A program made the translations under genes and the position numbers. From Rhodobacter sp. (GTDB taxonomy: Bacteria; Pseudomonadota; Alphaproteobacteria; Rhodobacterales; Rhodobacteraceae): a stretch of DNA of 64,000 bases. The notes beneath the pieces are model-generated. The model made no database searches, had not been told where the DNA came from, and saw only the letters and a list, made by a program, of their open reading frames with translations. Shown here one piece after another: positions 1-64,000 of the stretch (the first letter of the stretch is position 1; each line of letters opens with the position of its first letter). The stretch lies in NCBI GenBank assembly GCA_027484145.1, contig JAIXUH010000002.1, positions 868,001-932,000 of the forward strand, written 5' to 3'.

Positions 1-580
1 GCGCAAGTGCCAGCGTGCCGTGCGCAATCTTTGCGGTCAGGCGGGTCGAGACGCGGGTGTAATCGGCCACCCCGCTTTCGGCCAAAGCCGCCGTGATGGA
101 GCCCAGCCTGCGCACCGCTTCGGGCAGATCCGGCAATCCGGCGGCGGGAAAGACCGACCGAAAGGCCGCCAGGGGAGTGCCGTCGGCCAGCGACACGCCT
201 TCGATGACATGGACCGCCGCGCCGGGGGAAAGCTGTAGGGCGCTCGCCTCGACCCCGTCGCAGGGCCGGGTTTCGACGCGGTTGATCTGGCGCGAGGCGA
301 TGCGGCCCGATGCCGCGATGTTCTGGTGAAAGCGGACCCGGCGCCCAAGCGGATAGTCGGTGGGCCGCCCGGCCACGAACACCCCCGCCCCGCGCCGCGT
401 GTGCACCACCCCTTCGGCCGCAAGGTCCGCCAAGGCATGACGCACGGTATGACGGTTCACGCCAAAGCGCGCCGAAAGCTGTGCCTCGGTCGGCAGTTTG
501 CTGCCCGCGGGATAATGCCCTTCGGCAATGTCCCCGCGCAGGGTATCGGCGATGGATTTCCAGATCGGGCTGCGCGCCAC
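1..580 (-). CDS. phnF: PhnF-type GntR/HutC-family transcriptional regulator (partial, cut by left edge)
   Basis: This reverse-strand frame starts at a GTG (578-580) and reads VARSPIWKSIADTLRGDI. An N-terminal winged helix of the GntR type follows (HTVRHALADLAAEGVVHTRRGAGVFV), then a UTRA-like effector domain (VETRPCDGVEASALQLSPGA, YTRVSTRLTAK). The C-terminal part runs off the window. An in-frame stop just upstream leaves GTG as the only plausible start. It diverges from phnG and faces a perfect palindrome at 644-675, so autoregulation and repression of the C-P lyase operon is the natural inference, as for known PhnF proteins. The effector cannot be read from the sequence. Confidence 0.85.
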   Translation of the reverse strand, partial: MARSPIWKSIADTLRGDIAEGHYPAGSKLPTEAQLSARFGVNRHTVRHALADLAAEGVVHTRRGAGVFVAGRPTDYPLGRRVRFHQNIAASGRIASRQINRVETRPCDGVEASALQLSPGAAVHVIEGVSLADGTPLAAFRSVFPAAGLPDLPEAVRRLGSITAALAESGVADYTRVSTRLTAKIAHGTLALA

Positions 581-587
581 GGGGCAC

Positions 588-605
588 CTGTCATCAAAGT
601 TTCAC
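588..605 (+). promoter_or_regulatory. Degenerate Pho-box-like element upstream of phnG
   Basis: A perfect CTGTCAT half-site (588-594) is followed after four bases by the weaker GTTTCAC (599-605). This is the 11-base period of PhoB boxes, but the second repeat matches at only four of seven positions. The element lies beside the phnF start, so it could act on either divergent gene. Weak on its own; it is listed because CTGTCAT recurs upstream of other phosphorus genes in this window. Confidence 0.3.
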
Positions 606-643
606 AACTCACACCTTGCCGCGACTCGCCGGGAGGGGTAAGG

Positions 644-675
644 ATTTGTCTAGTTGTATAGTATACTAGACAAAT
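644..675. promoter_or_regulatory. Probable PhnF operator between phnF and phnG
   Basis: Two perfect 11-base arms, ATTTGTCTAGT (644-654) and ACTAGACAAAT (665-675), flank a ten-base AT-rich spacer that contains TATAGT. The arm centres are 21 bases apart, about two helical turns, as expected for a dimeric winged-helix repressor. GTCTAGAC-like cores are typical of HutC/PhnF operators. It sits in the divergent phnF-phnG intergenic region, about 40 bases before phnG. Confidence 0.75.
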
Positions 676-714
676 CTGCAAGCTGTCGAGATGCCGATGA
701 AAAGGAACGAAACC

Positions 715-1152
715 ATGTCCGAACCGGCGGCCCGCAAGGGCTGGATGGGCCTTCTGGCCCGCGCTGAGGCTGGTCGTCTGGCCAGCCTTGTGCCCGACCT
801 GCCCGCGCATCAGGTGCTGCGCGCGCCCGAAGTGGGTGCCGTGATGGTGCAGGGCCGCGTCGGCGGCACTGGTGGGCCGTTCAACCTTGGTGAAATGACG
901 GTCACGCGCTGTTCAGTGCGACTGGATGGCGGGGTTGTGGGCCATGCGTATGTGCAGGGGCGCGACCGTGACCATGCGACCCGAGCGGCGGTCGTGGATG
1001 CGCTGATGCAGACCGACGATGCGCCAAGGGTGCAGGCCGATGTTCTGGCCCCCTTGCGCGCCGAGGAAGACGCCCGTCGCCAGACCCGTGCGGCCAAGGC
1101 TGCCGCCACGCGGGTCGAGTTTTTCACGATGGTGCGGGGAGAGGATAAATGA
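715..1152 (+). CDS. phnG: PhnG, C-P lyase core complex subunit
   Basis: A 145-residue protein matching the phosphonate C-P lyase subunit PhnG (RKGWMGLLARAEAGRLASL at the N-terminus, GEMTVTRCSVRL and GHAYVQGRDRDHA in the middle). In the family, PhnG joins PhnH, PhnI and PhnJ in the core complex, and PhnI with PhnG, H and L exchanges the adenine of ATP for the phosphonate. I chose ATG 715 because AGGAACG lies just ahead of it; an in-frame ATG at 691 would add eight residues. It is the first gene of the operon and overlaps phnH by four bases. Confidence 0.93.
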   Translation: MSEPAARKGWMGLLARAEAGRLASLVPDLPAHQVLRAPEVGAVMVQGRVGGTGGPFNLGEMTVTRCSVRLDGGVVGHAYVQGRDRDHATRAAVVDALMQTDDAPRVQADVLAPLRAEEDARRQTRAAKAAATRVEFFTMVRGEDK

Positions 1153-1727
1153 GCGGCTTTGCCCCGGATGCACTTTTGGGCGGCTTTGCCGATGCGCCCC
1201 TGCAATCGTCACATGCGTTTCGCGCCATTCTGACTGCCCTGTCGCGCCCCGGCACGTTGGCCGAGGTATCGGGTGCCACGCCGCCCGCGCCGTTGTCGCC
1301 CGCCGCCGGTGCGGTGCTGCTGACGCTGGTCGATGGCACCACGCCCTTGCACCTTGCCGGCGATGCCGATTGCGCGGCGGTGCGCGCTTGGGTGACCTTT
1401 CACTGTGGCGCCCCACTGGTGGCTGCGGGTGATGCGGCCTTTGCCATCGGGACATGGGCCGCGCTGTGCCCGGTGGACCGATTTGCCATTGGCACCGGGG
1501 CTTACCCGGACCGTGCGGCCACGCTGATCGTCGAGATGCCCACGCTTTCGGCCACCGGCCCGCGCCTGACCGGCCCCGGCATTGAAAGCGCGGCACATCT
1601 TTCGCTGCCCGAGGTTGCGGCCTTTCGCGAGAACCGCGCGCTGTTCCCGCTGGGGTTTGACACCATCCTGACCTGTGGCACGCGCATCGCCGCCCTGCCC
1701 CGGTCCACCGTTGTGGAGGCTGTCTGA
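1149..1727 (+). CDS. phnH: PhnH, C-P lyase core complex subunit
   Basis: A 192-residue protein with the PhnH hallmarks: an N-terminal FRAILTALSRPGTLAEV stretch, a central LTLVDGTTPLHL strand and a C-terminal LSLPEVAAFRENRALFPLGFD segment. PhnH is a PLP-transferase-like fold without cofactor that joins PhnG, I and J in ribose-1-phosphonate-5-triphosphate formation. The start overlaps the phnG stop by four bases, and its own stop shares one base with the phnI start, so translational coupling is likely. Confidence 0.93.
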   Translation: MSGFAPDALLGGFADAPLQSSHAFRAILTALSRPGTLAEVSGATPPAPLSPAAGAVLLTLVDGTTPLHLAGDADCAAVRAWVTFHCGAPLVAAGDAAFAIGTWAALCPVDRFAIGTGAYPDRAATLIVEMPTLSATGPRLTGPGIESAAHLSLPEVAAFRENRALFPLGFDTILTCGTRIAALPRSTVVEAV

Positions 1728-2809
1728 TGTATGTTGCCGTCAAGGGTGGCGAACGCGCCATCGACAATGCCCATGCCTTTCTGGCCGAAGAGCGCCGGGG
1801 CGACCCGTTGGTGCCGGAACTGTCGGTTGCGCAGATCCGCGAGCAGATGGCGCTGGCGGTGAACCGGGTAATGGCCGAAGGTTCGTTGTATGACCCCGAT
1901 CTGGCTGCACTGGCGATCAAACAATCGCGCGGCGACCTGATCGAGGCGGTATTCCTGATCCGCGCCTATCGTACCACCTTGCCGCGCATCGGGGCTTCGC
2001 GCCCGATTGATACGGCAGACATGGCCGTCTGCCGCCGCGTGTCGGCCACCTTTAAGGATTTGCCCGGCGGGCAGGTTCTGGGGCCGACCTTCGATTACAC
2101 CCATCGTTTGCTGGATTTCGCGTTGGCTGCCGAAGGGCTGCCCCCGGTGGCCCCCACCGCACCTGTGCGCGATGAGGCGGTGCCGCATGTGACGGGTCTG
2201 CTGGACCGTGACGGGCTGATCGAACAGGCGCTGACCGATGACACGGCCCCGCCCGACCTGACGCGTGAACCGCTGGAACTGCCCGCCTCCCGTGCCCTGC
2301 GCTTGCAGGCCCTGACGCGCGGGGATGAAGGGTTCATCCTTGGCCTCGCCTATTCCACTCAGCGTGGCTATGGCCGCACCCACGCCTTTGTCGGCGAGTT
2401 GCGGATTGGCACCGTGGCGGTGGAAATGGACATTCCCGAACTGGGGTTCGCAATCGAAATTGGCGAAGTTGAAGTGACGGAATGTGAGACCGTCAACCAG
2501 TTCAAGGGATCAAAGACCGAACCACCGCAATTCACGCGCGGCTATGGGCTGGTCTTTGGTCAGACCGAGCGCAAAGCCATTTCCATGAGTCTGGTGGACC
2601 GTGCCCTGCGCTGGAAGGAACTGGGCGAGGATTATGATGGCGTGCCCGCACAGGATGAGGAGTTTGTCCTGTATCACTGCGACAACATTCAGGCGACGGG
2701 GTTCCTCGAACATATCAAGCTGCCGCACTACGTTGATTTTCAGGCAGAACTTGAACTTGTCCGCCGCCTGCGGTCTGAGGCCATGGCGCTGCGCGAGGCT
2801 GCCGAATGA
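1727..2809 (+). CDS. phnI: PhnI, nucleosidase/transferase subunit of C-P lyase
   Basis: A 360-residue protein of the normal PhnI length. It begins MYVAVKGGERAIDNAHAFLAE and carries the conserved GYGRTHAFVGELRIG, CETVNQFKGSKTEPPQFTRG and DYDGVPAQDEEFVLYHCDNIQATGF regions. PhnI catalyses attachment of the phosphonate to C1 of ATP ribose with release of adenine. It directly follows phnH. The 210 bases between its end and phnJ are occupied on the other strand by a small membrane ORF, so the tight coupling seen earlier in the operon is broken here. Confidence 0.95.
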   Translation: MYVAVKGGERAIDNAHAFLAEERRGDPLVPELSVAQIREQMALAVNRVMAEGSLYDPDLAALAIKQSRGDLIEAVFLIRAYRTTLPRIGASRPIDTADMAVCRRVSATFKDLPGGQVLGPTFDYTHRLLDFALAAEGLPPVAPTAPVRDEAVPHVTGLLDRDGLIEQALTDDTAPPDLTREPLELPASRALRLQALTRGDEGFILGLAYSTQRGYGRTHAFVGELRIGTVAVEMDIPELGFAIEIGEVEVTECETVNQFKGSKTEPPQFTRGYGLVFGQTERKAISMSLVDRALRWKELGEDYDGVPAQDEEFVLYHCDNIQATGFLEHIKLPHYVDFQAELELVRRLRSEAMALREAAE

Positions 2810-2817
2810 CCCCCTGT

Positions 2818-3021
2818 TCAAGGCCAGTGGGTGGTGCGGTCAATCTTGTCGCGCAGGCGGATCATGGCGCGAAAGAACGCCCGCCCACGCAACCACAGCA
2901 AAAACAGCATAGGCCCCAAGACCACCGCCGCGATCAGCGCCAAGAGCCCAATGCTGGCCACGGTATCAAAGCTGAACCCCTGCACGGCTTCCCCCATTTG
3001 CCACAACGGACGGCGTGACAT
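2818..3021 (-). CDS. Small single-span membrane protein antisense within the phn operon
   Basis: A 67-residue ORF with one strong transmembrane helix (GLLALIAAVVLGPMLFLLWL, about residues 25-44) followed by a basic, amphipathic C-terminus (RGRAFFRAMIRLRDKIDR). It fits almost exactly between phnI and phnJ. Its ATG shares the palindrome CATG with the phnJ start, so its leader would lie antisense inside phnJ. No clear Shine-Dalgarno site is visible. The hydrophobic pattern is unlike a chance shadow, and I lean towards a real gene, but no family is recognised. It could instead be non-coding spacer or an antisense transcript. Confidence 0.45.
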   Translation of the reverse strand: MSRRPLWQMGEAVQGFSFDTVASIGLLALIAAVVLGPMLFLLWLRGRAFFRAMIRLRDKIDRTTHWP

Positions 3022-3889
3022 GACCGAGTATAACTTCGCCTATCTGGATGAACAGACCAAACGCATGATCCGCCGCGCTATCCTGAAAGGGGTGGCTGTG
3101 CCGGGCTATCAGGTGCCCTTTGCCAGCCGCGAGATGCCGATGCCTTACGGCTGGGGCACGGGCGGTGTGCAGGTGACGGCGGCGTGCCTGACGCCCGATG
3201 ACACGCTGAAGGTGATCGATCAGGGTGCAGATGACACCACAAACGCGGTCAGCATCCGCAAGTTCTTTCAGCGCACGGCCGGGGTTGCGGTCACGGAATC
3301 GACGCCCGAGGCGACGATGATCCAGACCCGCCACCGCATTCCGGAAACCGCGCTGACCGAAGGGCAGATCCTTGTCTATCAGGTGCCGATCCCGGAACCC
3401 CTGCGCTTTCTGGAACCGCGCGAGACGGAAACCCGCAAGATGCACGAGTTGGAAGAATACGGCCTGATGCATGTGAAGCTGTATGAAGATATCGCGCGGC
3501 ATGGCGAGATTGCCACCAGCTATGCCTATCCGGTCAAGGTAGAGGGTCGCTATGTGATGGACCCTTCGCCCATTCCAAAGTTCGACAACCCCAAACTTGG
3601 CGGCTCGGCCGCGCTGCAACTGTTCGGCGCAGGGCGCGAACAACGTATCTATGCGCTGCCGCCGTATACGCAGGTCGTCAGCCTCGATTTTGACGACCAC
3701 CCCTTTGCCGCCAGCAAGGCGCCGCATGACTGCGATCTGTGCGGCGCCAAGGAAAGCTATCTGGATGAGGTCATCACCGATGACCGGGGCAGCCGGATGT
3801 ATGTCTGCTCGGACACCGACTTTTGCGCCGGGCGGCGTGGGCATGGCCATGTCGGGCGGCTTGGCGTGCCGATGGAAGGAACCGCATGA
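3020..3889 (+). CDS. phnJ: PhnJ, radical-SAM C-P lyase
   Basis: A 289-residue PhnJ with every visible catalytic feature. The glycyl-radical loop is in VPGYQVPFASREMPMPYGWG (Gly29, matching E. coli Gly32 by offset). The four cysteines are C238, C241, C263 and C269, in the family spacing CX2CX21CX5C, which differs from classical radical-SAM CX3CX2C. It cleaves the C-P bond of 5-phosphoribosyl-1-phosphonate to the 1,2-cyclic phosphate and alkane. The start ATG 3020 begins MTEYNFAYLDEQTKRMIRRA as in the family. The stop overlaps the phnK start by four bases. Confidence 0.96.
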   Translation: MTEYNFAYLDEQTKRMIRRAILKGVAVPGYQVPFASREMPMPYGWGTGGVQVTAACLTPDDTLKVIDQGADDTTNAVSIRKFFQRTAGVAVTESTPEATMIQTRHRIPETALTEGQILVYQVPIPEPLRFLEPRETETRKMHELEEYGLMHVKLYEDIARHGEIATSYAYPVKVEGRYVMDPSPIPKFDNPKLGGSAALQLFGAGREQRIYALPPYTQVVSLDFDDHPFAASKAPHDCDLCGAKESYLDEVITDDRGSRMYVCSDTDFCAGRRGHGHVGRLGVPMEGTA

Positions 3890-4689
3890 TGGGACAATTG
3901 GCAATCACCCCGATGGCGCAGGATGTGCCGCTGTTGCAGGTGGATGGCGTGACCAAACGCTATGGTCAGCGGATCGGCTGCGCGGATGTGTCGTTCGACC
4001 TGTTCCCCGGCGAGGTGCTGGGGATCGTGGGCGAATCCGGCTCTGGTAAATCGACGCTGCTGTCCTGTCTTGCCGGGCATCTGCGCCCCGATCTGGGCCG
4101 CGTGATGTTTGATACCGCGCAGGGGCCAAAAGACACGCTGACCATGTCGGAAACCGAACGCCGCCGCCTGATGCGCACCGACTGGGCCTATGTCCACCAG
4201 AACCCGCGCGACGGGTTGCGGATGGGCGTCTCCGCCGGTGGCAACGTGGGTGAGCGGCTGATGGCCGTGGGGGCGCGCCACTATGGCAGCATCCGCGATT
4301 CGGCAACCGACTGGCTGACCCGTGTCGAGATTTCCGCCGAACGCATCGATGACCGTCCTTCGGCTTTTTCCGGCGGCATGCAGCAACGCCTGCAGATCGC
4401 GCGCAATCTGGTGACCGGCCCGCGCCTTGTGTTCATGGACGAACCCACGGGCGGCCTTGATGTTTCGGTGCAGGCGCGGCTTTTGGACCTGTTGCGCGGA
4501 CTTGTGCGCGACATGGGGCTGTCGGCCATCATCGTCACGCATGACCTTGCCGTGGTGCGCCTTTTGGCCGACCGGCTCATGGTGATGAAATCGGGCCGCG
4601 TGGTGGAACAGGGCTTGACCGATCAGGTCTTGGATGACCCGCAACATGCCTATACGCAACTGCTGGTATCGTCCGTCCTGCAGGTGTGA
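3886..4689 (+). CDS. phnK: PhnK, ABC-type ATPase of the C-P lyase complex
   Basis: A 267-residue ABC ATPase. Walker A is GESGSGKST, the signature is SGGMQQR, Walker B is LVFMDEP and the switch histidine is in VTHDLAVV. PhnK binds the PhnGHIJ core on the PhnJ surface and is thought to drive conformational change; it has no membrane partner. Two adjacent ATGs (3886, 3889) are possible starts. I use the first, behind GGAAGGAACC and overlapping the phnJ stop. The reading is typical of PhnK rather than of a dipeptide importer because it directly follows phnJ. Confidence 0.92.
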   Translation: MMGQLAITPMAQDVPLLQVDGVTKRYGQRIGCADVSFDLFPGEVLGIVGESGSGKSTLLSCLAGHLRPDLGRVMFDTAQGPKDTLTMSETERRRLMRTDWAYVHQNPRDGLRMGVSAGGNVGERLMAVGARHYGSIRDSATDWLTRVEISAERIDDRPSAFSGGMQQRLQIARNLVTGPRLVFMDEPTGGLDVSVQARLLDLLRGLVRDMGLSAIIVTHDLAVVRLLADRLMVMKSGRVVEQGLTDQVLDDPQHAYTQLLVSSVLQV

Positions 4690-4693
4690 CCCC

Positions 4694-5644
4694 ATGATGT
4701 TTGCCTATACCCAAGATGGCGCGCGGCTGCGCAAGCTGCCCGTCGACAGCCCCCCGACCGATGCGCAGTGGATCGATCTGTATCGCCCACTTCCCGCGCA
4801 GGTCGAGGTGGTGCGCGCCCTTGGGGTCGATGTGCCCACCCTTGCCGATATGGAAGAGATCGAAATCTCCAACCGGCTCTATCGGGAAAATGGCATCGAC
4901 TATCTGACTGTCGTGCTGCCGGGGATGAGCGAATCCAAGCAGCCCACGTCTGGGCCGGTGTGCTTTATCTTGGCAGCAGATCGGCTGATTACCGTGCGCC
5001 ATCATGCGCCGCGCCCGTTCGAAACCTATCCTGACCGCGCCGACAAGGTCGGTCCGGGTTGCCACGGGCCGCACCAGATTTTCCTGTCGCTGATCGAGGA
5101 AATCGTGGGGCGTCTGGCTGACATTCTTGAAAATGCTGGCCGCGCGCTGGATGGGCTGACGGCCAAGATGTTTGAGGAAGGTGCCCGCGCCACCGATCAG
5201 GTCCTGCAAGAGGGGCTGAAGGCGGTCGCGCGCGAGGCCGACTTGCTGGGCCGCGTGCGGCTTGGGCTTTTGACCGTGGAACGCGCGGTCAGCTATTTCG
5301 GGCAGTCACTGGGCACAGCCGACCTTTTGCGCCCGGTGGTCAAAGGGATCATGCGCGATATTCAGGCGCTAGAGGTGCATGCCGACTACTTGAATGGTCG
5401 CCTTGCCATGGCATCCGATGTGACACTGGGCATGGTGAACCTGACCCAGAACAAAACGGTCAAGATCGTGTCGGTCGTGGCAGTGATCTTCCTGCCGCCG
5501 ACGGTGATCGCCTCGGCCTATGGCATGAACTTCGCCAATATGCCCGAGTTGGACTGGCGCTTTGGCTATCCGATGGCGATTGCGATGATGGTCGCCTCGG
5601 CCGTCGGAACCTATCTTTTCTTCAAATGGAGGCGTTGGCTATGA
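4694..5644 (+). CDS. CorA-family divalent cation channel inside the phn operon
   Basis: A 316-residue CorA/ZntB-type protein. It has an N-terminal cytoplasmic alpha/beta domain (VPTLADMEEIEISNRLYRENG), a long central helix region, TM1 ending in the channel signature YGMNF (in ASAYGMNFANMPELDW) and TM2 (PMAIAMMVASAVGTYLFF) with a basic RRW tail. These proteins pass Mg2+ or related divalent cations. It starts five bases after phnK and its stop overlaps the phnL start, so it is cotranscribed and probably coupled. CorA is not a component of the known C-P lyase. A link through Mg-ATP demand or metal-phosphonate chemistry is my inference. The start is one of two ATGs at 4694/4697. Confidence 0.9.
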   Translation: MMFAYTQDGARLRKLPVDSPPTDAQWIDLYRPLPAQVEVVRALGVDVPTLADMEEIEISNRLYRENGIDYLTVVLPGMSESKQPTSGPVCFILAADRLITVRHHAPRPFETYPDRADKVGPGCHGPHQIFLSLIEEIVGRLADILENAGRALDGLTAKMFEEGARATDQVLQEGLKAVAREADLLGRVRLGLLTVERAVSYFGQSLGTADLLRPVVKGIMRDIQALEVHADYLNGRLAMASDVTLGMVNLTQNKTVKIVSVVAVIFLPPTVIASAYGMNFANMPELDWRFGYPMAIAMMVASAVGTYLFFKWRRWL

Positions 5645-6345
5645 CGCAAGCATCCGGCCCGATGATCGAGATTTCCGGCCTGTCCAAGACGTTCACGTTG
5701 CACAATCAGAACGCCGCGCAAATCCCTGTTATGGCAGGAGGATCGCTGTCGGTGGCGGCGGGAGAATGTGTGGGGTTGATTGGCCAGTCGGGGGCCGGAA
5801 AGTCCACCCTGATGCGGATGATCTATGGCAATTACCTTGCCGCCAGTGGGCAGATCGTGGTGGCCGGGGTCAATGTGGCGCAGGCAGAACCGCGCCAGAT
5901 CATCCGGCTCCGGCGCGAAACGCTGGGCTATGTGAGCCAGTTCCTGCGCGTGGTGCCGCGCGTGCCCACCGTGGATGTGGTGGCCGAACCACTCTTGGTG
6001 CTGGGGGTTGCCGCCGATGTGGCCCGCGCCCGTGCCGAAAGCCTGCTGGCCCGGCTGAACATTCCGCAGCGTTTGTGGTCCTTATCGCCCACGACCTTTT
6101 CGGGGGGCGAACAGCAGCGCGTGAACATCGCACGCGGCTTTGCCCATGGCTATCCGGTGCTGCTTTTGGACGAACCCACCGCCAGTCTTGACGCCACCAA
6201 CCGCGAGGTGGTGCTGACCCTGATCGAAGAGGCCAAGGCGCGAGGCGCGGCGATCGTCGGCATCTTTCACGACGAAGGCGCGCGCAACCGTGTTTGCGAC
6301 CGCGTTGTCGATGTCACGGGCTTTACCCCCAAGGCCGCTGCATGA
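5641..6345 (+). CDS. phnL: PhnL, ABC-type ATPase of the C-P lyase complex
   Basis: A 234-residue ABC ATPase. Walker A is GQSGAGKST, the signature is SGGEQQR, Walker B is VLLLDEP, and the expected switch region reads GIFHDEGARNRVCDR, a PhnL hallmark. PhnL binds on PhnK in the C-P lyase holo-complex and is needed for the nucleosidase step. The start ATG 5641 is chosen because GGAGG lies eight bases upstream and it forms an ATGA overlap with the CorA stop. An in-frame ATG at 5626 would add five residues. It overlaps phnN by four bases. Confidence 0.93.
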   Translation: MTQASGPMIEISGLSKTFTLHNQNAAQIPVMAGGSLSVAAGECVGLIGQSGAGKSTLMRMIYGNYLAASGQIVVAGVNVAQAEPRQIIRLRRETLGYVSQFLRVVPRVPTVDVVAEPLLVLGVAADVARARAESLLARLNIPQRLWSLSPTTFSGGEQQRVNIARGFAHGYPVLLLDEPTASLDATNREVVLTLIEEAKARGAAIVGIFHDEGARNRVCDRVVDVTGFTPKAAA

Positions 6346-6878
6346 CACGGCTGATTGCCATCGTCGGCCCTTCGGGGGCGGGCAAGGATACGCTGATCAA
6401 CGGCGCTTGCGCGGCGATGCCGCAGGTGCGCCGGGTGCGGCGCGTCATCACCCGCCCGGAATCAGCAGGGGGCGAGGATTTCGAGGGCGTGACGGAGGCT
6501 GTTTTCTCGGATCGGCTGGCAGCAGGAGAGTTTGCCCTGCACTGGCCCGCGCATGGCCTGCGTTATGGCATCCCGCGTGCAGCGCTGCAGGAACCGGGCA
6601 TCGTGGTGTTCAACGGCAGCCGCGCCGGGCTGGAGGACGCAAAGGCCCAGTTCCCGGCGTTGGAGGTGATCCTGATCACCGCGCCGCGCGATGTGCTGAT
6701 GGGGCGACTGCTGGCACGGGGGCGCGAGACGGCTGAGGATGTGGCCCGCCGGCTGGACAGGTCAGACCTGCCGCTGCCCGAAGCCCTGTCGCCGCGCGTT
6801 GTGGTGAACGATGCCGATGAAGCCACCGGCATTGCGCGCCTGATCGCCGCCCTTCAGCCCGACAGGGGCACGCGGTGA
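6342..6878 (+). CDS. phnN: PhnN, ribose 1,5-bisphosphate phosphokinase
   Basis: A 178-residue P-loop kinase related to guanylate kinases. The Walker A is GPSGAGKDT, followed by RRVITRPESAGGEDFEGV, a substrate loop typical of PhnN. It converts ribose 1,5-bisphosphate to PRPP, completing recycling of the ribose released by C-P lyase. The start ATGA overlaps the phnL stop. The 3' end overlaps the convergent DUF1045 gene by 25 bases, so the two transcripts must be antisense at their ends. Confidence 0.93.
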   Translation: MTRLIAIVGPSGAGKDTLINGACAAMPQVRRVRRVITRPESAGGEDFEGVTEAVFSDRLAAGEFALHWPAHGLRYGIPRAALQEPGIVVFNGSRAGLEDAKAQFPALEVILITAPRDVLMGRLLARGRETAEDVARRLDRSDLPLPEALSPRVVVNDADEATGIARLIAALQPDRGTR

Positions 6879-7534
6879 AGCAGGATGAAACGGCCATCCT
6901 CTGCCTCGCCGAACAGGCACAGGTCCGAGATGATGAAGGGCACCGGCAAGACCCCGGCGAAATGCTGCTGGGCCATGGCCTCGACCGCAGCGATCCGGTC
7001 ATCGGGCACGCGGTCGGTCAGCGTCAGGTGGAACTTGAACTCTTCACAAACGTAAGGATAGCCCCAGCGATCGAGCAACTCGCGCTGACGTTGGGTCAGC
7101 TTTTCGGGGTTGCGGCGGGCGCGGTCCGCCTCGCTCAGCGGGGCGCGGAACACATCCAGCCCCACCACGATTTCATCGGCCAGATCGGACAGCGGCCCCA
7201 GATCGCCGGTGGGCGTCAGCGCGAGCCAGCGGCCGATGCGTTCCAGATGCAGACCATCCAGCCAGACCGGGTTCAGTCGCGACGCCAAAAGCCGCAGCGC
7301 CGCCAGCAGGTTGTCGGGGCCCTGCCCTTCGGCCAACCGGAACGGAGGCTTGATGGTGCCGTGAAAGCCGTATTTGCGCGGCGCCTGTGTCAGATCACGC
7401 AGGTCGGCAAAGGTGGGGTTTTGCGCAGGCTCTGTGCCGGTATCGGGGTTCCATCCCAGCCACTCGGCCGCGTGATCGGCAAAGGCGCCTTTGGGCGGAG
7501 CATAATAGACGGCAAATCGAACATAGTTTTCCAT
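6854..7534 (-). CDS. DUF1045 family 2H phosphoesterase, probable ribose cyclic phosphate phosphodiesterase
   Basis: A 226-residue DUF1045 protein beginning MENYVRFAVYYAPPKGAFAD. It carries the two histidine motifs of the 2H phosphoesterase superfamily: HGTIKPPF (about residue 60) and HLTLTD (about residue 170). The family recurs in C-P lyase loci that lack PhnP, and opening of the 5-phosphoribosyl 1,2-cyclic phosphate has been proposed as its role. No PhnP is seen here, which fits. It is transcribed towards phnN and shares its upstream region, with a Pho-box-like site, with phnM. Confidence 0.85.
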   Translation of the reverse strand: MENYVRFAVYYAPPKGAFADHAAEWLGWNPDTGTEPAQNPTFADLRDLTQAPRKYGFHGTIKPPFRLAEGQGPDNLLAALRLLASRLNPVWLDGLHLERIGRWLALTPTGDLGPLSDLADEIVVGLDVFRAPLSEADRARRNPEKLTQRQRELLDRWGYPYVCEEFKFHLTLTDRVPDDRIAAVEAMAQQHFAGVLPVPFIISDLCLFGEAEDGRFILLHRVPLSG

Positions 7535-7555
7535 GGCAGGCCACCTAGCGCAGGG

Positions 7556-7573
7556 ATGTCACAGGGCTGTGAC
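7556..7573 (+). promoter_or_regulatory. Putative Pho box between DUF1045 gene and phnM
   Basis: ATGTCAC (7556-7562), four bases, then CTGTGAC (7567-7573). The two heptamers resemble the PhoB half-site CTGTCAT (TGT.A core in both) and have the canonical 11-base period. The region also forms a GTCACA/TGTGAC inverted repeat, so another dimeric regulator is possible. It sits in the 95-base divergent region, 21 bases from the DUF1045 start and 56 from phnM. Confidence 0.45.
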
Positions 7574-7629
7574 GCCCTTGTGCCATCAGGCGCCTTTCCG
7601 GCCCTCGCCGCAAGACAGGACAGACAGGA

Positions 7630-8772
7630 ATGACCGAGACAATCCTTGCCAATGCCACCCTTGTGCTGCCGCAGGAAACCCTGCGCGGCAGTTTGCGGAT
7701 GGTGGATGGCCACATCACCGACATCGCGGGCGGAACGGATGTGCCAAACGGCGCCATGGATTGCGACGGCGATCTGGTGATGCCGGGGCTGATCGAGTTG
7801 CACACCGACAACCTTGAACGCCATATCGAGCCGCGCCCGCGCGTGAACTGGCCCCATGCCGCCGCCATCATTGCCCATGACGCGGAACTGGCCAGCGTGG
7901 GCATCACCACGGTGTTCGATGCGCTGCGGGTCGGCTCTGTCGTGTCCAACACCAAGGCGAATTACGGCGAGTATGCCCGTGCTTTGGCAGATGAAATTCT
8001 TGATCTGCGGGCCAAGGGCGCGCTGCGGATCAGCCACTTCCTGCACCTGCGGGCCGAGGTCTGCTCGGAAACGCTGGTGGCCGAGATGGCCAAGTTCGGC
8101 GCAGGCGACCGTATCGGGATCGTCAGCCTGATGGACCACACGCCCGGAGAGCGGCAATTCCGCGATGTAAACAAACTGCGCGATTATGTCTGCGGCAAGC
8201 AGGGGCTGAGCGAGGCCGAGTTTCAGGACCATATCGCCGATCAGCGCGCCTTGCGCGACCGACTGGGGGCCCTGCACGAAGCCACCGCCGTGGCCGAGGC
8301 GCGCCGCTATGGCGCGGTGCTGGCCAGCCATGATGACACCACCGCCGGGCAGGTAGCCATTTCAGCCAGCCACGGCGCGGGGTTTGCCGAGTTTCCGACC
8401 ACACACGAGGCAGCGCAGGCCTGCCGCGACCATGGCATTGCGGTGATGATGGGCGCGCCGAACCTGATCCGGGGCGGGTCCCATTCCGGCAATGTCGCGG
8501 CGCAGGATCTGGCAGAAGCGGGGCTGCTGGACATCGTCTCCTCCGACTATGTGCCTTCGGCCCTGTTGTCGGCGGCGCTGATGCTGGGCGATCTGTGGGG
8601 CAACCTGCCGCGCGGTGTGGCCACCGTGACCGCGGCACCGGGGGCCGCCACCGGGCTGAAGGATCGCGGGCATCTGGATATCGGCGCGCGGGCCGATGTG
8701 ATCCGCGTGGCACGGGTTGCTGGCGCGGGCGCCGTGCGCGGCACGTGGGTTCAGGGGCGGCGCGTTGCGTGA
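7630..8772 (+). CDS. phnM: PhnM, alpha-D-ribose 1-methylphosphonate 5-triphosphate diphosphatase
   Basis: A 380-residue amidohydrolase-fold protein. It has the metal-binding GLIELHTDNLERH, the conserved RISHFLHLRAEVCSE and SLMDHTPGERQF segments, ASHDDTTAGQV, and the C-terminal SSDYVPSALL. PhnM removes diphosphate from ribose-1-phosphonate triphosphate before PhnJ acts. It starts behind ACAGGA with ATG 7630. It is separated from phnN by the reverse-strand DUF1045 gene, so it has its own promoter, probably near 7556-7573. A divergent second copy occurs at 20005-21285. Confidence 0.94.
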   Translation: MTETILANATLVLPQETLRGSLRMVDGHITDIAGGTDVPNGAMDCDGDLVMPGLIELHTDNLERHIEPRPRVNWPHAAAIIAHDAELASVGITTVFDALRVGSVVSNTKANYGEYARALADEILDLRAKGALRISHFLHLRAEVCSETLVAEMAKFGAGDRIGIVSLMDHTPGERQFRDVNKLRDYVCGKQGLSEAEFQDHIADQRALRDRLGALHEATAVAEARRYGAVLASHDDTTAGQVAISASHGAGFAEFPTTHEAAQACRDHGIAVMMGAPNLIRGGSHSGNVAAQDLAEAGLLDIVSSDYVPSALLSAALMLGDLWGNLPRGVATVTAAPGAATGLKDRGHLDIGARADVIRVARVAGAGAVRGTWVQGRRVA

Positions 8773-8809
8773 AGGCGTAAAGAGCGCGCCGCAATACATT
8801 GATAAATTG

Positions 8810-9724
8810 CTATAATGGTTGAAATGACATGCGGCTGAACCGTTCAGCCGCGTGGAAAAACAGGTCGACCAGCGGGTTGCGTTCGTCGGTCAGGGCAAAC
8901 ACGGTTTCCTCGACCGGCGCGCCCATGCCGTCGACAGTGATCCGGCGCACCAGATCGTTGCGGTGCGACCCGTAGCGCCACATGAAGCCAACCCCCACCC
9001 CTGCGGCGACCGCCTCGAACACCGCATCGCGGGTATCGGCCACAAGCCGCGGATCGGGTGCCAGACCGGCAAGGCGAAAGGCGCGGTCTACCACCCGCTG
9101 CGTCGACGATCCGCGACTGCGAAAGATCAGCGCCGTCTCGGCAAGGCTGGGCAGGCTGACGCGCGGCTGTCCGGCAAAAGCAGACGAGGGCGAGACGATC
9201 GCCACCACCTCTTGGCGCAGAACCGCAAGGCGGCGGAACCGCGTGTCCCCCGGCACGTCGGGCAACACGCCCACATCGACATCACGACGCAGCACCGCCG
9301 CAAGAATCTCGGAATGCGAGCCGCTGCGCAGGTTGACCGACAACCCGCCATGCGCCGCCATGACCGAGGCGATGATCTCCATCCCCGGCATCGAATTGCC
9401 CAGCCCCACCCGCAGGCGCGCGCGCCCCGCCATGTCGCGGCGGGCCACGACTCGGGCGGCTTCACGCTCGGCATCCAGCACGCGTTCACCGATCTCGCAC
9501 AACTCCTGCCCGACAGGGGTCGGGATCAGGCGGCCTTGGGCACGGTCGAACAGGCGCAGGCCAAAGGCGGCCTCCATCTCGCGAATCTGCTGGGCGATGG
9601 CCGAGTGCGACAGCGAGAGACGCCGTGCCGCGGCGGCATAGGTGCCCTCTTCGGCAACCGCCGTCAGCGCCCTGAGGCGCGAGATCGTCAGCCCAAACGT
9701 GATGTCCGCAGGTAAAACCTTCAT
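8810..9724 (-). CDS. LysR-family transcriptional regulator
   Basis: A 304-residue LysR protein. The N-terminal helix-turn-helix is at about residues 15-75 (LRALTAVAEEGTYAAAARRLSLSHSAIAQQI), followed by a periplasmic-binding-like effector domain with the family pattern (LRVGLGNSMPGMEII, VGVLPDVPGDTRFRRLAVL). It diverges from the HAD phosphatase gene across a 164-base region that contains the palindrome TGTAAC-N6-GTTACA. The usual LysR arrangement makes the downstream phosphatase/isomerase/phosphoesterase genes and perhaps the transporter its targets. The effector is unknown. Its 3' end converges on phnM. Confidence 0.88.
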   Translation of the reverse strand: MKVLPADITFGLTISRLRALTAVAEEGTYAAAARRLSLSHSAIAQQIREMEAAFGLRLFDRAQGRLIPTPVGQELCEIGERVLDAEREAARVVARRDMAGRARLRVGLGNSMPGMEIIASVMAAHGGLSVNLRSGSHSEILAAVLRRDVDVGVLPDVPGDTRFRRLAVLRQEVVAIVSPSSAFAGQPRVSLPSLAETALIFRSRGSSTQRVVDRAFRLAGLAPDPRLVADTRDAVFEAVAAGVGVGFMWRYGSHRNDLVRRITVDGMGAPVEETVFALTDERNPLVDLFFHAAERFSRMSFQPL

Positions 9725-9747
9725 GGAACGAAGGTTTATCTTTCGCC

Positions 9748-9765
9748 TGTAACGGCTGGGTTACA
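9748..9765. promoter_or_regulatory. Candidate LysR operator
   Basis: TGTAAC (9748-9753) and GTTACA (9760-9765) form a perfect interrupted palindrome with a six-base spacer, 24 bases from the lysR start. It contains the T-N11-A type core expected of LysR boxes and lies in the only divergent region adjacent to this regulator. Confidence 0.5.
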
Positions 9766-9888
9766 TCTGGCGGTCACCGATTGCGCCACCCGTGCCGCCA
9801 CAGGGTGGAATGACGGCTTCTGATACCCGCTGCCATGACCGCACCATGGCTCTGCGGCCCCACCTTTGGCCGCGCCCCAAGGAGACCC

Positions 9889-10665
9889 ATGCCAGACCCA
9901 ACGCCCGATCCTGTCGTGACGCGCCTCTCGCTGGGGGCGGCCTTGCCCCGGCTGGTGGCCGGACATCGGGCCATTCTGGCCGATCTGGATGGCAGCCTGA
10001 TCTCGGGAGATACCGTGCTGCCCGATGTCGAGGGCCTTTTCGCGCAGGCGGGTCTGCGGTTGTGGATCGTGTCGAACAATTCCAGCGATACGGCGATGTC
10101 CCTTTCCACGCGGCTGGCCGGTCACGGGCTGGCTATTCCGCCTGACCGTATTCTGTTGGCGGGCGAACAGACGCTGGTGCTGTTTGCCGAGAACCGGCCC
10201 GGCGCCCGCATCGCGCTTTATGCCAACCCCACGATCAAGACCGCCGCGCGCGCCTTGGGTCTGGTGATTGACCATACTCTGCCCGAGTTTGTCATTCTGG
10301 CCCGTGACCGTGCGTTCAGTTTGGCGGCGCTGACCGAACTGGCCCGCTTCATCCATCGCGGCGTGCCGGTCTGGATCACCAACCCCGACGCCAGCCACCC
10401 AGGCCCCGATGGCCTGCCAGTGCCCGATACCGGCGCGCTGTTTGCTGCCGTGCAGGCCATGGTGCCGGGCTGCCGCGCCAAGTCGCTGGGAAAGCCATCG
10501 CCCGACCTGCTGCACCTTGCGCTGAAGCGCGCCGGGGTGGCGCCGTCTCAGGCCATTTTTGTGGGCGACTCTCCGGCGACCGACGGGCTGGCCGCGGGGC
10601 GCGCGGGCGTGCCCTTTGTCTGCCTTTTGCCACCCGGCCCGGCCCGCGCGGCTGGGGCGGTCTGA
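9889..10665 (+). CDS. HAD-IIA (NagD-like) sugar-phosphatase-like hydrolase
   Basis: A 258-residue HAD hydrolase. Motif I is LADLDGSLISGDTVLP, where the usual DGT is DGS. Motif II is IVSNNSSDTAMSL. The large NagD-type cap follows, with the motif III lysine in LGKPSPDLL and motif IV in VGDSPATDGLAAGRAG. The family dephosphorylates small sugar or glycolate phosphates. AAGGAG is five bases before ATG 9889; an in-frame ATG at 9835 lacks a site. It is the first gene of the forward cluster that diverges from LysR, and the context suggests release of phosphate from a phosphomonoester produced by the neighbouring diesterases. Confidence 0.85.
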   Translation: MPDPTPDPVVTRLSLGAALPRLVAGHRAILADLDGSLISGDTVLPDVEGLFAQAGLRLWIVSNNSSDTAMSLSTRLAGHGLAIPPDRILLAGEQTLVLFAENRPGARIALYANPTIKTAARALGLVIDHTLPEFVILARDRAFSLAALTELARFIHRGVPVWITNPDASHPGPDGLPVPDTGALFAAVQAMVPGCRAKSLGKPSPDLLHLALKRAGVAPSQAIFVGDSPATDGLAAGRAGVPFVCLLPPGPARAAGAV

Positions 10666-10735
10666 TGCCCTTGCCGATCCGAACCTCTGCTCTTGGCAGA
10701 CTTACGCATTAAAAACCCCCGAAAGGAACTGACCG

Positions 10736-11551
10736 ATGACTTTGCCTGTTCTTGGCGCCGCCCTTGGCCTTGAAGACCTGCCCGCTCACGCCGCTTGGCT
10801 GCGCGAGGCGCCCCGCGATCTGGAACTGCAGAGTTTTGTCGATGCCGAGGTGCTGAATGGCGACTGGACCGCGCGCGCGGAGGAGGCGAAGCGCCTGCTG
10901 GACGGTCACGAAGGCCGCCTTGGCATTCATGGCCCGTTCTGGGGCTGGACGATTTCCAGCTATGACCCCGATGTGCGCGCCGTGGTGCGCAAGCGGATGG
11001 CGCAGGCGCTGGATGTTTGCGCGGCCATCGGCGGCACGCATGTCGTGATCCATTCACCCTTCACCACATGGGGCTACAATCACAAGGGCATGTATCCGGC
11101 CGATGTGGACCGCACGCTTTCGGCCGTGCGCGACACGATGCAGGCGGCACTTGACCGCGCCGAGGATATGGGCATGACCTTTGTGCTGGAAAACATCGAG
11201 GACATCGACCCGTCCGACCGCGCCAATCTGTGCGAGGCGCTTGGCTGGCAGGCTCTGGCCCTGTCGGTCGATACCGGCCACGCGCATTATGCCCATGGGT
11301 CCACGGGTGCACCGCCAGTGGACAGCTTCATCCGCGCGGCGGGCAACCGTCTGGGCCATGTGCACCTGCAGGATGCCGATGGCTATGCCGACCGGCACTG
11401 GCAGATCGGGCATGGCACCATCCTGTGGCATTCGGTGTTTGGCGCGCTTGCCGACATCACCAGTGCGCCGCGCCTGATCCTTGAACTGCGCGACAAGGCA
11501 GGGGTGATCCCGTCGGCGCAATACCTCAAGTCGCTGGGGCTGGCCGAATGA
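10736..11551 (+). CDS. Sugar phosphate isomerase/epimerase-like TIM-barrel protein
   Basis: A 271-residue AP-endonuclease-2/xylose-isomerase-type barrel. The expected metal ligands are visible in order: a glutamate in FVLENIEDI, histidines in ALSVDTGHAHYAHG and GHVHLQDADGYADRHW, and a glutamate in LILELRD near the C-terminus. The family isomerises or epimerises sugars and related polyols; the substrate cannot be assigned. AAAGGAACT precedes ATG 10736. It follows the HAD gene after 70 bases and overlaps the metallophosphoesterase gene by four bases. Confidence 0.85.
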   Translation: MTLPVLGAALGLEDLPAHAAWLREAPRDLELQSFVDAEVLNGDWTARAEEAKRLLDGHEGRLGIHGPFWGWTISSYDPDVRAVVRKRMAQALDVCAAIGGTHVVIHSPFTTWGYNHKGMYPADVDRTLSAVRDTMQAALDRAEDMGMTFVLENIEDIDPSDRANLCEALGWQALALSVDTGHAHYAHGSTGAPPVDSFIRAAGNRLGHVHLQDADGYADRHWQIGHGTILWHSVFGALADITSAPRLILELRDKAGVIPSAQYLKSLGLAE

Positions 11552-12348
11552 AGTTCATCGTCTTGTCTGACCTGCATCTGGGCCCGCCCGGAGAGCCGGT
11601 GAATGGCCTTGACACAGGCGCGCGTCTGGCCGCGGCGGTAGAAACCATCAACCGCGACCATTCCAACGCCGATTTCGTGCTGCTGGCCGGTGATCTGGCC
11701 GATCAGGGGCAAGAGGTCGCCTATCATGCCCTGCGCGACCTGCTGGCCCCACTGGTGCCGCCGGTGCACATCACCCTTGGCAACCATGATGACCGCAGTA
11801 CCTTTCTGTCGGTCTGGGGCACCGAGCGGGACGACCCGCAGGGCCGGGTGTCCGAGGTGATCGACAGGGGCGGCTACCGGGTGATCCTTCTGGACACGTC
11901 CGAGCCTGGGCTGGTGAGCGGTCGCCTGTGCGAAGGACGGCAGGCCTGGTTGGTGGAACGTCTGGTCGAGGCCGAGGACAAGCCGGTCATCGTGGTCATG
12001 CACCACCACGCCAACCGCCTGTCGCTGCCGGTGGATGCGATTGCGCTGGAAGACGGCCCGCGCTTTTCGCAGATTCTGGGCGCGCACCCCGATGTGAGGC
12101 AGGTCATCGCGGGGCATGTCCACATCCCCACGACGGGGGTCTGGCATGGCCTGCCGATGACCACGATTGCCGGCAGCCATTACAGCGTCAGCCCGCATTT
12201 GCCGGGCATGTCGGGCCGCCAGAAATGCCTTGAGGGCCCCGCCCAGATGGCGGTCGTCCTTGCCGATGATGAGGGCGTGACGGTCCATTTCCATGACTAT
12301 CTGGACCGGCACCTGACGCTTGCCCCCGGACTGTTCCGCCACGGCTGA
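11548..12348 (+). CDS. GpdQ/CpdA-like metallophosphoesterase
   Basis: A 266-residue calcineurin-like enzyme with the full dimetal set: SDLHLG, LLAGDLAD, LGNHDD, MHHHANR and GHVHIP. This order, and the LPMTTIAGSHYSV insertion, match class III phosphodiesterases (GpdQ, CpdA), which hydrolyse glycerophosphodiesters, cyclic nucleotides and some phosphonate esters. No signal peptide is seen, so it acts in the cytoplasm on imported substrate. It is translationally coupled to the upstream isomerase and followed by a likely terminator. The next genes encode a Ugp-like importer, which supports a diester substrate. Confidence 0.9.
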   Translation: MKFIVLSDLHLGPPGEPVNGLDTGARLAAAVETINRDHSNADFVLLAGDLADQGQEVAYHALRDLLAPLVPPVHITLGNHDDRSTFLSVWGTERDDPQGRVSEVIDRGGYRVILLDTSEPGLVSGRLCEGRQAWLVERLVEAEDKPVIVVMHHHANRLSLPVDAIALEDGPRFSQILGAHPDVRQVIAGHVHIPTTGVWHGLPMTTIAGSHYSVSPHLPGMSGRQKCLEGPAQMAVVLADDEGVTVHFHDYLDRHLTLAPGLFRHG

Positions 12349-12368
12349 ACGGCGCGGGAAAAACACGG

Positions 12369-12399
12369 GCGCACCGCGGAGGGCAACTTCCGCGGGCGC
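12369..12399 (+). terminator. Probable terminator after the metallophosphoesterase gene
   Basis: The stem CCGCGGA/TCCGCGG (12374-12380 and 12389-12395) is extended by GCGC/GCGC around one bulged A, followed by TTTCGTTT. The T tract is interrupted, so partial readthrough into the transporter genes is possible. Confidence 0.5.
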
Positions 12400-12462
12400 T
12401 TTCGTTTCGCTGTTTAAACATATGTTTTTGCTTCATAAAACTGTGTTTATCGTTTCGTTAAC

Positions 12463-12482
12463 CTGTCATTGTTTCCTGTCAT
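12463..12482 (+). promoter_or_regulatory. Paired CTGTCAT repeats upstream of ugpB-like gene
   Basis: Two perfect CTGTCAT heptamers (12463-12469 and 12476-12482) are separated by six bases. The heptamer is the classical PhoB half-site, but the period here is 13 rather than 11. Upstream in the same 188-base region are two TCGTTTCG copies (12402-12409, 12450-12457) and the palindrome AAACATATGTTT (12416-12427). Control by phosphate and a second regulator is inferred. Confidence 0.4.
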
Positions 12483-12536
12483 AGGCCGCTCCATGCCGCG
12501 CCGACGTTGCGGCATCCACCCTTTACGGAGACAGGG

Positions 12537-13865
12537 ATGATGAACAACAAACTCGCGACCGCAGCGCTTGCGCTGTTGGCGACAGCCGGGGCCGCTTCGG
12601 CGGAGAAGGCAAAGTTCGAATACTGGTACGGCCTGACGGGCGATCTGGGTGAAGTGGTTGCCGAAACCTGCAACCGTTTCAACGCCAGCCAAGACCAGTA
12701 TGAGGCTGTTTGCGTCGGTCAGGACGGCTATGAAAAGGCCGTGCAGAACACCATCGCCGCCTTCCGCGCCCAAAAGCACCCGACGCTGCTGCAGTCGTTC
12801 GACGCCGGCACCGCCGACCTGATGCTCTCGGGCGAATTCTACCCGGTGACCAAGCTGATGGCCGACACCGGCGTGAACGTCGACTGGGCCGACTACTTCC
12901 CCGGCATCGCCAACTATTACTCGTCCAAGTCGGGCGAATTCTTCTCGATGCCTTGGAACTCTTCGACCCCGGTCTACTATTTCAACAAGGACATCTTCGC
13001 CAAGGCCGGGATAACCGAAGCTCCGCTGACCTGGGAAGGCATGGAAGCCGCCCTTGTGAAGGTCAAGGAGTCGGGTGCCGCCTGCGGTCTGGCCTATGCG
13101 CCCTCGTCGTGGATCGACCTCGAGCAGTTCTCGATGGTTCACAACGTTCCGGTCGCCTCGAACAACAACGGCTATGACGGTCTGGACACTGAACTGCTGT
13201 TCAACACCACGCTGCACGTCAAGCACATGGAAAACATCCAGCGCTGGATCGAAGGCGGCTTTGCCACGATCCGCACGCAGGCCGCTGGCAAAACCGCACG
13301 CGACAGCTTTGTCGAAGGCGAATGCGCCGTGTTCTTCTCTTCGATCGCCGACCACAACACGATCCACAAGCTGAAGCCGGCCTTTGGCTGGGACGTTCAG
13401 ATCATCCCGACCTATGAAGGCGTCGAGCGCAAGAATTCGGTCGTGGGCGGTGCTTCGCTCTGGGTTCTGTCGGGCAAGACCGAAGACGAATACAAGGCCG
13501 CTGCTGCCTATCTGGCCTTCCTTGCCACCAAGCCGGAACAGCAGTTCCTGCTGGAAAACTCGGGCTACATTCCGGTCACCAAGTCGACCTATGACGCGCT
13601 GCTGGCCGAAGGCTTCTACGCCAAAGAGCCCTTCATCAACCGCGATATCGCGATGAAGTCGCTGACCTACAGCGAGCCGACCGAACTGACCCGTGGCATC
13701 CGTCTGGGTGGCATGATCCAGATCCGCGCCGAATGGACCGCCGAGGTTGAGGCTGCGCTTGCTGGTCAGAAGACGATGAAAGAGGCCCTCGACACCGCAA
13801 CGACCCGCGGCAACGAGATCCTGACCCGCTTTGCCAAGACCTATCCGGGCAAAGCTTTCCCCTGA
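12537..13865 (+). CDS. UgpB-like ABC transporter substrate-binding protein
   Basis: A 442-residue periplasmic binding protein with a clear signal peptide (MMNNKLATAALALLATAGAASA, then EKAKF). The body resembles the glycerol-3-phosphate binder UgpB: FEYWYGLTGDLGEVVAETCNRFNASQ, DGYEKAVQNTIAAFRAQKHPTLLQ, SSTPVYYFNKDIF. The usual UgpB WHSM start is replaced by WYGLTG, so the ligand may not be glycerol 3-phosphate itself. Starts at 12537 and 12540 are both possible behind GGAGACAGGG. Codon choice is strikingly uniform (TTC, AAG, GTC, ACC), unlike the neighbours, which suggests high expression. Confidence 0.88.
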   Translation: MMNNKLATAALALLATAGAASAEKAKFEYWYGLTGDLGEVVAETCNRFNASQDQYEAVCVGQDGYEKAVQNTIAAFRAQKHPTLLQSFDAGTADLMLSGEFYPVTKLMADTGVNVDWADYFPGIANYYSSKSGEFFSMPWNSSTPVYYFNKDIFAKAGITEAPLTWEGMEAALVKVKESGAACGLAYAPSSWIDLEQFSMVHNVPVASNNNGYDGLDTELLFNTTLHVKHMENIQRWIEGGFATIRTQAAGKTARDSFVEGECAVFFSSIADHNTIHKLKPAFGWDVQIIPTYEGVERKNSVVGGASLWVLSGKTEDEYKAAAAYLAFLATKPEQQFLLENSGYIPVTKSTYDALLAEGFYAKEPFINRDIAMKSLTYSEPTELTRGIRLGGMIQIRAEWTAEVEAALAGQKTMKEALDTATTRGNEILTRFAKTYPGKAFP

Positions 13866-13885
13866 TCCGGCCTGAACAGACCAAA

Positions 13886-13911
13886 GGGCGCGGCGGTTCT
13901 CTGCCGCGCCC
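13886..13911 (+). other. Intercistronic stem-loop between ugpB-like and ugpA-like genes
   Basis: A perfect nine-base stem, GGGCGCGGC (13886-13894) and GCCGCGCCC (13903-13911), with an eight-base loop and no T tract after it. Such hairpins behind binding-protein genes commonly protect the upstream message or attenuate readthrough, giving more binding protein than permease. Confidence 0.6.
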
Positions 13912-13932
13912 ATCCCCATGCCGGAGAATGCC

Positions 13933-14814
13933 ATGCGCCGCGCCTATTTCAAGACAAGCTGGATTGCCTTCGCCCTGTTGGCCCCGCAACTGCTGATCAT
14001 TTTCGTGTTCTTCTACTGGCCGTCGGCGCAGGCGCTGTACTGGGCCTTCACGCTGGAACAGCCATGGGGCGGCGGCAACACATGGGTCGGGTTCGAGAAT
14101 TTCGCCAAGGTGCTGTCTGACCCCTATTACTGGAGTTCGGTGCGCGTGTCGGTGATCTATGCACTGGCCACCACGGTTCTGGCGATGGCCATGGCGCTGA
14201 CGCTGGCCGTGTTCGTGGACCGCCAACTTTCGGGCTACAGCGCCTATCGCGTGGCCTTCATCTGGCCCTATGCCGTGGCAGCCCCCGCCGTTGGCCTTGC
14301 CTTTCAGTTCGTGTTCAATCCTGGCGCCGGCATCTTTTCCTACATCAACGCCGTCAGCCCCGGCATGTGGAACCCGTCGCAATACCCCTCGCAGGCGATC
14401 CTTTCCATCGTCATCGCAGGCGCATGGAAACAGGTGGCCTATAGCTTCATCTTCTTTCTGGCCGCCCTGCAGTCGATCCCCCGCAGCCTGACCGAGGCGG
14501 CGGCCATGGATGGCGCGCGCCCCTTGCGCCGTGTGCTGGACCTGCAATTGCCGCTGCTGACGCCCACCTTCTTTTTCCTGCTGGTCATCAACATCACCGA
14601 CAGCTTCACCGACAGCTTCGGCATTGTCGACACGCTAACAGGCGGCGGGCCGTTCCGCGCCACCGACCTTCTGGTCTACAAGATCTACGCCGATGGCTTC
14701 CGGGGCTTTGACTACTCGGGCGCTGCCGCCCAATCCATCATCCTGATGTGCCTTGTCATGGCGCTGACCTTTGTTCAGTTCCGCTATGTCGAGCGGCGCG
14801 TGCATTACACCTGA
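13933..14814 (+). CDS. UgpA-like ABC transporter permease
   Basis: A 293-residue inner-membrane permease of the MalF/UgpA type with about six transmembrane helices, starting with WIAFALLAPQLLIIFVFFYWPSAQ. The EAA loop that docks the ATPase is EAAAMDGARPLRRVLDLQLPLL. The late GGGPFRATDLLVYKIY segment is typical of UgpA. ATG 13933 is preferred over 13918 because GGAGA sits upstream of it. It is separated from the binding-protein gene by a stem-loop, and nine bases separate its stop from the next permease gene. Confidence 0.88.
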   Translation: MRRAYFKTSWIAFALLAPQLLIIFVFFYWPSAQALYWAFTLEQPWGGGNTWVGFENFAKVLSDPYYWSSVRVSVIYALATTVLAMAMALTLAVFVDRQLSGYSAYRVAFIWPYAVAAPAVGLAFQFVFNPGAGIFSYINAVSPGMWNPSQYPSQAILSIVIAGAWKQVAYSFIFFLAALQSIPRSLTEAAAMDGARPLRRVLDLQLPLLTPTFFFLLVINITDSFTDSFGIVDTLTGGGPFRATDLLVYKIYADGFRGFDYSGAAAQSIILMCLVMALTFVQFRYVERRVHYT

Positions 14815-14823
14815 GGTGACGCC

Positions 14824-15753
14824 ATGATTGAACGCACGCCCATTCTGAACATCGTCACCCATCTTATCCTGATCTTTGGTCTGGTGGTGATCCTGACCCC
14901 GATCTGGCTGGCCTTTGTGGCCGCCACCCATACGCTTCAGGCCGTCAACTCCCACCCGATCGAGATGTGGCCGGGCGATCAGTTGCTGATCAACCTGCGC
15001 GAGGCTTGGGCGCAATCAGACTTCGGCCCCAAGTTCGTGAATACCCTGATCGTGTCCACCGGCGTTGTGCTGGGCAAGATCACGCTGGCCTGCATCACCG
15101 CCTTCAGCCTTGTGTTCTTCAACTATCGCGGGCGGATCGTGATCTTCTGGATGATCTTCATCACCCTGATGCTGCCGCTTGAGGTGCGGATCGTGCCCAC
15201 CTATGCGGTTGCTGCCAATGCGCTGTCGCCGTTTCAGACCATCATGGATGCCATCGGCCTGACCAGCCTGATCAACATGATCTCTGGCATCGAGGTCGCG
15301 CTGGAATGGAACCTGCTCAATTCCTACACCGGGTTGATCCTGCCGCTGGTGGCGACGGCCACCGGCACATTCCTCTATCGCCAGTTCTTCCTGACCATTC
15401 CGGATGAGTTGGTCGAGGCCGCGCGGATGGATGGCGCAGGCCCCTTGCGGTTCTTGTGGGATGTCCTGATCCCGCTGTCGAAAACCAACATCGCGGCACT
15501 GGCCACCATCATGTTCGTCTATGCGTGGAACCAGTATCTGTGGCCCCTTCTGGTGATCACCGACCGCGCGAACTACGGCATGGTCGTGGTGCAGCTGTCC
15601 GACCTTGTGCCCGATCAGCTGACCACCGGCGGCGGCACACCAACCTGGCACCTTGCGATGGCGGCCACGCTGGTTGTCATGCTGCCCCCCATCGCCATCG
15701 TCATCTTCATGCAGCGCTGGTTCGTGCGCGGCCTGATCAACACCGACAAGTGA
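14824..15753 (+). CDS. UgpE-like ABC transporter permease
   Basis: A 309-residue permease of the MalG/UgpE type. TM1 is [22 protein letters not shown], the extracytoplasmic loop holds [23 protein letters not shown], and the EAA loop is [22 protein letters not shown], followed by [22 protein letters not shown] as in UgpE. It pairs with the upstream permease to form the membrane channel. GAGGTGA precedes ATG 14824. Only seven bases lie between its stop and the ATPase gene. Confidence 0.9.
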
Positions 15754-15760
15754 GGCAATC

Positions 15761-16870
15761 ATGGCCGAAATCAGCATTCGCGACATCTCGAAAACCTATG
15801 GCAAGAACACGATCATGCAAGGCGTCAACCTTGAGATCCGCCAGAAGGAATTCGTGGTCATCCTTGGCCCGTCGGGCTGTGGCAAATCCACCCTGCTGCG
15901 GATGATCGCAGGGCTGGAGGATATCACCAAGGGTGAGATTTCCATTGATGGCACCGTGGTGAACGCGCTGGAACCGCGCCAGCGGGGTTGCGCCATGGTG
16001 TTCCAGAACTATGCGCTTTACCCGCACATGACGGTGGCCGAAAACATCGGCTATGCGCTGAAGGTGGCGGGCGTACCCAAGGCCGCCCGGCTGGAGCGGG
16101 TGGCGGGCGTGGCAAAATCGGTGGGTCTGGGCGAGTTTCTGGACCGCAAGCCCGGCCAGCTTTCGGGCGGGCAGCGGCAGCGGGTCGCCATGGCCCGCGC
16201 CATCATCCGCGAGCCGAAGGTGTTTTTGTTCGACGAACCGCTGTCGAACCTTGATGCGAAACTCCGCGTTCAGATGCGCCACGAAATCCGTCGCATCCAC
16301 AATCAGATCGGGGCCACCAGCGTGTTCGTCACGCACGACCAGCACGAAGGCATGACCTTGGCCGACCGACTGGTGGTGATGAACAAGGGCACTATCGAAC
16401 AGGTCGGGACCCCGGAAGAGATTTATGAGCGTCCCGCTTCGGTCTATGTGGCGGGCTTCATCGGCAGCCCGGCGATGAACATGTTGCCCGGTCGCGTCGA
16501 TGCCAGCCGTGGCGCGGTGCTGTTGGACAATGGCCAGTCGGTGCCCCTTCCCGCGCAACAGGCGCGTGCGGCCAATGGCAATCTGGTGCAGGTCGGTCTG
16601 CGCCCGGAACAGTTGTTCCTTGCCTCCCCCGCTTCCGCCCAGTTGACCGCAACCTATGTGTTCCAAGAGGAATTGGGGTCGGGCCGCGTGTATCATCTGC
16701 AGATCGAAGATATCCCGCTGTGCGTGGTCAGCACCGAAAAGCGCCAGATGACCGAGGGCGACACGGTGGGTCTTTCCTTTGCGGCCGACGCGGTGCATCT
16801 GTTTGATGCCAAATCCGGGCGCCGTGTGGCGCGCGGCACGGCGGACCGGGTGCTTGAGGTGACGGCATGA
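15761..16870 (+). CDS. UgpC-like ABC transporter ATP-binding protein
   Basis: A 369-residue carbohydrate-type ATPase of the CUT1 class. Walker A is GPSGCGKST, the Q-loop is [12 protein letters not shown], the signature is LSGGQRQR, Walker B is [13 protein letters not shown] and the switch is [16 protein letters not shown]. The C-terminal half is the OB-fold regulatory domain ([24 protein letters not shown]). It energises the binding-protein-dependent import of the cluster. It overlaps the following phosphoesterase gene by four bases, so transport and hydrolysis are probably translated together. Confidence 0.9.
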
Positions 16871-17595
16871 CAGCACAGCCCGCCCATCTGCGCGAGGCCA
16901 GCCTGCGCTATCTGACAGGTGCTGGCAGCGCCCTGCCCCGCCCGTCGGCGGTGGGGGAAAAGTTCACCGAAACAGGGGCCGTGCTGTCTTTTGCCGGCAA
17001 CACCTTTATCTGCCACATTCCGCCCGATGGGGCCGCCCATGCCGCGCTGACCCATGCGCAGGCGCGGCTGCAGGCGGGGCCATTGGCGGGGGCCTTTACG
17101 TTTCTGCCACCGTCCAGCTTTCACATGACAGTGTTCGAAGGCATCTGCGACGCGCACCGCCATGATGACCGCTGGCCGCAGGACGTGGACCCGGCGCTTT
17201 CGGTTGATGCCGTCTCGGCGCAGTTCCTGCCACAGGTGCAAGGCCTGCCCCTGCCGGTGGCTAGCATGGTGCGCGCGCATGGCATCTTTGGCGGCTTTTC
17301 CGTGTCGCTGACCGGGGCAACACCTGCCGAAGATGCGGCGTTGCGCGCAGCCCGCGATACGTTGGCCGCAGCCACTGGCATTCACCGCGCCAACCATGAC
17401 GCCTATGAGTTCCACATCACCCTTGCCTATCTGATCCGCTGGCTGACGGCGGATGAGGCGGCGCAGGTCATGGACCTTGCCGCAGATGTGCATGCAGACC
17501 TGCTGCTGGCCGCGCCGGGCATTGCATTGGCGGGGGTCGAGTTCTGCCGTTTTGACGACATGCACGCCTTTCCCCTGCTGGAACGGCTGTCCTGA
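16867..17595 (+). CDS. DUF1868-like 2H phosphoesterase
   Basis: A 242-residue protein with two HxT motifs of the 2H superfamily: SFHMTVFEG (about residue 82) and EFHITLAYL (about residue 182). The layout matches DUF1868, a family related to cyclic and RNA-type phosphodiesterases. No signal peptide is present, so it is cytoplasmic. Its start overlaps the ugpC-like stop, tying it to the importer. It is the second 2H enzyme in the window and is not similar in sequence to the DUF1045 protein at 6854-7534 beyond the two motifs. Confidence 0.78.
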
Positions 17596-17666
17596 ACGGC
17601 TTGGCAACCGCGCGCAAGTGGTGTTGAAAGGCCCGGACAACCGAACGGGGGCAACAGGGGATGGCC

Positions 17667-18728
17667 ATGATGACGGGCAATGCCACGCAGATCGTCGACC
17701 GCCTGACAGATGTGGCGCCGGGTGTGCGTGCGGCGTGGCACGATGGCCCGCAAGGCATGGCCGCCTTCCGCGCGGCCCTTGCCGCCGTGCCTGCCCTGCA
17801 CCAGATCGAGGTGGGCGGCCCGGCACCGCAGGCTGGTGGGGCAACGGGGCAGTTGCGGGTGGTGGCGTGGAACGTGGAACGCTTGCGCCACATCGACCCG
17901 ATTTCCGAAACCCTTGTGCGGCTGGCCCCTGATGTCTGCCTGTTGTCGGAAATCGACAAGGGCATGGCGCGCAGCGGCAATTCGCACCGCACCGAAGATC
18001 TGGCCCAACGGCTGGGTCAGGGCTATGCCTATGGCGTCGAGTTCGTGGAACTGGGCCGCGGCAATGATGAAGAACGACGCGCGGCGGGTAATGTGGAAAA
18101 CAGCCACGGCTTTCACGGCAACGCCATCCTGTCGCGTCTTGCCTTGCAACGCCCGGCCCTGTTCCGACTGGAAACTGATGGCGCGTGGTGGGGCCATGAT
18201 CGCGGCCAACCGCGCGTGGGCGGGCGCATGGCCATGGCAGGTCAGGTCATGCTGGACGGTCAGGCGGTCACGGTGGTGACCGTGCATCTGGAAAGCCATT
18301 CCGGCCCTCAGATGCGGCTGGATCAGATGGTCCGGTTGGCCGATCTGGTCGATGCCTATGCCCCCGGTGCGCCTGTGGTCATTGGTGGTGATCTGAACAC
18401 ATCAACCTATGAATGGCCGCGCACAGGCCGCGATATGGAAGATGCGGCCGACCCCACCCGCCGCCTGCGCCCACCCGAGTTTGAGCCTTTGTTCGACCAC
18501 ATGCAGGCGCTCGGCTATGACTGGCAGTCGTGCAACCTGCCGCAGACTGCCACCCAACGCCTGTGGGAACCGGACCCGGCCCGCCGCCTTGGCCAGATCG
18601 ACTGGTTCCTGACGCGCGGCCTTGTGGCCAATGCGCCGCAGGTCATTCCCGCGACATATGCCGATGGCAGCACCGCATCGGACCACGAGGCGATCATGGT
18701 CACCCTGACCCTGCGGCAACAGCGCTAG
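17667..18728 (+). CDS. Endonuclease/exonuclease/phosphatase-fold phosphodiesterase
   Basis: A protein of about 353 residues with the EEP motif set: VVAWNVERL, CLLSEIDKGM, FHGNAILSRL, VTVHLESH, VIGGDLNTSTYEWP, LGQIDWFL and ASDHEAIM. These mark a Mg-dependent phosphodiesterase/phosphatase of the DNase I-like fold, with nucleic-acid, inositol-phosphate and phospholipid hydrolases as relatives. No export signal is present. Starts at 17661, 17667 and 17670 are in frame; CAGGGG best fits 17667. It follows the 2H gene after about 70 bases and converges on the AbrB gene, sharing a CTAG at the stops. Confidence 0.85.
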   Translation: MMTGNATQIVDRLTDVAPGVRAAWHDGPQGMAAFRAALAAVPALHQIEVGGPAPQAGGATGQLRVVAWNVERLRHIDPISETLVRLAPDVCLLSEIDKGMARSGNSHRTEDLAQRLGQGYAYGVEFVELGRGNDEERRAAGNVENSHGFHGNAILSRLALQRPALFRLETDGAWWGHDRGQPRVGGRMAMAGQVMLDGQAVTVVTVHLESHSGPQMRLDQMVRLADLVDAYAPGAPVVIGGDLNTSTYEWPRTGRDMEDAADPTRRLRPPEFEPLFDHMQALGYDWQSCNLPQTATQRLWEPDPARRLGQIDWFLTRGLVANAPQVIPATYADGSTASDHEAIMVTLTLRQQR

Positions 18729-19768
18729 CTCCGGCCGGAAAGCACTCTGTCCATGATGGAATAAAGGACGGGCGCCAGCACGATTACCAGCAGGATGCGC
18801 ACCACATGGTGCAGCGCGACAAAGGCCACGTCCGCATGTATGGCAAGGGCGATCAGGCCCATTTCCGTCAGGCCCCCCGGTGCTAGTGCCAGCAGCCCCT
18901 GATCGGTTCCCGCCCCGATCAGGACATGGATCACCCAGGCAAACCCCAGGGCCAAAGCCAGCGTCAAGAGCGTGGCCCCAAGGCTGAGCACCGAGGCGCG
19001 GGCCAGTTCGCGCACCCCGATGCCCAAGAACCGGCACCCCAGCACCGTACCAAGGATCACCTGCGCCGCATTGACCAGCAAGGTGGGCGGCACGCTTTCG
19101 GTAAAGCCCACCAGATGCAGCACCGCCGACAGCGCCATCGGCCCCAGAAAGGTGGGCGCGGGGAATTTCAGCGCCTTGCCCGCCACGCTGCCCAGAACCG
19201 CGCAGGCCAGCATGACCATCGCATCATACAGGGTCAGCGGATGGGCGGGGCCCGCCGGGGCGGTGCCCACATCATAGCCTTCGACCACGCGAAACCAGAC
19301 CGCGATCAGGGCGATCGTCACCACAATCCGCAGCGAATGGGCCAGCACAAGGGCATGGACATTCGCCCCCTTGGATTCGCCGATTTCGATCATCTCGGTC
19401 AGACCGCCGGGCATGCCTGCGAAATAGGCCGTGGTCCGGTCGAACCGCCCCACAACAATGTAGAACGGCACCACCACCGCCCCGACGGCCAAAAGATAGA
19501 TCAGCAACAGGCTGAGTGAGCCAAGCCACGCCGCCGCCTGCCCCACGACATCCGGCGTAAAGCGCGACCCCAGCAAGACCCCGATCACCGCCACAACCGC
19601 AGGCCGGATCCGCACCGGTGCAAGAACCGGCAGGCGCGCAACAGATGCCACCATGCTGGCCGTCAGCGCACCCAGCATCCATGGCAGCGGCAGCGACAGC
19701 AGCGCAAACAGGAAACCGCCCGCCGCCCCAATGGCAAGTCCCAGTGCGACGCGGGGCAAATTCGGCAC
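18725..19768 (-). CDS. AbrB-family membrane protein
   Basis: A hydrophobic protein of roughly 347 residues with two internally similar halves, each with a PGGLTEM segment (AGMPGGLTEMIEIGES and LAPGGLTEMGLIALAIH). This is the hallmark of the AbrB (ammonia-monooxygenase-like, DUF-type) membrane family; its substrate is not established. The frame stays open to an ATG at 19981, but the first 70 or so residues there are not family-like. A GTG at 19768 gives the usual length, leaving a 236-base promoter region before phnM2. The start is therefore uncertain. Confidence 0.72.
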   Translation of the reverse strand: MPNLPRVALGLAIGAAGGFLFALLSLPLPWMLGALTASMVASVARLPVLAPVRIRPAVVAVIGVLLGSRFTPDVVGQAAAWLGSLSLLLIYLLAVGAVVVPFYIVVGRFDRTTAYFAGMPGGLTEMIEIGESKGANVHALVLAHSLRIVVTIALIAVWFRVVEGYDVGTAPAGPAHPLTLYDAMVMLACAVLGSVAGKALKFPAPTFLGPMALSAVLHLVGFTESVPPTLLVNAAQVILGTVLGCRFLGIGVRELARASVLSLGATLLTLALALGFAWVIHVLIGAGTDQGLLALAPGGLTEMGLIALAIHADVAFVALHHVVRILLVIVLAPVLYSIMDRVLSGRS

Positions 19769-20004
19769 AGGCTTGGGCTTTCTGCAAACGTCCTTGGCCT
19801 TCAGTGTTTTCGAACCGTGCGGCAATGTCCAGCCATCGGCCCATACCAAAGGCAAAGAAATCGGTGCGGACTCCCCAGAGCTTGTGTTTTGTTCCCCGAC
19901 AATCACCGTGTTTTGCCATCCGCTTGCCAAAGCGTTACAAAAGCGATGCGCCCCTGTCATGCAGCCGCGATAATCCGGCAACCGATTGTTCGAAGGAGTC
20001 TTTC

Positions 20005-21285
20005 ATGCCCGATGACGGCGCCCCCAGCCTTGTGCGTGACCTGTCGCTTTCGGGTCCAGAGCCCTTTGTGATCGAAGGGGCCAGTGTCCTGTTGCCCGAC
20101 CGTGCTGAACAGATGGCCGTGCGTGTGGAAGGCGGGGTCATCACCGGGCTGGACATGGCGGTTGATGGCGCGCGGCGGGTGCCGGCCCCCGGCATGATCC
20201 TTGCGCCAGCCATGGTCGACATTCACGGCGATGCCTTCGAACGCCAGTTGATGCCGCGCCCCGGCGTGATGCTGCCGATGGAAGCCGCCTTGCTGGAGAC
20301 CGACCGCCAGCTTGCCGCCAATGGGATTGCGACCGCCTATCACGCCCTGACGCTCAGCTGGGAGCCGGGCCTGCGGTCGGTCGCCACCGGGTGGGAGATG
20401 TTTCGCGCATTGTCCGCCCTCGCTCCGCGCCTGACGGTCGAGCATCGGCTGCAATTGCGGTGGGAAACGTTCTGCCACGAGGCCATTCCGCTGATCGAGG
20501 CCGCGTTGTCCGGCCCGGTCAGGCCTTCAATCGCCTTCAATGACCACACTTCGATGGCCCTGCTGCACCCCGACACCCCCTTGCAGGATCGCCCCTTTGA
20601 CCATGATCCCGCGTTTCCCGTGGTGGACATGGACAGCGCGGCCTTTCTGGAAAAGATGGATGCACGGGCCAAACGGTCGCACACCACACCAGCAGCCTTT
20701 GTCGCGCAGATCCGCGAGATCTGGGCGCGTCGGCCATCCGTTCCCGGTGTGATTGCCGATGTTGCGGCGCTTGGGCGGGCAGCGGGCGTGCCGATGCTCA
20801 GCCATGATGACAGCCGCCCCGAAACCCGCCGCTTTTACCGTGATCTGGGGGCGCGCACCTCGGAGTTTCCAATGAACATGGCGACAGCGCAGGCGGCGCG
20901 CGATGCGGGCGACGCCATCATTTTCGGGGCCCCGAACGCGGCGCGCGGCGGCAGCCATCTGGGCTCGCCGGGGGCGGCTGACATGATCCGCGCCGGGCTG
21001 TGCGACATTCTGGCGTCGGATTACTATTACCCTGCCATGCTGGGTGCCGTCGCGCGACTTTTGTCAGATGGCGTTGGCACGCTGGCACAGTTGTGGCCGC
21101 TGATCGCGGCCAACCCGGCACGGGCCAGCGGCCTGCACGACCGCGGCACGATTGCGCCGGGGTTGCGGGCCGATCTGGTGCTGCTGGACTGGCCCACAGG
21201 CGCCACACCCGTGGTGCGCCAGACATGGGTGCAGGGGCGCGCGGCCTATGGGGCCATCGCCTCAGGCCCGCAAAGCCTTGGGTAA
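20005..21285 (+). CDS. Second PhnM-like amidohydrolase
   Basis: A 426-residue protein of the PhnM family. It has MVDIHGDAFERQLMPRPGV (metal-binding HxD), IAFNDHTSMALLHP, PMLSHDDSRPETRR, FGAPNAARGGSHLG and ILASDYYYPAML. It shares the architecture of the phnM at 7630 but is clearly divergent and longer, with an insertion around residues 190-235. PhnM enzymes cleave diphosphate from alpha-D-ribose 1-phosphonate 5-triphosphate. This copy could be a paralogue for other phosphonate adducts or a related hydrolase. AAGGAG precedes ATG 20005. A lone CTGTCAT lies at 19954-19960. Confidence 0.82.
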   Translation: MPDDGAPSLVRDLSLSGPEPFVIEGASVLLPDRAEQMAVRVEGGVITGLDMAVDGARRVPAPGMILAPAMVDIHGDAFERQLMPRPGVMLPMEAALLETDRQLAANGIATAYHALTLSWEPGLRSVATGWEMFRALSALAPRLTVEHRLQLRWETFCHEAIPLIEAALSGPVRPSIAFNDHTSMALLHPDTPLQDRPFDHDPAFPVVDMDSAAFLEKMDARAKRSHTTPAAFVAQIREIWARRPSVPGVIADVAALGRAAGVPMLSHDDSRPETRRFYRDLGARTSEFPMNMATAQAARDAGDAIIFGAPNAARGGSHLGSPGAADMIRAGLCDILASDYYYPAMLGAVARLLSDGVGTLAQLWPLIAANPARASGLHDRGTIAPGLRADLVLLDWPTGATPVVRQTWVQGRAAYGAIASGPQSLG

Positions 21286-22041
21286 GGCACGCAAGCTGGC
21301 CAGCACCGCAAGACCGGCCACCCGCAGGATGCGCGGCGATTGTTTTGCCGGGGCAAGCGCAAAGAGCTTGTGCAGCACCACCGCAACACTGGCCCCCAAC
21401 ACCGCCCCGGCCAGCACATCGCTGAGCCAATGCGCGCCGATCAGCGCCCGGCTGAGCGCGACCCAGACCCCGATGGCAAGGAACGCAGGCCCCAGACGCG
21501 GCAGCACCAGCATCAGCGCCACCGCAAGGGCGATGGCGGTCGTCGCATGACCTGACGGAAAGCTGGCCCAGTTCGCCTCGATCGCCAAGGGGCGAAAGGC
21601 CAGCACCGTGCCGGGGTCGGGCACCAAGGGACGCGCGCGCCCGATCAGGTTCTTCAGCACCAGCGCCGCGCCGCCACTGACCAGAACCGTCGTCAGCACA
21701 TAAAGGCCCATCCGCCGTGCCTGCCACAGGGTCGCCTGCCGTGGCCCCTTGGTCCGCCCCGCGGCCCAGCCACACAGGGCCGCGAACAGCCCGAAGGTCA
21801 CAATGGCCCAGCCCGAATTGCCAAGCGCGGTAAAGGTCGACAGCAGCGTATTGAGCGAGGGGTCCAGCGCCCGCGCCCATGACCGTAGCGGGGCATCCAG
21901 CCCGACCACCACTGTCAGCAAGGCCGCCCCGCACAGCACCAGTTGCACCGCCCCAGGCTGCCCCCTGCCCCAGACCCACAGCCGCTGGTACCATGGGGCC
22001 TTGGCTGACTCTGGCAGCACGAACAACGGCGCGTGTTTCAA
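21262..22041 (-). CDS. PAP2-family membrane phosphatase
   Basis: A 259-residue integral membrane protein with the three PAP2 motifs: KNLIGRARP, FPSGH (in WASFPSGHATTAIALAVAL) and SRALIGAHWLSDVLAG. The family removes phosphate from lipid phosphates such as undecaprenyl diphosphate or lipid A. It ends a block of envelope genes on this strand. Its end overlaps the phnM2 end by 24 bases in convergent orientation, and its start overlaps the glycosyltransferase stop by four bases. Confidence 0.88.
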   Translation of the reverse strand: MKHAPLFVLPESAKAPWYQRLWVWGRGQPGAVQLVLCGAALLTVVVGLDAPLRSWARALDPSLNTLLSTFTALGNSGWAIVTFGLFAALCGWAAGRTKGPRQATLWQARRMGLYVLTTVLVSGGAALVLKNLIGRARPLVPDPGTVLAFRPLAIEANWASFPSGHATTAIALAVALMLVLPRLGPAFLAIGVWVALSRALIGAHWLSDVLAGAVLGASVAVVLHKLFALAPAKQSPRILRVAGLAVLASLRALPKALRA

Positions 22042-23720
22042 GGCGTGCCTCCCGCAATCAGGATATCAAGGTCAACCCACCGCCCCGCCCCAAGGGCAAA
22101 GCCCGAGACCTGCGCCACCTTGCGCAGCCCCGCAGGCGGCGGCGGCGTCGATGTGTTGCGTATCACCACCGTGCAAAGGTTGCGTGTCAGCCCGATGTCC
22201 AACGCCGCCGCAGCGGGCAAAAGCACCGTGTCGCGCCCCGCGCGCCAGACCAGCGACGGCTCGGTATAGCCCCAGCCGATGATTGCGGGCTTTGCGCAGC
22301 CTTGTCGCGCTGCCGCCGTGGTGGCCGCGGCCATGGCCGCTTCGGTCGGCCACAAGACGGGTTGCCGGGCAAGGCCCATGACAAGCCCGCCATGCACACA
22401 GGCCGCACAGGCCACCAGCGACAGCACGGCGGCATGGCGCGGGCCCCGCCGCATGGACATCAGCGCCACGCCCCCGGCCACGCCGCCTATCCCCAAGCCC
22501 GCCGCAACGGGCAAGACCGACGCCATCGGCTCGCCAAGCCACAACAGCACAAGCGCAGGCAGCGCCCCGATCATCAGCGCAACTGCAGCCGCCAGCAGCG
22601 ACAGGCCCGCCACCCCACCGGCCCCCGCCAGAAAGGCGGGCACCACCAGCAAGGCAAGCGCGGGATAGACCGGCAGCGTGTAGTGGATCAGTTTTGTCGG
22701 CACCGCCTCGAACACCAGCCATGTCGGCACCAGCCAGCACAGCAGAAAGACCGACGCGGCGCTGCGGCGGTTGCGCCAGATGGCAGGCAGCGACGCGGCA
22801 AGCAGCACCGACACCGGCCAGAACGTGACCCACAGCGCCAAAAGATAGGTGCCCGGCGGGGCGCCCTTGCCCTCTTGCCCGGCGGCCGCCTTGGCCATCA
22901 GGTCGGCCCCGACCGAGGCCTGCCAGAACGCCCCTCCGCTTTTGACCGTGATCGCAATCAGCCACGGCAGGACGATGGCCAGACCGACCGCAATGGCCGG
23001 CCCATGCGCCAAGGGGCGCAGCCACCCGGCCTGCCGGTGCCAAAGGCACAGGGCCAGCACCGTCAGGCCCACAACCATGGGCCCGATCGGCCCCTTGATC
23101 AGCACCGACAAACCCAAGGCTGACCAGAACAGCCACACCACCCATCGCTTTGGCGTGCCCTCCATCCCTACTTTCGCCGCGTAAACCCGCGCAAGGGCCA
23201 GTTGCGCCGCCAGAATGGTGGCCAGCAGCACGGCATCGGTCTTGGCAATCCGCGCCTCGCCCTGCAGCACAAAGCAGGCCGCAAAGGCAAGCGCGGCCAT
23301 CGTCGCTGGCCCTGCCCCCACCCACGGTGTGCCCAGACCTGCCACCAAAAGCACCGCCGCCACCGCCCCCAGCAGCGATGGCAACCGCCAGACCCACAAT
23401 GGCGCCTCGGCCCCCTGCCCAAAGGTGACGGCTGACAGCGATTGCAACCAGTAAATGCCGACCGGCTTTTTGTGCCGGGCCTCATCCTGAAAGCGGATGT
23501 CGATCAGATCACCCGATTGCACCATCTGACGGCTGGCCTGTACGAACCGCGCCTCGTCGCGGTCCATGACTGGCAATTGCGCCAGCCCCGGCAGCATCAT
23601 CGCAAGCGCCAGCCCCATAAGCAGCGTCAGACGCAGCGGCCACGCCGCCCCGCACAGCCGCCGGACGCCTGCATTCAGCGCGGTCAGCGCGGCCACAGCA
23701 CCAGTTCCACCTGACCCCAA
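22038..23720 (-). CDS. ArnT/PMT-like membrane glycosyltransferase
   Basis: A 560-residue polytopic membrane protein. The catalytic loop LPVMDRDEARFVQASRQMVQ corresponds to the DE-R/Q motif of ArnT and protein mannosyltransferases, and HKKPVGIYWLQSL is the second conserved loop. Such enzymes move a sugar from undecaprenyl phosphate to lipid A or another acceptor on the periplasmic side. Its N-terminus overlaps the upstream PAP2 gene by 37 bases, and its C-terminus overlaps the next PAP2 by four. The sugar is not known. Confidence 0.87.
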   Translation of the reverse strand: MGSGGTGAVAALTALNAGVRRLCGAAWPLRLTLLMGLALAMMLPGLAQLPVMDRDEARFVQASRQMVQSGDLIDIRFQDEARHKKPVGIYWLQSLSAVTFGQGAEAPLWVWRLPSLLGAVAAVLLVAGLGTPWVGAGPATMAALAFAACFVLQGEARIAKTDAVLLATILAAQLALARVYAAKVGMEGTPKRWVVWLFWSALGLSVLIKGPIGPMVVGLTVLALCLWHRQAGWLRPLAHGPAIAVGLAIVLPWLIAITVKSGGAFWQASVGADLMAKAAAGQEGKGAPPGTYLLALWVTFWPVSVLLAASLPAIWRNRRSAASVFLLCWLVPTWLVFEAVPTKLIHYTLPVYPALALLVVPAFLAGAGGVAGLSLLAAAVALMIGALPALVLLWLGEPMASVLPVAAGLGIGGVAGGVALMSMRRGPRHAAVLSLVACAACVHGGLVMGLARQPVLWPTEAAMAAATTAAARQGCAKPAIIGWGYTEPSLVWRAGRDTVLLPAAAALDIGLTRNLCTVVIRNTSTPPPPAGLRKVAQVSGFALGAGRWVDLDILIAGGTP

Positions 23721-24517
23721 AGGTTGCGCAGAACCAGCGCGGCCCGATCAGCCCCACGGCTGGCCCCCCGCGCCAGAACCTGCCGCAGCGTGACAAAATC
23801 CTGCGCAATCGCCCCGGCGGTAAAGCTGTGCCGCGCCTGTGCCATGCCCATCAGCCGATAGAGCGCAAGGCAGACAAAGGCCGAAATCAGGGTCGAGGCA
23901 AGGACATCCGACACGAAATGCCGCCCCAATGCCACACGCAAGAACATCACCAGCGCCGTCAGGCCAACCCCAACAAGCACGGCATTGCGCCGCCCCCGCG
24001 GGCCAAAATGCGGCCAGCCAAGGGCCAGTGCGGCAAAGACCATGGCCGAGGTCAGCGCCGCCTCGCCCGAGGTGAACGAGCAGTTGGTCAAGCATTGATC
24101 GGCCACCCGCAGCATGGGCGAAAACAGATGATCGCCGCCGAACGCCTCAATGTGCATCGGGCGGGCGCGGCCGGAGTGTTCCTTCAGGATGAGGTTCACG
24201 ATCAGCCCCGGCCCGATCAGGATGGCGGCCGCCAGAAAGGCCCAACACCGCAGGCCAGAGGCCGGGCGTACCCGCAGGAGCGCCGCGCCAAAGGCCAGAA
24301 CAACCAGCCCCAGCGCCACCAGTTCGAAACTACGCCGCAGAACCGCGTTCAGGACCTGCGGCCAGCCCATCTGGGCGGCAATGAACCCGCCAGCCCTATC
24401 CGTCAGCAGGGCAGACAGCGCAATGTCCACCTCGGGCACAGCAGCAAAGACCACCAGCACCACCACTGCACAGGTCAGCGTCAGGGTATGCAGGCGGGTA
24501 AACAGCGGGTCAGTCAC
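23684..24517 (-). CDS. PAP2-family membrane phosphatase with variant motif 2
   Basis: A 277-residue PAP2-like membrane protein with motif 1 KEHSGRARP and motif 3 RVALGRHFVSDVLAS. Motif 2, normally PSGH, reads CSFTSGEAALTSAM, so the catalytic or supporting histidine is replaced by glutamate. This variant is known in some alphaproteobacterial PAP2 proteins from memory, and its consequence is unclear. The membrane topology and remaining motifs are intact. It lies between the two ArnT-like genes, overlapping the upstream one by four bases, which suggests a role in lipid phosphate handling in the same pathway. Confidence 0.82.
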   Translation of the reverse strand: MTDPLFTRLHTLTLTCAVVVLVVFAAVPEVDIALSALLTDRAGGFIAAQMGWPQVLNAVLRRSFELVALGLVVLAFGAALLRVRPASGLRCWAFLAAAILIGPGLIVNLILKEHSGRARPMHIEAFGGDHLFSPMLRVADQCLTNCSFTSGEAALTSAMVFAALALGWPHFGPRGRRNAVLVGVGLTALVMFLRVALGRHFVSDVLASTLISAFVCLALYRLMGMAQARHSFTAGAIAQDFVTLRQVLARGASRGADRAALVLRNLWGQVELVLWPR

Positions 24518-25977
24518 GGGTTTGATCCTTTGGCAAAGCAGCGGGCAGGCAGCAGCAGCAGGGAAATCGGCCTGCCTTGGGCGAACCCCGGACCGGCAGT
24601 GAAATCATCGCGGGCCAAGGGCGGCGGCGTGCAGGGCGCAGGCTCTGCCAGCAGCACCACCGGGCCAGTTTCGGCAGCAGGATCAAAGCGGTGCGCCATA
24701 TCCCAATGGTGGCGCGGCGCGGTATCGACGGGGGCCGCCATCACCGCGATATCACTGGTGCGCCCGGTCCATGCCAGATCGGCCAGCAGCGCGCGGTCGC
24801 CGGACAGGATCACCCTCGCACCGGTCTGCCGGGCAAAATCGATGGCGCGCAGGCTGACCTCGGCATGACCCAGATAGCGATAGAGCATCCGCCGCCCATC
24901 GGGCAGAACCAAGTCGGTGCCCACCACCTTGACCACGGGCAGGCCAAGGCTGACTACCCCACCCAGCAGCAGCGATGCCAGCATGACGCGCGGGTGGTGA
25001 TCCAAGATCCACGCCGCCACGATCACACCCGCCACCACAAAACCCACACCCCAGTTGGCCAAAGCCCGCCCCGCCAAGGCCTGCACCACCACTACCGCCA
25101 GAATGGTGGCAGACCCGGCCATCAGGCCACGCAGGCCGTCGGGCAACTGGCGCAACCGCCACAGGGCCAGCAGCCAGACGGCAAAGACCATGGGCCCCGC
25201 CACAGCGAACTGTTCGGCCACAAAGCGCAGCGCCACCAGCAGGTGCAGGCTTGGCCCCGTCCACTGCGCGGTGGCCGCCAGATGGTCAAAAATCACGAAA
25301 TCCCGCTGGGTCAGCCAGACCGCATGCGGCACCAACCCCAGAACGCAGACCAACACCACCAGACCCAGCCTGTCGCGCGGCACCCGCCATGTCCGGTCGA
25401 CCAGTGCCGCCAGACACATGGCCCCGATGGCATAGATCATCGCATATTTGGCCAGCAGCCCAAGGGCCAGCACTGCGCCAAGGGCGACAGCCGCCCCCCG
25501 CCCGGCCCCGGCGGCCAGTTGGTGCTGCAGCAACAAGGCAAGCGCGATGCACAGCAAAAGGGGGGTATCGACGGTCATCAGCGCCGAACCAAGCGCCACC
25601 GAAGGCAAGGTGGCATAGGTCAGCGCTGCAAGCGCGGCCACCCGCTCCGGCAACAGACGGGCGGAAAGGATCAGCACCACCGTGGCGGTGGCCCCATGCA
25701 GCACCGGCGCCGCCAGACGCACGGAAAACACGCTGTCCGGCAGAACCGTGGTGACCGCCCCGATGATCCAGCCAATCAGCGGCGGTTTGGAATAGCCTCC
25801 AAGCGCAAAGGACTGGCCCCAGAACCAGTATTGCGCCTCATCGGTGGAAAGCTCGGTCGCGTCATGGGCCAGCCACACCACCCGCCAAAGGGTGATGGCG
25901 ACAATCCCCAAAAGGGCTGCCGCACGCCAGCCGATGACGGCATCAGGCCGCGCTGCCAAGCTGCCGCTTCTCGCCAT
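24514..25977 (-). CDS. RgtA/ArnT-like membrane glycosyltransferase
   Basis: A 487-residue membrane glycosyltransferase of the PMT-2/GT83 type. The first large periplasmic loop has the signature ELSTDEAQYWFWGQSFALGG followed by YSKPPLIGWIIG, as in lipid A galacturonosyl- and arabinosyl-transferases. There are about ten transmembrane segments and a soluble C-terminal domain. The donor should be a polyprenyl-phosphate sugar, probably made by the GT2 enzyme encoded upstream in the same block. Its start region overlaps the lipid-A N-domain gene by 35 bases. Confidence 0.86.
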   Translation of the reverse strand: MARSGSLAARPDAVIGWRAAALLGIVAITLWRVVWLAHDATELSTDEAQYWFWGQSFALGGYSKPPLIGWIIGAVTTVLPDSVFSVRLAAPVLHGATATVVLILSARLLPERVAALAALTYATLPSVALGSALMTVDTPLLLCIALALLLQHQLAAGAGRGAAVALGAVLALGLLAKYAMIYAIGAMCLAALVDRTWRVPRDRLGLVVLVCVLGLVPHAVWLTQRDFVIFDHLAATAQWTGPSLHLLVALRFVAEQFAVAGPMVFAVWLLALWRLRQLPDGLRGLMAGSATILAVVVVQALAGRALANWGVGFVVAGVIVAAWILDHHPRVMLASLLLGGVVSLGLPVVKVVGTDLVLPDGRRMLYRYLGHAEVSLRAIDFARQTGARVILSGDRALLADLAWTGRTSDIAVMAAPVDTAPRHHWDMAHRFDPAAETGPVVLLAEPAPCTPPPLARDDFTAGPGFAQGRPISLLLLPARCFAKGSNP

Positions 25978-26263
25978 GGATCAACCAAAGATTGCGGATG
26001 TAGATCACAAGGCCCGTGGATTGCCCGATGATGAACACCGGATCACGCCGCCACAGCGCATAGGAAAACAGCACCAACCCGCCAGCCAGCGAGAAATACC
26101 AAAATGCCAGCGGAATGACCGACCGCCGTTGCCGTTCGGACGCGACCCATTGCACGATGAACCGCATGGTGAATAGCAACTGGCCGGTCAGACCCACCAT
26201 CACCCAAGTAAACTCGGCCCAGTTCGCCACATGCAGCGCCGACCAGATTGCCTCTCGTGTCAT
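25943..26263 (-). CDS. Lipid-A-disaccharide synthase N-terminal domain membrane protein
   Basis: A 106-residue small membrane protein with three hydrophobic segments. It carries the LABN (lipid A biosynthesis N-terminal) domain pattern: VGLTGQLLFTMRFIVQWVASERQRRSVIPLAFWYFSLAGG. Family members lie next to GT2 and ArnT-like genes and are thought to help membrane handling of polyprenyl-linked sugars. ATG 26263 is chosen because it overlaps the stop of the GT2 gene by four bases; the frame stays open further upstream without family-like sequence. Confidence 0.85.
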   Translation of the reverse strand: MTREAIWSALHVANWAEFTWVMVGLTGQLLFTMRFIVQWVASERQRRSVIPLAFWYFSLAGGLVLFSYALWRRDPVFIIGQSTGLVIYIRNLWLIHGEKRQLGSAA

Positions 26264-27099
26264 GATGTCGCCTCTCTGCCGTGCACGTCCATCGTGTGCA
26301 ATTCCACAGGCTGCGCCCGCTTGCGCCGCCGGATCAGCCAAGCCACCCCGATCAGGTCAGACACGCCGACAATGGCCCGCTGAAGATTTCCATATTTGGA
26401 CCGCCCCGACAGGCGCGGCGCATGGGTCACGTCCACATGCGCCACCTGCCAGCCATCGCGCGCAAACAGCGCGGGCAAAAAGCGGTGCTGGTGGTTGAAG
26501 AACGGCAAGGCCAGATAGGCCGCCCGGTCAAAGGCCTTCAGGCCACAGCCGGTGTCGCGGGTGCCGTCGTTCAGCATCCTGCGGCGCAGCGCATTGGCAA
26601 AAGTCGATGCCATGCGCTTTGACCAAGTGTCACGGCGGCCCACGCGCTGCCCGGCCACAAGGGCAAGGCTGGTGCTGCGAAGGGGCGACAACAGCGGCGC
26701 CACAAGGGCAGGCAGGTTTTCAGGAGGGTTTTGTCCGTCGCCATCCAGCGTGCAGATGAGGGGTGCACGCGCGGCAAGCACACCGGAATGCACGGCCGCC
26801 GATTGTCCCGCCGCCGCGGCATGGCCCACCACCCGAAGTGCGGAGTATTGGCTGGCAAGCTGCAGCGACAGCGCACGAGTGCCATCGCGCGATCCGTCAT
26901 CAACCAGAATGACCTCGAACCGGGCAACAGGCGCAAGCGCGCGATAGATGCCCGCCACAAGCGCGGCAATATTGCCCTCTTCGTCATGCATCGGCACAAC
27001 CACGGAAATCTCGGGCGGCGTGGCCCCTGCTGCCTGTGGCGTCTGGGTCAGCCGCAGTGCGGCGTCCTGATCAAAACCGGAAGACAGCGAGACGAGCAT
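26260..27099 (-). CDS. GT2-family polyprenyl-phosphate glycosyltransferase
   Basis: A 279-residue GT-A-fold enzyme similar to ArnC/dolichyl-phosphate-mannose synthase. ISVVVPMHDEEGNIAALV starts the nucleotide-binding fold, VILVDDGSRDGT and CTLDGDGQNPPENLP give the metal site, and DTGCGLKAFDRAAYLALPFFNHQHRFLPAL and GRSKYGNLQRAI are typical of undecaprenyl-phosphate sugar synthases. Only a weak membrane segment is left at the C-terminus. It heads the reverse-strand envelope block and should supply the donor for the two ArnT-like enzymes. ATG 27099 is preferred over 27129. Confidence 0.85.
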   Translation of the reverse strand: MLVSLSSGFDQDAALRLTQTPQAAGATPPEISVVVPMHDEEGNIAALVAGIYRALAPVARFEVILVDDGSRDGTRALSLQLASQYSALRVVGHAAAAGQSAAVHSGVLAARAPLICTLDGDGQNPPENLPALVAPLLSPLRSTSLALVAGQRVGRRDTWSKRMASTFANALRRRMLNDGTRDTGCGLKAFDRAAYLALPFFNHQHRFLPALFARDGWQVAHVDVTHAPRLSGRSKYGNLQRAIVGVSDLIGVAWLIRRRKRAQPVELHTMDVHGREATS

Positions 27100-27303
27100 G
27101 TGGCGGGGCCTGATCCATCCCGGCGACACGCCGGTTGGTGCAGGCCTAGTCCCGAAAGATCACCGTTGCGTGACGCATGGGCGACAGTTCCGCATCATAG
27201 GCCGCCCTGTTGTGAAACGGCAAAGCTTTGCCGATGCGGCGGGCAGCGGGTCTGCCACCGGCCCCGATCACGAAAAATGGCGTCACCGCAGTGCCAAAGT
27301 GCA

Positions 27304-27332
27304 TTGACGCCCCCCCGCGAAGACCCTAATGA
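27304..27332 (+). promoter_or_regulatory. Probable tRNA-Cys promoter
   Basis: TTGACG at 27304-27309 and TAATGA at 27327-27332 are 17 bases apart, close to the sigma-70 ideal, and lie ten bases before the tRNA. The rest of the 27100-27341 gap holds no feature that I can support. Confidence 0.4.
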
Positions 27333-27341
27333 AACCGCGAC

Positions 27342-27415
27342 GGCGGGTGGGCAGGCAGGCTATGCACCGGATTGCAAATCCGTGAAGATCGGTTCGATTC
27401 CGATACCCGCCTCCA
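27342..27415 (+). tRNA. tRNA-Cys (GCA)
   Basis: A complete cloverleaf: acceptor GGCGGGT pairs with ACCCGCC, the anticodon loop in GGATTGCAAATCC gives GCA, the T loop is GGTTCGATTCC, the discriminator is T, and CCA is encoded in the genome. The total length is 74 bases. It stands alone between the GT2 gene and the chemoreceptor terminator. Confidence 0.95.
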
Positions 27416-27530
27416 GCATACCCCAACCTTGCGCTTTCCTTTTCGCAATCGGCCGTTCTAGCGGGTCCGTGCGGCGGATGGTTGTGCCGGGGCGGCCCAG
27501 GCATCTACATCATTCAACCGGAAAACGAAG

Positions 27531-27563
27531 ACGGCCCGCCCGTGATGTCACAGGGCGGGCCGT
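27531..27563 (-). terminator. Terminator of the chemoreceptor gene
   Basis: The perfect stem ACGGCCCGCCC/GGGCGGGCCGT (27531-27541 and 27553-27563), read on the reverse strand, is followed by a T-rich CTTCGTTTTC. It lies about 24 bases beyond the chemoreceptor stop. Confidence 0.8.
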
Positions 27564-27586
27564 ATTGGGATTGGGCGGTCAGGCGT

Positions 27587-29179
27587 TCAGGCGGCCTTGA
27601 GCAGGCGCAGGCGCGGGCGGGCATACTCGGGGGGCGCGACCTCTTCTTCGTCAACCTCGGCATAGCGCGCTACGCGGTCGGCGTTTGTCTGGAAGAACCC
27701 GATGGCCGATTGCAACTGTGCCGCCTGCCCCGATAGTTCGGTCGCCGCCGACGCCAGTTCCTCGGCCGCCGAAGAATTGGTCTGCGTCACCTTGTCTAGC
27801 GACTGGATCGACAGGCTGATCTGGCTGCTGCCGGTCGCCATTTCACGCGACGCCACGGTGATTTCCGACACCAGATCGGCCGTCCGTTCGATGCTGGGCA
27901 CAAGGGCTGCCAGCATCTCTCCGGCGCTGGAGGCCGTCCGCAAGGTGTTCGACGACAGCGCCGAGATTTCGGCCGCCGCGGTCTGGCTGCGTTCGGCCAG
28001 TTTGCGCACCTCGGCCGCCACCACCGCAAAGCCACGGCCATGTTCCCCGGCCCGCGCCGCCTCGACCGCCGCGTTCAGCGCCAGAAGATCGGTCTGCCGC
28101 GCAATTTCCTGCACGAACATGATCCGGTCGGCAATCTTTTGCATCGCCTGAACCGCATCGTTGACCGCCCCACCGGACGCAAGCGCATCCTTGGCCGACT
28201 TCAGGGCAATCCCTTCGGTCGTCGTGGCGTTTTCGGCGCTTTGCTTGATGCCAGCCGACATCTGTTCCACGGCCGATGAGACCTCTTCGGTGGCCGAGGC
28301 CTGTTCGGTCGCCCCTTCGGCAAGCGCTTCGGCGGTGGATGCCATCTGCAGGCTGCCCGCCGACACGTTGCGCACGGCCACCTCGACATTGCCCACCACG
28401 TCACGCAGACGCACCACCATCTGGTTTTGCGCCCGCATCAGGTCGGTCAACTCGTCATTGCCCCGCAGCGGCATGGTGTTGCGCAGATCGCCCGCCGCAA
28501 CCGCCGTGGCAAGCCCGATGGTGCTGTTCAATCCGCGTGACAGCGACCGGATGATCAGTGTCGCCGCTACGGCGGCAAGCGCGGCTGCAAAGGCCAGCAG
28601 CAGGATCAGGTTGCGCTGCGCAATCGCGACCAGTTCGCCTTCTTCGCTGGCTACAAGATCCATGTCCTCGACCAGATGTTCGCCCATGTCGGTCAGGCCG
28701 GCCTGCGACTCGGCGGTCAGATCGACACCTTCCGACAGCAGCAATGCATGCGACTGGTCCCGGGCGCCCTGCGTCTCAAGGGTCAGGATACGGTCTTCGA
28801 CATCATTCAGCTCACGCATGACCTTCAGATGCACATCAAGCTTTTCAAGGTCTTCCTTGTCACCCGTCACACGCAGGCGTTCCACAAGCGCGGCAATCTT
28901 GCTGTCCTTGTCCGCCAGCTTGTCACGATACCGTGCCACCCGGCCCGGCTCTTCAATCGGCGGAGGAATCAGCGCATCCCGCGTCAGGATGCGCTTTTCC
29001 AGTTCCATGATCTGCATGTGCTGCAGGTTCAGAACCTCGCGCACGTTTTCCTCGACAACACGCTCGAACGCGGCCTGCGACTGGCGCAGTTCGCGCACCG
29101 CGACAAGAACCGCAGCGACCATCAGTATGATGACGCCGGCGAACGTCGCAGCTAGCTTGATCTTCAACGTCAATCTCAT
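27587..29179 (-). CDS. Methyl-accepting chemotaxis protein
   Basis: A 530-residue chemoreceptor. TM1 is at about residues 8-30 ([21 protein letters not shown]) and a helical periplasmic sensor of about 160 residues with coiled-coil character follows. TM2 is [21 protein letters not shown], then a HAMP domain and the signalling domain with the highly conserved hairpin tip ([46 protein letters not shown]). No CheR-tethering pentapeptide is seen at the C-terminus. GGAAAGAGAGAG precedes ATG 29179. The ligand is unknown and no che genes are nearby. Confidence 0.92.
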
Positions 29180-29618
29180 GGTCTCTCTCTTTCCTTTCAA
29201 GCCCAGTTCCGCAGGGCCCGCACCGGGCCGCAAAAGGCGAAAGAGGGCGGCATCCCAAAAACGGGCAGCCGACTATCACAAGGGGGCAAACAGCGGCCTG
29301 TCCTGCCGCTGTCGTCCCCACCCACCCCCAGGGCGGTCCGGCATCGCCGGATCAGCCACTGGCCTTTGTTCCTGCGCCCATGGCGCCGGGTGCGGCAAAA
29401 GCCACCCATGGCGCCATCGGCTGTGCTTGGGCTTCGGCCTGTTGCCTTGTTTCCACAAAGGGTGACAAAAGCGCATCATCAAGGCCGCTGCTGGGTCACA
29501 GCTTTGCAAAGGGCATGCCACCCAAAGCAGGATAGGGCTGACAAAGGTCAGCCCTATCCTGCACCATAGGTCATTGATCCGTTCGGTTAGGCTGTTGTCC
29601 CTGACCTGCTGGAAAGGG
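29180..29618. other. Intergenic region without a recognisable gene
   Basis: These 439 bases separate the chemoreceptor start from the tdh stop. Open frames here lack coding character. I see the direct repeat CCCATGGCGCC at 29377-29387 and 29405-29415 (28-base period), which may belong to the chemoreceptor promoter region, and the long hairpin listed separately. Confidence 0.6.
29527..29562. repeat. Perfect 16-base stem hairpin downstream of tdh
   Basis: Arms GCAGGATAGGGCTGAC (29527-29542) and its exact complement (29547-29562) flank the tetraloop AAAG. Read on the reverse strand it lies 57 bases after the tdh stop, but only a short GCTTTGGG follows, so it is not a textbook terminator. It could be a factor-assisted terminator, an RNA-stabilising end or a dispersed palindromic element. 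Confidence 0.65.
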
Positions 29619-30644
29619 TCAGCCCCAATCCAGCACCACCTTGCCCGATTGCCCCGACCGCATCGCGGCAAAGCCGTCCTCAAACCGGTCAACGCCCATG
29701 CGATGGGTAATCACCCCCCGCACATCCAGCCCGTTTTCCAGCATGGCGATCATCTTGTACCAAGTCTCAAAGATCTCGCGGCCATAGACACCCTTGATGG
29801 TGATCGCCTTGAACACGATGCGGCTCCAGTCCACTGGCGATTTGCCCGGCGGAATGCCCAGCATGGCAATGCGCCCGCCCATCGTCATCGCCTCGACCAT
29901 CTGGTCCAGCGCCCGCTGGTTGCCCGACATCTCCATCCCGACGTCAAAGCCCTGCTTCATTTTCAGCCGTGGGAAGCAGTCACGCAACTCCTCGCGCGCC
30001 ACGTTCACCGGCACCACATCCGCCACCCGCGCCGCCAGATCCAGCCGCGCCTGATTGACGTCGGTGATCACCACATGGCGCGCGCCCACATGCCGCGCCA
30101 CCGCCGCCGCCATGATGCCGATGGGCCCCGCCCCGGTGATCAGCACATCCTCACCCACCAGATCGAACGACAGCGCGGTGTGCACCGCATTGCCCAAGGG
30201 ATCAAGGATCGCCCCGATCTCATCATCCACCGCGTCGGGCAAGGGCACCACGTTGAAGGCAGGCAATCGCAGGTATTCGGCAAAGGCACCCGGCTCATTC
30301 ACGCCAATCCCGCGCGTGGCCGGGTCAAGGTGGAACTTGCCCGCCCGGCTTTGCCGGCTGGTGCGGCCAATCAGATGCCCCTCGCCCGAACAGCGCTGCC
30401 CCACCGCCAGATCGCGCACATCGCGCCCCAAGGCCACGATCTCGCCCGCAAATTCATGCCCGGTGACCAGTGGCACCGGCACCGTGGCCTGCGCCCAGTC
30501 ATCCCAGTTCCAGATATGCACATCCGTGCCGCAGATGCCCGTCTTGCGGATGCGGATCAGCACATCCTCGGGGCCAATCTCGGGCACCGGGCGCTCCTCC
30601 ATCCACAGCCCCGGCTCCGCCTTGGCCTTGACCAGCGCCTTCAT
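29619..30644 (-). CDS. tdh: L-threonine 3-dehydrogenase
   Basis: A 341-residue zinc-dependent MDR dehydrogenase. The catalytic zinc ligand is in [15 protein letters not shown] and the GHEF motif is in [14 protein letters not shown]. The NAD-binding [20 protein letters not shown] and the threonine-dehydrogenase-specific [15 protein letters not shown] and [14 protein letters not shown] are also present. The structural-zinc lobe is partly divergent ([22 protein letters not shown]): the usual four cysteines are not evident. It oxidises threonine to 2-amino-3-oxobutyrate for the coupled kbl product. It overlaps the kbl stop by four bases. Confidence 0.93.
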
Positions 30645-31834
30645 GCCAACACCCCCACCGCACGCCCGGTCCCGGCAAAGGCCTCAAGCGCAAAATCCAG
30701 ATCATCCCGCGTCAACGCCGCATTCATCTGCGTCCGGATCCGCGCCTTGCCCCGTGGCACCACCGGGAAAAAGAACCCCGCCACATGCACCCCCCGCTGC
30801 GCCAGTTCCCGCGCCATCGCTTGCGCCAGCGGGGCCTCATCCACCATCACCGGCACAATCGGGTGCGCGCCCGGCAACAGCCGGAACCCCGCCGCTTCCA
30901 GCCCCGCCCGCCAATACCGCGCGTTGTCAAACAGCTGCGCGCGCAGATCATCCGCGCCCTCGACAATATCCAGCGCGGCAAGCGCGGCCCCCACCACCGC
31001 CGGCGGCAAGGCGTTGGAAAACAGATAGGGCCGCGCCCTTTGCCGCAAGAGATCAATCACCACCTGCGGCCCCGCAACATAGCCACCCAGCGCGCCGCCA
31101 AGGGCCTTGCCCAAGGTCCCGGTCAACAGATCCACGCTCACCCCGAAATGCGCGGGTGTCCCGCGCCCCTGCGGCCCCATGAACCCCGTCGCATGGCAAT
31201 CATCCACCAGCACCATCGCGCCATAGGCATCGGCCAGCGCCCGGATCTCGGGCAGTTTGGCCAGATAGCCATCCATGGAAAACACGCCATCCGTGGCAAT
31301 CAGGATGAACCGCGCGCCCCCGTCGCGCGCCGCGCGCAACTGTGCCTCCAGATCATCCATGTCCGCATTGGCATAGCGAAAGCGCCGCGCCTTGCACAGC
31401 CGGATGCCGTCGATGATCGAGGCATGGTTCAGACTGTCCGAAATCACCGCATCCTCCGGCCCCAACAACGGCTCGAACACCCCGCCATTGGCATCAAAAC
31501 AGGCCGCGAACAGGATGGAATCCTCCATCCCCAAGAATTCCGCCAACCGCGCCTCCAGCCTGCGGTGGCTGGTCTCGGTCCCGCAGATGAACCGCACGCT
31601 CGCCATCCCATAGCCATCTGCATCCATCGCCGCCTTCGCCGCCGCAATCAGGCGCGCATCATCAGCCAGACCCAGATAGTTGTTGGCGCAAAGGTTCAGC
31701 ATCCGCCGCCCCTCCATCTCCACATGCGCGCCTTGCGGCCCGCTGATCTGGCGCTCGCGCTTCATCAGCCCTTCCGCCTCAATGCCGCGCAGCGTCTCCG
31801 CCAGATGCACTAGAAATGCCGCTCTATCCGCCAT
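30641..31834 (-). CDS. kbl: 2-amino-3-ketobutyrate CoA ligase (glycine C-acetyltransferase)
   Basis: A 397-residue PLP enzyme of the alpha-oxoamine synthase family. It has [67 protein letters not shown] and the PLP lysine in [21 protein letters not shown]. It cleaves 2-amino-3-ketobutyrate with CoA into glycine and acetyl-CoA. ATG 31834 ([18 protein letters not shown]) matches the family start. It is directly coupled to tdh, and a cupin regulator with the same orientation lies upstream. Confidence 0.95.
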
Positions 31835-31930
31835 GACAGATTCCCTTCCGCTATCACGCACAGTATCGCAGGCCGCAAAGCTTCCGTCAACATCACGGAC
31901 GATTATCCGTCATCGCGGAAATCCTGCAGC

Positions 31931-31983
31931 TTCCCCTTCTCCAAATATCCTCGGGGGGTGCGGGGGGCAGACAGCCCCCCGCG
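31931..31983. repeat. Rhodobacteraceae-type intergenic hairpin repeat, copy 1
   Basis: A C-rich leader, CCAAATATCC (31941-31950), a G tract and then the perfect hairpin GCGGGGGGC (31960-31968) and GCCCCCCGC (31974-31982). Copy 2 is at 38881-38930 with the same leader. From family knowledge this element is widespread between Rhodobacteraceae genes and probably acts as a terminator for the regulator gene here. Confidence 0.7.
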
Positions 31984-31991
31984 TGCTCCGC

Positions 31992-32546
31992 TTAACTGCC
32001 CTGCACAATCAGGATCGCCCGCGCCGCGCCAACTGCCCGGATCTCGTGCCCCCGGTCGGCGGCATAGCGCGCCACATCCCCCGGCCCCAGATCCTCGGCC
32101 TCATCGCCCGACCGCACGGTGACCTGCCCTTCCAGCACCGTCAGATGCTCGCGGCAACCTGCGCTATGCGCGTCTGACACCAGCGCCGCTCCGGCGGCAA
32201 AGGTCAGATCATAGACCTCATGTTCCCCTACGGCTTCGGCGGGGGAAAGGATGCGGATGCGCACTCCCGGCGCGCGCTGCATCACGGGTGCGGCCCCGGC
32301 GCGGGTCACCTCGATGCCCGGTGCGGGCCGCCCTTCCAGCAAGCCCGCAAAATCCACCTGCAGGGCTTGCGTCAGGTTCCACAGGATGGCCACGGTGGGC
32401 GAGGACTCGCCCCGCTCAATCTGGCTGACCATCGACCGGCTGACACCTGACAGCTTGGCCACCGCATCCAGCGACAGGCCACGCGCCTTGCGCGCCTCGC
32501 GCAGGCTGGCGGCCAGACGGTCGTGAATGTCGGATCTCGGGTTCAT
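31992..32546 (-). CDS. XRE-cupin transcriptional regulator
   Basis: A 184-residue two-domain regulator. The N-terminal XRE helix-turn-helix is at about residues 10-65 (SLREARKARGLSLDAVAKLSGVSRSMVSQIERGESSPTV). The C-terminal cupin fold holds AGCREHLTVLEGQVTVRSGDEAEDLGPGD. Such proteins sense small metabolites and often control amino-acid catabolism. It lies upstream of kbl-tdh on the same strand and is the obvious candidate to control them, but a hairpin repeat separates the genes, so cotranscription is doubtful. ATG 32546 is preferred over 32582. Confidence 0.85.
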   Translation of the reverse strand: MNPRSDIHDRLAASLREARKARGLSLDAVAKLSGVSRSMVSQIERGESSPTVAILWNLTQALQVDFAGLLEGRPAPGIEVTRAGAAPVMQRAPGVRIRILSPAEAVGEHEVYDLTFAAGAALVSDAHSAGCREHLTVLEGQVTVRSGDEAEDLGPGDVARYAADRGHEIRAVGAARAILIVQGS

Positions 32547-32582
32547 GCGGTCAGACTGCCCCCGGATGCGCCCCGTCGTCAA

Positions 32583-34061
32583 TCAGGTGCCGCAAAAGGT
32601 GATGTAATCGCCAAAACCCTGTGGTGCGGGCAGGCTGAAGGGTTCGCGCGCGCCGTCGCGGTAGGGGTCGGTCACCTCGGCCAACAGCGCCCGGAACGGG
32701 GCGATGTCGCCGTCCTCCTGCGCAGCCGTCAGTGCCGCCTCGACCAGATGGTTGCGCGGAATCACCGCCGGGTTGACCGCCCGCATCAGCACAGCCGCCT
32801 CCGGGGCCAGCCGCGCGCGCCAGCGGGGCAACCATTCCGCCATCGCGGTGAAATCTGCAAACAGCGGGCGCAAGCTGCTGTCATCCCCCGCCGCCGCATC
32901 GGCAAGGCGGCGGAAGGTTAGCGTCCAGTCGGCCCCCTGCCCCGCCATCGCGACCAACAACGCATCGGCCAGATCGCCATCGCCCGCATCTGCACCCGCC
33001 AGCCCCAGTTTCGCGCGCATCAACGCGACCCAGGCCTCGCGATACCGCCCCGCGATCCCACCAAGGGCTGTGTTCAGCACGGCAACCGCCGCCTCCTGAT
33101 CCTCGCCCATCAGCGGCAGCAGTGCTTCGGCCAGACGGGCCAGATTCCAGCCCAAAATCAACGGCTGGTTGGCATAGGCATAGCGCCCCTGCCGGTCGAT
33201 CGACGAAAACACCGTCCCCGGCGCATAGCCTTCCATAAAGGCGCAGGGGCCATAGTCGATGGTTTCCCCCGACAGCGCCATGTTGTCGGTGTTCATCACA
33301 CCATGCACAAAGCCAAGGCCCATCCAATGCGCAATCAGCCGCGCCTGCCGGTCGATCACCCGGTCAAGGAACGCCAGATACCGCCCGTCTTGCCCCGCCA
33401 GATCGGGGTCATGCCGCGCAATCGCGTATTCGGCCAGCGCGCGCAGCTTTTCGACCTCGCCCCGCGCGGCAAAGAATTGAAAACTGCCGACGCGGATGTG
33501 GCTGGCCGCCACCCGCGCCACCACCGCGCCCGGCAGACGGCCCGCCTCGCGCCAGATATCCTCGCCCGTCAGCGCCACGGCAAGACTGCGCGTCGTGGGC
33601 ACGCCAAGGGCCGCCATTGCCTCGGAAATCAGGTATTCGCGCAGCATCGGCCCTAGCGCGGCCTTGCCATCGCCCCCACGCGAAAACGGCGTGCGGCCCG
33701 ACCCCTTCAGTTGCAGATCGCGGCGCGCCCCATCCGGCCCGATGAATTCACCCAGCAGATGCGCACGGCCATCCCCCAGTTGCGGCGAGAACCCGCCAAA
33801 CTGATGCCCGGCATAGGCCAGCGCAATCGGCTCGGCCCCCGGCGGCAGGCTGCCCCCGGCAAACCAGCCTGGGTTGGCGGCCAGAACATCGGCATCAAGG
33901 CCCAGTTCCGCCGCCAGGGCATGGTTCAGCACCACAATCTGTGGCTGCGGGGCCGCGTCAGGTGGCAAGGGCAGGAAACTGCCCGGCAGGCTGCGCGCCC
34001 ACGAGTTGTCAAAGCGGAATCCGGCTTCCTGCGGTGCGGCCATGGCACTTTGATCCGTCAT
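32583..34061 (-). CDS. selO: SelO/YdiU family protein adenylyltransferase
   Basis: A 492-residue pseudokinase-fold protein. The conserved blocks are AYAGHQFGGFSPQLGDGRAHLLGE, LQLKGSGRTPFSRGGDGKAALGPMLREYLISEAM, ALGVPTTRSLAV, HGVMNTDNMALSGETIDYGPCAFMEGY and a C-terminal YITFCGT. SelO proteins transfer AMP to protein hydroxyls in a redox-responsive way. GAGGAAAC precedes ATG 34061, better than 34082. It is 36 bases upstream of the XRE-cupin gene on the same strand, so a joint transcript is possible. Confidence 0.93.
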   Translation of the reverse strand: MTDQSAMAAPQEAGFRFDNSWARSLPGSFLPLPPDAAPQPQIVVLNHALAAELGLDADVLAANPGWFAGGSLPPGAEPIALAYAGHQFGGFSPQLGDGRAHLLGEFIGPDGARRDLQLKGSGRTPFSRGGDGKAALGPMLREYLISEAMAALGVPTTRSLAVALTGEDIWREAGRLPGAVVARVAASHIRVGSFQFFAARGEVEKLRALAEYAIARHDPDLAGQDGRYLAFLDRVIDRQARLIAHWMGLGFVHGVMNTDNMALSGETIDYGPCAFMEGYAPGTVFSSIDRQGRYAYANQPLILGWNLARLAEALLPLMGEDQEAAVAVLNTALGGIAGRYREAWVALMRAKLGLAGADAGDGDLADALLVAMAGQGADWTLTFRRLADAAAGDDSSLRPLFADFTAMAEWLPRWRARLAPEAAVLMRAVNPAVIPRNHLVEAALTAAQEDGDIAPFRALLAEVTDPYRDGAREPFSLPAPQGFGDYITFCGT

Positions 34062-34137
34062 GTTTCCTCGCGCGCTGAACATCCCCTTCAGGATATGACG
34101 TCAGACCGCGCGGCGAACAAGCCCGCCTGATGCGCCC

Positions 34138-34674
34138 CTAGGGCAGCACCTCCAGGTGGTGCAACTGCCAGATCGAGCGGGAATAGATCACCTCGGTCTG
34201 ATACGCGGTCGAGGCATCATAGGGATAGACCAGCCAGATCGGCCCCTTGTCGCGCGGCGACAGGTCCACGCCGTTCACGCGAAAAGCCAGAATGGGGCCA
34301 CCGGGCACCGCATCGGTTGCGGGAATGTCCACGGCATAGTCATTCAGCGCCGTCGCCCGCAACGTGTGGCCATCGGCCTTCAGCGCATTGACCAGCGTGG
34401 CCACGGGCACGCCCTCAAATTCTTGCGGGCCATCGGTCCAGATCGTCTTGGTGGTGATCGTGACAGTGCCAAGTCCTTGCAGCAACCCAATGTCAAACAA
34501 GGCCTGCCCATCGGCATTGGTTAGGCCGATGGCGCCTGTCACCGTCAAAAGCACCTCGCCTGTCGGGGGGGCCAGCGTTTCCACCGGTGGGGTCGTCTGG
34601 GCATTTAGCGCAAGGGTTGACGCCAACAGCGCACAAACCGCCAGAGCGGGCGAAAAACAATCAAGCTTCACCAT
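34138..34674 (-). CDS. Exported molybdopterin-oxidoreductase-domain-like protein
   Basis: A 178-residue protein with a signal peptide (MVKLDCFSPALAVCALLASTLALNAQ), then a compact fold with LLTVTGAIGLTNADG, TIWTDGPQEFEGVPVATLVNALKADG, AVDIPATDA and GPIWLVYPYD. This pattern is seen in small proteins assigned to the oxidoreductase molybdopterin-binding superfamily. The cofactor-binding cysteine of sulfite oxidases is not evident, so it probably does not hold the cofactor and may be a sensor or binding protein. No partner gene is adjacent. Confidence 0.7.
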   Translation of the reverse strand: MVKLDCFSPALAVCALLASTLALNAQTTPPVETLAPPTGEVLLTVTGAIGLTNADGQALFDIGLLQGLGTVTITTKTIWTDGPQEFEGVPVATLVNALKADGHTLRATALNDYAVDIPATDAVPGGPILAFRVNGVDLSPRDKGPIWLVYPYDASTAYQTEVIYSRSIWQLHHLEVLP

Positions 34675-34802
34675 AGCAACTCCCACATCCACAGCTTGTG
34701 CTTACATGAAGGTGACGCGCCCTGCTTCTATTCTTTCGAATAGGACAGAGGCGCAGGTGCGGCGGTGCGACCCGCGATACGACCCGCACGGCGATGTTCG
34801 CC

Positions 34803-34834
34803 CAACCTTTCGGCGGAAATCATCCGAAAGGTTG
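34803..34834. other. Perfect 11-base inverted repeat in an otherwise empty gap
   Basis: CAACCTTTCGG (34803-34813) and CCGAAAGGTTG (34824-34834) flank ten bases. The gap 34675-34934 contains no supportable gene. The element could be an operator for the upstream side of the reverse-strand gene ending at 34138, or an RNA hairpin after tRNA-Pro. Confidence 0.5.
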
Positions 34835-34934
34835 CATCGAAACGCCCCGCACAACCCAAGGCGCAGTGCGCCCAAGCCGCAGCAGCGGCCCAAAGCACGG
34901 GCCATGGCGATGCGGATGTTCAAAAAGGGAAAAG

Positions 34935-35011
34935 TGGTCGGGGCGGAGGGATTCGAACTCTCGACCTACGGTACCCAAAACCGTCGCGCTACCAGGCTGC
35001 GCTACGCCCCG
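34935..35011 (-). tRNA. tRNA-Pro (TGG)
   Basis: Read on the reverse strand, acceptor CGGGGCG pairs with CGCCCCG, the D arm contains AGCCTGGTAGCGC, the anticodon loop between ACGGT and ACCGT is TTTGGGT giving TGG, and the T loop is GAGTTCGAATCCC. The discriminator is A and CCA is encoded. Length 77 bases. Confidence 0.95.
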
Positions 35012-35052
35012 ACTGGCGGCTTCCTATCCAAAGGCGGCGGGCTTGAAAAGGC

Positions 35053-35523
35053 CTATTCGGCACCGCAGGGCCAAACACCGTCTTCGATTGCCGGATGGCG
35101 CATTTCCGCCCCCGGCCCGATGCCCATGCGTTTGGCCAGACCGCCGTTGATTTCAAGCACAAAGCGCACGCCCGGCCCGCCATCAATGGTTGTGGTGTCC
35201 TGCGGAATGGCATTGGAATGCACCTGCGTCACCCGCCCCTGTTCATCGGCAAAGATCATGTCCAGCGGGATCAGCGTGTTCTTCATCCAGAATGTCGCAC
35301 GGCGCGGAGTCTCATAGACGAACAGCATCCCCGACGATCGCGGCATTGCCTCGACGAACATCAGACCCTTTGCCCGCTCGGCATCTGTATCGGCCACCTC
35401 GACCGCGAATTGCGCCTTGCCGCCAGACCAGCGCAGTTCGACCTGGGCCTCGCTGCAGGCGGCTTGCGCGGCACCCGCCGCCAAACACGCCATCGCAAGG
35501 ATCAGGCCGGCCGCCGCTGTCAT
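35053..35523 (-). CDS. DUF192 exported protein
   Basis: A 156-residue protein with a signal peptide (MTAAAGLILAMACLAAGAAQA) and a DUF192 domain: FAVEVADTDAERAKGLMFVE, MLFVYETPRRATFWMKNTLIPLDMIFADE and VLEINGGLAKRMGIGPGAEM. The function of this beta-barrel family is not established. Its start overlaps the cold-shock gene stop by four bases, so the two are translated together, a pairing that recurs in the Rhodobacteraceae to my knowledge. Confidence 0.88.
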   Translation of the reverse strand: MTAAAGLILAMACLAAGAAQAACSEAQVELRWSGGKAQFAVEVADTDAERAKGLMFVEAMPRSSGMLFVYETPRRATFWMKNTLIPLDMIFADEQGRVTQVHSNAIPQDTTTIDGGPGVRFVLEINGGLAKRMGIGPGAEMRHPAIEDGVWPCGAE

Positions 35524-36053
35524 GCCGTGCCGCGTGCCGCGGCCTCCCATGAGACAACCTGCACCGCCATACGGCCCCGCTTGCCTTCCATGATGCGCAG
35601 GCCCACGGCCTCGCCGGCCTGAAGGTCGGCAAAGCCCGACATCCGCAGCACCTCGATGTGAATGAACACATCTTCCGGCCGCCCGAACACATTGGCAAAG
35701 CCAAAGCCCTTGGATTTGTCGAACCACTTCACGCGCGCCGGTTCGATCACCAGTTCGGCAATCTCGTCCGACGACATCTGGTTGGCATCATCACTCAGCG
35801 TGATGGTCATCAACGCCGGCGCCTGCACGGAAATCACCTCGACCGCCTGCACCCCGCGCTGCGTCTGCTGCACACGCACCGAAATGGTGGCCCCATCCGC
35901 GACCGAGTTCTGGCCATAGTTCCGCAGCACATTGGCATGCAGCAGAATATCCGACTCAGCCTCATCCGATACGATGAAACCGAACCCTTTGGCCGGGTCA
36001 AACCACTTCACGCGGCCATGCACAGTGCGCATGACCTGATCTTCGTCTGTCAT
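35520..36053 (-). CDS. Double cold-shock-domain protein
   Basis: A 177-residue protein with two cold-shock domains in tandem. Domain 1 (about 8-75) has GRVKWFDPAKGFGFIVSDEAESDILLH; domain 2 (about 105-170) has ARVKWFDKSKGFGFANVFGRPEDVFIH. Both keep the RNP1 (KGFGF) and RNP2 aromatic positions, so both should bind single-stranded nucleic acid. A low-complexity acidic linker joins them. Length is well above the 65-70 residues of single-domain CspA. ATG 36053 (MTDEDQV) is preferred. It leads a two-gene operon with DUF192. Confidence 0.9.
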   Translation of the reverse strand: MTDEDQVMRTVHGRVKWFDPAKGFGFIVSDEAESDILLHANVLRNYGQNSVADGATISVRVQQTQRGVQAVEVISVQAPALMTITLSDDANQMSSDEIAELVIEPARVKWFDKSKGFGFANVFGRPEDVFIHIEVLRMSGFADLQAGEAVGLRIMEGKRGRMAVQVVSWEAAARGTA

Positions 36054-36190
36054 TGAGAGTCTTTCCCCAGAATTGACCCCGCCTTCAACCAATCGCGCGA
36101 ATTGGTGGCCTGATACAAGAGCAAATTCTTGACGTACCGCATCTTATTCCATTCACGAAGCGTGAGATACACGCAGAATTGCGTGCCCTT

Positions 36191-36793
36191 TCACGGGTTC
36201 AACCTTTGGACCGTCCATCCCTCCGAAACCTGTCCCCGCGTCCAGCGAAACCGGTCATGCAACCGGAACGCGCCGTCGGCCCAGAACTCTATTTCAATGG
36301 GTTGTATTCGGATCCCACCCCAAAACGCAGGTCTGGGCGGGTTGGTTCCCTTGGTCAGGGTAAATTTTGCAACCTCCGCCATCAAGGCTTCGCGACTGCT
36401 CAGCGGTTGCGACTGCTGGCTGGCCCAGGCACCCAGTCGGCTCTTCAGGCTGCGGCTGGCGTAGTATTCGTCCGCCTTCGGCCCTTCCTCCCGGCTGGTC
36501 AGGCCCCGCACCCGGATTTGCCGCCGCAAAGACTTCCAGTGCATCACAAAGGCCGCCTTGCCCGCAGCCTCGATCTCTTGCGCCTTTTTCGACTGATAGT
36601 TGGTGTAGAACACAAAGGCATCGTCCTCGATCTCTTTCAAAAGCACCATCCGGGCATTCGGCATGCCCGATGCGTCCACTGTCGACAGGGCTATGGCGTT
36701 GGGATCATTCACTTCGGCCGCCTCCGCCTCTCCCAACCATGCCCGCGCAATAGCAAACGGGTCATCGCCCGCGAATATTCCACCACGATCCAT
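36191..36793 (-). CDS. pdxH: Pyridoxamine 5'-phosphate oxidase
   Basis: A 200-residue FMN enzyme. [43 protein letters not shown] holds the FMN-binding strands, RQIRVRG and [23 protein letters not shown] form the PLP pocket, and the C-terminus is [31 protein letters not shown]. It oxidises PNP or PMP to pyridoxal phosphate. AAGGAAGAAC precedes ATG 36793. It diverges from fabI across about 100 bases. Confidence 0.95.
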
Positions 36794-36895
36794 GAGAGTT
36801 CTTCCTTTCCCGGCACAAAACCCCTGCCCTTGAACGGCAAAGGGCTTTCGCCTACACGTCTTTGTCAAAGCACAAAAGTGGATGAGGGACAGGGA

Positions 36896-37732
36896 ATGTC
36901 AACCAACGCAGCGGCCGGCGGCCTGATGGCCGGCAAGCGCGGCCTGATCATGGGCCTTGCCAACGACAAATCCATTGCCTGGGGTATCGCCAAGACCCTT
37001 GCCGACCATGGCGCTTCGCTCGCGTTCTCCTATCAGGGCGAGGCCCTGAAGAAACGCGTCGAACCTTTGGCCGCGTCGCTTGGCACGCCCATGCTGTTCG
37101 AATGCGACGTGGCCAGCGAACCATCGATGGATGCGCTGTTCGCCTGGCTGCAGGCCGAATGGGGCACGATCGATTTCGTCGTCCACGCCATCGGCTTTTC
37201 CGACAAGAACGAGTTGCGCGGCCGCTATGTCGATACCAGCCGGGCCAACTTCCTGATGTCGATGGATATTTCGGTCTACAGCTTCACCGCCATCTGCCAG
37301 CGGGCAGCCGCCCTGATGCCAAATGGCGGCAGCCTCCTGACGCTCACTTATTATGGCGCCGAAAAGGTCATGCCGCATTACAATGTGATGGGCCTGTGCA
37401 AGGCAGCGCTTGAGGCGTCGGTCAAGTATATCGCCGAGGATCTGGGCAAGGACGGCATCCGCGTCAATGCCATCAGCGCAGGGCCCATCAAGACCCTTGC
37501 CGCCAGCGGCATCGGTGATTTCCGCTACATCATGAAGTGGAACGAGTTGAACAGCCCCCTGCGCCGCAACGTGACGCAAGAAGAGGTGGGCAAGGCCGCG
37601 CTCTATCTGCTCTCTGATCTCGGCTCGGGCACCACCGGCGAAAACCTGCACGTCGATGCTGGCTATCATGTCGTGGGCATGAAGGCCGTCGATGCCCCCG
37701 ACATCGACGCCACCCGGAAGGACAGTCAATGA
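36896..37732 (+). CDS. fabI: Enoyl-[acyl-carrier-protein] reductase, NADH
   Basis: A 278-residue short-chain dehydrogenase of the FabI type. [20 protein letters not shown] binds [14 protein letters not shown] is the core strand, and the catalytic pair is in [11 protein letters not shown], that is Tyr-X6-Lys as in FabI rather than Tyr-X3-Lys. It reduces enoyl-ACP in the last step of each fatty acid elongation cycle. The start ATG 36896 (MSTNAAAGG) follows GAGGGACAGGG. Its stop overlaps the LysE gene start by four bases. Confidence 0.95.
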
Positions 37733-38343
37733 CCCTTGCCGCCTTTCTGGCCGTGGCCTTCCTGCATCTGATGGCCGCGATCAGCCCCGGCCCTGCCGTC
37801 CTGATGGCCGCGCGCACCGGCGTGACCGAAGGGTTGCGCACCGGCTTCTTCCTCGCGGCGGGCATTGGCATCGGTGGCGTGATCTGGGCCGCTGCCGCGC
37901 TCTTTGGCCTCCAGCTGGTGTTTCAGGCAGCGCCCTCGCTCCTCTGGGCGCTCAAGATCGGTGGCGCCGCCTACCTGATCTGGATGGCCTGGGGCATGTG
38001 GCGCGACGCCGATCGCCCGCTTGACACCACAACTGCGCAAAGCACACCGCGCAGCGCAGGCTCGGCCTTCCGCCTTGGCCTCTTCACGAACCTCGCCAAC
38101 CCGAAACCGGCGGTCCTGTTCAGCGCCATCTTCATCGGCACCGTGCCGCCGGGCACCGCGCTGTGGGTCTACGCCGCCCTATTGCTGGTGGTATTCCTGA
38201 ACGAAACCATCTGGAACACCTTGGTCGCGCGCATCTTTTCCCTGGACCGCACCCGCGCCGCCTATATCAGCCTGAAATCCATCATCGACCGCACGTTCGG
38301 CGGGCTCCTGGCCCTGCTCGGGGTCAAGATCGCCGCCACCTGA
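37729..38343 (+). CDS. LysE/RhtB-family amino-acid exporter
   Basis: A 204-residue membrane protein with about six helices and the LysE family N-terminus [60 protein letters not shown] is the second repeat's conserved loop. Exporters of this family remove threonine, homoserine, leucine or lysine; the substrate cannot be read here. It is coupled to fabI by an ATGA overlap and followed 11 bases later by the phosphoribosyltransferase gene. Confidence 0.9.
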
Positions 38344-38354
38344 GGAGACGCACC

Positions 38355-38861
38355 ATGAACGCCGAACGCCTGCCACATGAAAAGGGCTTCCACGTCAGCT
38401 GGGACCAGATCCACCGCGATTCCCGGGCACTCGCTTGGCGGCTGGATGGCAAGGGCCCCGACAATGGCGTCTGGAAAGCCGTGGTCGGTATCACCCGCGG
38501 CGGCCTTGTGCCCGCGATGATCGTCAGCCGCGAACTCGACATCCGTGTGGTCGATACCATCAGCGTGAAATCCTACAACCATCAGGCCCAGACCGAGGCC
38601 AAGGTAACCAAGGCCCCGCAACAAGACCTGATGGGCGATGGCACCGGCATTCTCATCGTCGACGATCTGGTCGACAGCGGCAAAACGCTGGAACTGGTCC
38701 GCCGCCTCTACCCCAAGGCGCATTTCGCCACCGTCTACGCCAAACCCTCGGGCCGCCCGCAGGTTGACACCTACATCACCGAAGTCAGCCAGGACACCTG
38801 GATCTTCTTTCCCTGGGACATGGCCCTGCAATACGTCCAGCCCTTCCGCGGCACCGATTGA
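38355..38861 (+). CDS. gpt: Xanthine-guanine phosphoribosyltransferase
   Basis: A 168-residue type I phosphoribosyltransferase. The PRPP-binding motif is [23 protein letters not shown], the early loop is [21 protein letters not shown], and [15 protein letters not shown] and a C-terminal PFRGTD match bacterial xanthine/guanine phosphoribosyltransferases. It salvages xanthine and guanine. GAGGAGACG precedes ATG 38355. A hairpin repeat follows it at 38881 and probably ends the fabI-lysE-gpt transcript. Confidence 0.9.
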
Positions 38862-38880
38862 CCGCAGCCCGCTGCCAAAT

Positions 38881-38930
38881 TCCCCTTCCCCAAATATCCC
38901 ACGGGGGTCCGGGGGTGTGAAACCCCCGGC
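38881..38930. repeat. Rhodobacteraceae-type intergenic hairpin repeat, copy 2
   Basis: The leader TTCCCCTTCCCCAAATATCC is nearly identical to that of copy 1 at 31931, then a G tract and the hairpin CCGGGGG (38910-38916) and CCCCCGG (38924-38930). The element lies between gpt and the aminotransferase gene and fits a terminator role. Confidence 0.7.
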
Positions 38931-38953
38931 GCCTTCGGGATCGGAGCGCCCCG

Positions 38954-40132
38954 ATGACCCTTCTCGTGAACCCACGCATGGCCGCGACCGAAGCCCCCCC
39001 GGTGATGGAGGCGCGGCGCTGGTTGCAGGGCGCGGTGTTTCCCGCCGACCGTCCGCTGATCAACGTCAGCCAAGCGGCGCCGGTGGACCCGCCCCCCCTC
39101 GCCTTGCGTCAGGCCATAGCCGATGCAGCATTGACCGATGATGCCGCGCATCTTTACGGCCCCGTGCTGGGCCTGCCCGCCCTGCGCGCCGAAATTGCCA
39201 GCCAATGGTCAGCCAGCTATGGTGGTACCATCACCCCAGATCAGGTCGCCATCACCCAAGGCTGCAATCAGGCCTTCACCGCCGTGATGTCCACCCTCGC
39301 CGGTGCGGGGGATGAGGTGATGCTGCCAACCCCTTGGTATTTCAACCATAAAATGTGGCTCGACATGCAGGGTGTCACCACCTTGCCGCTGGAAACCGGG
39401 CCTGACCTTTTGCCCGATGCCGCCCGCGCTGCCAGCCTGATCACCGACCGCACCCGCGCCATCGTGCTGGTCTCGCCCAATAATCCGGGTGGCGTGGAAT
39501 ACCCTGCCGCCACTTTGGCCGCCTTCCGCGATCTGTGCCGCGACCGGGGCCTTGCGCTGATCGTCGATGAAACCTACCGCGATTTCGACAGCCGGACGGG
39601 GCGGCCACATGATCTGTTCACCGATGCGGATTGGTCGGATACGCTGATCCAGCTTTACAGCTTCTCCAAGGCCTACCGGCTGACCGGGCATCGCGTGGGG
39701 GCCATCGTGGCCAGCGCCGCCCGTTTGGCCGAGGTGGAGAAATTCCTCGACACCGTCGCCATTTGCCCCAGCCAGTTGGGCCAGATCGCGGCCCTTTGGG
39801 GCATGCGGAACCTGTCGCAATGGGTGGCCGGGGAACGTGACGAAATCCTGCGCCGGCGCGCTGCCATGACCAGTGGCTTTGCCGCGCTGACCGGGTGGAA
39901 GCTTCTGGGCTGCGGCGCCTATTTCGCCTATGTCGAACATCCCTTCGACATGGCCTCGGATCAGCTGTGCAAGCGTCTGGTGCATGAGGCTTCGCTTCTG
40001 ATGCTGCCCGGCACCATGTTCCAGCCCGAAGGCTCGGCCGCGGGCAAACGGCAGATCCGCATTGCCTTTGCCAATGTCGATGCGGCGGGTATCGCAGAAT
40101 TGTTCCGCCGCCTTGCTGCGTTCAAACCCTGA
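38954..40132 (+). CDS. Class I/II PLP-dependent aminotransferase
   Basis: A 392-residue fold-type I aminotransferase. VAITQGCNQAFTAVMSTLAGAGDEVMLPTPWYFNH binds the phosphate of PLP, SPNNPGG is the cofactor loop, and ALIVDETYRDFD gives the Asp and Tyr. The PLP lysine is in LYSFSKAYRLTGHRVGA and a late arginine is in KRQIRIAFANVD. This is the standard 2-oxoacid aminotransferase set; the amino acid substrate is not resolved. GGAGCG precedes ATG 38954. Confidence 0.87.
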   Translation: MTLLVNPRMAATEAPPVMEARRWLQGAVFPADRPLINVSQAAPVDPPPLALRQAIADAALTDDAAHLYGPVLGLPALRAEIASQWSASYGGTITPDQVAITQGCNQAFTAVMSTLAGAGDEVMLPTPWYFNHKMWLDMQGVTTLPLETGPDLLPDAARAASLITDRTRAIVLVSPNNPGGVEYPAATLAAFRDLCRDRGLALIVDETYRDFDSRTGRPHDLFTDADWSDTLIQLYSFSKAYRLTGHRVGAIVASAARLAEVEKFLDTVAICPSQLGQIAALWGMRNLSQWVAGERDEILRRRAAMTSGFAALTGWKLLGCGAYFAYVEHPFDMASDQLCKRLVHEASLLMLPGTMFQPEGSAAGKRQIRIAFANVDAAGIAELFRRLAAFKP

Positions 40133-40235
40133 GGGCAAGCCGCATCTTGCCCCCCCGGCCCTGACCGCATAGACAATCGCAATCAATCCGGCGCAACCCG
40201 ACCGGGCGCAACCTTTCTTCCAAAGGGCATCTGCC

Positions 40236-42104
40236 ATGGCCACCGACCCCGAGAATACCCCCCGCAAAAAGGGAAAGGGCAATCAGATCGTGGTCTGGAC
40301 CCTGATGGCGATGCTGGTCCTGGGTCTTGGCGGCTTTGGCGTCACCAACTTTGGCGGTGGCGTCACCTCGATCGGGCGCGTGGGCGAGCGTGATATTGAC
40401 GTGAACGATTACGCGCGCGCCATGCAGCAGGAACTCAGCGCCCTGTCGGCCCAGTTCGGCACCACGATCTCGTTCAGTCAGGCACAGGCCTTTGGCATTG
40501 ACCAGACCGTGCTGCAGCGCCTTGTTGCGCAGGCCGCTCTTGACAACGAAGCGGCCCGCACGGGCCTGTCGGTCGGGGATGAAACGGTGGCTGGCGAAAT
40601 CACCCGCACCCCGGCCTTTCAGGGCACGGCGGGCGGATTTGACCGCGACACCTATCGCTTTGCCCTCAATCAGGCCAACCTGACCGAAAGCACGTTCGAG
40701 ACGAACCTGCGCGCCGATATTGCGCGCCAGTTGCTGACAGGCGCCGTCGCAGGTGGCTTTGCGGCCCCGGCGGCCCTGACCGATACGCTTTACGCCTGGG
40801 TGGGCGAACGGCGTGGCTTTTCGCTCTTGCGCCTGTCGCAGGCCGATCTGACCGCACCGCTGCCCGAGCCTGCCGAAGCCGACCTCAAGGCCTTTTACGA
40901 GGCGAATATCCCAACCTTCACAGCCCCCGAAGCCAAGCGCATCACCTATGTCTCGCTCTTGCCCGAGGCGATTGCCACCGAGCAACCCGTCGATGACGCG
41001 GCGCTGAAGGCGATCTATGACCAGCGCATTGCCGAATACGTGTTGCCGGAAAAGCGTCTGGTCGAACGGCTGGTCTATCCTAGCACCGAAGAGGCCGCTG
41101 CCGCCAAGGCCCGGCTGGATGCGGGCGAAACCTTCGAAACGCTGGTCAAGGAACGCGGTCTGGACCTGACCGATATCGACCTTGGCGAAGCCGCCAAGGA
41201 AGATCTGGGCACGGCAGCCGAAGCTATCTTTGCCCTGACCGAACCGGGCGTGGTTGGCCCGATTGACAGCGAACTGGGGCCTGCGCTGTTCCGGATGAAC
41301 GCGATTCTGGCCGCGCAGGAAACCACCTTTGAACAGGCCAAGGCCGATCTTGCGGTGGAAATGCAGACCGATACCGCCCGTCGGCTGATTGCCGACAAGG
41401 TCGAGGCGATTGATGACCTGCTGGCAGGCGGTGCTACGCTGGAAGATCTGGCCAAGGAACAGGGCATGACCCTTGCCACCATGGATTATGTCAGCGGCGC
41501 CGCTGCGCCCGAAGGCATCGCCGCTTACACTGATTTCCGCACCGCTGCCGATGCCGTGGCCGTGGGTGATTTCCCCGAAGCGGTGTTGCTGGATGATGGC
41601 GGCGTGGTCGTCCTGCGGCTGGATGAGATCGTGCCCCCCGCGCCGATCCCGTTTGACACGGCGCGCGACGACGTGGCCACCGCATGGTCTGCCGACGCGC
41701 TGACCAAGGCCTTGTCGGCCCGCGCGGTCGAGGTGAAGGCCGCAGTCGAGGGCGGGCAGCCCCTTGGCGCCTTTGGCATCGTCGAACGCACCGCCGCCAT
41801 TGCCCGCGAAGGCTTTGTCGAAGGCGCGCCCCCCAGCCTGATGGAAGCCGTCTTTGCGATGGCACCGGGCGAGATGCGGGTGGTCGAAGGGCCGGGCTTT
41901 ACCGCGCTGGTACGTCTGGACGAAATCAGCCCGGCGGCAACGACAGGCGAAGAGGCCGACGCCCTGAAAGGCGCGATTGCCGCACAGGTGGAACAGGCGC
42001 TGTCGCAGGATGCGCTGACGCTGTTCACCAACGCCCTGACCGACGAGGCTGGCATTTTTCTGGACCAGCAGGCCATCTCGGCCGTCCAAGCCCAGTTCAA
42101 CTGA
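40236..42104 (+). CDS. PpiD-like periplasmic folding chaperone / peptidyl-prolyl isomerase
   Basis: A 622-residue membrane-anchored chaperone. One N-terminal helix (QIVVWTLMAMLVLGLGGFGV) after a basic start places the rest in the periplasm. The SurA_N-like helical part (about 45-200) is followed by a PPIC-like domain and a long C-terminal section. It resembles alphaproteobacterial PpiD, which helps folding of outer-membrane proteins at the SecYEG exit; isomerase activity is uncertain because parvulin active-site residues are weak. It is 11 bases from trpE, a pairing I recall as common in this family. Confidence 0.8.
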   Translation: MATDPENTPRKKGKGNQIVVWTLMAMLVLGLGGFGVTNFGGGVTSIGRVGERDIDVNDYARAMQQELSALSAQFGTTISFSQAQAFGIDQTVLQRLVAQAALDNEAARTGLSVGDETVAGEITRTPAFQGTAGGFDRDTYRFALNQANLTESTFETNLRADIARQLLTGAVAGGFAAPAALTDTLYAWVGERRGFSLLRLSQADLTAPLPEPAEADLKAFYEANIPTFTAPEAKRITYVSLLPEAIATEQPVDDAALKAIYDQRIAEYVLPEKRLVERLVYPSTEEAAAAKARLDAGETFETLVKERGLDLTDIDLGEAAKEDLGTAAEAIFALTEPGVVGPIDSELGPALFRMNAILAAQETTFEQAKADLAVEMQTDTARRLIADKVEAIDDLLAGGATLEDLAKEQGMTLATMDYVSGAAAPEGIAAYTDFRTAADAVAVGDFPEAVLLDDGGVVVLRLDEIVPPAPIPFDTARDDVATAWSADALTKALSARAVEVKAAVEGGQPLGAFGIVERTAAIAREGFVEGAPPSLMEAVFAMAPGEMRVVEGPGFTALVRLDEISPAATTGEEADALKGAIAAQVEQALSQDALTLFTNALTDEAGIFLDQQAISAVQAQFN

Positions 42105-42115
42105 AAGCCTGACGC

Positions 42116-43624
42116 ATGACCCTTTCCCCCACGTTTGAAGAGTTCGAGCGGAATTGGTCGGCGGGAAAGAACCAGTTGATCTGGACGCGCCTTGCCGCCG
42201 ACCTTGATACGCCTGTCAGCCTGATGCTGAAACTGGGCGAGGCGCGCACCGATACCTTCATGCTGGAATCGGTCACGGGGGGCGAGGTGCGGGGCCGATA
42301 CTCCATCGTCGGCATGAAGCCCGACCTGATCTGGCGCTGCAACGGCACGCAGTCCGAAATCAACCGAGAGGCCCGCTTTGACGCGCAGGCCTTTCACCCG
42401 CTTGAGGGCCACCCGCTTGCCACCCTGCGCACCCTGATTGCGGAATGCGCCATCGAGATGCCAGATGGCCTGCCCCCCGTATCATCCGGCCTGTTCGGCT
42501 ATCTCGGCTATGACATGATCCGGCTGGTCGAAACCCTGCCGAACGTGAACCCCGATCCTATCGGCCTGCCCGATGCGGTGCTGATGCGCCCCTCGGTCGT
42601 GGCGGTGCTGGATGGGGTCAAGGGCGATGTCACGCTGGTCTCGCCCGCATGGCATGCCACGGGCCAGTCGGCCCGCGCCGCCTATGCCCAGGCGGCCGAG
42701 CGGGTTATGGATGCGCTGCGCGATCTGGACCGCGCGCCCCCCGCCCCCCGCGATCTGGGCGAAGCGACGCCGGTGGGCGAGGCGCGCTCGAACTTTACCC
42801 ATGACGGCTATAAGCAGGCCGTCGAGCGGGCCAAGGATTACATCCGCGCGGGCGATATCTTTCAGGTCGTGCCCAGCCAACGCTGGGCGCAGCGGTTTGA
42901 ACTGCCGCCCTTCGCCCTCTATCGCAGCCTGCGGCGCACCAACCCGTCGCCCTTCATGTTCTTCTTCAACTTCGGCGGCTTTCAGGTGATCGGGGCCAGC
43001 CCCGAGATTCTGGTCCGCCTGCGCGATGGCGAGGTGACCATCCGCCCCATCGCCGGCACCCGCAAGCGCGGCGCCACCCCAGAAGAGGACAAGGCGCTGG
43101 AACTGGACCTGCTGTCTGACCAGAAAGAGCTTGCCGAACACCTGATGTTGCTGGATCTGGGGCGCAATGATGTGGGCCGCGTCGCCCGTGTGGGCACCGT
43201 AAAGCCCACCGAAAAGTTCATCATCGAACGCTATTCCCACGTCATGCACATCGTCTCGAACGTCATCGGGCAAATCGCACCGGGCGAAGATGCGCTGTCG
43301 GCCCTGCTGGCGGGCCTGCCCGCGGGCACTGTTTCCGGCGCGCCCAAGGTGCGGGCCATGGAAATCATTGACGAGCTGGAGCCGGAAAAGCGCGGCGTCT
43401 ATGGCGGCGGCGTGGGGTATTTCGCCGCAAACGGTGAAATGGATTTCTGCATCGCCCTGCGCACGGCGGTGCTGAAAGATGACCAACTTTACATTCAGGC
43501 GGGGGGTGGTGTCGTCTATGACAGCGACCCCGAGGCCGAATATCAGGAAACCGTCAACAAATCCCGTGCCTTGCGCCGCGCTGCCGAAGATGCCGGGCTG
43601 TTTGCGCGGCGCGGCAACCGCTGA
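42116..43624 (+). CDS. trpE: Anthranilate synthase component I
   Basis: A 502-residue chorismate-utilising enzyme. The N-terminal part holds DLDTPVSLMLKLGEARTDTFMLESVTGGEVRGRYS (the tryptophan-binding LLES-like motif). The C-terminal catalytic part has RAKDYIRAGDIFQVVPSQRW, PEILVRLRDGEVTIRPIAGTRKRG, GRNDVGRVARVGTV and GTVSGAPKVRAMEIIDELE. With TrpG it makes anthranilate from chorismate and glutamine. trpG is not in the window. It follows ppiD closely and is probably cotranscribed with it. No leader peptide is visible. Confidence 0.95.
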   Translation: MTLSPTFEEFERNWSAGKNQLIWTRLAADLDTPVSLMLKLGEARTDTFMLESVTGGEVRGRYSIVGMKPDLIWRCNGTQSEINREARFDAQAFHPLEGHPLATLRTLIAECAIEMPDGLPPVSSGLFGYLGYDMIRLVETLPNVNPDPIGLPDAVLMRPSVVAVLDGVKGDVTLVSPAWHATGQSARAAYAQAAERVMDALRDLDRAPPAPRDLGEATPVGEARSNFTHDGYKQAVERAKDYIRAGDIFQVVPSQRWAQRFELPPFALYRSLRRTNPSPFMFFFNFGGFQVIGASPEILVRLRDGEVTIRPIAGTRKRGATPEEDKALELDLLSDQKELAEHLMLLDLGRNDVGRVARVGTVKPTEKFIIERYSHVMHIVSNVIGQIAPGEDALSALLAGLPAGTVSGAPKVRAMEIIDELEPEKRGVYGGGVGYFAANGEMDFCIALRTAVLKDDQLYIQAGGGVVYDSDPEAEYQETVNKSRALRRAAEDAGLFARRGNR

Positions 43625-43792
43625 CCCGCTGTTCCCTTTGGAACTGACGACAACCACACCGCGCTTCACAAGGCTTTGAGGCGCCGTAACAGGGTTTGCA
43701 TTGCATTGCGCCGTGCTTAGCTGATGATACGTGTCATGCTTCAGGGGCGCCACATATGCGGTGCGGCCCCGTTTTCGAAAAGGAGTTCGGGA

Positions 43793-45277
43793 GTGCAGTC
43801 GAAAGCCATCACCCTTTCCCAGCCGCTGGGGATCACGGCGCGCAGCCGTTCCGCCCTGCTGGCCATCGGGCTGGGCCTAGCGCTTGCCTTGGGACAGGCC
43901 CAAGGCGCCTTTGCGCGGGGCACGCCGGAAAGCTTTGCCGATCTGGCAGAACAGATCAGCCCGTCGGTCGTCAACATCACCACCTCGGCCGTGGTCGCCA
44001 GCCCTGCCGAAGGCGGGCCAATCGTGCCCGAGGGCAGCCCCTTTGAAGATTTCTTCCGCGACTTCATGGATCGCAACGGTCAGGGCGGCGGCGAAGACGC
44101 GCCCCGCCGGTCTGAGGCCCTCGGCTCGGGTTTCGTGATCTCGGAAGACGGCTATATCGTCACCAACAACCACGTCATCGAAAACGCCGATGAGATCGAG
44201 ATCGAGTTCTTCTCGGGCAAGCGTCTGGATGCCAAACTGGTCGGCACCGACCCCAAGACCGACATTGCGCTATTGAAGGTCGAAAGCCCCGAACCGCTGC
44301 CCTTCGTGGCCTTCGGCAACTCTGACCTGATGCGCGTGGGCGACTGGGTCGTGGCCATGGGCAACCCCTTGGGTCAGGGCTTCTCGGTTTCGGCAGGTAT
44401 CGTGTCGGCCCGCAACCGCGCCCTGTCGGGCACCTATGACGACTACATCCAGACCGACGCCGCCATCAACCGCGGCAACTCGGGTGGTCCCTTGTTCAAC
44501 ACCGACGGTCAGGTGATTGGCGTCAACACCGCCATCCTGTCGCCCAACGGTGGTTCCATCGGCATCGGCTTCTCCATGGCCTCAAACGTGGTGACCAAGG
44601 TTGTCGATCAGCTGAAACAGTTCGGCGAAACCCGTCGCGGCTGGCTGGGCGTGCGCATTCAGGACGTCACCCCCGACGTCGCCGAAGCCATGGGCCTGAC
44701 CGAAGCCTCGGGTGCCCTTGTGACCGACGTGCCCGATGGCCCGGCGAAAGATGCCGGCATCGTCGCCGGTGACGTGATCACGCAGTTTGACAGCAAGCCT
44801 GTGGCTGATACCCGCGATCTGACCCGCCGCGTGGCCGATAGCCCGATTGGCGAGGCTGTGCCGGTGATCGTGCTGCGCGACGGCAAGACGGAAACGCTCA
44901 GCGTGATGCTGGGCCGCCGCGAAGAGGCCGAAGCCGCCGAATCCGTGCCCGCCGTTGCCGCCGCCCCGGAAGAGCCGAAAGAGGCCGAAATTCTGGGCCT
45001 GACGGTGATGCCGGTGACGGATGAGATGATCAAGACCCTGAACCTGCCCGCCGATACCGAAGGTCTGGCCGTGGGCAAGGTTGATCCGGCATCCGAAGCC
45101 TATGCCAAAGGTCTGCGCGATGGCGACATCATCACCGAAGCTGGTCAGCAGAAAGTGGTCCGCGTCAAGGATCTGGAGGAGCGCATCGCCGAAGCCAAAG
45201 AGGCGGGCCGCAAGTCGATCCTGCTGCTGGTACGCCGCGACGGTGACCCGCGTTTCGTGGCGCTTGCCATCGAGTAA
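43793..45277 (+). CDS. DegP/DegQ-type periplasmic serine protease
   Basis: A 494-residue HtrA protease. The start GTG 43793 is chosen because AAGGAG ends eight bases ahead; ATGs further upstream lack a site. The signal peptide ends near GAFARG. The trypsin-like domain has the triad in NNHVIENADEIE (His), DPKTDIALLKVE (Asp) and RGNSGGPLFNTD (Ser). Two PDZ domains follow (RRGWLGVRIQDV and EILGLTVMPVTDEM). It degrades or chaperones misfolded envelope proteins. A terminator follows at 45302. Confidence 0.92.
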   Translation: MQSKAITLSQPLGITARSRSALLAIGLGLALALGQAQGAFARGTPESFADLAEQISPSVVNITTSAVVASPAEGGPIVPEGSPFEDFFRDFMDRNGQGGGEDAPRRSEALGSGFVISEDGYIVTNNHVIENADEIEIEFFSGKRLDAKLVGTDPKTDIALLKVESPEPLPFVAFGNSDLMRVGDWVVAMGNPLGQGFSVSAGIVSARNRALSGTYDDYIQTDAAINRGNSGGPLFNTDGQVIGVNTAILSPNGGSIGIGFSMASNVVTKVVDQLKQFGETRRGWLGVRIQDVTPDVAEAMGLTEASGALVTDVPDGPAKDAGIVAGDVITQFDSKPVADTRDLTRRVADSPIGEAVPVIVLRDGKTETLSVMLGRREEAEAAESVPAVAAAPEEPKEAEILGLTVMPVTDEMIKTLNLPADTEGLAVGKVDPASEAYAKGLRDGDIITEAGQQKVVRVKDLEERIAEAKEAGRKSILLLVRRDGDPRFVALAIE

Positions 45278-45301
45278 CCGTCCCTGAAAACACGACAAAA
45301 G

Positions 45302-45331
45302 AACGCGCGGCAGCCCCCTGCAGCGCGTTTT
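45302..45331 (+). terminator. Terminator of the DegP-type protease gene
   Basis: AACGCGC (45302-45308) and GCGCGTT (45323-45329), with an inner GCAG/CTGC extension, are followed by TTGCC. The site starts 25 bases after the protease stop. Confidence 0.65.
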
Positions 45332-45347
45332 GCCTTCCACGTAACGG

Positions 45348-45983
45348 TCAGCCGATTTCTGTCAACAGCCGCGTCCGGAACGATGCCATCCAATCCGCGC
45401 GTTCTGCCGCAATGGCGCGGCCCGTCGGCGTGGTCATGCTGTCGGCAACCGGGAACAGCTTCACATCCAGATGGTCCAGCGCAAACCGCTTGTCATCACG
45501 CGGGCGGTGCAGCGCCATCGGATCATCGGCATCAAACAGCGCCGTCCCCATCGCCCCGGCCACCGCGAACATCCGCGCAAGGCCGATGGCCCCCAAGGCC
45601 TCCAGCCGGTCGGCATCCTGCAGGATGCGCGCCTCGGGCGTGCGGGGCGCAATACCTGCCGAAAAGCTGTGCGCCTCGACCGCATGGGTGACGCGTGCAA
45701 TCCGCGCCGCATCCCACCCTTGCGCCGTCAGCCAATCGCCCGCCACCTGCGCTGACAGGCGCGAGGCCTGTGCCCGGTCTGGCGCGTTCTTGGGCAGGTT
45801 CACCACATCATGAAAGATCGCGGCAAGTTCAACCGCTTCGGCATCGGCCTGCGGCTCATCCGGCAGGATCAGGCGGCAATTGGCACGCACGCGGTGGATA
45901 TGGCCCAGATCATGCGCTGCATCCGTCTGGCGGTCCCAATGCCGCAAAAGTTCAGCCTCGGCGGCGCGGAACAGCGCGCTCAC
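45348..45983 (-). CDS. HD-domain phosphohydrolase
   Basis: A 211-residue HD protein. The metal-binding histidine and aspartate are in DAAHDLGHIHRVRANCRLI and AAIFHDVVNLPKNAPDR, with HAVEAHSFS and ILQDADRLEALGAIGLARMF completing the pattern of the YedJ-type subfamily of predicted nucleotide or phosphate-ester phosphohydrolases. The start GTG 45983 overlaps the stop of the upstream lipoprotein gene (GTGA). The frame remains open far upstream (to 46643) but that part belongs to the other gene's DNA and is rejected. Confidence 0.85.
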   Translation of the reverse strand: MSALFRAAEAELLRHWDRQTDAAHDLGHIHRVRANCRLILPDEPQADAEAVELAAIFHDVVNLPKNAPDRAQASRLSAQVAGDWLTAQGWDAARIARVTHAVEAHSFSAGIAPRTPEARILQDADRLEALGAIGLARMFAVAGAMGTALFDADDPMALHRPRDDKRFALDHLDVKLFPVADSMTTPTGRAIAAERADWMASFRTRLLTEIG

Positions 45984-46522
45984 AGCTTGTCCAGATCGGT
46001 TGCCACGATCCCCAACTCGCGCGCGGCGGCGAGTGACAAGCGGTCGCTTTCCAGCCCGCGGTCCGCCTGAAAACGGCGGATGGCGGCCCGTGTCGGCATG
46101 TCCAACTCGCCCGACAGCGGCAACAGATACAGCCCCCGCGCTTTCAGCGCGCGCTGCAAGGTGGCCACGAAATCCACCGTCATCTCTTCCGGGCAAGGGC
46201 TGCGGAACCAGATTTCCTCGCGCTCCTGCACAATCCGCTGATGGGTTTCGCTGCGGAACGACGCGGGTTCCACCACCGTGCCATCCTCGGCAATCGTTTC
46301 GGGCGCCAGCATCACCTGCTCGCTGACCGTTTCCACCACAAGGGGCGTCACATCCGATTGCCAGCATTCCCCGGCCTCTGCCGCAGGGGGCCCGGCATGG
46401 TCCAGCCGCACCAATTCGCCCGACAGATCGGCACGCGAAGGCGCTTCTGGCCTGCCCGCCGATTGGCAGCCGATCAACAGCAGCAGGCCTGCGCCTGCGC
46501 ACAAAAGTCGTTTGTGGGTCAT
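45980..46522 (-). CDS. Lipoprotein with peptidoglycan-binding domain
   Basis: A 180-residue lipoprotein. The lipobox LLLLIGC ends an N-terminal signal (MTHKRLLCAGAGLLLLIGCQS). The C-terminal part, LQRALKARGLYLLPLSGELDMPTRAAIRRFQADRGLE, is a PG_binding_1 domain. Between them is a segment rich in Glu and Ser with no recognised family. It probably anchors in a membrane and touches the wall. Coupled to the HD gene by a four-base overlap; what links the two functions is not clear. Confidence 0.8.
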   Translation of the reverse strand: MTHKRLLCAGAGLLLLIGCQSAGRPEAPSRADLSGELVRLDHAGPPAAEAGECWQSDVTPLVVETVSEQVMLAPETIAEDGTVVEPASFRSETHQRIVQEREEIWFRSPCPEEMTVDFVATLQRALKARGLYLLPLSGELDMPTRAAIRRFQADRGLESDRLSLAAARELGIVATDLDKL

Positions 46523-46678
46523 TCTGCCCATTCTGCTCTGCCTTGTCGCCGGGTCGTTCTGGTGCCCGCCGAAACGTCGCACAAACCCTAGCGCGAAACA
46601 TCGCCCGCGCAAAGCATGACAAAGGCATGACCCCCACAGCCATGCCGCCGCGTGACCTTGGCGCAACCCTTGGTGTCG

Positions 46679-47089
46679 TTACGGCTGATCGCCCGCACGC
46701 ACGCCATCAAAGCGAAAGGCGGGGTCCAGCAACCTGTCCAGCATGGCCGAGATATCCTCGATCTGCTCAGCCACCACATGCACCACGCCAGACTCGCGCT
46801 GCACCCGCCCGGTCACCCGCAACAACCGCCCTGCAATCACCGCGCGCCGATAGCGCTCATAGACCGAGGCCCAGACCACCACATTGCAGGTGCCCGTCTC
46901 ATCCTCCAGCGTCACGAAGATCACGCCCTTGGCGGTGCCCGGCCTTTGGCGTACCAGCACCAACCCCGCCACGCAGACCCGCGCGCCCACCGAAGGTTCC
47001 ACCAGACGCGCCGCCGGAATGGCCGCCGGCGGGCGGGGCCATGTATTGGGCGGCGGGGTGGTGGCAAGCCAGTTTGCAACGGGTCTCAT
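46679..47089 (-). pseudogene. C-terminal remnant of error-prone DNA polymerase DnaE2
   Basis: An ORF of about 136 residues (MRPVANWLATT...). It matches only the last part of DnaE2: the OB-fold VCVAGLVLVRQRPGTAKGVIFVTLEDETGTCNVVVWASVYERYRR followed by VTGRVQRESGVVHVVAEQIEDIS. DnaE2 is over 1000 residues long, and the PHP and polymerase parts are absent upstream, where the ferredoxin gene begins on the other strand. ImuA and ImuB are not present. I read it as a deletion relic; a free-standing OB-fold protein is the alternative. The frame is open to 47125. Confidence 0.72.
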
Positions 47090-47103
47090 GAGAACGAATA
47101 TAG

Positions 47104-48332
<1,229 letters not shown>

Positions 48333-48335
48333 CGG

Positions 48336-48542
48336 TCAGAACAGCGCGCCCACGCCCAACCACCGTGCCAGCGCGACCAAAGCCACCCCGATGGCCAGCG
48401 CTGTTAGCCCCAGAAACCGCTGCTGATCGCGGCTGAGTGCGGCAATAAAGGCCAGCGCATCCTTCAAACGCGAAGGGGCCAGCGCAAGCGCCAGCCCCTC
48501 CACAACCAAAACCAGCCCGATGGCGGCCAGAACCAGACTCAT
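48336..48542 (-). CDS. DUF2065 small membrane protein
   Basis: A 68-residue two-helix membrane protein (VLAAIGLVLVVEGLALALAPSRLKDAL, FLGLTALAIGVALVALARWL) of the DUF2065 family, which commonly follows hflC. It overlaps the hflC stop by four bases, so it is the last gene of the hflK-hflC operon. Its role is unknown. Confidence 0.85.
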   Translation of the reverse strand: MSLVLAAIGLVLVVEGLALALAPSRLKDALAFIAALSRDQQRFLGLTALAIGVALVALARWLGVGALF

Positions 48543-49444
48543 TGCCCTTCGACGGGCGCTGGCACGGCCGGACGGTCTGCCGGGGCCTGTTCGCTGCGCA
48601 GATATTCAAAGAACACGCTGTTTGGCTGCATCACGATGGACGAATTGCTGCCCTGCAACGACCGCTCGTAGGAGGTGAGCGACCGTGTGAAGGCAAAGAA
48701 CTCCGGATCGCGGCCAAAGGCTTCGGCGTAGATGCCGTTGCGCTGTGCGTCGGCCTCACCGCGGATGACTTCGGCGTTCTTGCGCGCCTCGGAGGTCAGT
48801 TCCACCACCGTCCGGTCTGCCGCAGCCCGCACCCTTTGCGCCGCTTCGCCACCACGGGCGATTTCGTCTGCCGCCTCGCGCTCACGCTCGGCCCGCATCC
48901 GGGCAAAGGTGGCGGCAAGGTTCTGCTCGGGCAAATCCGTCCGCGTCAGACGCACGTCGATCACTTCGATCCCAAGGGCCGAAGATTCCGTGCGCGCCCG
49001 GTCGCGGATCTGGTTCATCAGCGCGGTCCGGTCTTCGGACAGCACCCGGCCTGACGGCACCGAACCCAAGACCTCGCGGATGGCCGCGTTCAGGATCCGG
49101 TCAAGCCGGGTCAGCGCGGCATCCACACCACCGGCACCCACCGCTTCGCGGAAGGTGACCAGTTCGGCAATCCGCCAGCGGGCAAAGGCATCAACCACCA
49201 GACGGCGGTCATCCAGCGGCGTTACTTCGATCGGTTGCGTCGGCAGGCCCAGAATGCGCCCGTCATAGCGCACCACTTCCTGAATCAGCGGGATCTTGAA
49301 GCCAAGGCCCGGCTCCTCCTTCACCTGCTTGACCTGACCGAACTGCAAGACCAGCACCTTTTCGCGTTCATCCACGATGAACAGCGACGACAGCACCACA
49401 GCCCCCACGACCGCAATCGCGGGCAAAATCAGTTGCATCTTCAT
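48539..49444 (-). CDS. hflC: HflC, SPFH-domain protease modulator
   Basis: A 301-residue membrane protein. An N-terminal signal anchor (LILPAIAVVGAVVLSSLFIV) is followed by VDEREKVLVLQFGQVKQVKEEPGLGFKIPLIQEV, the SPFH (stomatin/prohibitin) core, and the charged coiled-coil ERAAD-type stretch (RMRAEREREAADEIARGGEAAQRVRAAADRT), ending GQ. With HflK it forms the periplasmic-side complex that surrounds FtsH and limits its proteolysis. The stop overlaps DUF2065. Confidence 0.94.
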   Translation of the reverse strand: MKMQLILPAIAVVGAVVLSSLFIVDEREKVLVLQFGQVKQVKEEPGLGFKIPLIQEVVRYDGRILGLPTQPIEVTPLDDRRLVVDAFARWRIAELVTFREAVGAGGVDAALTRLDRILNAAIREVLGSVPSGRVLSEDRTALMNQIRDRARTESSALGIEVIDVRLTRTDLPEQNLAATFARMRAEREREAADEIARGGEAAQRVRAAADRTVVELTSEARKNAEVIRGEADAQRNGIYAEAFGRDPEFFAFTRSLTSYERSLQGSNSSIVMQPNSVFFEYLRSEQAPADRPAVPAPVEGQ

Positions 49445-50628
49445 CAGTTGGTCCCTCCGGCGGCAGCGGCACCCGTGGCAGGCACCGGCGGCCGCCCGAT
49501 TTCGTTCAGCGGCAGGAAGGGCACCACGCCCTGTCCGGCCTCGCCCCCCGACACGCCATCAAGGATGACCTTGTTCATGCCACCCAAGACCCGCTCCATC
49601 GTTTCCAGATACATCCGCTTGCGCGTCACATCCGGGGCCTTGATGTATTCCTCATAGACCGACAGGAAGCGGCTGGCTTCACCCTGCGCGTTGTTCACGA
49701 CCTGCGCGCGATAGGCTTCCGATTCTTCCAGCAAACGCGCCGCCTCACCGCGTGCCCCAGCGGTCACACGGTTGGCATAGGCGTCGGCTTCTTTTTCCAG
49801 ACGGTCACGCTCTTGTTGTGCGGCCTGCACGGCGCGGAAGGCGTCAATCACCTCACGCGGCGGGTCGGCCTTTTCAAAGTTGACCCGGATCACATTGATG
49901 CCGGACTCATAGGAATCCAGCGTCTGCTGCACAGCGGCCAGAAGGTCGGTCGCAATGACACCCCGGTCACGGTTCAGCACGGGCGCCAGTTCCGACCGCG
50001 CGATGATGTCGCGCATGGCCGATTCCGAAACCGCGCGGATCGTGTCAGCCGGATCGTTCAAGTTGAACAGATACTTGGCCGGATCGTCGATGTTCCAGAC
50101 CACCTGAAACCCGATGTCCACGATGTTCTGGTCGCGGGTAAGCATCAGCCCGCCATCCTCGCCCGAACGGCCAACGCCGATATCGGTCTGGCGTTCGTTG
50201 GTCACCTGCACGATTTCGGCCGTCACCACAGGCCACGGCGCAAAGTTCAGACCCGGCGCGCCAAGGGTCGAAAACTCACCCAGGAACAACTCGACCGAGC
50301 GTTCTTCGGGCTTGACCGTATAAAAGCTCATATAGGACCACAGGGCCACCAGCGCCAAAGCACCCAAGGCCACGCCCTGCTTGGTCACGCGCGGGCCATC
50401 GGGGCCACGCGATCCGCCGCCATTGCCACCGCCAAAGTTGCCCTTGCCGCGCCCGCCCATCAGGACGCGCAGTTGCTCTTGGCCCTTCTTCACGATTTCG
50501 TCGATCTCGGGGATCTGCGGACCACCCTCACCCGGCTTTCGCCCGCCTCGACGCTCTTCGTCGCGGTCCTTACCGCGATCATCTCCGCCCGAGCCGCCAC
50601 CGCCGCCCCAGGGACCTCCGCTTGCCAT
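49444..50628 (-). CDS. hflK: HflK, SPFH-domain protease modulator
   Basis: A 394-residue partner of HflC. The first 80 residues are glycine- and charge-rich cytoplasmic sequence (GGPWGGGGGSGGDDRGKDRDEE). A single helix follows (GVALGALALVALWSYMSFYTV), then the SPFH core (ERSVELFLGEFSTLGAPGLNFAPWPV) and the C-terminal coiled-coil and Gly/Ala tail. It shares one base with the hflC start. It probably heads this operon. Confidence 0.94.
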   Translation of the reverse strand: MASGGPWGGGGGSGGDDRGKDRDEERRGGRKPGEGGPQIPEIDEIVKKGQEQLRVLMGGRGKGNFGGGNGGGSRGPDGPRVTKQGVALGALALVALWSYMSFYTVKPEERSVELFLGEFSTLGAPGLNFAPWPVVTAEIVQVTNERQTDIGVGRSGEDGGLMLTRDQNIVDIGFQVVWNIDDPAKYLFNLNDPADTIRAVSESAMRDIIARSELAPVLNRDRGVIATDLLAAVQQTLDSYESGINVIRVNFEKADPPREVIDAFRAVQAAQQERDRLEKEADAYANRVTAGARGEAARLLEESEAYRAQVVNNAQGEASRFLSVYEEYIKAPDVTRKRMYLETMERVLGGMNKVILDGVSGGEAGQGVVPFLPLNEIGRPPVPATGAAAAGGTN

Positions 50629-50703
50629 CCGTCGAAACCCTTCTTCTTTTTTGATCTTCGGTTCTTAACTGGTCATTTTCGCGCAGAAATCAAGCAACCT
50701 GCG

Positions 50704-52134
50704 TCACGCTTTCCGCACTGGTGCACGCATTGTGACCAGTTCTTCGGCCATCGTCGGATGGACAGCCACTGTTCTGTCGAAATCTTCCTTGGTCGCCCCC
50801 ATCTTGACCGCAATGGCGGCCAACTGGATCATCTCGCCCGCATCTGGTGCCACGATGTGGCAGCCCAGAACCCGGCGCGTGGCTTGCGACACCACCAGTT
50901 TCATCAAGACACGGTCGCTTGACCCGGCAAAGGCGCTGCGCATCGGCTTGAACGATGTCGCGTAAACCTCGATCGGTTCGAGATCACGCGCCTGCTCTTC
51001 GGTCAGGCCCACCGTGCCCAGTTCCGGCTGGGTGAACACGGCCGAAGGGATCAGGTCATGATCCACTGGCGTGGGTACGCCCTCGAACACCGTACGGACA
51101 AAGGCCATCCCCTCGCGGATCGCCACAGGAGTCAGGTTGACCCGGTTGGTCAGATCGCCCACCGCAAAGATCGAAGGCACCGCCGTCTGGCTATAGGCGT
51201 CCACCACAACCTCGCCACGCCGCCCGATCTGCACGCCCAAATCCTCCAGCCCCAGATTGCGGCTGTTGGGGGCGCGGCCCGTGGCAAACAGCACCGCATC
51301 GAACACCCGTTCGGTGCCGTTCGATGCTTTCACCCGGACCGGCCCACGCGGCAGCGGCGCGGCAGGTTCGGGTGCTGCATCGGCCATGTTGTCGCCCACA
51401 GCACCTTGCCACATCACCTGATCGGCTGGCCCCATCTCAAGGATATTGGTGCCCACATGCAGATCAATCCCCTTGGCCTTCATCGCCTCGGCCACCAGAC
51501 CGCGCGCCTCGTCGTCAAAGCCGCGCAGGATCTGCGCGCCGCGATAAAACTGCGTCACCGCAACGCCCAGCCCGTTCAGGATGCAGGCCATCTCGCAGGC
51601 GATGAACCCGCCGCCAACAATCAGCATCGATTTCGGCAGCGTCTCCATCAGGAACACGTCATCCGACACGATGCCCAACTCGGCATGGCGCATCTCGGGG
51701 CGTTCGGGCCGCCCGCCGGTGGCCAGCAGAATGTGCTTGGCGCTGACCTCGGTGCCATCGGCAAGGGCAACCCGATGGGCCGCCACCAGATGCGCGCGCT
51801 GGTCATGGATCATCACGCCCGAACCTTCCAGCAGACGGCGGTAAATCCCCTCCAGCCGGTCCAGTTCGCCATGCAGCGTCTTGCGAAAGCTGGGCCAGTC
51901 GAACCGGCCATCGGCAATGTCCCAGCCATAGGCCCGCGCCTCGCCCGGCATCTCGCGGAAAGCCGACGCATAGACCATCAACTTTTTCGGCACACACCCC
52001 CGGATGACGCAGGTGCCGCCCAGACGGCTGTCTTCGGCCAGTGCCACCTTGGCCCCGGTCGCCGCCGCCATGCGCGCGGCGCGCACGCCACCAGAGCCGC
52101 CGCCGATCACGAACAGATCAACGTCAAAGCTCAT
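50704..52134 (-). CDS. gor: Glutathione-disulfide reductase
   Basis: A 476-residue FAD flavoenzyme. FAD binding is at FVIGGGSGGVRAARMAAATGAKVALAE, the redox disulfide is in GGTCVIRGCVPKKLM (CX4C), and the NADPH site is SMLIVGGGFIACEMACILNGLG. The interface His-Glu is in AVHPTMAEELVTM. It keeps glutathione reduced. The insert MADAAPEPAAPLPRG around residue 260 lengthens the family somewhat. Its start is shared with the rpiA stop, one base of overlap. Confidence 0.93.
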   Translation of the reverse strand: MSFDVDLFVIGGGSGGVRAARMAAATGAKVALAEDSRLGGTCVIRGCVPKKLMVYASAFREMPGEARAYGWDIADGRFDWPSFRKTLHGELDRLEGIYRRLLEGSGVMIHDQRAHLVAAHRVALADGTEVSAKHILLATGGRPERPEMRHAELGIVSDDVFLMETLPKSMLIVGGGFIACEMACILNGLGVAVTQFYRGAQILRGFDDEARGLVAEAMKAKGIDLHVGTNILEMGPADQVMWQGAVGDNMADAAPEPAAPLPRGPVRVKASNGTERVFDAVLFATGRAPNSRNLGLEDLGVQIGRRGEVVVDAYSQTAVPSIFAVGDLTNRVNLTPVAIREGMAFVRTVFEGVPTPVDHDLIPSAVFTQPELGTVGLTEEQARDLEPIEVYATSFKPMRSAFAGSSDRVLMKLVVSQATRRVLGCHIVAPDAGEMIQLAAIAVKMGATKEDFDRTVAVHPTMAEELVTMRAPVRKA

Positions 52135-52919
52135 CAGTCCAGATCCGCAAACACGTTGTCGGTGGGCAGAACATCCATCCGTTCATCCTCGACCGACCCT
52201 GCGTTGATGTCCTTGACCCGCACCCGCCCATCGGCATGGCCGATCACCACGATATCGCAGATGTCGATGAACAGCCCGTTTTCCACCACGCCCGGAATCT
52301 GGTTCAAGACCAAGGCGAGTTGGCGCGGGTTGCCGATCCGTTTCAGGTGCAGATCAAGGATGTAATTCGACTCGTCCGTCACCAGCGGCGCCGCGCCGTT
52401 CATCCGCAGGGTCACATCCCGGCTCATCACATCCAGCGACACCAGCATTTCCTCGACCAGCGCCTTGCTGGTCTGCCAGCCAAAGGGGATCACCTCAATC
52501 GGCAGCGGAAAGGCACCCAAAGCCGCCACTTCCTTGGCCGCATCGGCAATCACGATCATCTGGTCCGATGCCGTGGCCACGATCTTTTCCTGCAACAGCG
52601 CCGCCCCGCCGCCCTTGATCAGGTTCAGGTCGGGGTCGAATTCATCGGCGCCATCAATCGTCAGATCCAGCCACTTGGCCTCATCCAGCGTTGCAATCGG
52701 CACGCCCACCTGCCGCGCCAGTTGCGCGGTGCGGGTGGATGTCGGCACGCCAATCACGCGCAACCCCTCTTCGCGCACCCGCTCACCCAAACAGCGCACC
52801 ATCCATGCCGCGGTCGATCCAGTGCCAAGCCCCACCTTCATGCCATCCTCGACAAACTCCGTCGCGCGCTTGGCAGCCAGAAACTTGGCCTTGTCGATGG
52901 GCGAAAGATCGGCGGGCAT
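52134..52919 (-). CDS. rpiA: Ribose-5-phosphate isomerase A
   Basis: A 261-residue RpiA. VGLGTGSTAAWMVRCLGERV binds the sugar phosphate, TIDGADEFDPDLNLIKGGGAALLQEKIVA contains the catalytic Asp and Glu and a lysine loop, and IADAAKEV follows. It interconverts ribulose 5-phosphate and ribose 5-phosphate, supplying PRPP synthesis. The family start MPADLSPIDKAKFLAAKRA is at 52919. The upstream 184 bases are the divergent control region with the GST gene. Confidence 0.94.
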   Translation of the reverse strand: MPADLSPIDKAKFLAAKRATEFVEDGMKVGLGTGSTAAWMVRCLGERVREEGLRVIGVPTSTRTAQLARQVGVPIATLDEAKWLDLTIDGADEFDPDLNLIKGGGAALLQEKIVATASDQMIVIADAAKEVAALGAFPLPIEVIPFGWQTSKALVEEMLVSLDVMSRDVTLRMNGAAPLVTDESNYILDLHLKRIGNPRQLALVLNQIPGVVENGLFIDICDIVVIGHADGRVRVKDINAGSVEDERMDVLPTDNVFADLD

Positions 52920-53103
52920 GGCAGACTCCTTGGCAGGTTGGCCAAGGTATAAGCACTCACGCGCCCGCGTGCGAGGGGCAATGTTGCCGCTTGGCGCGCA
53001 GATCGGCACAGGATAACCGTTTCTGGTCGGCAAATGTCGCTTTCAGCAGGGTGAACCGCACAAGGGCACCGCATTCTGAGGGGGGCAAGAACGGGGGCGA
53101 GTG

Positions 53104-53778
53104 ATGACCTATATCCTTTACGGTGTGCCGGATTTCGCAAATCTGGCGGTGCATATCGTGCTTGAAGAGATCGGCGCGCCCTACAGGGTCGATTTTCTAG
53201 AGGATATGGAGGCGTTGAAGGCGCCCGACCATCTGGCCCGCCATCCGCTGGGGCTGGTTCCCGCCATGGAAACGCACGACGGCATGCTGTTTGAAACCGC
53301 CGCCATTCTCCTGTGGCTGGCCGACCGGCATGGTCTGGCCCCCGCCCCGCAGGATGCCGACCGGGGCGCGTTCCTGTCGTGGCTGTTCTACGCCAGCAAC
53401 ACCCTGCATACGGGCGCGATCGACCTGATCCACCCCTACCGCCCGGCGGGCGAAGACCACAGCGCCACCGTCGCCGCCGAGGCGCACGCCCGCCTGCTGA
53501 CGCGCCTTGCCCCGCTGGAGGCTATCGCCGCCACCCGCCCGCGCTGGATGTCGCCCGATGCGCCGGGGGTCATGGGTCCCTACATCGGCATGTTGATGCG
53601 TTGGCTTCGCGCCTTTCCGTGGGACCCGTCCCACGCTTTGGCCATCACCGATTACCCGGCCCTGCACGCCCTTGTGTCGGCAACCGAAATGCGCCCCGCC
53701 ACACAAAGGGCCGGCGCGGCCAACGGATTGTCGGGCCGTTTCCTGACGGCCCCCGACACGCAAGCAGATCAGGCATAA
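53104..53778 (+). CDS. Glutathione S-transferase family protein
   Basis: A 224-residue GST-like protein. The N-terminal thioredoxin fold is MTYILYGVPDFANLAVHIVLEEIGAPYRVDFLEDMEALKAPDHLARHPLGLVPAMETHDGMLFETAAILLWLAD. The cis-proline (VPA) and the FETAAI glutathione-binding Glu-Thr/Ser pair are visible. An all-helical C-terminal domain follows. The substrate is unknown. ATG 53104 is used; a GTG at 53101 adds one residue. Confidence 0.85.
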   Translation: MTYILYGVPDFANLAVHIVLEEIGAPYRVDFLEDMEALKAPDHLARHPLGLVPAMETHDGMLFETAAILLWLADRHGLAPAPQDADRGAFLSWLFYASNTLHTGAIDLIHPYRPAGEDHSATVAAEAHARLLTRLAPLEAIAATRPRWMSPDAPGVMGPYIGMLMRWLRAFPWDPSHALAITDYPALHALVSATEMRPATQRAGAANGLSGRFLTAPDTQADQA

Positions 53779-53782
53779 CCAG

Positions 53783-55162
53783 ATGTTCCTTTCCGTCTTC
53801 GACATGTTCAAGGTGGGCATCGGCCCCTCTTCCAGCCACACGATGGGGCCGATGGTCGCCGCCGCGATGTTCCTTGACCGGCTGCGCGCCTCGCCCTTTC
53901 ACGCTCATGGGCTGAAAGCCTCGCTGCACGGCAGCCTTGCCTTCACCGGGGTGGGCCATGCGACCGACCGCGCCACCATCCTTGGCCTTGCCGGGTTCGC
54001 GCCCGATACCTATGACGCCGAAAAGGCCGATGCCGCGCTGCATGACATCCGCATCCGCCGCAGCATCACCCCGCCGGGGTTGCCCGAACTGCGCTTTGAC
54101 CCCGAGCGTGATCTGGTGTTCGACTATGGCCCCGCCCTGCCCGGCCATGCCAATGGCATGGTGCTGCGCGCGACCGACGCGCAGGGCGACGTGATCTTGC
54201 AGGAAACCTACTACTCCATCGGCGGCGGCTTCGTTCTGACCGCAGACCAGATGGCAAGTGCCGGCGGCACCAAATCCCGCGCCCGCGCCGATGTGCCCTA
54301 TCCCTTTGAAACCGCCGCCGAAATGCTGCACATGGCCGCGCAAAGCGGGCTGTCGATTGCCGCGATGAAGCGCGCGAATGAGTTGAAGTTCCGCTCAGCC
54401 GCCGAGCTTGACCGTGGCATGGCCCGCATATGGGAAGTGATGAATGACTGCATCACCCGTGGCATGGCCGGAACCGGCATCCTGCCCGGCGGGCTGAAGG
54501 TGCGCCGCCGTGCCAAGGGCATCCATGACAAGCTGATGGCCGAACGCGGGCTGAACATGACCGCACCCCATACCATCAACGACTGGATGAGCCTTTATGC
54601 CATGGCGGTAAACGAAGAAAACGCCGCCGGGGGCCAAGTCGTGACCGCCCCCACCAATGGCGCGGCAGGCGTAGTGCCCGCCGTCATCCGCTATTGGCTG
54701 GATCATGTGCCCGGCGCCAATGCCGCACGTGTGGGGGATTTCCTGCTGACCGCCGCCGCCATTGGCGGGCTTTGCAAGCACAACGCCAGCATCTCGGGCG
54801 CGGAATGTGGCTGTCAGGCCGAAGTGGGCAGCGCCGCCGCCATGGCCGCCGCAGGCTTTGCCGAAGTCATGGGGGCCACCCCCGAACAGGTGGAAAACGC
54901 CGCCGAAATTGCGCTGGAGCACCACCTTGGCATGACCTGCGACCCGGTCAAAGGGCTGGTGCAGGTGCCTTGCATCGAACGCAACGGTCTGGGCGCGATC
55001 AAGGCCATCTCGGCGGCATCGCTGTCGCTGCGCGGCGATGGCCAGCATCTGGTCAGCCTTGACGCCTGTATTGAGACGATGCGCCAGACGGGCCGCGACA
55101 TGCATGAGAAATACAAGGAAACCTCGCTGGGCGGGCTGGCCGTGAACGTGCCCAACTGCTGA
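53783..55162 (+). CDS. sdaA: L-serine ammonia-lyase, iron-sulfur dependent
   Basis: A 459-residue single-chain L-serine dehydratase. The N-terminal beta part has [17 protein letters not shown]. The catalytic alpha part has [21 protein letters not shown] and [18 protein letters not shown], which supply cysteines for the 4Fe-4S cluster, and the C-terminal [11 protein letters not shown]. It deaminates serine to pyruvate and, with kbl/tdh, gives a route from threonine and glycine to pyruvate. It follows the GST gene after four bases. Confidence 0.94.
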
Positions 55163-55187
55163 ACCGCCCGCAGCCGTGAACGGCTGA

Positions 55188-55213
55188 CCTTGCGGCGCGC
55201 CTGCGGCGCAAGG
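55188..55213 (+). terminator. Hairpin after sdaA with duplicated GCGCGCCTGCGGCGC unit
   Basis: CCTTGCG (55188-55194) and CGCAAGG (55207-55213) form a stem followed by TTATGTCT. The loop unit CGCGCCTGCGGCGC recurs a few bases on (near 55226-55241). It lies between convergent sdaA and the sulfotransferase gene and probably terminates both. Confidence 0.5.
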
Positions 55214-55256
55214 TTATGTCTCGTCGCGCGCCTGCGGCGCGTCTCCTCGGGTGGGG

Positions 55257-55889
55257 TCAGGCGGGCAGCGGCGTAACCAGATGCCCCGTGGCCGCCACCC
55301 GCGCGTGCAGCGCAAACTCGGCCGCCCGCGCGGTGCGCAGCGCCTGTTCCACATCCACAGGCAGGGTCAGCGCCGCCGTATCGGCTGTGGGCGAGACATT
55401 GCGCAGCGGCAGGCTGAGCGTCGTGCCAAGCTGGCCCGACAGAAAAGCCATCAGCAGATCCAGCCGGTCATAATCGAAGATGTGGTTCACCGGCGGCCCG
55501 CCATCCAGAAAGCCCAGAAAACGGTCTTGCCGCCCGATCCGCGCAAAAGGGGGCGGGTCATCGGACAGAGTGGCCTGAATGAAGGTGGCAAAATCAATGT
55601 CGCGGGTCGAGTTTTCGTGCCCCACCAGATCATCACGCTGGCGATAGCGGAACCAACTGCCCAAGTGGGCCAGAGGCTCGCGCATCACCGCCACGGTCTG
55701 CGGCGGCGCACCCAGCATCCGCGTCAGTTTCGGCGCCCATTTGCGCCCGTAAGCGATGGCATTGACGTGCTTGTGCTTGGTTTCTTCTGGAGTGGCCCCT
55801 GCATAGGGCCCCAACATGGCCCGGATCGATTGTGTCGCGGTCTTGGGGTTCGCCAGATAGACCAGACCCGCAGCTTTCAAAAACAGCAC
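55257..55889 (-). CDS. Sulfotransferase-family P-loop protein
   Basis: About 210 residues from a GTG at 55889 (VLFLKAAGLVYLANPKTATQSIRAML). This carries the 5'-phosphosulfate-binding loop of sulfotransferases, followed by VAVMREPLAHLGSWFRYR, the 3'-phosphate motif. It would transfer sulfate from PAPS to an unknown acceptor. The frame is open back to an ATG at 56024 that shares CATG with the EamA start, but the first 45 residues are not family-like and AGGGGAT fits the GTG better. No tailoring partners lie nearby. Confidence 0.7.
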   Translation of the reverse strand: MLFLKAAGLVYLANPKTATQSIRAMLGPYAGATPEETKHKHVNAIAYGRKWAPKLTRMLGAPPQTVAVMREPLAHLGSWFRYRQRDDLVGHENSTRDIDFATFIQATLSDDPPPFARIGRQDRFLGFLDGGPPVNHIFDYDRLDLLMAFLSGQLGTTLSLPLRNVSPTADTAALTLPVDVEQALRTARAAEFALHARVAATGHLVTPLPA

Positions 55890-56022
55890 CGACGCATCCC
55901 CTGCTGACTGGGCCAAAGCTAGCCGCGTTTGGCGGCGGGCTGCAAGGGCGCTTGGCCTGAACCGTCGCGGATATGTCGTTTTCGCGATGGACGCGCTGGC
56001 GTGGACCGCATAGCCACGGTGC

Positions 56023-56943
56023 ATGACCCGTCAACCTGACCGCATCCTTCCGGGCGTCGTCCTGATGCTCGCCTTCTGCACGCTTGCGCCCTTGCTGGAC
56101 GTCTCGGCCAAGCTGGCCTCGGCGACCATTCCGGTGGGTCAGATCGTGACCGCCCGTTTTGTGGTGCAGTTCGCTTTGATGTTGCCGGTGCTGTGGCTGA
56201 TGGCCATTCCCATGGCCCTGTCGCCGCGCGCCATTGGCCTGATCGCCCTGCGCGCGGCCTTTCTGATGCTGTCGACCTACAGTTTTGTCGCGGCTATTTC
56301 CGTGATGCCGGTGGCCGATGCGCTGGCCATCGCCTTTGTGGAACCCTTCATCCTGTTGATCCTCGGCCGCCTGCTATTTGGTGATGAGGTCGGCCCCCGC
56401 CGTATCGCAGCCTCCATCGTCGGCTTTTGCGGTGCACTGCTGGTGATCCAGCCGTCGCTGGCCGCCTTTGGCCTTGTGGCGCTGTGGCCGCTTGGCACGG
56501 CGTTCTTCTTTGCCTTCTACATGCTGTCGACGCGTCAGGTGGCGGGGTTCATGCACCCGGTGGCCATGCAAGTCCACACCTCATGGACCGGCATCCTGAT
56601 GTGCCTGCCGGTCATGCTTCTGTCAGAAGGCACCGGCTGGGCCGAGTTCGACCCGGTGATGCCGCAGGGCTTTGCCTGGCTGTGGCTCTTCGGCGTGGGC
56701 TTCTGGGCGGCACTGTCACACATGTGCATGACCTATGCGCTGAAATTCGCGCCCTCGGCCACGCTGGCCCCGCTCCACTACCTCGAAATCGTCGCCGCCG
56801 TAGCGCTTGGCTACGCCATCTTCGGCGATTTCCCCAATGCGCTGACATGGGCGGGTATCGTGGTGATCGTCGCCTCGGGGCTGTATATCATCTACCGCGA
56901 GCGGGTGGCGGCACGGGGGCGGCGCGTCAGCGCGGCGAGATAA
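56023..56943 (+). CDS. EamA/DMT-family membrane transporter
   Basis: A 306-residue transporter with about ten helices and two EamA repeats. The repeat pattern is ATIPVGQIVTARFVVQF, FLMLSTYSFVAAISVMPVADALAIAFVEPFILLILGRLLFGDEVG and the second LKFAPSATLAPLHYLEIVAAVALGYAIFGDFPNALTWAGIVVIVASGLYIIYRE. Members export amino acids, nucleosides or other metabolites; the substrate is unknown. Its 3' end overlaps the caspase gene by 17 bases in convergent orientation. Confidence 0.88.
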   Translation: MTRQPDRILPGVVLMLAFCTLAPLLDVSAKLASATIPVGQIVTARFVVQFALMLPVLWLMAIPMALSPRAIGLIALRAAFLMLSTYSFVAAISVMPVADALAIAFVEPFILLILGRLLFGDEVGPRRIAASIVGFCGALLVIQPSLAAFGLVALWPLGTAFFFAFYMLSTRQVAGFMHPVAMQVHTSWTGILMCLPVMLLSEGTGWAEFDPVMPQGFAWLWLFGVGFWAALSHMCMTYALKFAPSATLAPLHYLEIVAAVALGYAIFGDFPNALTWAGIVVIVASGLYIIYRERVAARGRRVSAAR

Positions 56944-58489
56944 GCACCGTCTCAAATTCACCGGCAGTATAGATCAGAAATCTCAGGGAAGTTCCTTGCT
57001 GATCCGCCTCTTGGACCAGTGGGGCCAATTCTTCCTGTGATGTTACCGGAACCCCATCAACCGAAATGATGACTGCGCCAGCCCGCAATTCTTCATGACG
57101 CGACGCGGCGCTTCCGCGCGCGATGTCCAGAACATACAGACGTTGGTCCTGTTGAAGTGACGCAGGCAGTTCGGACAAGACCGATTTGGGCGCGCCAGCA
57201 AGCGGACGAAGTGTAAGCCCCAGCGTCAGATCGACCCGGCCTGACACCGATTTACCCCCGGAAAATGCGAATGAGGCGGCAGCTTCGCGTGCCTCATATT
57301 CCTTGATGACCTGTTTGGCCCAAGCCACATCCTCGGCGCATTCGGTGGCATCCGTCTTTTGAATCAGCCCCTTGATCTGGTTTATCCGTGTACGAACCGA
57401 GGTCTTTGCGTTTGCAACAGCCTGAACTTCTTTCCTGAGCGTTCCACAGGTACGAATTTGCATCGCGATCCCTGCCAGAACAGCGTTCAAGCTGCTTCCT
57501 GCTACATCAATGGCAGCGTCGCAATTGGACTTTGCCGCGCGGTTCAGCATCTCTTGCAACTGCTTCGCTTTTTCCCTTTCGCTTGTACCGCTTTGCAGGG
57601 CAGCCTCGACACCTTGCATCAACGTGTCACAGACTGATGTATCTTGCCCGGAAGCCAGATCAGAGGCAGGCGGTTGCCCGACAACCGGCGTGACCGGCAC
57701 GGCGTTTCGCTCAACCGCCCCCCCCGCCAACACAAAATCCCCTGCCAACTGGTCATAGATCGCGGGGAACTGGTCGTGGCCGATGCTGCGGGCGGTTTCG
57801 TCCACCTCCATCCGCACCTCTTGCGCCAGATCGCGGATCGACAGGCCGGGCTCTGCCAACCTTGGCAACAGCGCGCGGGTAAAGACCGAGTTGGGGTTAT
57901 TGTCCCCCTCGCCCAGACGGTCCAGCGCGGTCTGCCCCTCACCCGCCGCATAGATCACATAGGTGCCGCGCGGTGCATCCAGCCGCGACAGGCCGCGCGT
58001 GTTGCCCACTGACCGCGTGCCCTGCCGCGGAAACGGGTTGTCGCGGCAGGCGTCCAGGATCAGTACCGCCACCGAAGTGCCCCGCGCCGTGATCTCGGCC
58101 ATCAGATCATCGGTGGCAAGGGCCGCGCGCCGCAGCTTGACCTCTTGCCCCGGCTGCAAGGCGGGCGTGTCCGACGGCAGTAGCCAGTTGCGCCCCTCAA
58201 CCTGCACACCATGGCCGGCAAAGAACACCACCGCCTCATCGCCGGGTTTGATCTGGCCGGTAAAGCTGGCCAGCGCGTCAAACAGCGCATCGCCATCGGC
58301 ATCCAGCGCCCGCGTCACGCGAAAGCCCGTCGCCTCCAGCACGTCACCCACGGCCCGGGCATCGTTGCGCGCCTTTTGCAGCGGCTCCAGCGCGTCATAG
58401 CCGTCAATCCCCACCACCAGCGCATGCCGTTCGGCCCAAGCGGGGGCCGCCACCATCACCAGTATCGCCACAAGCTGACCAAGCCGCAT
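56927..58489 (-). CDS. Secreted caspase-family protein with C-terminal PDZ-like domain
   Basis: A 520-residue protein. A signal peptide (MRLGQLVAILVMVAAPAWA) leads to a caspase p20-like domain (about 20-250). The His-Cys dyad is visible: H93 in FFAGHGVQ and C148 in LILDACRDNPF. An alpha-helical region with many cysteines and charges follows, and a PDZ-like fold ends it (RLYVLDIARGSAASRHEELRAGAVIISVDGVPV). Family orthocaspases cleave after Arg or Lys; the target here is unknown. The C-terminal half is clearly poorer in GC than the N-terminal half, which suggests a fusion or acquired part. Confidence 0.85.
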   Translation of the reverse strand: MRLGQLVAILVMVAAPAWAERHALVVGIDGYDALEPLQKARNDARAVGDVLEATGFRVTRALDADGDALFDALASFTGQIKPGDEAVVFFAGHGVQVEGRNWLLPSDTPALQPGQEVKLRRAALATDDLMAEITARGTSVAVLILDACRDNPFPRQGTRSVGNTRGLSRLDAPRGTYVIYAAGEGQTALDRLGEGDNNPNSVFTRALLPRLAEPGLSIRDLAQEVRMEVDETARSIGHDQFPAIYDQLAGDFVLAGGAVERNAVPVTPVVGQPPASDLASGQDTSVCDTLMQGVEAALQSGTSEREKAKQLQEMLNRAAKSNCDAAIDVAGSSLNAVLAGIAMQIRTCGTLRKEVQAVANAKTSVRTRINQIKGLIQKTDATECAEDVAWAKQVIKEYEAREAAASFAFSGGKSVSGRVDLTLGLTLRPLAGAPKSVLSELPASLQQDQRLYVLDIARGSAASRHEELRAGAVIISVDGVPVTSQEELAPLVQEADQQGTSLRFLIYTAGEFETVLISPR

Positions 58490-58527
58490 ACCCGCCCCCA
58501 ACGTCACCATGCGGGCAGCCTAACACA

Positions 58528-59205
58528 TCACCCCCGCGCGCCCCAAGTTCCCGGCGGCACAGCCAGCACCGCGCCCAGCCGTGCACGCGGCAGGATGCAC
58601 AGCATGCCCGGCCCCGACAGGCGCAGGTGCACCGGGCCATCCGTCACGCGGTTTGAGGTGCCGATCATGCCCATCGGCGAAAAGCGCAGGCCCTGCAGCG
58701 GCCAGTCCAGCCCCTCGCTTTCCCCCGTCATCTCGGCCATGGGGAACAGGCTGAACCGATCCCCCCGCCGCATTTCCAGCCGCAGATCGGGCGGCGCGTG
58801 AAAGACCACGTCGCGCGGCCCCATCAGCACACAGCGCGCGGGGCTGCGCACCAGCGCGTTCAGCACCGCAAGGCCATGGTCCAGCCGTGCCCCGATAAAC
58901 CCCACCGCCAGCACGAACGGCGCATCAATCGACCGCAACGCCTTGTCAAAATCGGTCGTCTCCTGCTCGGCAATATGGTGCATCCGCCCTGCGCCAAGGG
59001 TGGCGCGCGCCGTGGCCGAAATCGAATCCATGTCGCCGATCACGGCTTCGGGTGCGAATCCCATGGCAAGGCAGCGGTCTGCCCCGCTGTCGGCCGCCAC
59101 AATCCGTGGGGCGATCTGGCGCGCTTCTCGAAACAATGCAGGGCTGACCGGCCCCCCCCCAACCAGCGTGATTCCGGCCAAGGATTGCACAATAACCTGA
59201 TTCAT
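58528..59205 (-). CDS. Thiamine pyrophosphokinase
   Basis: A 225-residue protein of the ThiN/TPK1 fold. ITLVGGGPVSPALFREARQIAPRIVAADSGADRCLAMGFAPEAVIGDMDS contains the GGG and DMDS metal motifs, TTDFDKALRSIDAPFVLAVGFIGARLDHGLAVLNAL has the TDFDKAL and G-RLDH core, and the C-terminus is a beta sandwich (GLRFSPMGMIGTSNRVTDGPVHLRL). It converts thiamine to its diphosphate. ATG 59205 is preferred over 59259. It lies 38 bases upstream of the caspase gene. Confidence 0.88.
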   Translation of the reverse strand: MNQVIVQSLAGITLVGGGPVSPALFREARQIAPRIVAADSGADRCLAMGFAPEAVIGDMDSISATARATLGAGRMHHIAEQETTDFDKALRSIDAPFVLAVGFIGARLDHGLAVLNALVRSPARCVLMGPRDVVFHAPPDLRLEMRRGDRFSLFPMAEMTGESEGLDWPLQGLRFSPMGMIGTSNRVTDGPVHLRLSGPGMLCILPRARLGAVLAVPPGTWGARG

Positions 59206-59347
59206 GCGGATACTGTCCTTTGAATTGCGGCAAAACCACAGGTGCGGGGCCACAATCAATCCTTCAAATTACCCTGATCTGTCCATGGATTCGAACAGGT
59301 GAGGGATAAGAAAGGGCCATCGAGTTTGGCAGAAAGCGAGCATCCGA

Positions 59348-62215
59348 ATGAACGGTGCGAGTAAGATCCTCACGGTGTCCTATGGGACATTCTCTTGTAC
59401 GTTGGAAGGGTTTGACGACCCCTTCAACACGATGAAGGCCATTGCGGAGTATTTCCGCGATCTGGCCGCCGAGGACAGGTATTTCGGCGCGGAACCCCCG
59501 CAGCCCGATGCCGCGATGCTCCACCGCATTGCCGAGCGCGAAATTCAGCGCCGGGTCGAGGCCAAGATTCAGGAAAATGGTGTGATCCTGCGGGCTGGCG
59601 ACATGGTCGTGTCAGCCCCTGCGCCATTGGTCGGAACATCGCCGCAACCCCTTGAAAACACAAACGCTATTGCGGCACCCGTGGCCGATCAGGCCGCGCC
59701 GCCGCCGGTCAGGGTCAGCATGCCCGCAGCCCCCCGGCCCGACCCGCGGCCAGAGCCGCGCCCCGAGCCAAAGGTCAGCGGCGCCGACACTTTGTCCTCC
59801 TCGGTGGCAGAGCGACTCTCTCGCCTGCGCCATGCCGCTGAAGCTGCCTCTGCCGCATCGGTTGTCACACTTGCCGTTCCGGCCGCCCCCGCCGCATCCA
59901 TTGCGGATGCCTTCGAAGATGAATCCTTCAGCGAGGATGAACATGCCGGCGTGATCGAATCGGTCGCCGTGGACACGGCCTTCGACTCCGACGACGAGGG
60001 CGCCACCACGATTGAGGCTTTTGCCGTCACCGAATCTGCCCCGGTTGATCTTCCCGCCGAAGTGTCGGCTGTGGATGAAGCCGCTGTTGCCTCGTCTGCC
60101 ACGGACGACGCCCTGCCCGAAGAAACGGCACCATCATCGGCCGAGGTTAAGGCCGACGACCTGCTGCCCGAAGATCAGGCGATTGAGACCGCCCCCGAGG
60201 GTGTGCTGGCTGACCTTGTCGAAAGTGCCGAAAACGCCGAACCCGTTGCCGCAACCATGGCGGCCATGGACCAGGACGGTGATGATGGCATTGACGAAGA
60301 TGCACTTCTGGCCGCGCTGTCGGACGACATCGCCGATGACGTGACCAACGACGTCGCCAATGTTGTGGCCCCGGTTGTGGCCGATGACATGCCCGTGGCC
60401 GCCGACCTGCCCGAAGCCATCGCTGAGCAGATGGACGATGTCGCCGAAGCAGCTGTTGACCCCGCCCCAGAGCATTTGGCTGACATCCAAAGCGACGCCG
60501 TGGCCGAACCTGCCATGGTAGAACCAACCGAACCGCCGATGGCCGCCAACGATGATGATGCTCTGCTGGCCTCGCTTGGTCAGTTGATCGACCCCGAAGA
60601 CAGCGCCGATGCCCCTGCACAGGAAGCGCAAACGCTGGCCGATCAGGAAGAACTTGTCGAAGCCGCCCTGCGCACAACCGATCTGCCAGAGCCAACGGCG
60701 ACCGAAACGCTGGTCGACCCCGAAGCCGACAGCAACGACACCGAAGCGCTGATGGAGGCGGTGTTCCGCACGCCGGACGAACCGATGGCCATCGTCGCGG
60801 CCGCCGATCCGGCCCCGGAGCCCGCTTCAGAGCTTGCTGCAGACATTGCCGAAGCAGATGCCGCACAGGATGCCTCCGACAGCGTCGCAGCCATGAACGG
60901 CGCGGACCTGGCCGAAGCCGCCTTTGCGGGTGACGGCCTGTCCACCGACCCCGCCGGGATCGAACCCTTTGACGACAGCCAGTTCGCCGCTGCCGCCGCC
61001 CCGGTTGCCCCAGTCGCCGCCGCCGCAGTTGCCGCCGCCGCAACAGCGGATGCAGAGGACGGCACCGTGCGCCCGGTGCGCCCCATGCGTCCGGCCCGCG
61101 CCGGTCGGGGCGAGGCCATGCCTGCGGCCGATGAACGCCCGGCCCCGCTGCCCGTCGCCGCCCCGGCCCCTGCCGCAGCCGAAGACGCCGCAGATGCCGA
61201 ACCCGTCTCGGTGGAAAAGATCCAGCGTGCCCGCGCCCGCGTAATCAAGATCCGCCGCAGCGACCTGATCGCTGGCATGACGACACCAGCAGCCCCGGCT
61301 GCCCCCACGCTGCCCGCCATCACCGCCGCGTCCACGATCACGTCCACTGCCGAGGCAACCCTGCCCCCCGAGGCCGAAGCCGCCCTTGCCGCCGAACTCG
61401 CCGCGGTCGAGGCCGACACGCCGGCCCCGCAGCCCGCCGCCGCGAATGACGAGGCTGAACCGCGCAAGCGCATCAGCCCCGCCGGTGATGATGCGGTGAC
61501 GCGCCTGATGGCCGAAGCTTCGACCCAGATGGAAGGTGCCGATACCAAGCGCCGCCAGTCGGCCATCGCGCATCTGAAGGCCGCCGTTGCCGCCACAATC
61601 GCCGAACGCCGCGCCACGGGCAGCACGCTTGCGGCCAACCCGGCGGGCAAGATGGAAGCCTACCGCGATGACCTGTCGCGCGCCGTGCGCCCCGTCGCCG
61701 CCCCGCAACCCACCGAACGCCCGGCCCCGCTTGTGCTGGTGTCCGAACAGCGCATCGACCGGCCCGTCGCCGACTCTGCCCCCACCATGGTGCAGCCGGT
61801 GCGCCCGCGCCGCCCCGCAGGCTCTGGCGCGCAGATGGCCGTGGCCACACAGGCCGTCGCCAGCCATGACCTGATGGATGACGAGGACGAAGACCTTGAT
61901 GCCGACGCCGAGAATATCTTCGGCGCCGACTCAGGCTTTGGTGATTTTGCCGAACGTCTTGGCGCCACTGAACTGCCTGACCTTTTGGAAGCCGCCGCCG
62001 CCTATATGGCGACCGTCGAAGGGCGCGACAGCTTTACCCGCCCGCAACTGATGCGTTGCCTCGGTCCTACGGCCGACCGGCTGACGCGTGAAGATGGCCT
62101 GCGCAGCTTTGGCACGCTGCTGCGCGATGGCAAGATCGAGAAAAGCCGTCGGGGCCAGTTCGCCCTGAGTGCCACTTCGCCCGTTTTGGCAAAGGCAAAG
62201 AAACTGGCAGGCTGA
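59348..62215 (+). CDS. 955-residue acidic, alanine-rich protein with conserved ends
   Basis: I do not recognise a named family. The N-terminal 75 residues are globular (ILTVSYGTFSCTLEGFDDPFNTMKAIAEYFRDLAAEDRYF) and the C-terminal 90 form a second conserved part (FAERLGATELPDLLEAAAAYMATVEGRDSFTRPQLMRC, EDGLRSFGTLLRDGKIEKSRRGQFAL). Between them about 750 residues are rich in Ala, Asp, Glu and Pro, probably disordered. A basic patch, RVIKIRRSDLI (about residue 631), stands out. No signal peptide. It is probably a cytoplasmic scaffold, perhaps nucleic-acid or membrane associated. A strong terminator follows. Confidence 0.85.
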   Translation: MNGASKILTVSYGTFSCTLEGFDDPFNTMKAIAEYFRDLAAEDRYFGAEPPQPDAAMLHRIAEREIQRRVEAKIQENGVILRAGDMVVSAPAPLVGTSPQPLENTNAIAAPVADQAAPPPVRVSMPAAPRPDPRPEPRPEPKVSGADTLSSSVAERLSRLRHAAEAASAASVVTLAVPAAPAASIADAFEDESFSEDEHAGVIESVAVDTAFDSDDEGATTIEAFAVTESAPVDLPAEVSAVDEAAVASSATDDALPEETAPSSAEVKADDLLPEDQAIETAPEGVLADLVESAENAEPVAATMAAMDQDGDDGIDEDALLAALSDDIADDVTNDVANVVAPVVADDMPVAADLPEAIAEQMDDVAEAAVDPAPEHLADIQSDAVAEPAMVEPTEPPMAANDDDALLASLGQLIDPEDSADAPAQEAQTLADQEELVEAALRTTDLPEPTATETLVDPEADSNDTEALMEAVFRTPDEPMAIVAAADPAPEPASELAADIAEADAAQDASDSVAAMNGADLAEAAFAGDGLSTDPAGIEPFDDSQFAAAAAPVAPVAAAAVAAAATADAEDGTVRPVRPMRPARAGRGEAMPAADERPAPLPVAAPAPAAAEDAADAEPVSVEKIQRARARVIKIRRSDLIAGMTTPAAPAAPTLPAITAASTITSTAEATLPPEAEAALAAELAAVEADTPAPQPAAANDEAEPRKRISPAGDDAVTRLMAEASTQMEGADTKRRQSAIAHLKAAVAATIAERRATGSTLAANPAGKMEAYRDDLSRAVRPVAAPQPTERPAPLVLVSEQRIDRPVADSAPTMVQPVRPRRPAGSGAQMAVATQAVASHDLMDDEDEDLDADAENIFGADSGFGDFAERLGATELPDLLEAAAAYMATVEGRDSFTRPQLMRCLGPTADRLTREDGLRSFGTLLRDGKIEKSRRGQFALSATSPVLAKAKKLAG

Positions 62216-62264
62216 CACCAGCCTGATCGCATCGTGGGCCGAGGCTGCCATCAAGGCCCCAAAG

Positions 62265-62303
62265 ACAGGCGAAGGAGATGATCCTTCGCCTGTTTTCCTT
62301 TTC
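62265..62303 (+). terminator. Strong intrinsic terminator after the 955-residue gene
   Basis: A perfect 12-base stem, ACAGGCGAAGGA (62265-62276) and TCCTTCGCCTGT (62282-62293), with a five-base loop, is followed by TTTCCTTTTC. It lies about 50 bases after the stop. Confidence 0.9.
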
Positions 62304-62313
62304 GACGAACGGC

Positions 62314-62550
62314 TTAACGATCCTCAGGGTCGCGCGGGGCATCGGGGTCGGGCTGACCCACGCCCAGAAACACCCGCCGCATCGGCAGCATCCACAAGAA
62401 CCCAAGGCCCACATAGATGGCCAGTTCCACCGGCATCGAGGGCCGGTCGATCCAGCCCACAACGGTTGCCGCCACCACGATGTACAGCGGCAAACCCACC
62501 AGCAGAACCACCAGCGACCACCGCCGCCGCGCCTTGTAACTCAGTGCCAT
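62314..62550 (-). CDS. DUF2842 small membrane protein
   Basis: A 78-residue protein with two transmembrane helices (WSLVVLLVGLPLYIVVAATVVGWI and ELAIYVGLGFLWMLPMRRVF) that matches DUF2842, an alphaproteobacterial family of unknown function. It lies 12 bases downstream of the purA stop on the same strand and is probably cotranscribed. The end of the coding sequence is close to the forward terminator at 62265. Confidence 0.82.
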   Translation of the reverse strand: MALSYKARRRWSLVVLLVGLPLYIVVAATVVGWIDRPSMPVELAIYVGLGFLWMLPMRRVFLGVGQPDPDAPRDPEDR

Positions 62551-62562
62551 AGGCCCCCCAGA

Positions 62563-63855
62563 TCAGTCCTCGAACGGGTCCGTGACAAGGATCGTGTCAT
62601 CCCGCTCGGGCGAGGTGGACAGTAGCGCGACAGGGCACTGGATCAACTCTTCAATCCGCCGCACATACTTGATCGCGGCCCCCGGCAGTTGCGCCCAAGA
62701 CCGCGCCCCGGCGGTCGACTCGCTCCAGCCTTCCATTTCCTCATAGATCGGCGTGCAGCGCGCCTGTTGGTCGGCGGCGGTGGGCAGATAATCCAGCCGC
62801 TTGCCATCCAGATCATAGCCCACGCAGATTTTCAGCGTGCGGAACCCGTCCAGCACATCCAGCTTGGTCAGTGCAATGCCGGAAACTCCGCTGGTGGCAC
62901 AGGTTTGCCGCACCAGCACCGCATCAAACCAGCCGCAGCGGCGCTTGCGCCCCGTGACAGTGCCGAACTCGTGTCCGCGCTCGCCCAGACGCTCGCCATC
63001 GGCATCCTTCAACTCGGCCGGGAACGGGCCTTCGCCCACGCGGGTGGTATAGGCCTTGACGATGCCCAGCACGAAATCAATCGCCGTCGGGCCAAGGCCC
63101 ACACCCGTGGCCGCCTGCCCGGCAATCACGTTGGAACTGGTGACAAAGGGGTAGGTGCCGAAATCAATGTCCAGAAGCGCGCCCTGCGCCCCCTCGAACA
63201 GAATGCGCTTTCCGGCCCGGCGGGCATCGGTCATCACCTTCCAAACCGGCGCGGCATAGGGCAGCACCTGCGGCGCAATCTCATGCAGTTGTGCCAGCAA
63301 TCCAGCACGGTCCACCGGCTCCATCCCCAGACCCCGGCGCAGCGCGTCGTGGTGCGCCAACAGGCGGTCCACCCGCAACTCCAGCGTCTTGGCATCGGCC
63401 AGATCGGCCACGCGAATGGCGCGACGGCCGACCTTGTCCTCATAGGCAGGGCCAATGCCGCGCCCGGTGGTGCCGATCTTGGCCACACCCACAGCGCCTT
63501 CGCGGGCGCGGTCCAATTCGCCGTGCAAGGGCAGGATCAGGGGGGCGTTTTCCGCCACCATCAGGTTTTCCGGATTTATCTCAACGCCCTGATCGCGCAG
63601 CTTGGCAATCTCCATCACCAGATGCCACGGGTCCAGCACCACGCCATTGCCGATCACGCTCAGCTTGCCGCCGCGCACAATGCCCGAAGGCAGCAGGCTC
63701 AGCTTGTAAACCTTGCCGTCAATCACAAGGGTATGCCCGGCATTATGCCCGCCCTGAAAGCGCGCGATCACATCGGCGCGTTCAGAAAGCCAGTCGACGA
63801 TCTTGCCCTTGCCCTCGTCGCCCCATTGGGCGCCCACGACAACCACGTTGGCCAT
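62563..63855 (-). CDS. purA: Adenylosuccinate synthetase
   Basis: A 430-residue enzyme of normal length. [55 protein letters not shown] holds the GTP loop and catalytic His, [22 protein letters not shown] the IMP site, and [11 protein letters not shown] the guanine-specificity NKxD-type motif. It joins IMP and aspartate on the way to AMP. The family start is at 63855 (MANVVVVGA), not the open frame at 63891. Confidence 0.96.
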
Positions 63856-63922
63856 GTCTGCGGTCCTTGCATCGGATGAAAACCGTGGCACTCATAGCGA
63901 CCGGCGGGCCTGAGCGAAACAG

Positions 63923-64000
63923 CTAAATGTCCGCAGCCCGCATCTGCGCCGCCCGCATCACGCCGGACCGCGCGGCGCAAACAAGATCACCGCCGCGCCA
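63923..64000 (-). CDS. C-terminal end of an unidentified reverse-strand gene
   Basis: A reverse-strand frame without stop enters at the right edge and ends in GGDLVCAARSGVMRAAQMRAADI before a TAG at 63923-63925. The helical ending looks coding, but 25 codons are too few to name a family. The next upstream gene on this strand would share orientation with purA. Confidence 0.3.
   Translation of the reverse strand, partial: WRGGDLVCAARSGVMRAAQMRAADI

Follow-up and report, generated by a model that had tools for sequence, protein, structure and literature searches.

What does a Ugp-type importer do next to a complete C-P lyase operon, and are the compounds that it takes up passed on to C-P lyase? 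The question is raised by a locus of Rhodobacter sp. within a 64,000-nucleotide stretch of DNA (the window), and it bears on how bacteria reach phosphonates that are ester-bound in dissolved organic matter. For esterified phosphonates, enzymes similar to alkaline phosphatase were postulated, and a PhoD-like enzyme and a phosphonate monoester hydrolase were pointed to, in the available part of an earlier report (PMC5649143). The locus beside C-P lyase may be a route for using phosphorus esters; an interpretation of this kind was put forward in a first-pass annotation of the window and, taken as a whole, is partly supported. Our evidence is read from sequence: the gene set, its recurrence, a changed binding pocket, endonuclease IV-like ligands and Pho-box-like sites.

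Gene content of the locus

All genes named in the first-pass annotation were found by profile searches of the window, in the order given there and adjoining a C-P lyase operon in which phnG, H, I, J, K, L, M and N are all present (Table 1). The genes of the TIM-barrel protein (TIM) and the metallophosphoesterase (MPE) overlap by 4 bases, as do, in agreement with the annotation, ugpC and the DUF1868 gene. The best model for the LysR-type regulator is an aminoethylphosphonate-associated LysR, under its cut-off.

Table 1. Genes and sites of the locus, in window coordinates
Feature	Position	Strand	Evidence or remark
Pho-box-like site, phnF/phnG intergenic	588..605	+	11/14 positions
C-P lyase operon, phnG to phnM	691..8772	+	just upstream of the ester-gene set
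phnG	691-1152	+	C-P lyase operon
phnH	1149-1727	+	C-P lyase operon
phnI	1727-2809	+	C-P lyase operon
phnJ	3020-3889	+	C-P lyase operon
phnK	3913-4689	+	C-P lyase operon
corA-like gene	4694-5644	+	within C-P lyase operon
phnL	5662-6345	+	C-P lyase operon
phnN	6342-6878	+	C-P lyase operon
DUF1045 2H phosphoesterase	6854..7534	-	TIGR03223 252.2 bits, above 248.95; PF06299
phnM (canonical)	7630-8772	+	TIGR02318 416.8 bits, above 390.55
LysR-type regulator, between phnM and HAD gene	8810..9724	-	TIGR03339 156.2 bits, below cut-off 341.1
HAD-IIA (NagD-like) phosphatase	9889..10665	+	PF13344/PF00702, above cut-off
TIM, AP-endonuclease-2 fold, predicted metal-dependent phosphodiesterase	10736..11551	+	PF01261, 110 bits
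MPE, class III (GpdQ/Rv0805-like) metallophosphoesterase	11548..12348	+	PF00149
Pho-box-like site, 76 bases 5' of ugpB	12452..12469	+	11/14 consensus positions
UgpB-type binding protein	12537..13865	+	UgpB model 342 bits, below cut-off 411
UgpA-type permease	13918..14814	+	290.6 bits, below cut-off 335
UgpE-type permease	14824..15753	+	301.2 bits, above cut-off 297
UgpC-type ATPase	15761..16870	+	502.4 bits, above cut-off 432
DUF1868 2H phosphoesterase (predicted)	16867..17595	+	PF08975, 98.4 bits
EEP-fold (endonuclease/exonuclease/phosphatase) protein	17661..18728	+	PF03372, 43.8 bits
AbrB-family membrane protein, between EEP and PhnM2	18725..~19885	-	PF05145; start uncertain, 19768 by codon-model caller
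Pho-box-like site 5' of PhnM2 gene	19954..19971	+	11/14 positions
PhnM2, PhnM paralogue	~20005..21285	+	start may be 20065; NF011987 357.2 bits, above 253

It was proposed earlier that, phnCDE being missing, the importer may be the phosphonate-ester transporter. These genes are indeed absent from the window, but phnC, phnD, phnE1 and phnE2 are on the same contig, 2-6 kb beyond its left end, and a second phnCDE set is found on C27. We thus rejected the idea that the importer stands in for a missing phosphonate transporter; UgpBAEC is an additional importer.

Three genes, those of HAD, EEP and AbrB, seem to have been added locally, AbrB as an apparent passenger. The HAD protein scores 74.7 bits against NCBIfam TIGR01460, below the cut-off of 100.15, and tblastn at E 1e-8 did not find it in the other stretches fetched. 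EEP is associated loosely with the conserved genes: it was found in only one of 21 relatives with TIM, there on a different contig, and also near Ugp genes in another locus (L075). A search of solved structures with EEP (E to 0.1) returned no match. Given the distribution of HAD and EEP, a fixed eight-gene module was rejected.

Recurrence among relatives

The conserved unit is TIM-MPE-UgpBAEC, sometimes followed by DUF1868. Of the 390 genomes that represent the order, 76 contain TIM and 26 contain DUF1868. The synteny with phn genes expected in the first-pass annotation holds for the conserved unit and not for HAD and EEP: of the 21 distinct loci fetched that carry both TIM and UgpB, 6 have phn genes nearby (relatedness ignored), namely the window, L114, L115, L116, L118 and L128. 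The annotation had regarded its own proposal as wrong should the cluster never stand beside C-P lyase genes elsewhere; the last five loci are instances of phn genes close by. In the other 15, the stretch examined shows no phn gene up to about 10 kb away, some contigs being short. In L115 and L116 the array runs PhnM2, then phnC-D-E-E-(d156)-hexapeptide transferase-TIM-MPE-UgpBAEC(-DUF1868), with phnCDEE and the Ugp genes adjoining; L114 shows the right part of this array, its contig beginning inside phnE, and the gap between transferase and TIM is 21-32 bases in all three.

In further genomes, TIM also adjoins PhnM paralogues in the vicinity of C-P lyase genes, and for at least 17 of 80 TIM places a listed phnJ is no more than 20 kb away. 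A phnJ match is present in all 21 genomes of L114-L131, L139, L147 and L193, compared with 247 of 390 in the order (relatedness ignored), and 8 of the 76 TIM genomes have no phnJ. Other surroundings of TIM include operons that combine a Dpp importer with GDPD-like and HAD-like genes (the copies in L082 were confirmed by HMM), and 25 of 71 rows of a thinned TIM tree, which omits most rhizobial rows of this kind, are without phn, Ugp or Dpp context. Among L132-L192, TIM stands beside UgpBAEC only in L147, and no phnG, H, I or J was found near TIM in any of these loci. Many rhizobial TIM genes sit between leuD-like and leuB-like genes, a context from which no hint of function was obtained.

DUF1868 was unproductive as a guide gene. 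Besides the window, 25 loci were fetched with it, and the whole TIM-MPE-UgpBAEC set is present in only L062 and L066; L059 carries TIM with a phnM-like gene, L071 carries UgpBAEC, and L063, L065, L067, L069 and L070, among others, have importer genes alone, and these are less similar. No match to phnG, H, I or J was found in any of the 25, and they can therefore be used as a control.

The second PhnM of the window, PhnM2, scores 282.7 bits against the canonical PhnM model TIGR02318, below the cut-off of 390.55, and forms its own clade in the PhnM tree, i.e., a separate subfamily; a search of solved structures with it (E to 1e-5) gave no match. Among the 390 genomes of the order, TIM lies within 10 kb of PhnM2 in 13 of 29 (about 0.03 expected, relatedness ignored), and 11 of the 29 PhnM2 genomes have no TIM. 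The PhnM-TIM gene pairs overlap in several cases, near phn genes and with no Ugp importer of the window type seen; around the pairs of L086 and L089, phnCDEE is present and phnG-J are absent within 20 kb, and in the clusters of L085 and L109 several of the core phn genes are missing from the stretch read. The Rhodobacterales C-P lyase cluster B3TF_MPn_2 is similar to the window in having a second phnM-like gene, a second phnE, a hexapeptide transferase and the 2H protein RcsF, for which a PhnP-like role was proposed and which in our reading is DUF1045; in contrast to the window, its description, in the text available, mentions neither a TIM-barrel enzyme nor a Ugp importer nor a metallophosphoesterase, and a search of that text did not find the word 'isomerase' (PMC3840354). 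Our literature search found no paper joining phnM with xylose isomerase and C-P lyase, or DUF1868 with phosphonate.

Predicted hydrolases and the binding pocket of the importer

TIM had been taken for an isomerase. Its AlphaFold model has a mean pLDDT of 94.3, and nine candidate metal ligands are invariant in 38 aligned sequences. The metal ligands of E. coli endonuclease IV (Nfo), which we take to be His69, His109, His182, His216, His231, Asp179, Asp229, Glu145 and Glu261, served as the reference list; eight of them were aligned with TIM by hhalign and the His65/His69 pair was matched by eye only. Since this ligand set is present, phosphodiesterase activity is more probable for TIM than isomerase activity, which gives a testable function to a common enzyme family of the order. 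TIM scores below the cut-offs of the endonuclease IV (28.3 bits, cut-off 244) and CbiR (39.4 bits, cut-off 105) family models. It shares with both the AP-endonuclease-2 superfamily and conserved metal ligands, and CbiR, an enzyme of cobamide remodelling, shows in the part of the paper available that a protein with this fold can be a small-molecule phosphodiesterase (PMC7733943). In addition to its low CbiR score, TIM differs in that no cobamide gene is among its identified neighbours.

The DUF1868 protein contains two H-x-T motifs, at residues 86 and 183, in which H86, T88 and H183 are conserved in at least 90% of 28 members and T185 falls below that; the nearest structure is Atu0111 (2fsq). 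DUF1868 and DUF1045 both belong to the 2H superfamily, so the four unrelated diesterase folds counted earlier are not all unrelated. MPE scores 200.8 bits against the model of SpdA, a 2',3'-cyclic nucleotide phosphodiesterase, below the cut-off of 400, and the nearest solved structures are Rv0805 and 2zo9/2dxl/3d03, presumably GpdQ.

The importer is of the same type as that of E. coli ugpBAECQ, with UgpC and UgpE over their cut-offs and a diesterase gene in the set. It differs in that UgpA and UgpB remain under theirs, in two pocket residues, and in the esterase candidates, which are MPE, TIM and the 2H protein, with no GDPD. The glycerol 3-phosphate (G3P) pocket, in Phaeobacter numbering, was described in the excerpt available as Tyr64, Ser143, Ser266, Tyr342, Gly303, Arg393, Glu88, Trp188 and Trp191 (PMC12718374). 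These positions were mapped with a residue-number offset found by fit, the only one to match five or more of the published residues and one that matched all nine. The window UgpB keeps seven of the nine and retains the phosphate-oxygen ligands, while Asp89 replaces Glu88 and Pro189 replaces the clamp Trp188. The glycerophosphodiester-binding UgpB of the M. tuberculosis type, in the same excerpt, has Asp at the Glu88 position, keeps the phosphate ligands and has no full Trp clamp (PMC12718374); the window UgpB has Asp there and has lost one of the two Trp, the M. tuberculosis residues being taken from the paper's text rather than from an alignment. Because the phosphate ligands are kept but Glu is changed to Asp and the clamp Trp to Pro, the pocket appears as expected for a glycerol-phospho ligand larger than G3P, and we infer that UgpB binds diesters.

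Explanations for the neighbourhood

The most likely explanation is that the importer is Pho-regulated and acts together with hydrolases on glycerophospho(no) esters. We see about an even chance that TIM-MPE-UgpBAEC-DUF1868 is a phosphate-starvation operon which imports and cuts glycerol-based phosphorus esters beside C-P lyase. The importer would take up such esters larger than G3P and their P-O-C bonds would be cut in the cytoplasm, with TIM and MPE as the probable hydrolases of the imported diesters. TIM, also paired with PhnM paralogues near C-P lyase genes, might free phosphonates from esters for C-P lyase, and phosphate diesters would be converted to phosphomonoesters and passed to phosphatases. 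The operon would work alongside C-P lyase and, in part of its range, be kept next to C-P lyase genes. The feeding of phosphonate esters into C-P lyase is plausible; the evidence is compatible with phosphonate esters and phosphate diesters alike and does not separate them.

Since C-P lyase and Ugp are both phosphorus-regulated in a relative (PMC10132767), the neighbourhood could reflect regulation alone. It is possible, with a probability that we put at about one third, that the Ugp-like operon imports ordinary phosphate diesters, e.g., glycerophosphocholine, has no metabolic link to C-P lyase, and is co-located with it as part of a Pho regulon whose genes travel together. The Pho-box-like sites before phnG, ugpB and PhnM2 in the window, which speak for the preceding explanation too, are consistent with this, as are the 15 loci described above. 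Among relatives, such sites were found 5' of 9 of 23 ugpB genes and 13 of 120 TIM genes (background 2.2%, relatedness ignored) and before one of 8 PhnM2 genes, which as a class is not significant. Phosphorus limitation of Phaeobacter MED193 raises the Ugp system, C-P lyase and an unnamed phosphodiesterase-importer set, mostly in a PhoB-dependent manner, in the part of the study available (PMC10132767). The latter set, MED193_11288-11308, is a phosphorus starvation-induced phosphodiesterase with a 'sugar' ABC importer, for which the part available names no substrate (PMC10132767). Its locus-tag spacing suggests the order phosphodiesterase, binding protein, two genes, ATPase, as in MPE-UgpBAEC. 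Shared regulation, however, leaves unexplained the TIM-PhnM paralogue pairs near phn genes and the fact that the phn genes found in association are of two types.

A more specific version of the import-and-cleavage explanation is doubtful: UgpB would import glyceryl (or similar) phosphonate esters, TIM would hydrolyse phosphonate monoesters inside the cell as a new enzyme with the endonuclease IV fold, and PhnM2 would be a PhnM variant tuned to the freed or still-esterified phosphonate. If true, phosphonolipid head groups or polymer-derived phosphonate esters would be used directly as a phosphorus source. The TIM and PhnM paralogue pair and the pocket-changed importer can each be purified and assayed.

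It is improbable that TIM works inside the C-P lyase pathway, e.g., as a 5-phosphoribosyl 1,2-cyclic phosphate hydrolase replacing PhnP, with the Ugp neighbourhood being secondary. Its endonuclease IV-like ligands would suit such a role, and in L193 and L085 it directly follows a type II phnM with no phnN or DUF1045 match in the stretch (phnP was not among the queries). However, TIM coexists with DUF1045 and phnN in L093, L095, L096 and L105, is found with importers and GDPD-like or MPE genes at places remote from C-P lyase genes, and occurs in the 8 genomes without phnJ; the L085 cluster itself is without phnH-K in the stretch read. Least probable is a role for TIM as a sugar isomerase or epimerase whose substrate is the alcohol released from the ester: many sugar epimerases, including D-psicose/tagatose epimerases, are of the same Pfam family and among its nearest folds (Foldseek), but the epimerase models give at most 25.4 bits against cut-offs of 300-305, and the invariant D-R-H motif and further His ligands of TIM match endonuclease IV, whereas the aligned epimerase 3vnk is without this motif.

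Composition of the recurrent unit

The evidence best supports reading this locus as an import-and-hydrolyse unit for glycerophospho esters that is under Pho control and has a tie to C-P lyase through TIM, the gene with the AP-endonuclease-2 fold; the tie itself may reflect either a common substrate, i.e., phosphonate esters, or only common regulation. All genes named in the first-pass annotation are present, as judged from open reading frames, codon statistics and domain scans, and upstream of the proposed module phnG, H, I, J, K, L, N and M were identified together with the 2H phosphoesterase gene DUF1045. For comparison, 20 + 20 stretches and a DUF1868 set were fetched (loci L; 42 TIM genes including that of the window), followed by a further 80 named TIM loci, in which genes were called with a codon model and then clustered. 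The unit that recurs across loci is TIM-MPE-UgpBAEC, where MPE is a metallophosphoesterase and UgpBAEC the importer. The module as first drawn is retained for these genes and, at times, for the 2H phosphoesterase DUF1868; it loses the HAD phosphatase, which had no match in any other fetched stretch, and the EEP phosphodiesterase, which occurs in 1 of 21 relatives, there on a different contig from TIM (EEP is near Ugp genes in L075). DUF1868 lies behind UgpC in the window, L062 (from the same genome as L139), L066, L114 and L115, and L071 has UgpBAEC-DUF1868 without TIM or MPE. Among 390 genomes of the order Rhodobacterales, TIM (E <= 1e-25) is found in 76, at 80 places, UgpB (E <= 1e-120) in 6, and DUF1868 in 26, mostly in other settings.

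The genome comprises 4.97 Mb in 39 contigs, the window being G000:C23:868001-932000. The suggestion that the importer replaces absent phnCDE genes was not borne out: phnCDE are encoded on the same contig, and contig C27 carries a further C-P lyase together with a phnCDE set of its own; therefore the Ugp-like importer is no stand-in for a missing phnCDE. A hexapeptide transferase gene and a third PhnM-like gene also lie on C23, directly left of the window edge. A search of the genome with the window UgpB gave four matches, of which only UgpB itself exceeds 30% identity, the others reaching 23-29% over partial length. An AbrB-family membrane protein gene is located on the minus strand between EEP and the PhnM paralogue PhnM2.

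Features at and around the window, and a gene of type II phn operons
Feature	Coordinates	Strand	Setting
phnC	C23:861834-862655		left of window, same contig
phnD	C23:862697-863608		left of window, same contig
phnE1 + phnE2	C23:863679-865884		left of window, same contig
third PhnM-like gene, very divergent	C23:866611-867783 (= L017:16611-17783)	minus	between phnCDE-transferase set and phnF
CorA-type Mg2+ transporter gene	window 4694-5644		flanked by phnK and phnL inside the C-P lyase operon
two PAP2-type phosphatase, two PMT-type and one family 2 glycosyltransferase genes	window 21262-27129	minus	past PhnM2; set resembles lipid modification clusters
transglutaminase-like gene	L115:8542-9363; L019:18375-19193		between phnE2 and hexapeptide transferase gene, some type II phn operons

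Association of TIM with phn genes and PhnM paralogues

Synteny of the cluster with phn operons, which the link to C-P lyase would lead one to expect, was found in part: phn genes are close by in 6 of 21 distinct TIM+UgpB loci, window counted (automatic labels give 5; L114, with phnE and a transferase gene outside the label set, was added by hand), and the other 15, some of them on short contigs, show none within about 10 kb in the stretch covered. The phn genes concerned are of two kinds, window-like in the window and L128 (the latter judged by eye on PhnC) and type II, resembling the C27 set, in L114-L116 and L118. L115, from a Gemmobacter nectariphilus MAG, and L116, which begins at phnJ, carry phnK-phnL-phnM in the same stretch as TIM. 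These are followed on the opposite strand by a methyltransferase gene and by PhnM2, and the array continues as phnC-phnD-phnE-phnE-hexapeptide transferase-TIM-MPE-UgpBAEC, with d156 before the transferase gene and DUF1868 at the end in L115. The L114 contig begins within such an array (phnE-phnE-transferase-TIM), and in L114-L116 21-32 bases separate the transferase gene from the TIM start. In L118, a transferase gene and phnH follow UgpC on the opposite strand, the only phnJ match of that genome being outside the fetched stretch; in L128, phnC is divergent from TIM and the contig ends there.

TIM also adjoins a PhnM paralogue in several arrangements independent of Ugp: a phnM-like gene with 38-39% identity to the window phnM (L086, L089, L093, L095, L096, L105), PhnM2 (L109, L112 and, with one intervening gene, L113) or type II phnM (L085, L193). 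The two genes overlap by 1-4 bases in L085, L093, L095, L096, L109 and L112. C-P lyase core genes are present at the site in L093, L095, L096, L105, L112, L113 and L193; L086 and L089 have phnCDEE and no phnG-J within 20 kb, phnH-K are absent from the L085 stretch, and most core phn genes from that of L109. Two of these loci look degenerate: at L085:6590-9608 phnH to phnK are gone between phnG and phnL, and at L109:3051-5166 a phnJ matching in two pieces adjoins phnF, the other core genes being absent.

In the 390-genome sample, taking PhnM2 (E <= 1e-70) and not TIM as the starting point, 29 genomes were found, with TIM within 10 kb in 13 (chance expectation about 0.03), elsewhere in 5 and lacking in 11. 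At least 17 of the 80 TIM places are within 20 kb of phnJ, and phnJ is present in 68/76 TIM genomes vs 179/314 others (Fisher p 2.6e-8, with genomes treated as independent and relatedness ignored). A phnJ match, partial in some, was obtained in all 21 genomes behind L114-L131, L139, L147 and L193, which are mostly close relatives. In the PhnM tree, where long branches were flagged for L017_19 and E. coli, the window PhnM2 groups with L115, L116, L193, L085, L109, L112 and L113, separately from the phnM of the C-P lyase operon (7630-8772). Class I methyltransferase genes stand beside PhnM2 in two arrangements, d138 (L109, L112, L113, L019) and d154 (L085, L115, L116, L193); in L109, L112 and L113 they accompany PhnC/PhnE-like genes and a binding protein resembling PhnD, and the window genome has a comparable transporter-methyltransferase set, without PhnM2, on C27. 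That such clusters hold a second phnM and a 2H enzyme has already been noted (PMC3840354); the portions of the literature returned by our search held no description of TIM paired with PhnM or of a Ugp-MPE-TIM unit.

Predicted ligand, TIM fold and regulation

PMC12718374 defines the G1P/G3P pocket of Phaeobacter UgpB, reports Asp at the Glu88 position in a glycerophosphocholine-binding protein, and holds that the Trp pair arose with narrowing to G1P/G3P. We aligned this protein and E. coli UgpB with 23 family rows, two of which are second fetches of the same genomes. Tyr64, Ser143, Trp191, Ser266, Gly303 and Arg393 are kept in 23/23 rows and Tyr342 in 22/23 (the exception being L071); Glu88 is replaced by Asp in all 23, and Trp188 by Pro in 22 and by Gly in L071. 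Because Glu88 has become Asp and Trp188 is lost while the other pocket residues are kept, the alignment points to a glycerol-phospho compound bigger than G3P as the probable ligand, and is compatible with either a phosphate or a phosphonate.

Nine residues are invariant in 38 TIM sequences (His65, His106, Glu152, Asp179, His182, His210, Asp219, His221, Glu250). In an hhalign alignment (probability 84.9, E 6e-6), eight of them, D-R-H motif included, fall on the three-zinc ligand positions of E. coli endonuclease IV. The motif is present in TTHB071, the closest solved sequence, and absent from the aligned epimerase 3vnk. With the AlphaFold model, which is of high confidence (mean pLDDT 94.3), Foldseek listed TTHB071 first, many epimerases next and an endonuclease IV lower; therefore the fold alone is not decisive for TIM function. 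CbiR (PMC7733943) provides a precedent for a small-molecule phosphodiesterase in the same superfamily, although TIM scores below the CbiR model cut-off.

Pho-box-like sites (at least 11/14 consensus positions) are found in the window ahead of phnG/phnF (at 588), ugpB (at 12452) and PhnM2 (at 19954). Within 150 bases upstream, they occur for ugpB in 9/23, TIM in 13/120, phnG in 3/5 and phnF in 3/9 cases, against a background of 2.2% of 2318 genes; the operon-internal ugpA (0/23), MPE (0/21) and phnI (0/9) have none, and the values for PhnM2 (1/8) and DUF1868 (2/27) are not significant. In Phaeobacter MED193, according to PMC10132767, Ugp and a C-P lyase with DUF1045 are up on P limitation, as is an unnamed set made up of a phosphodiesterase and a 'sugar' importer, most of these responses being PhoB-dependent.

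TIM in other contexts

The TIM tree (71 rows, most rhizobial rows left out) contains 25 rows without phn, Ugp or Dpp, 16 with Ugp, 12 with Dpp, 12 with phn, 5 with phn and Ugp and 1 with Dpp and phn. Among L132-L192, TIM is beside UgpBAEC in L147 only, and phnG, H, I and J are absent from the TIM neighbourhood in all of them. In L076, L077 and L080-L084, clustering places TIM with genes resembling GDPD and HAD and with an importer of the Dpp type, an arrangement that seems to meet a similar need in a parallel way; in L082, HMM scans confirmed both the GDPD and the HAD gene. In many rhizobia, leuD-like and leuB-like genes, named from sequence by eye, flank TIM (L140-L146, L148, L150-L153 and other Rhizobium loci).
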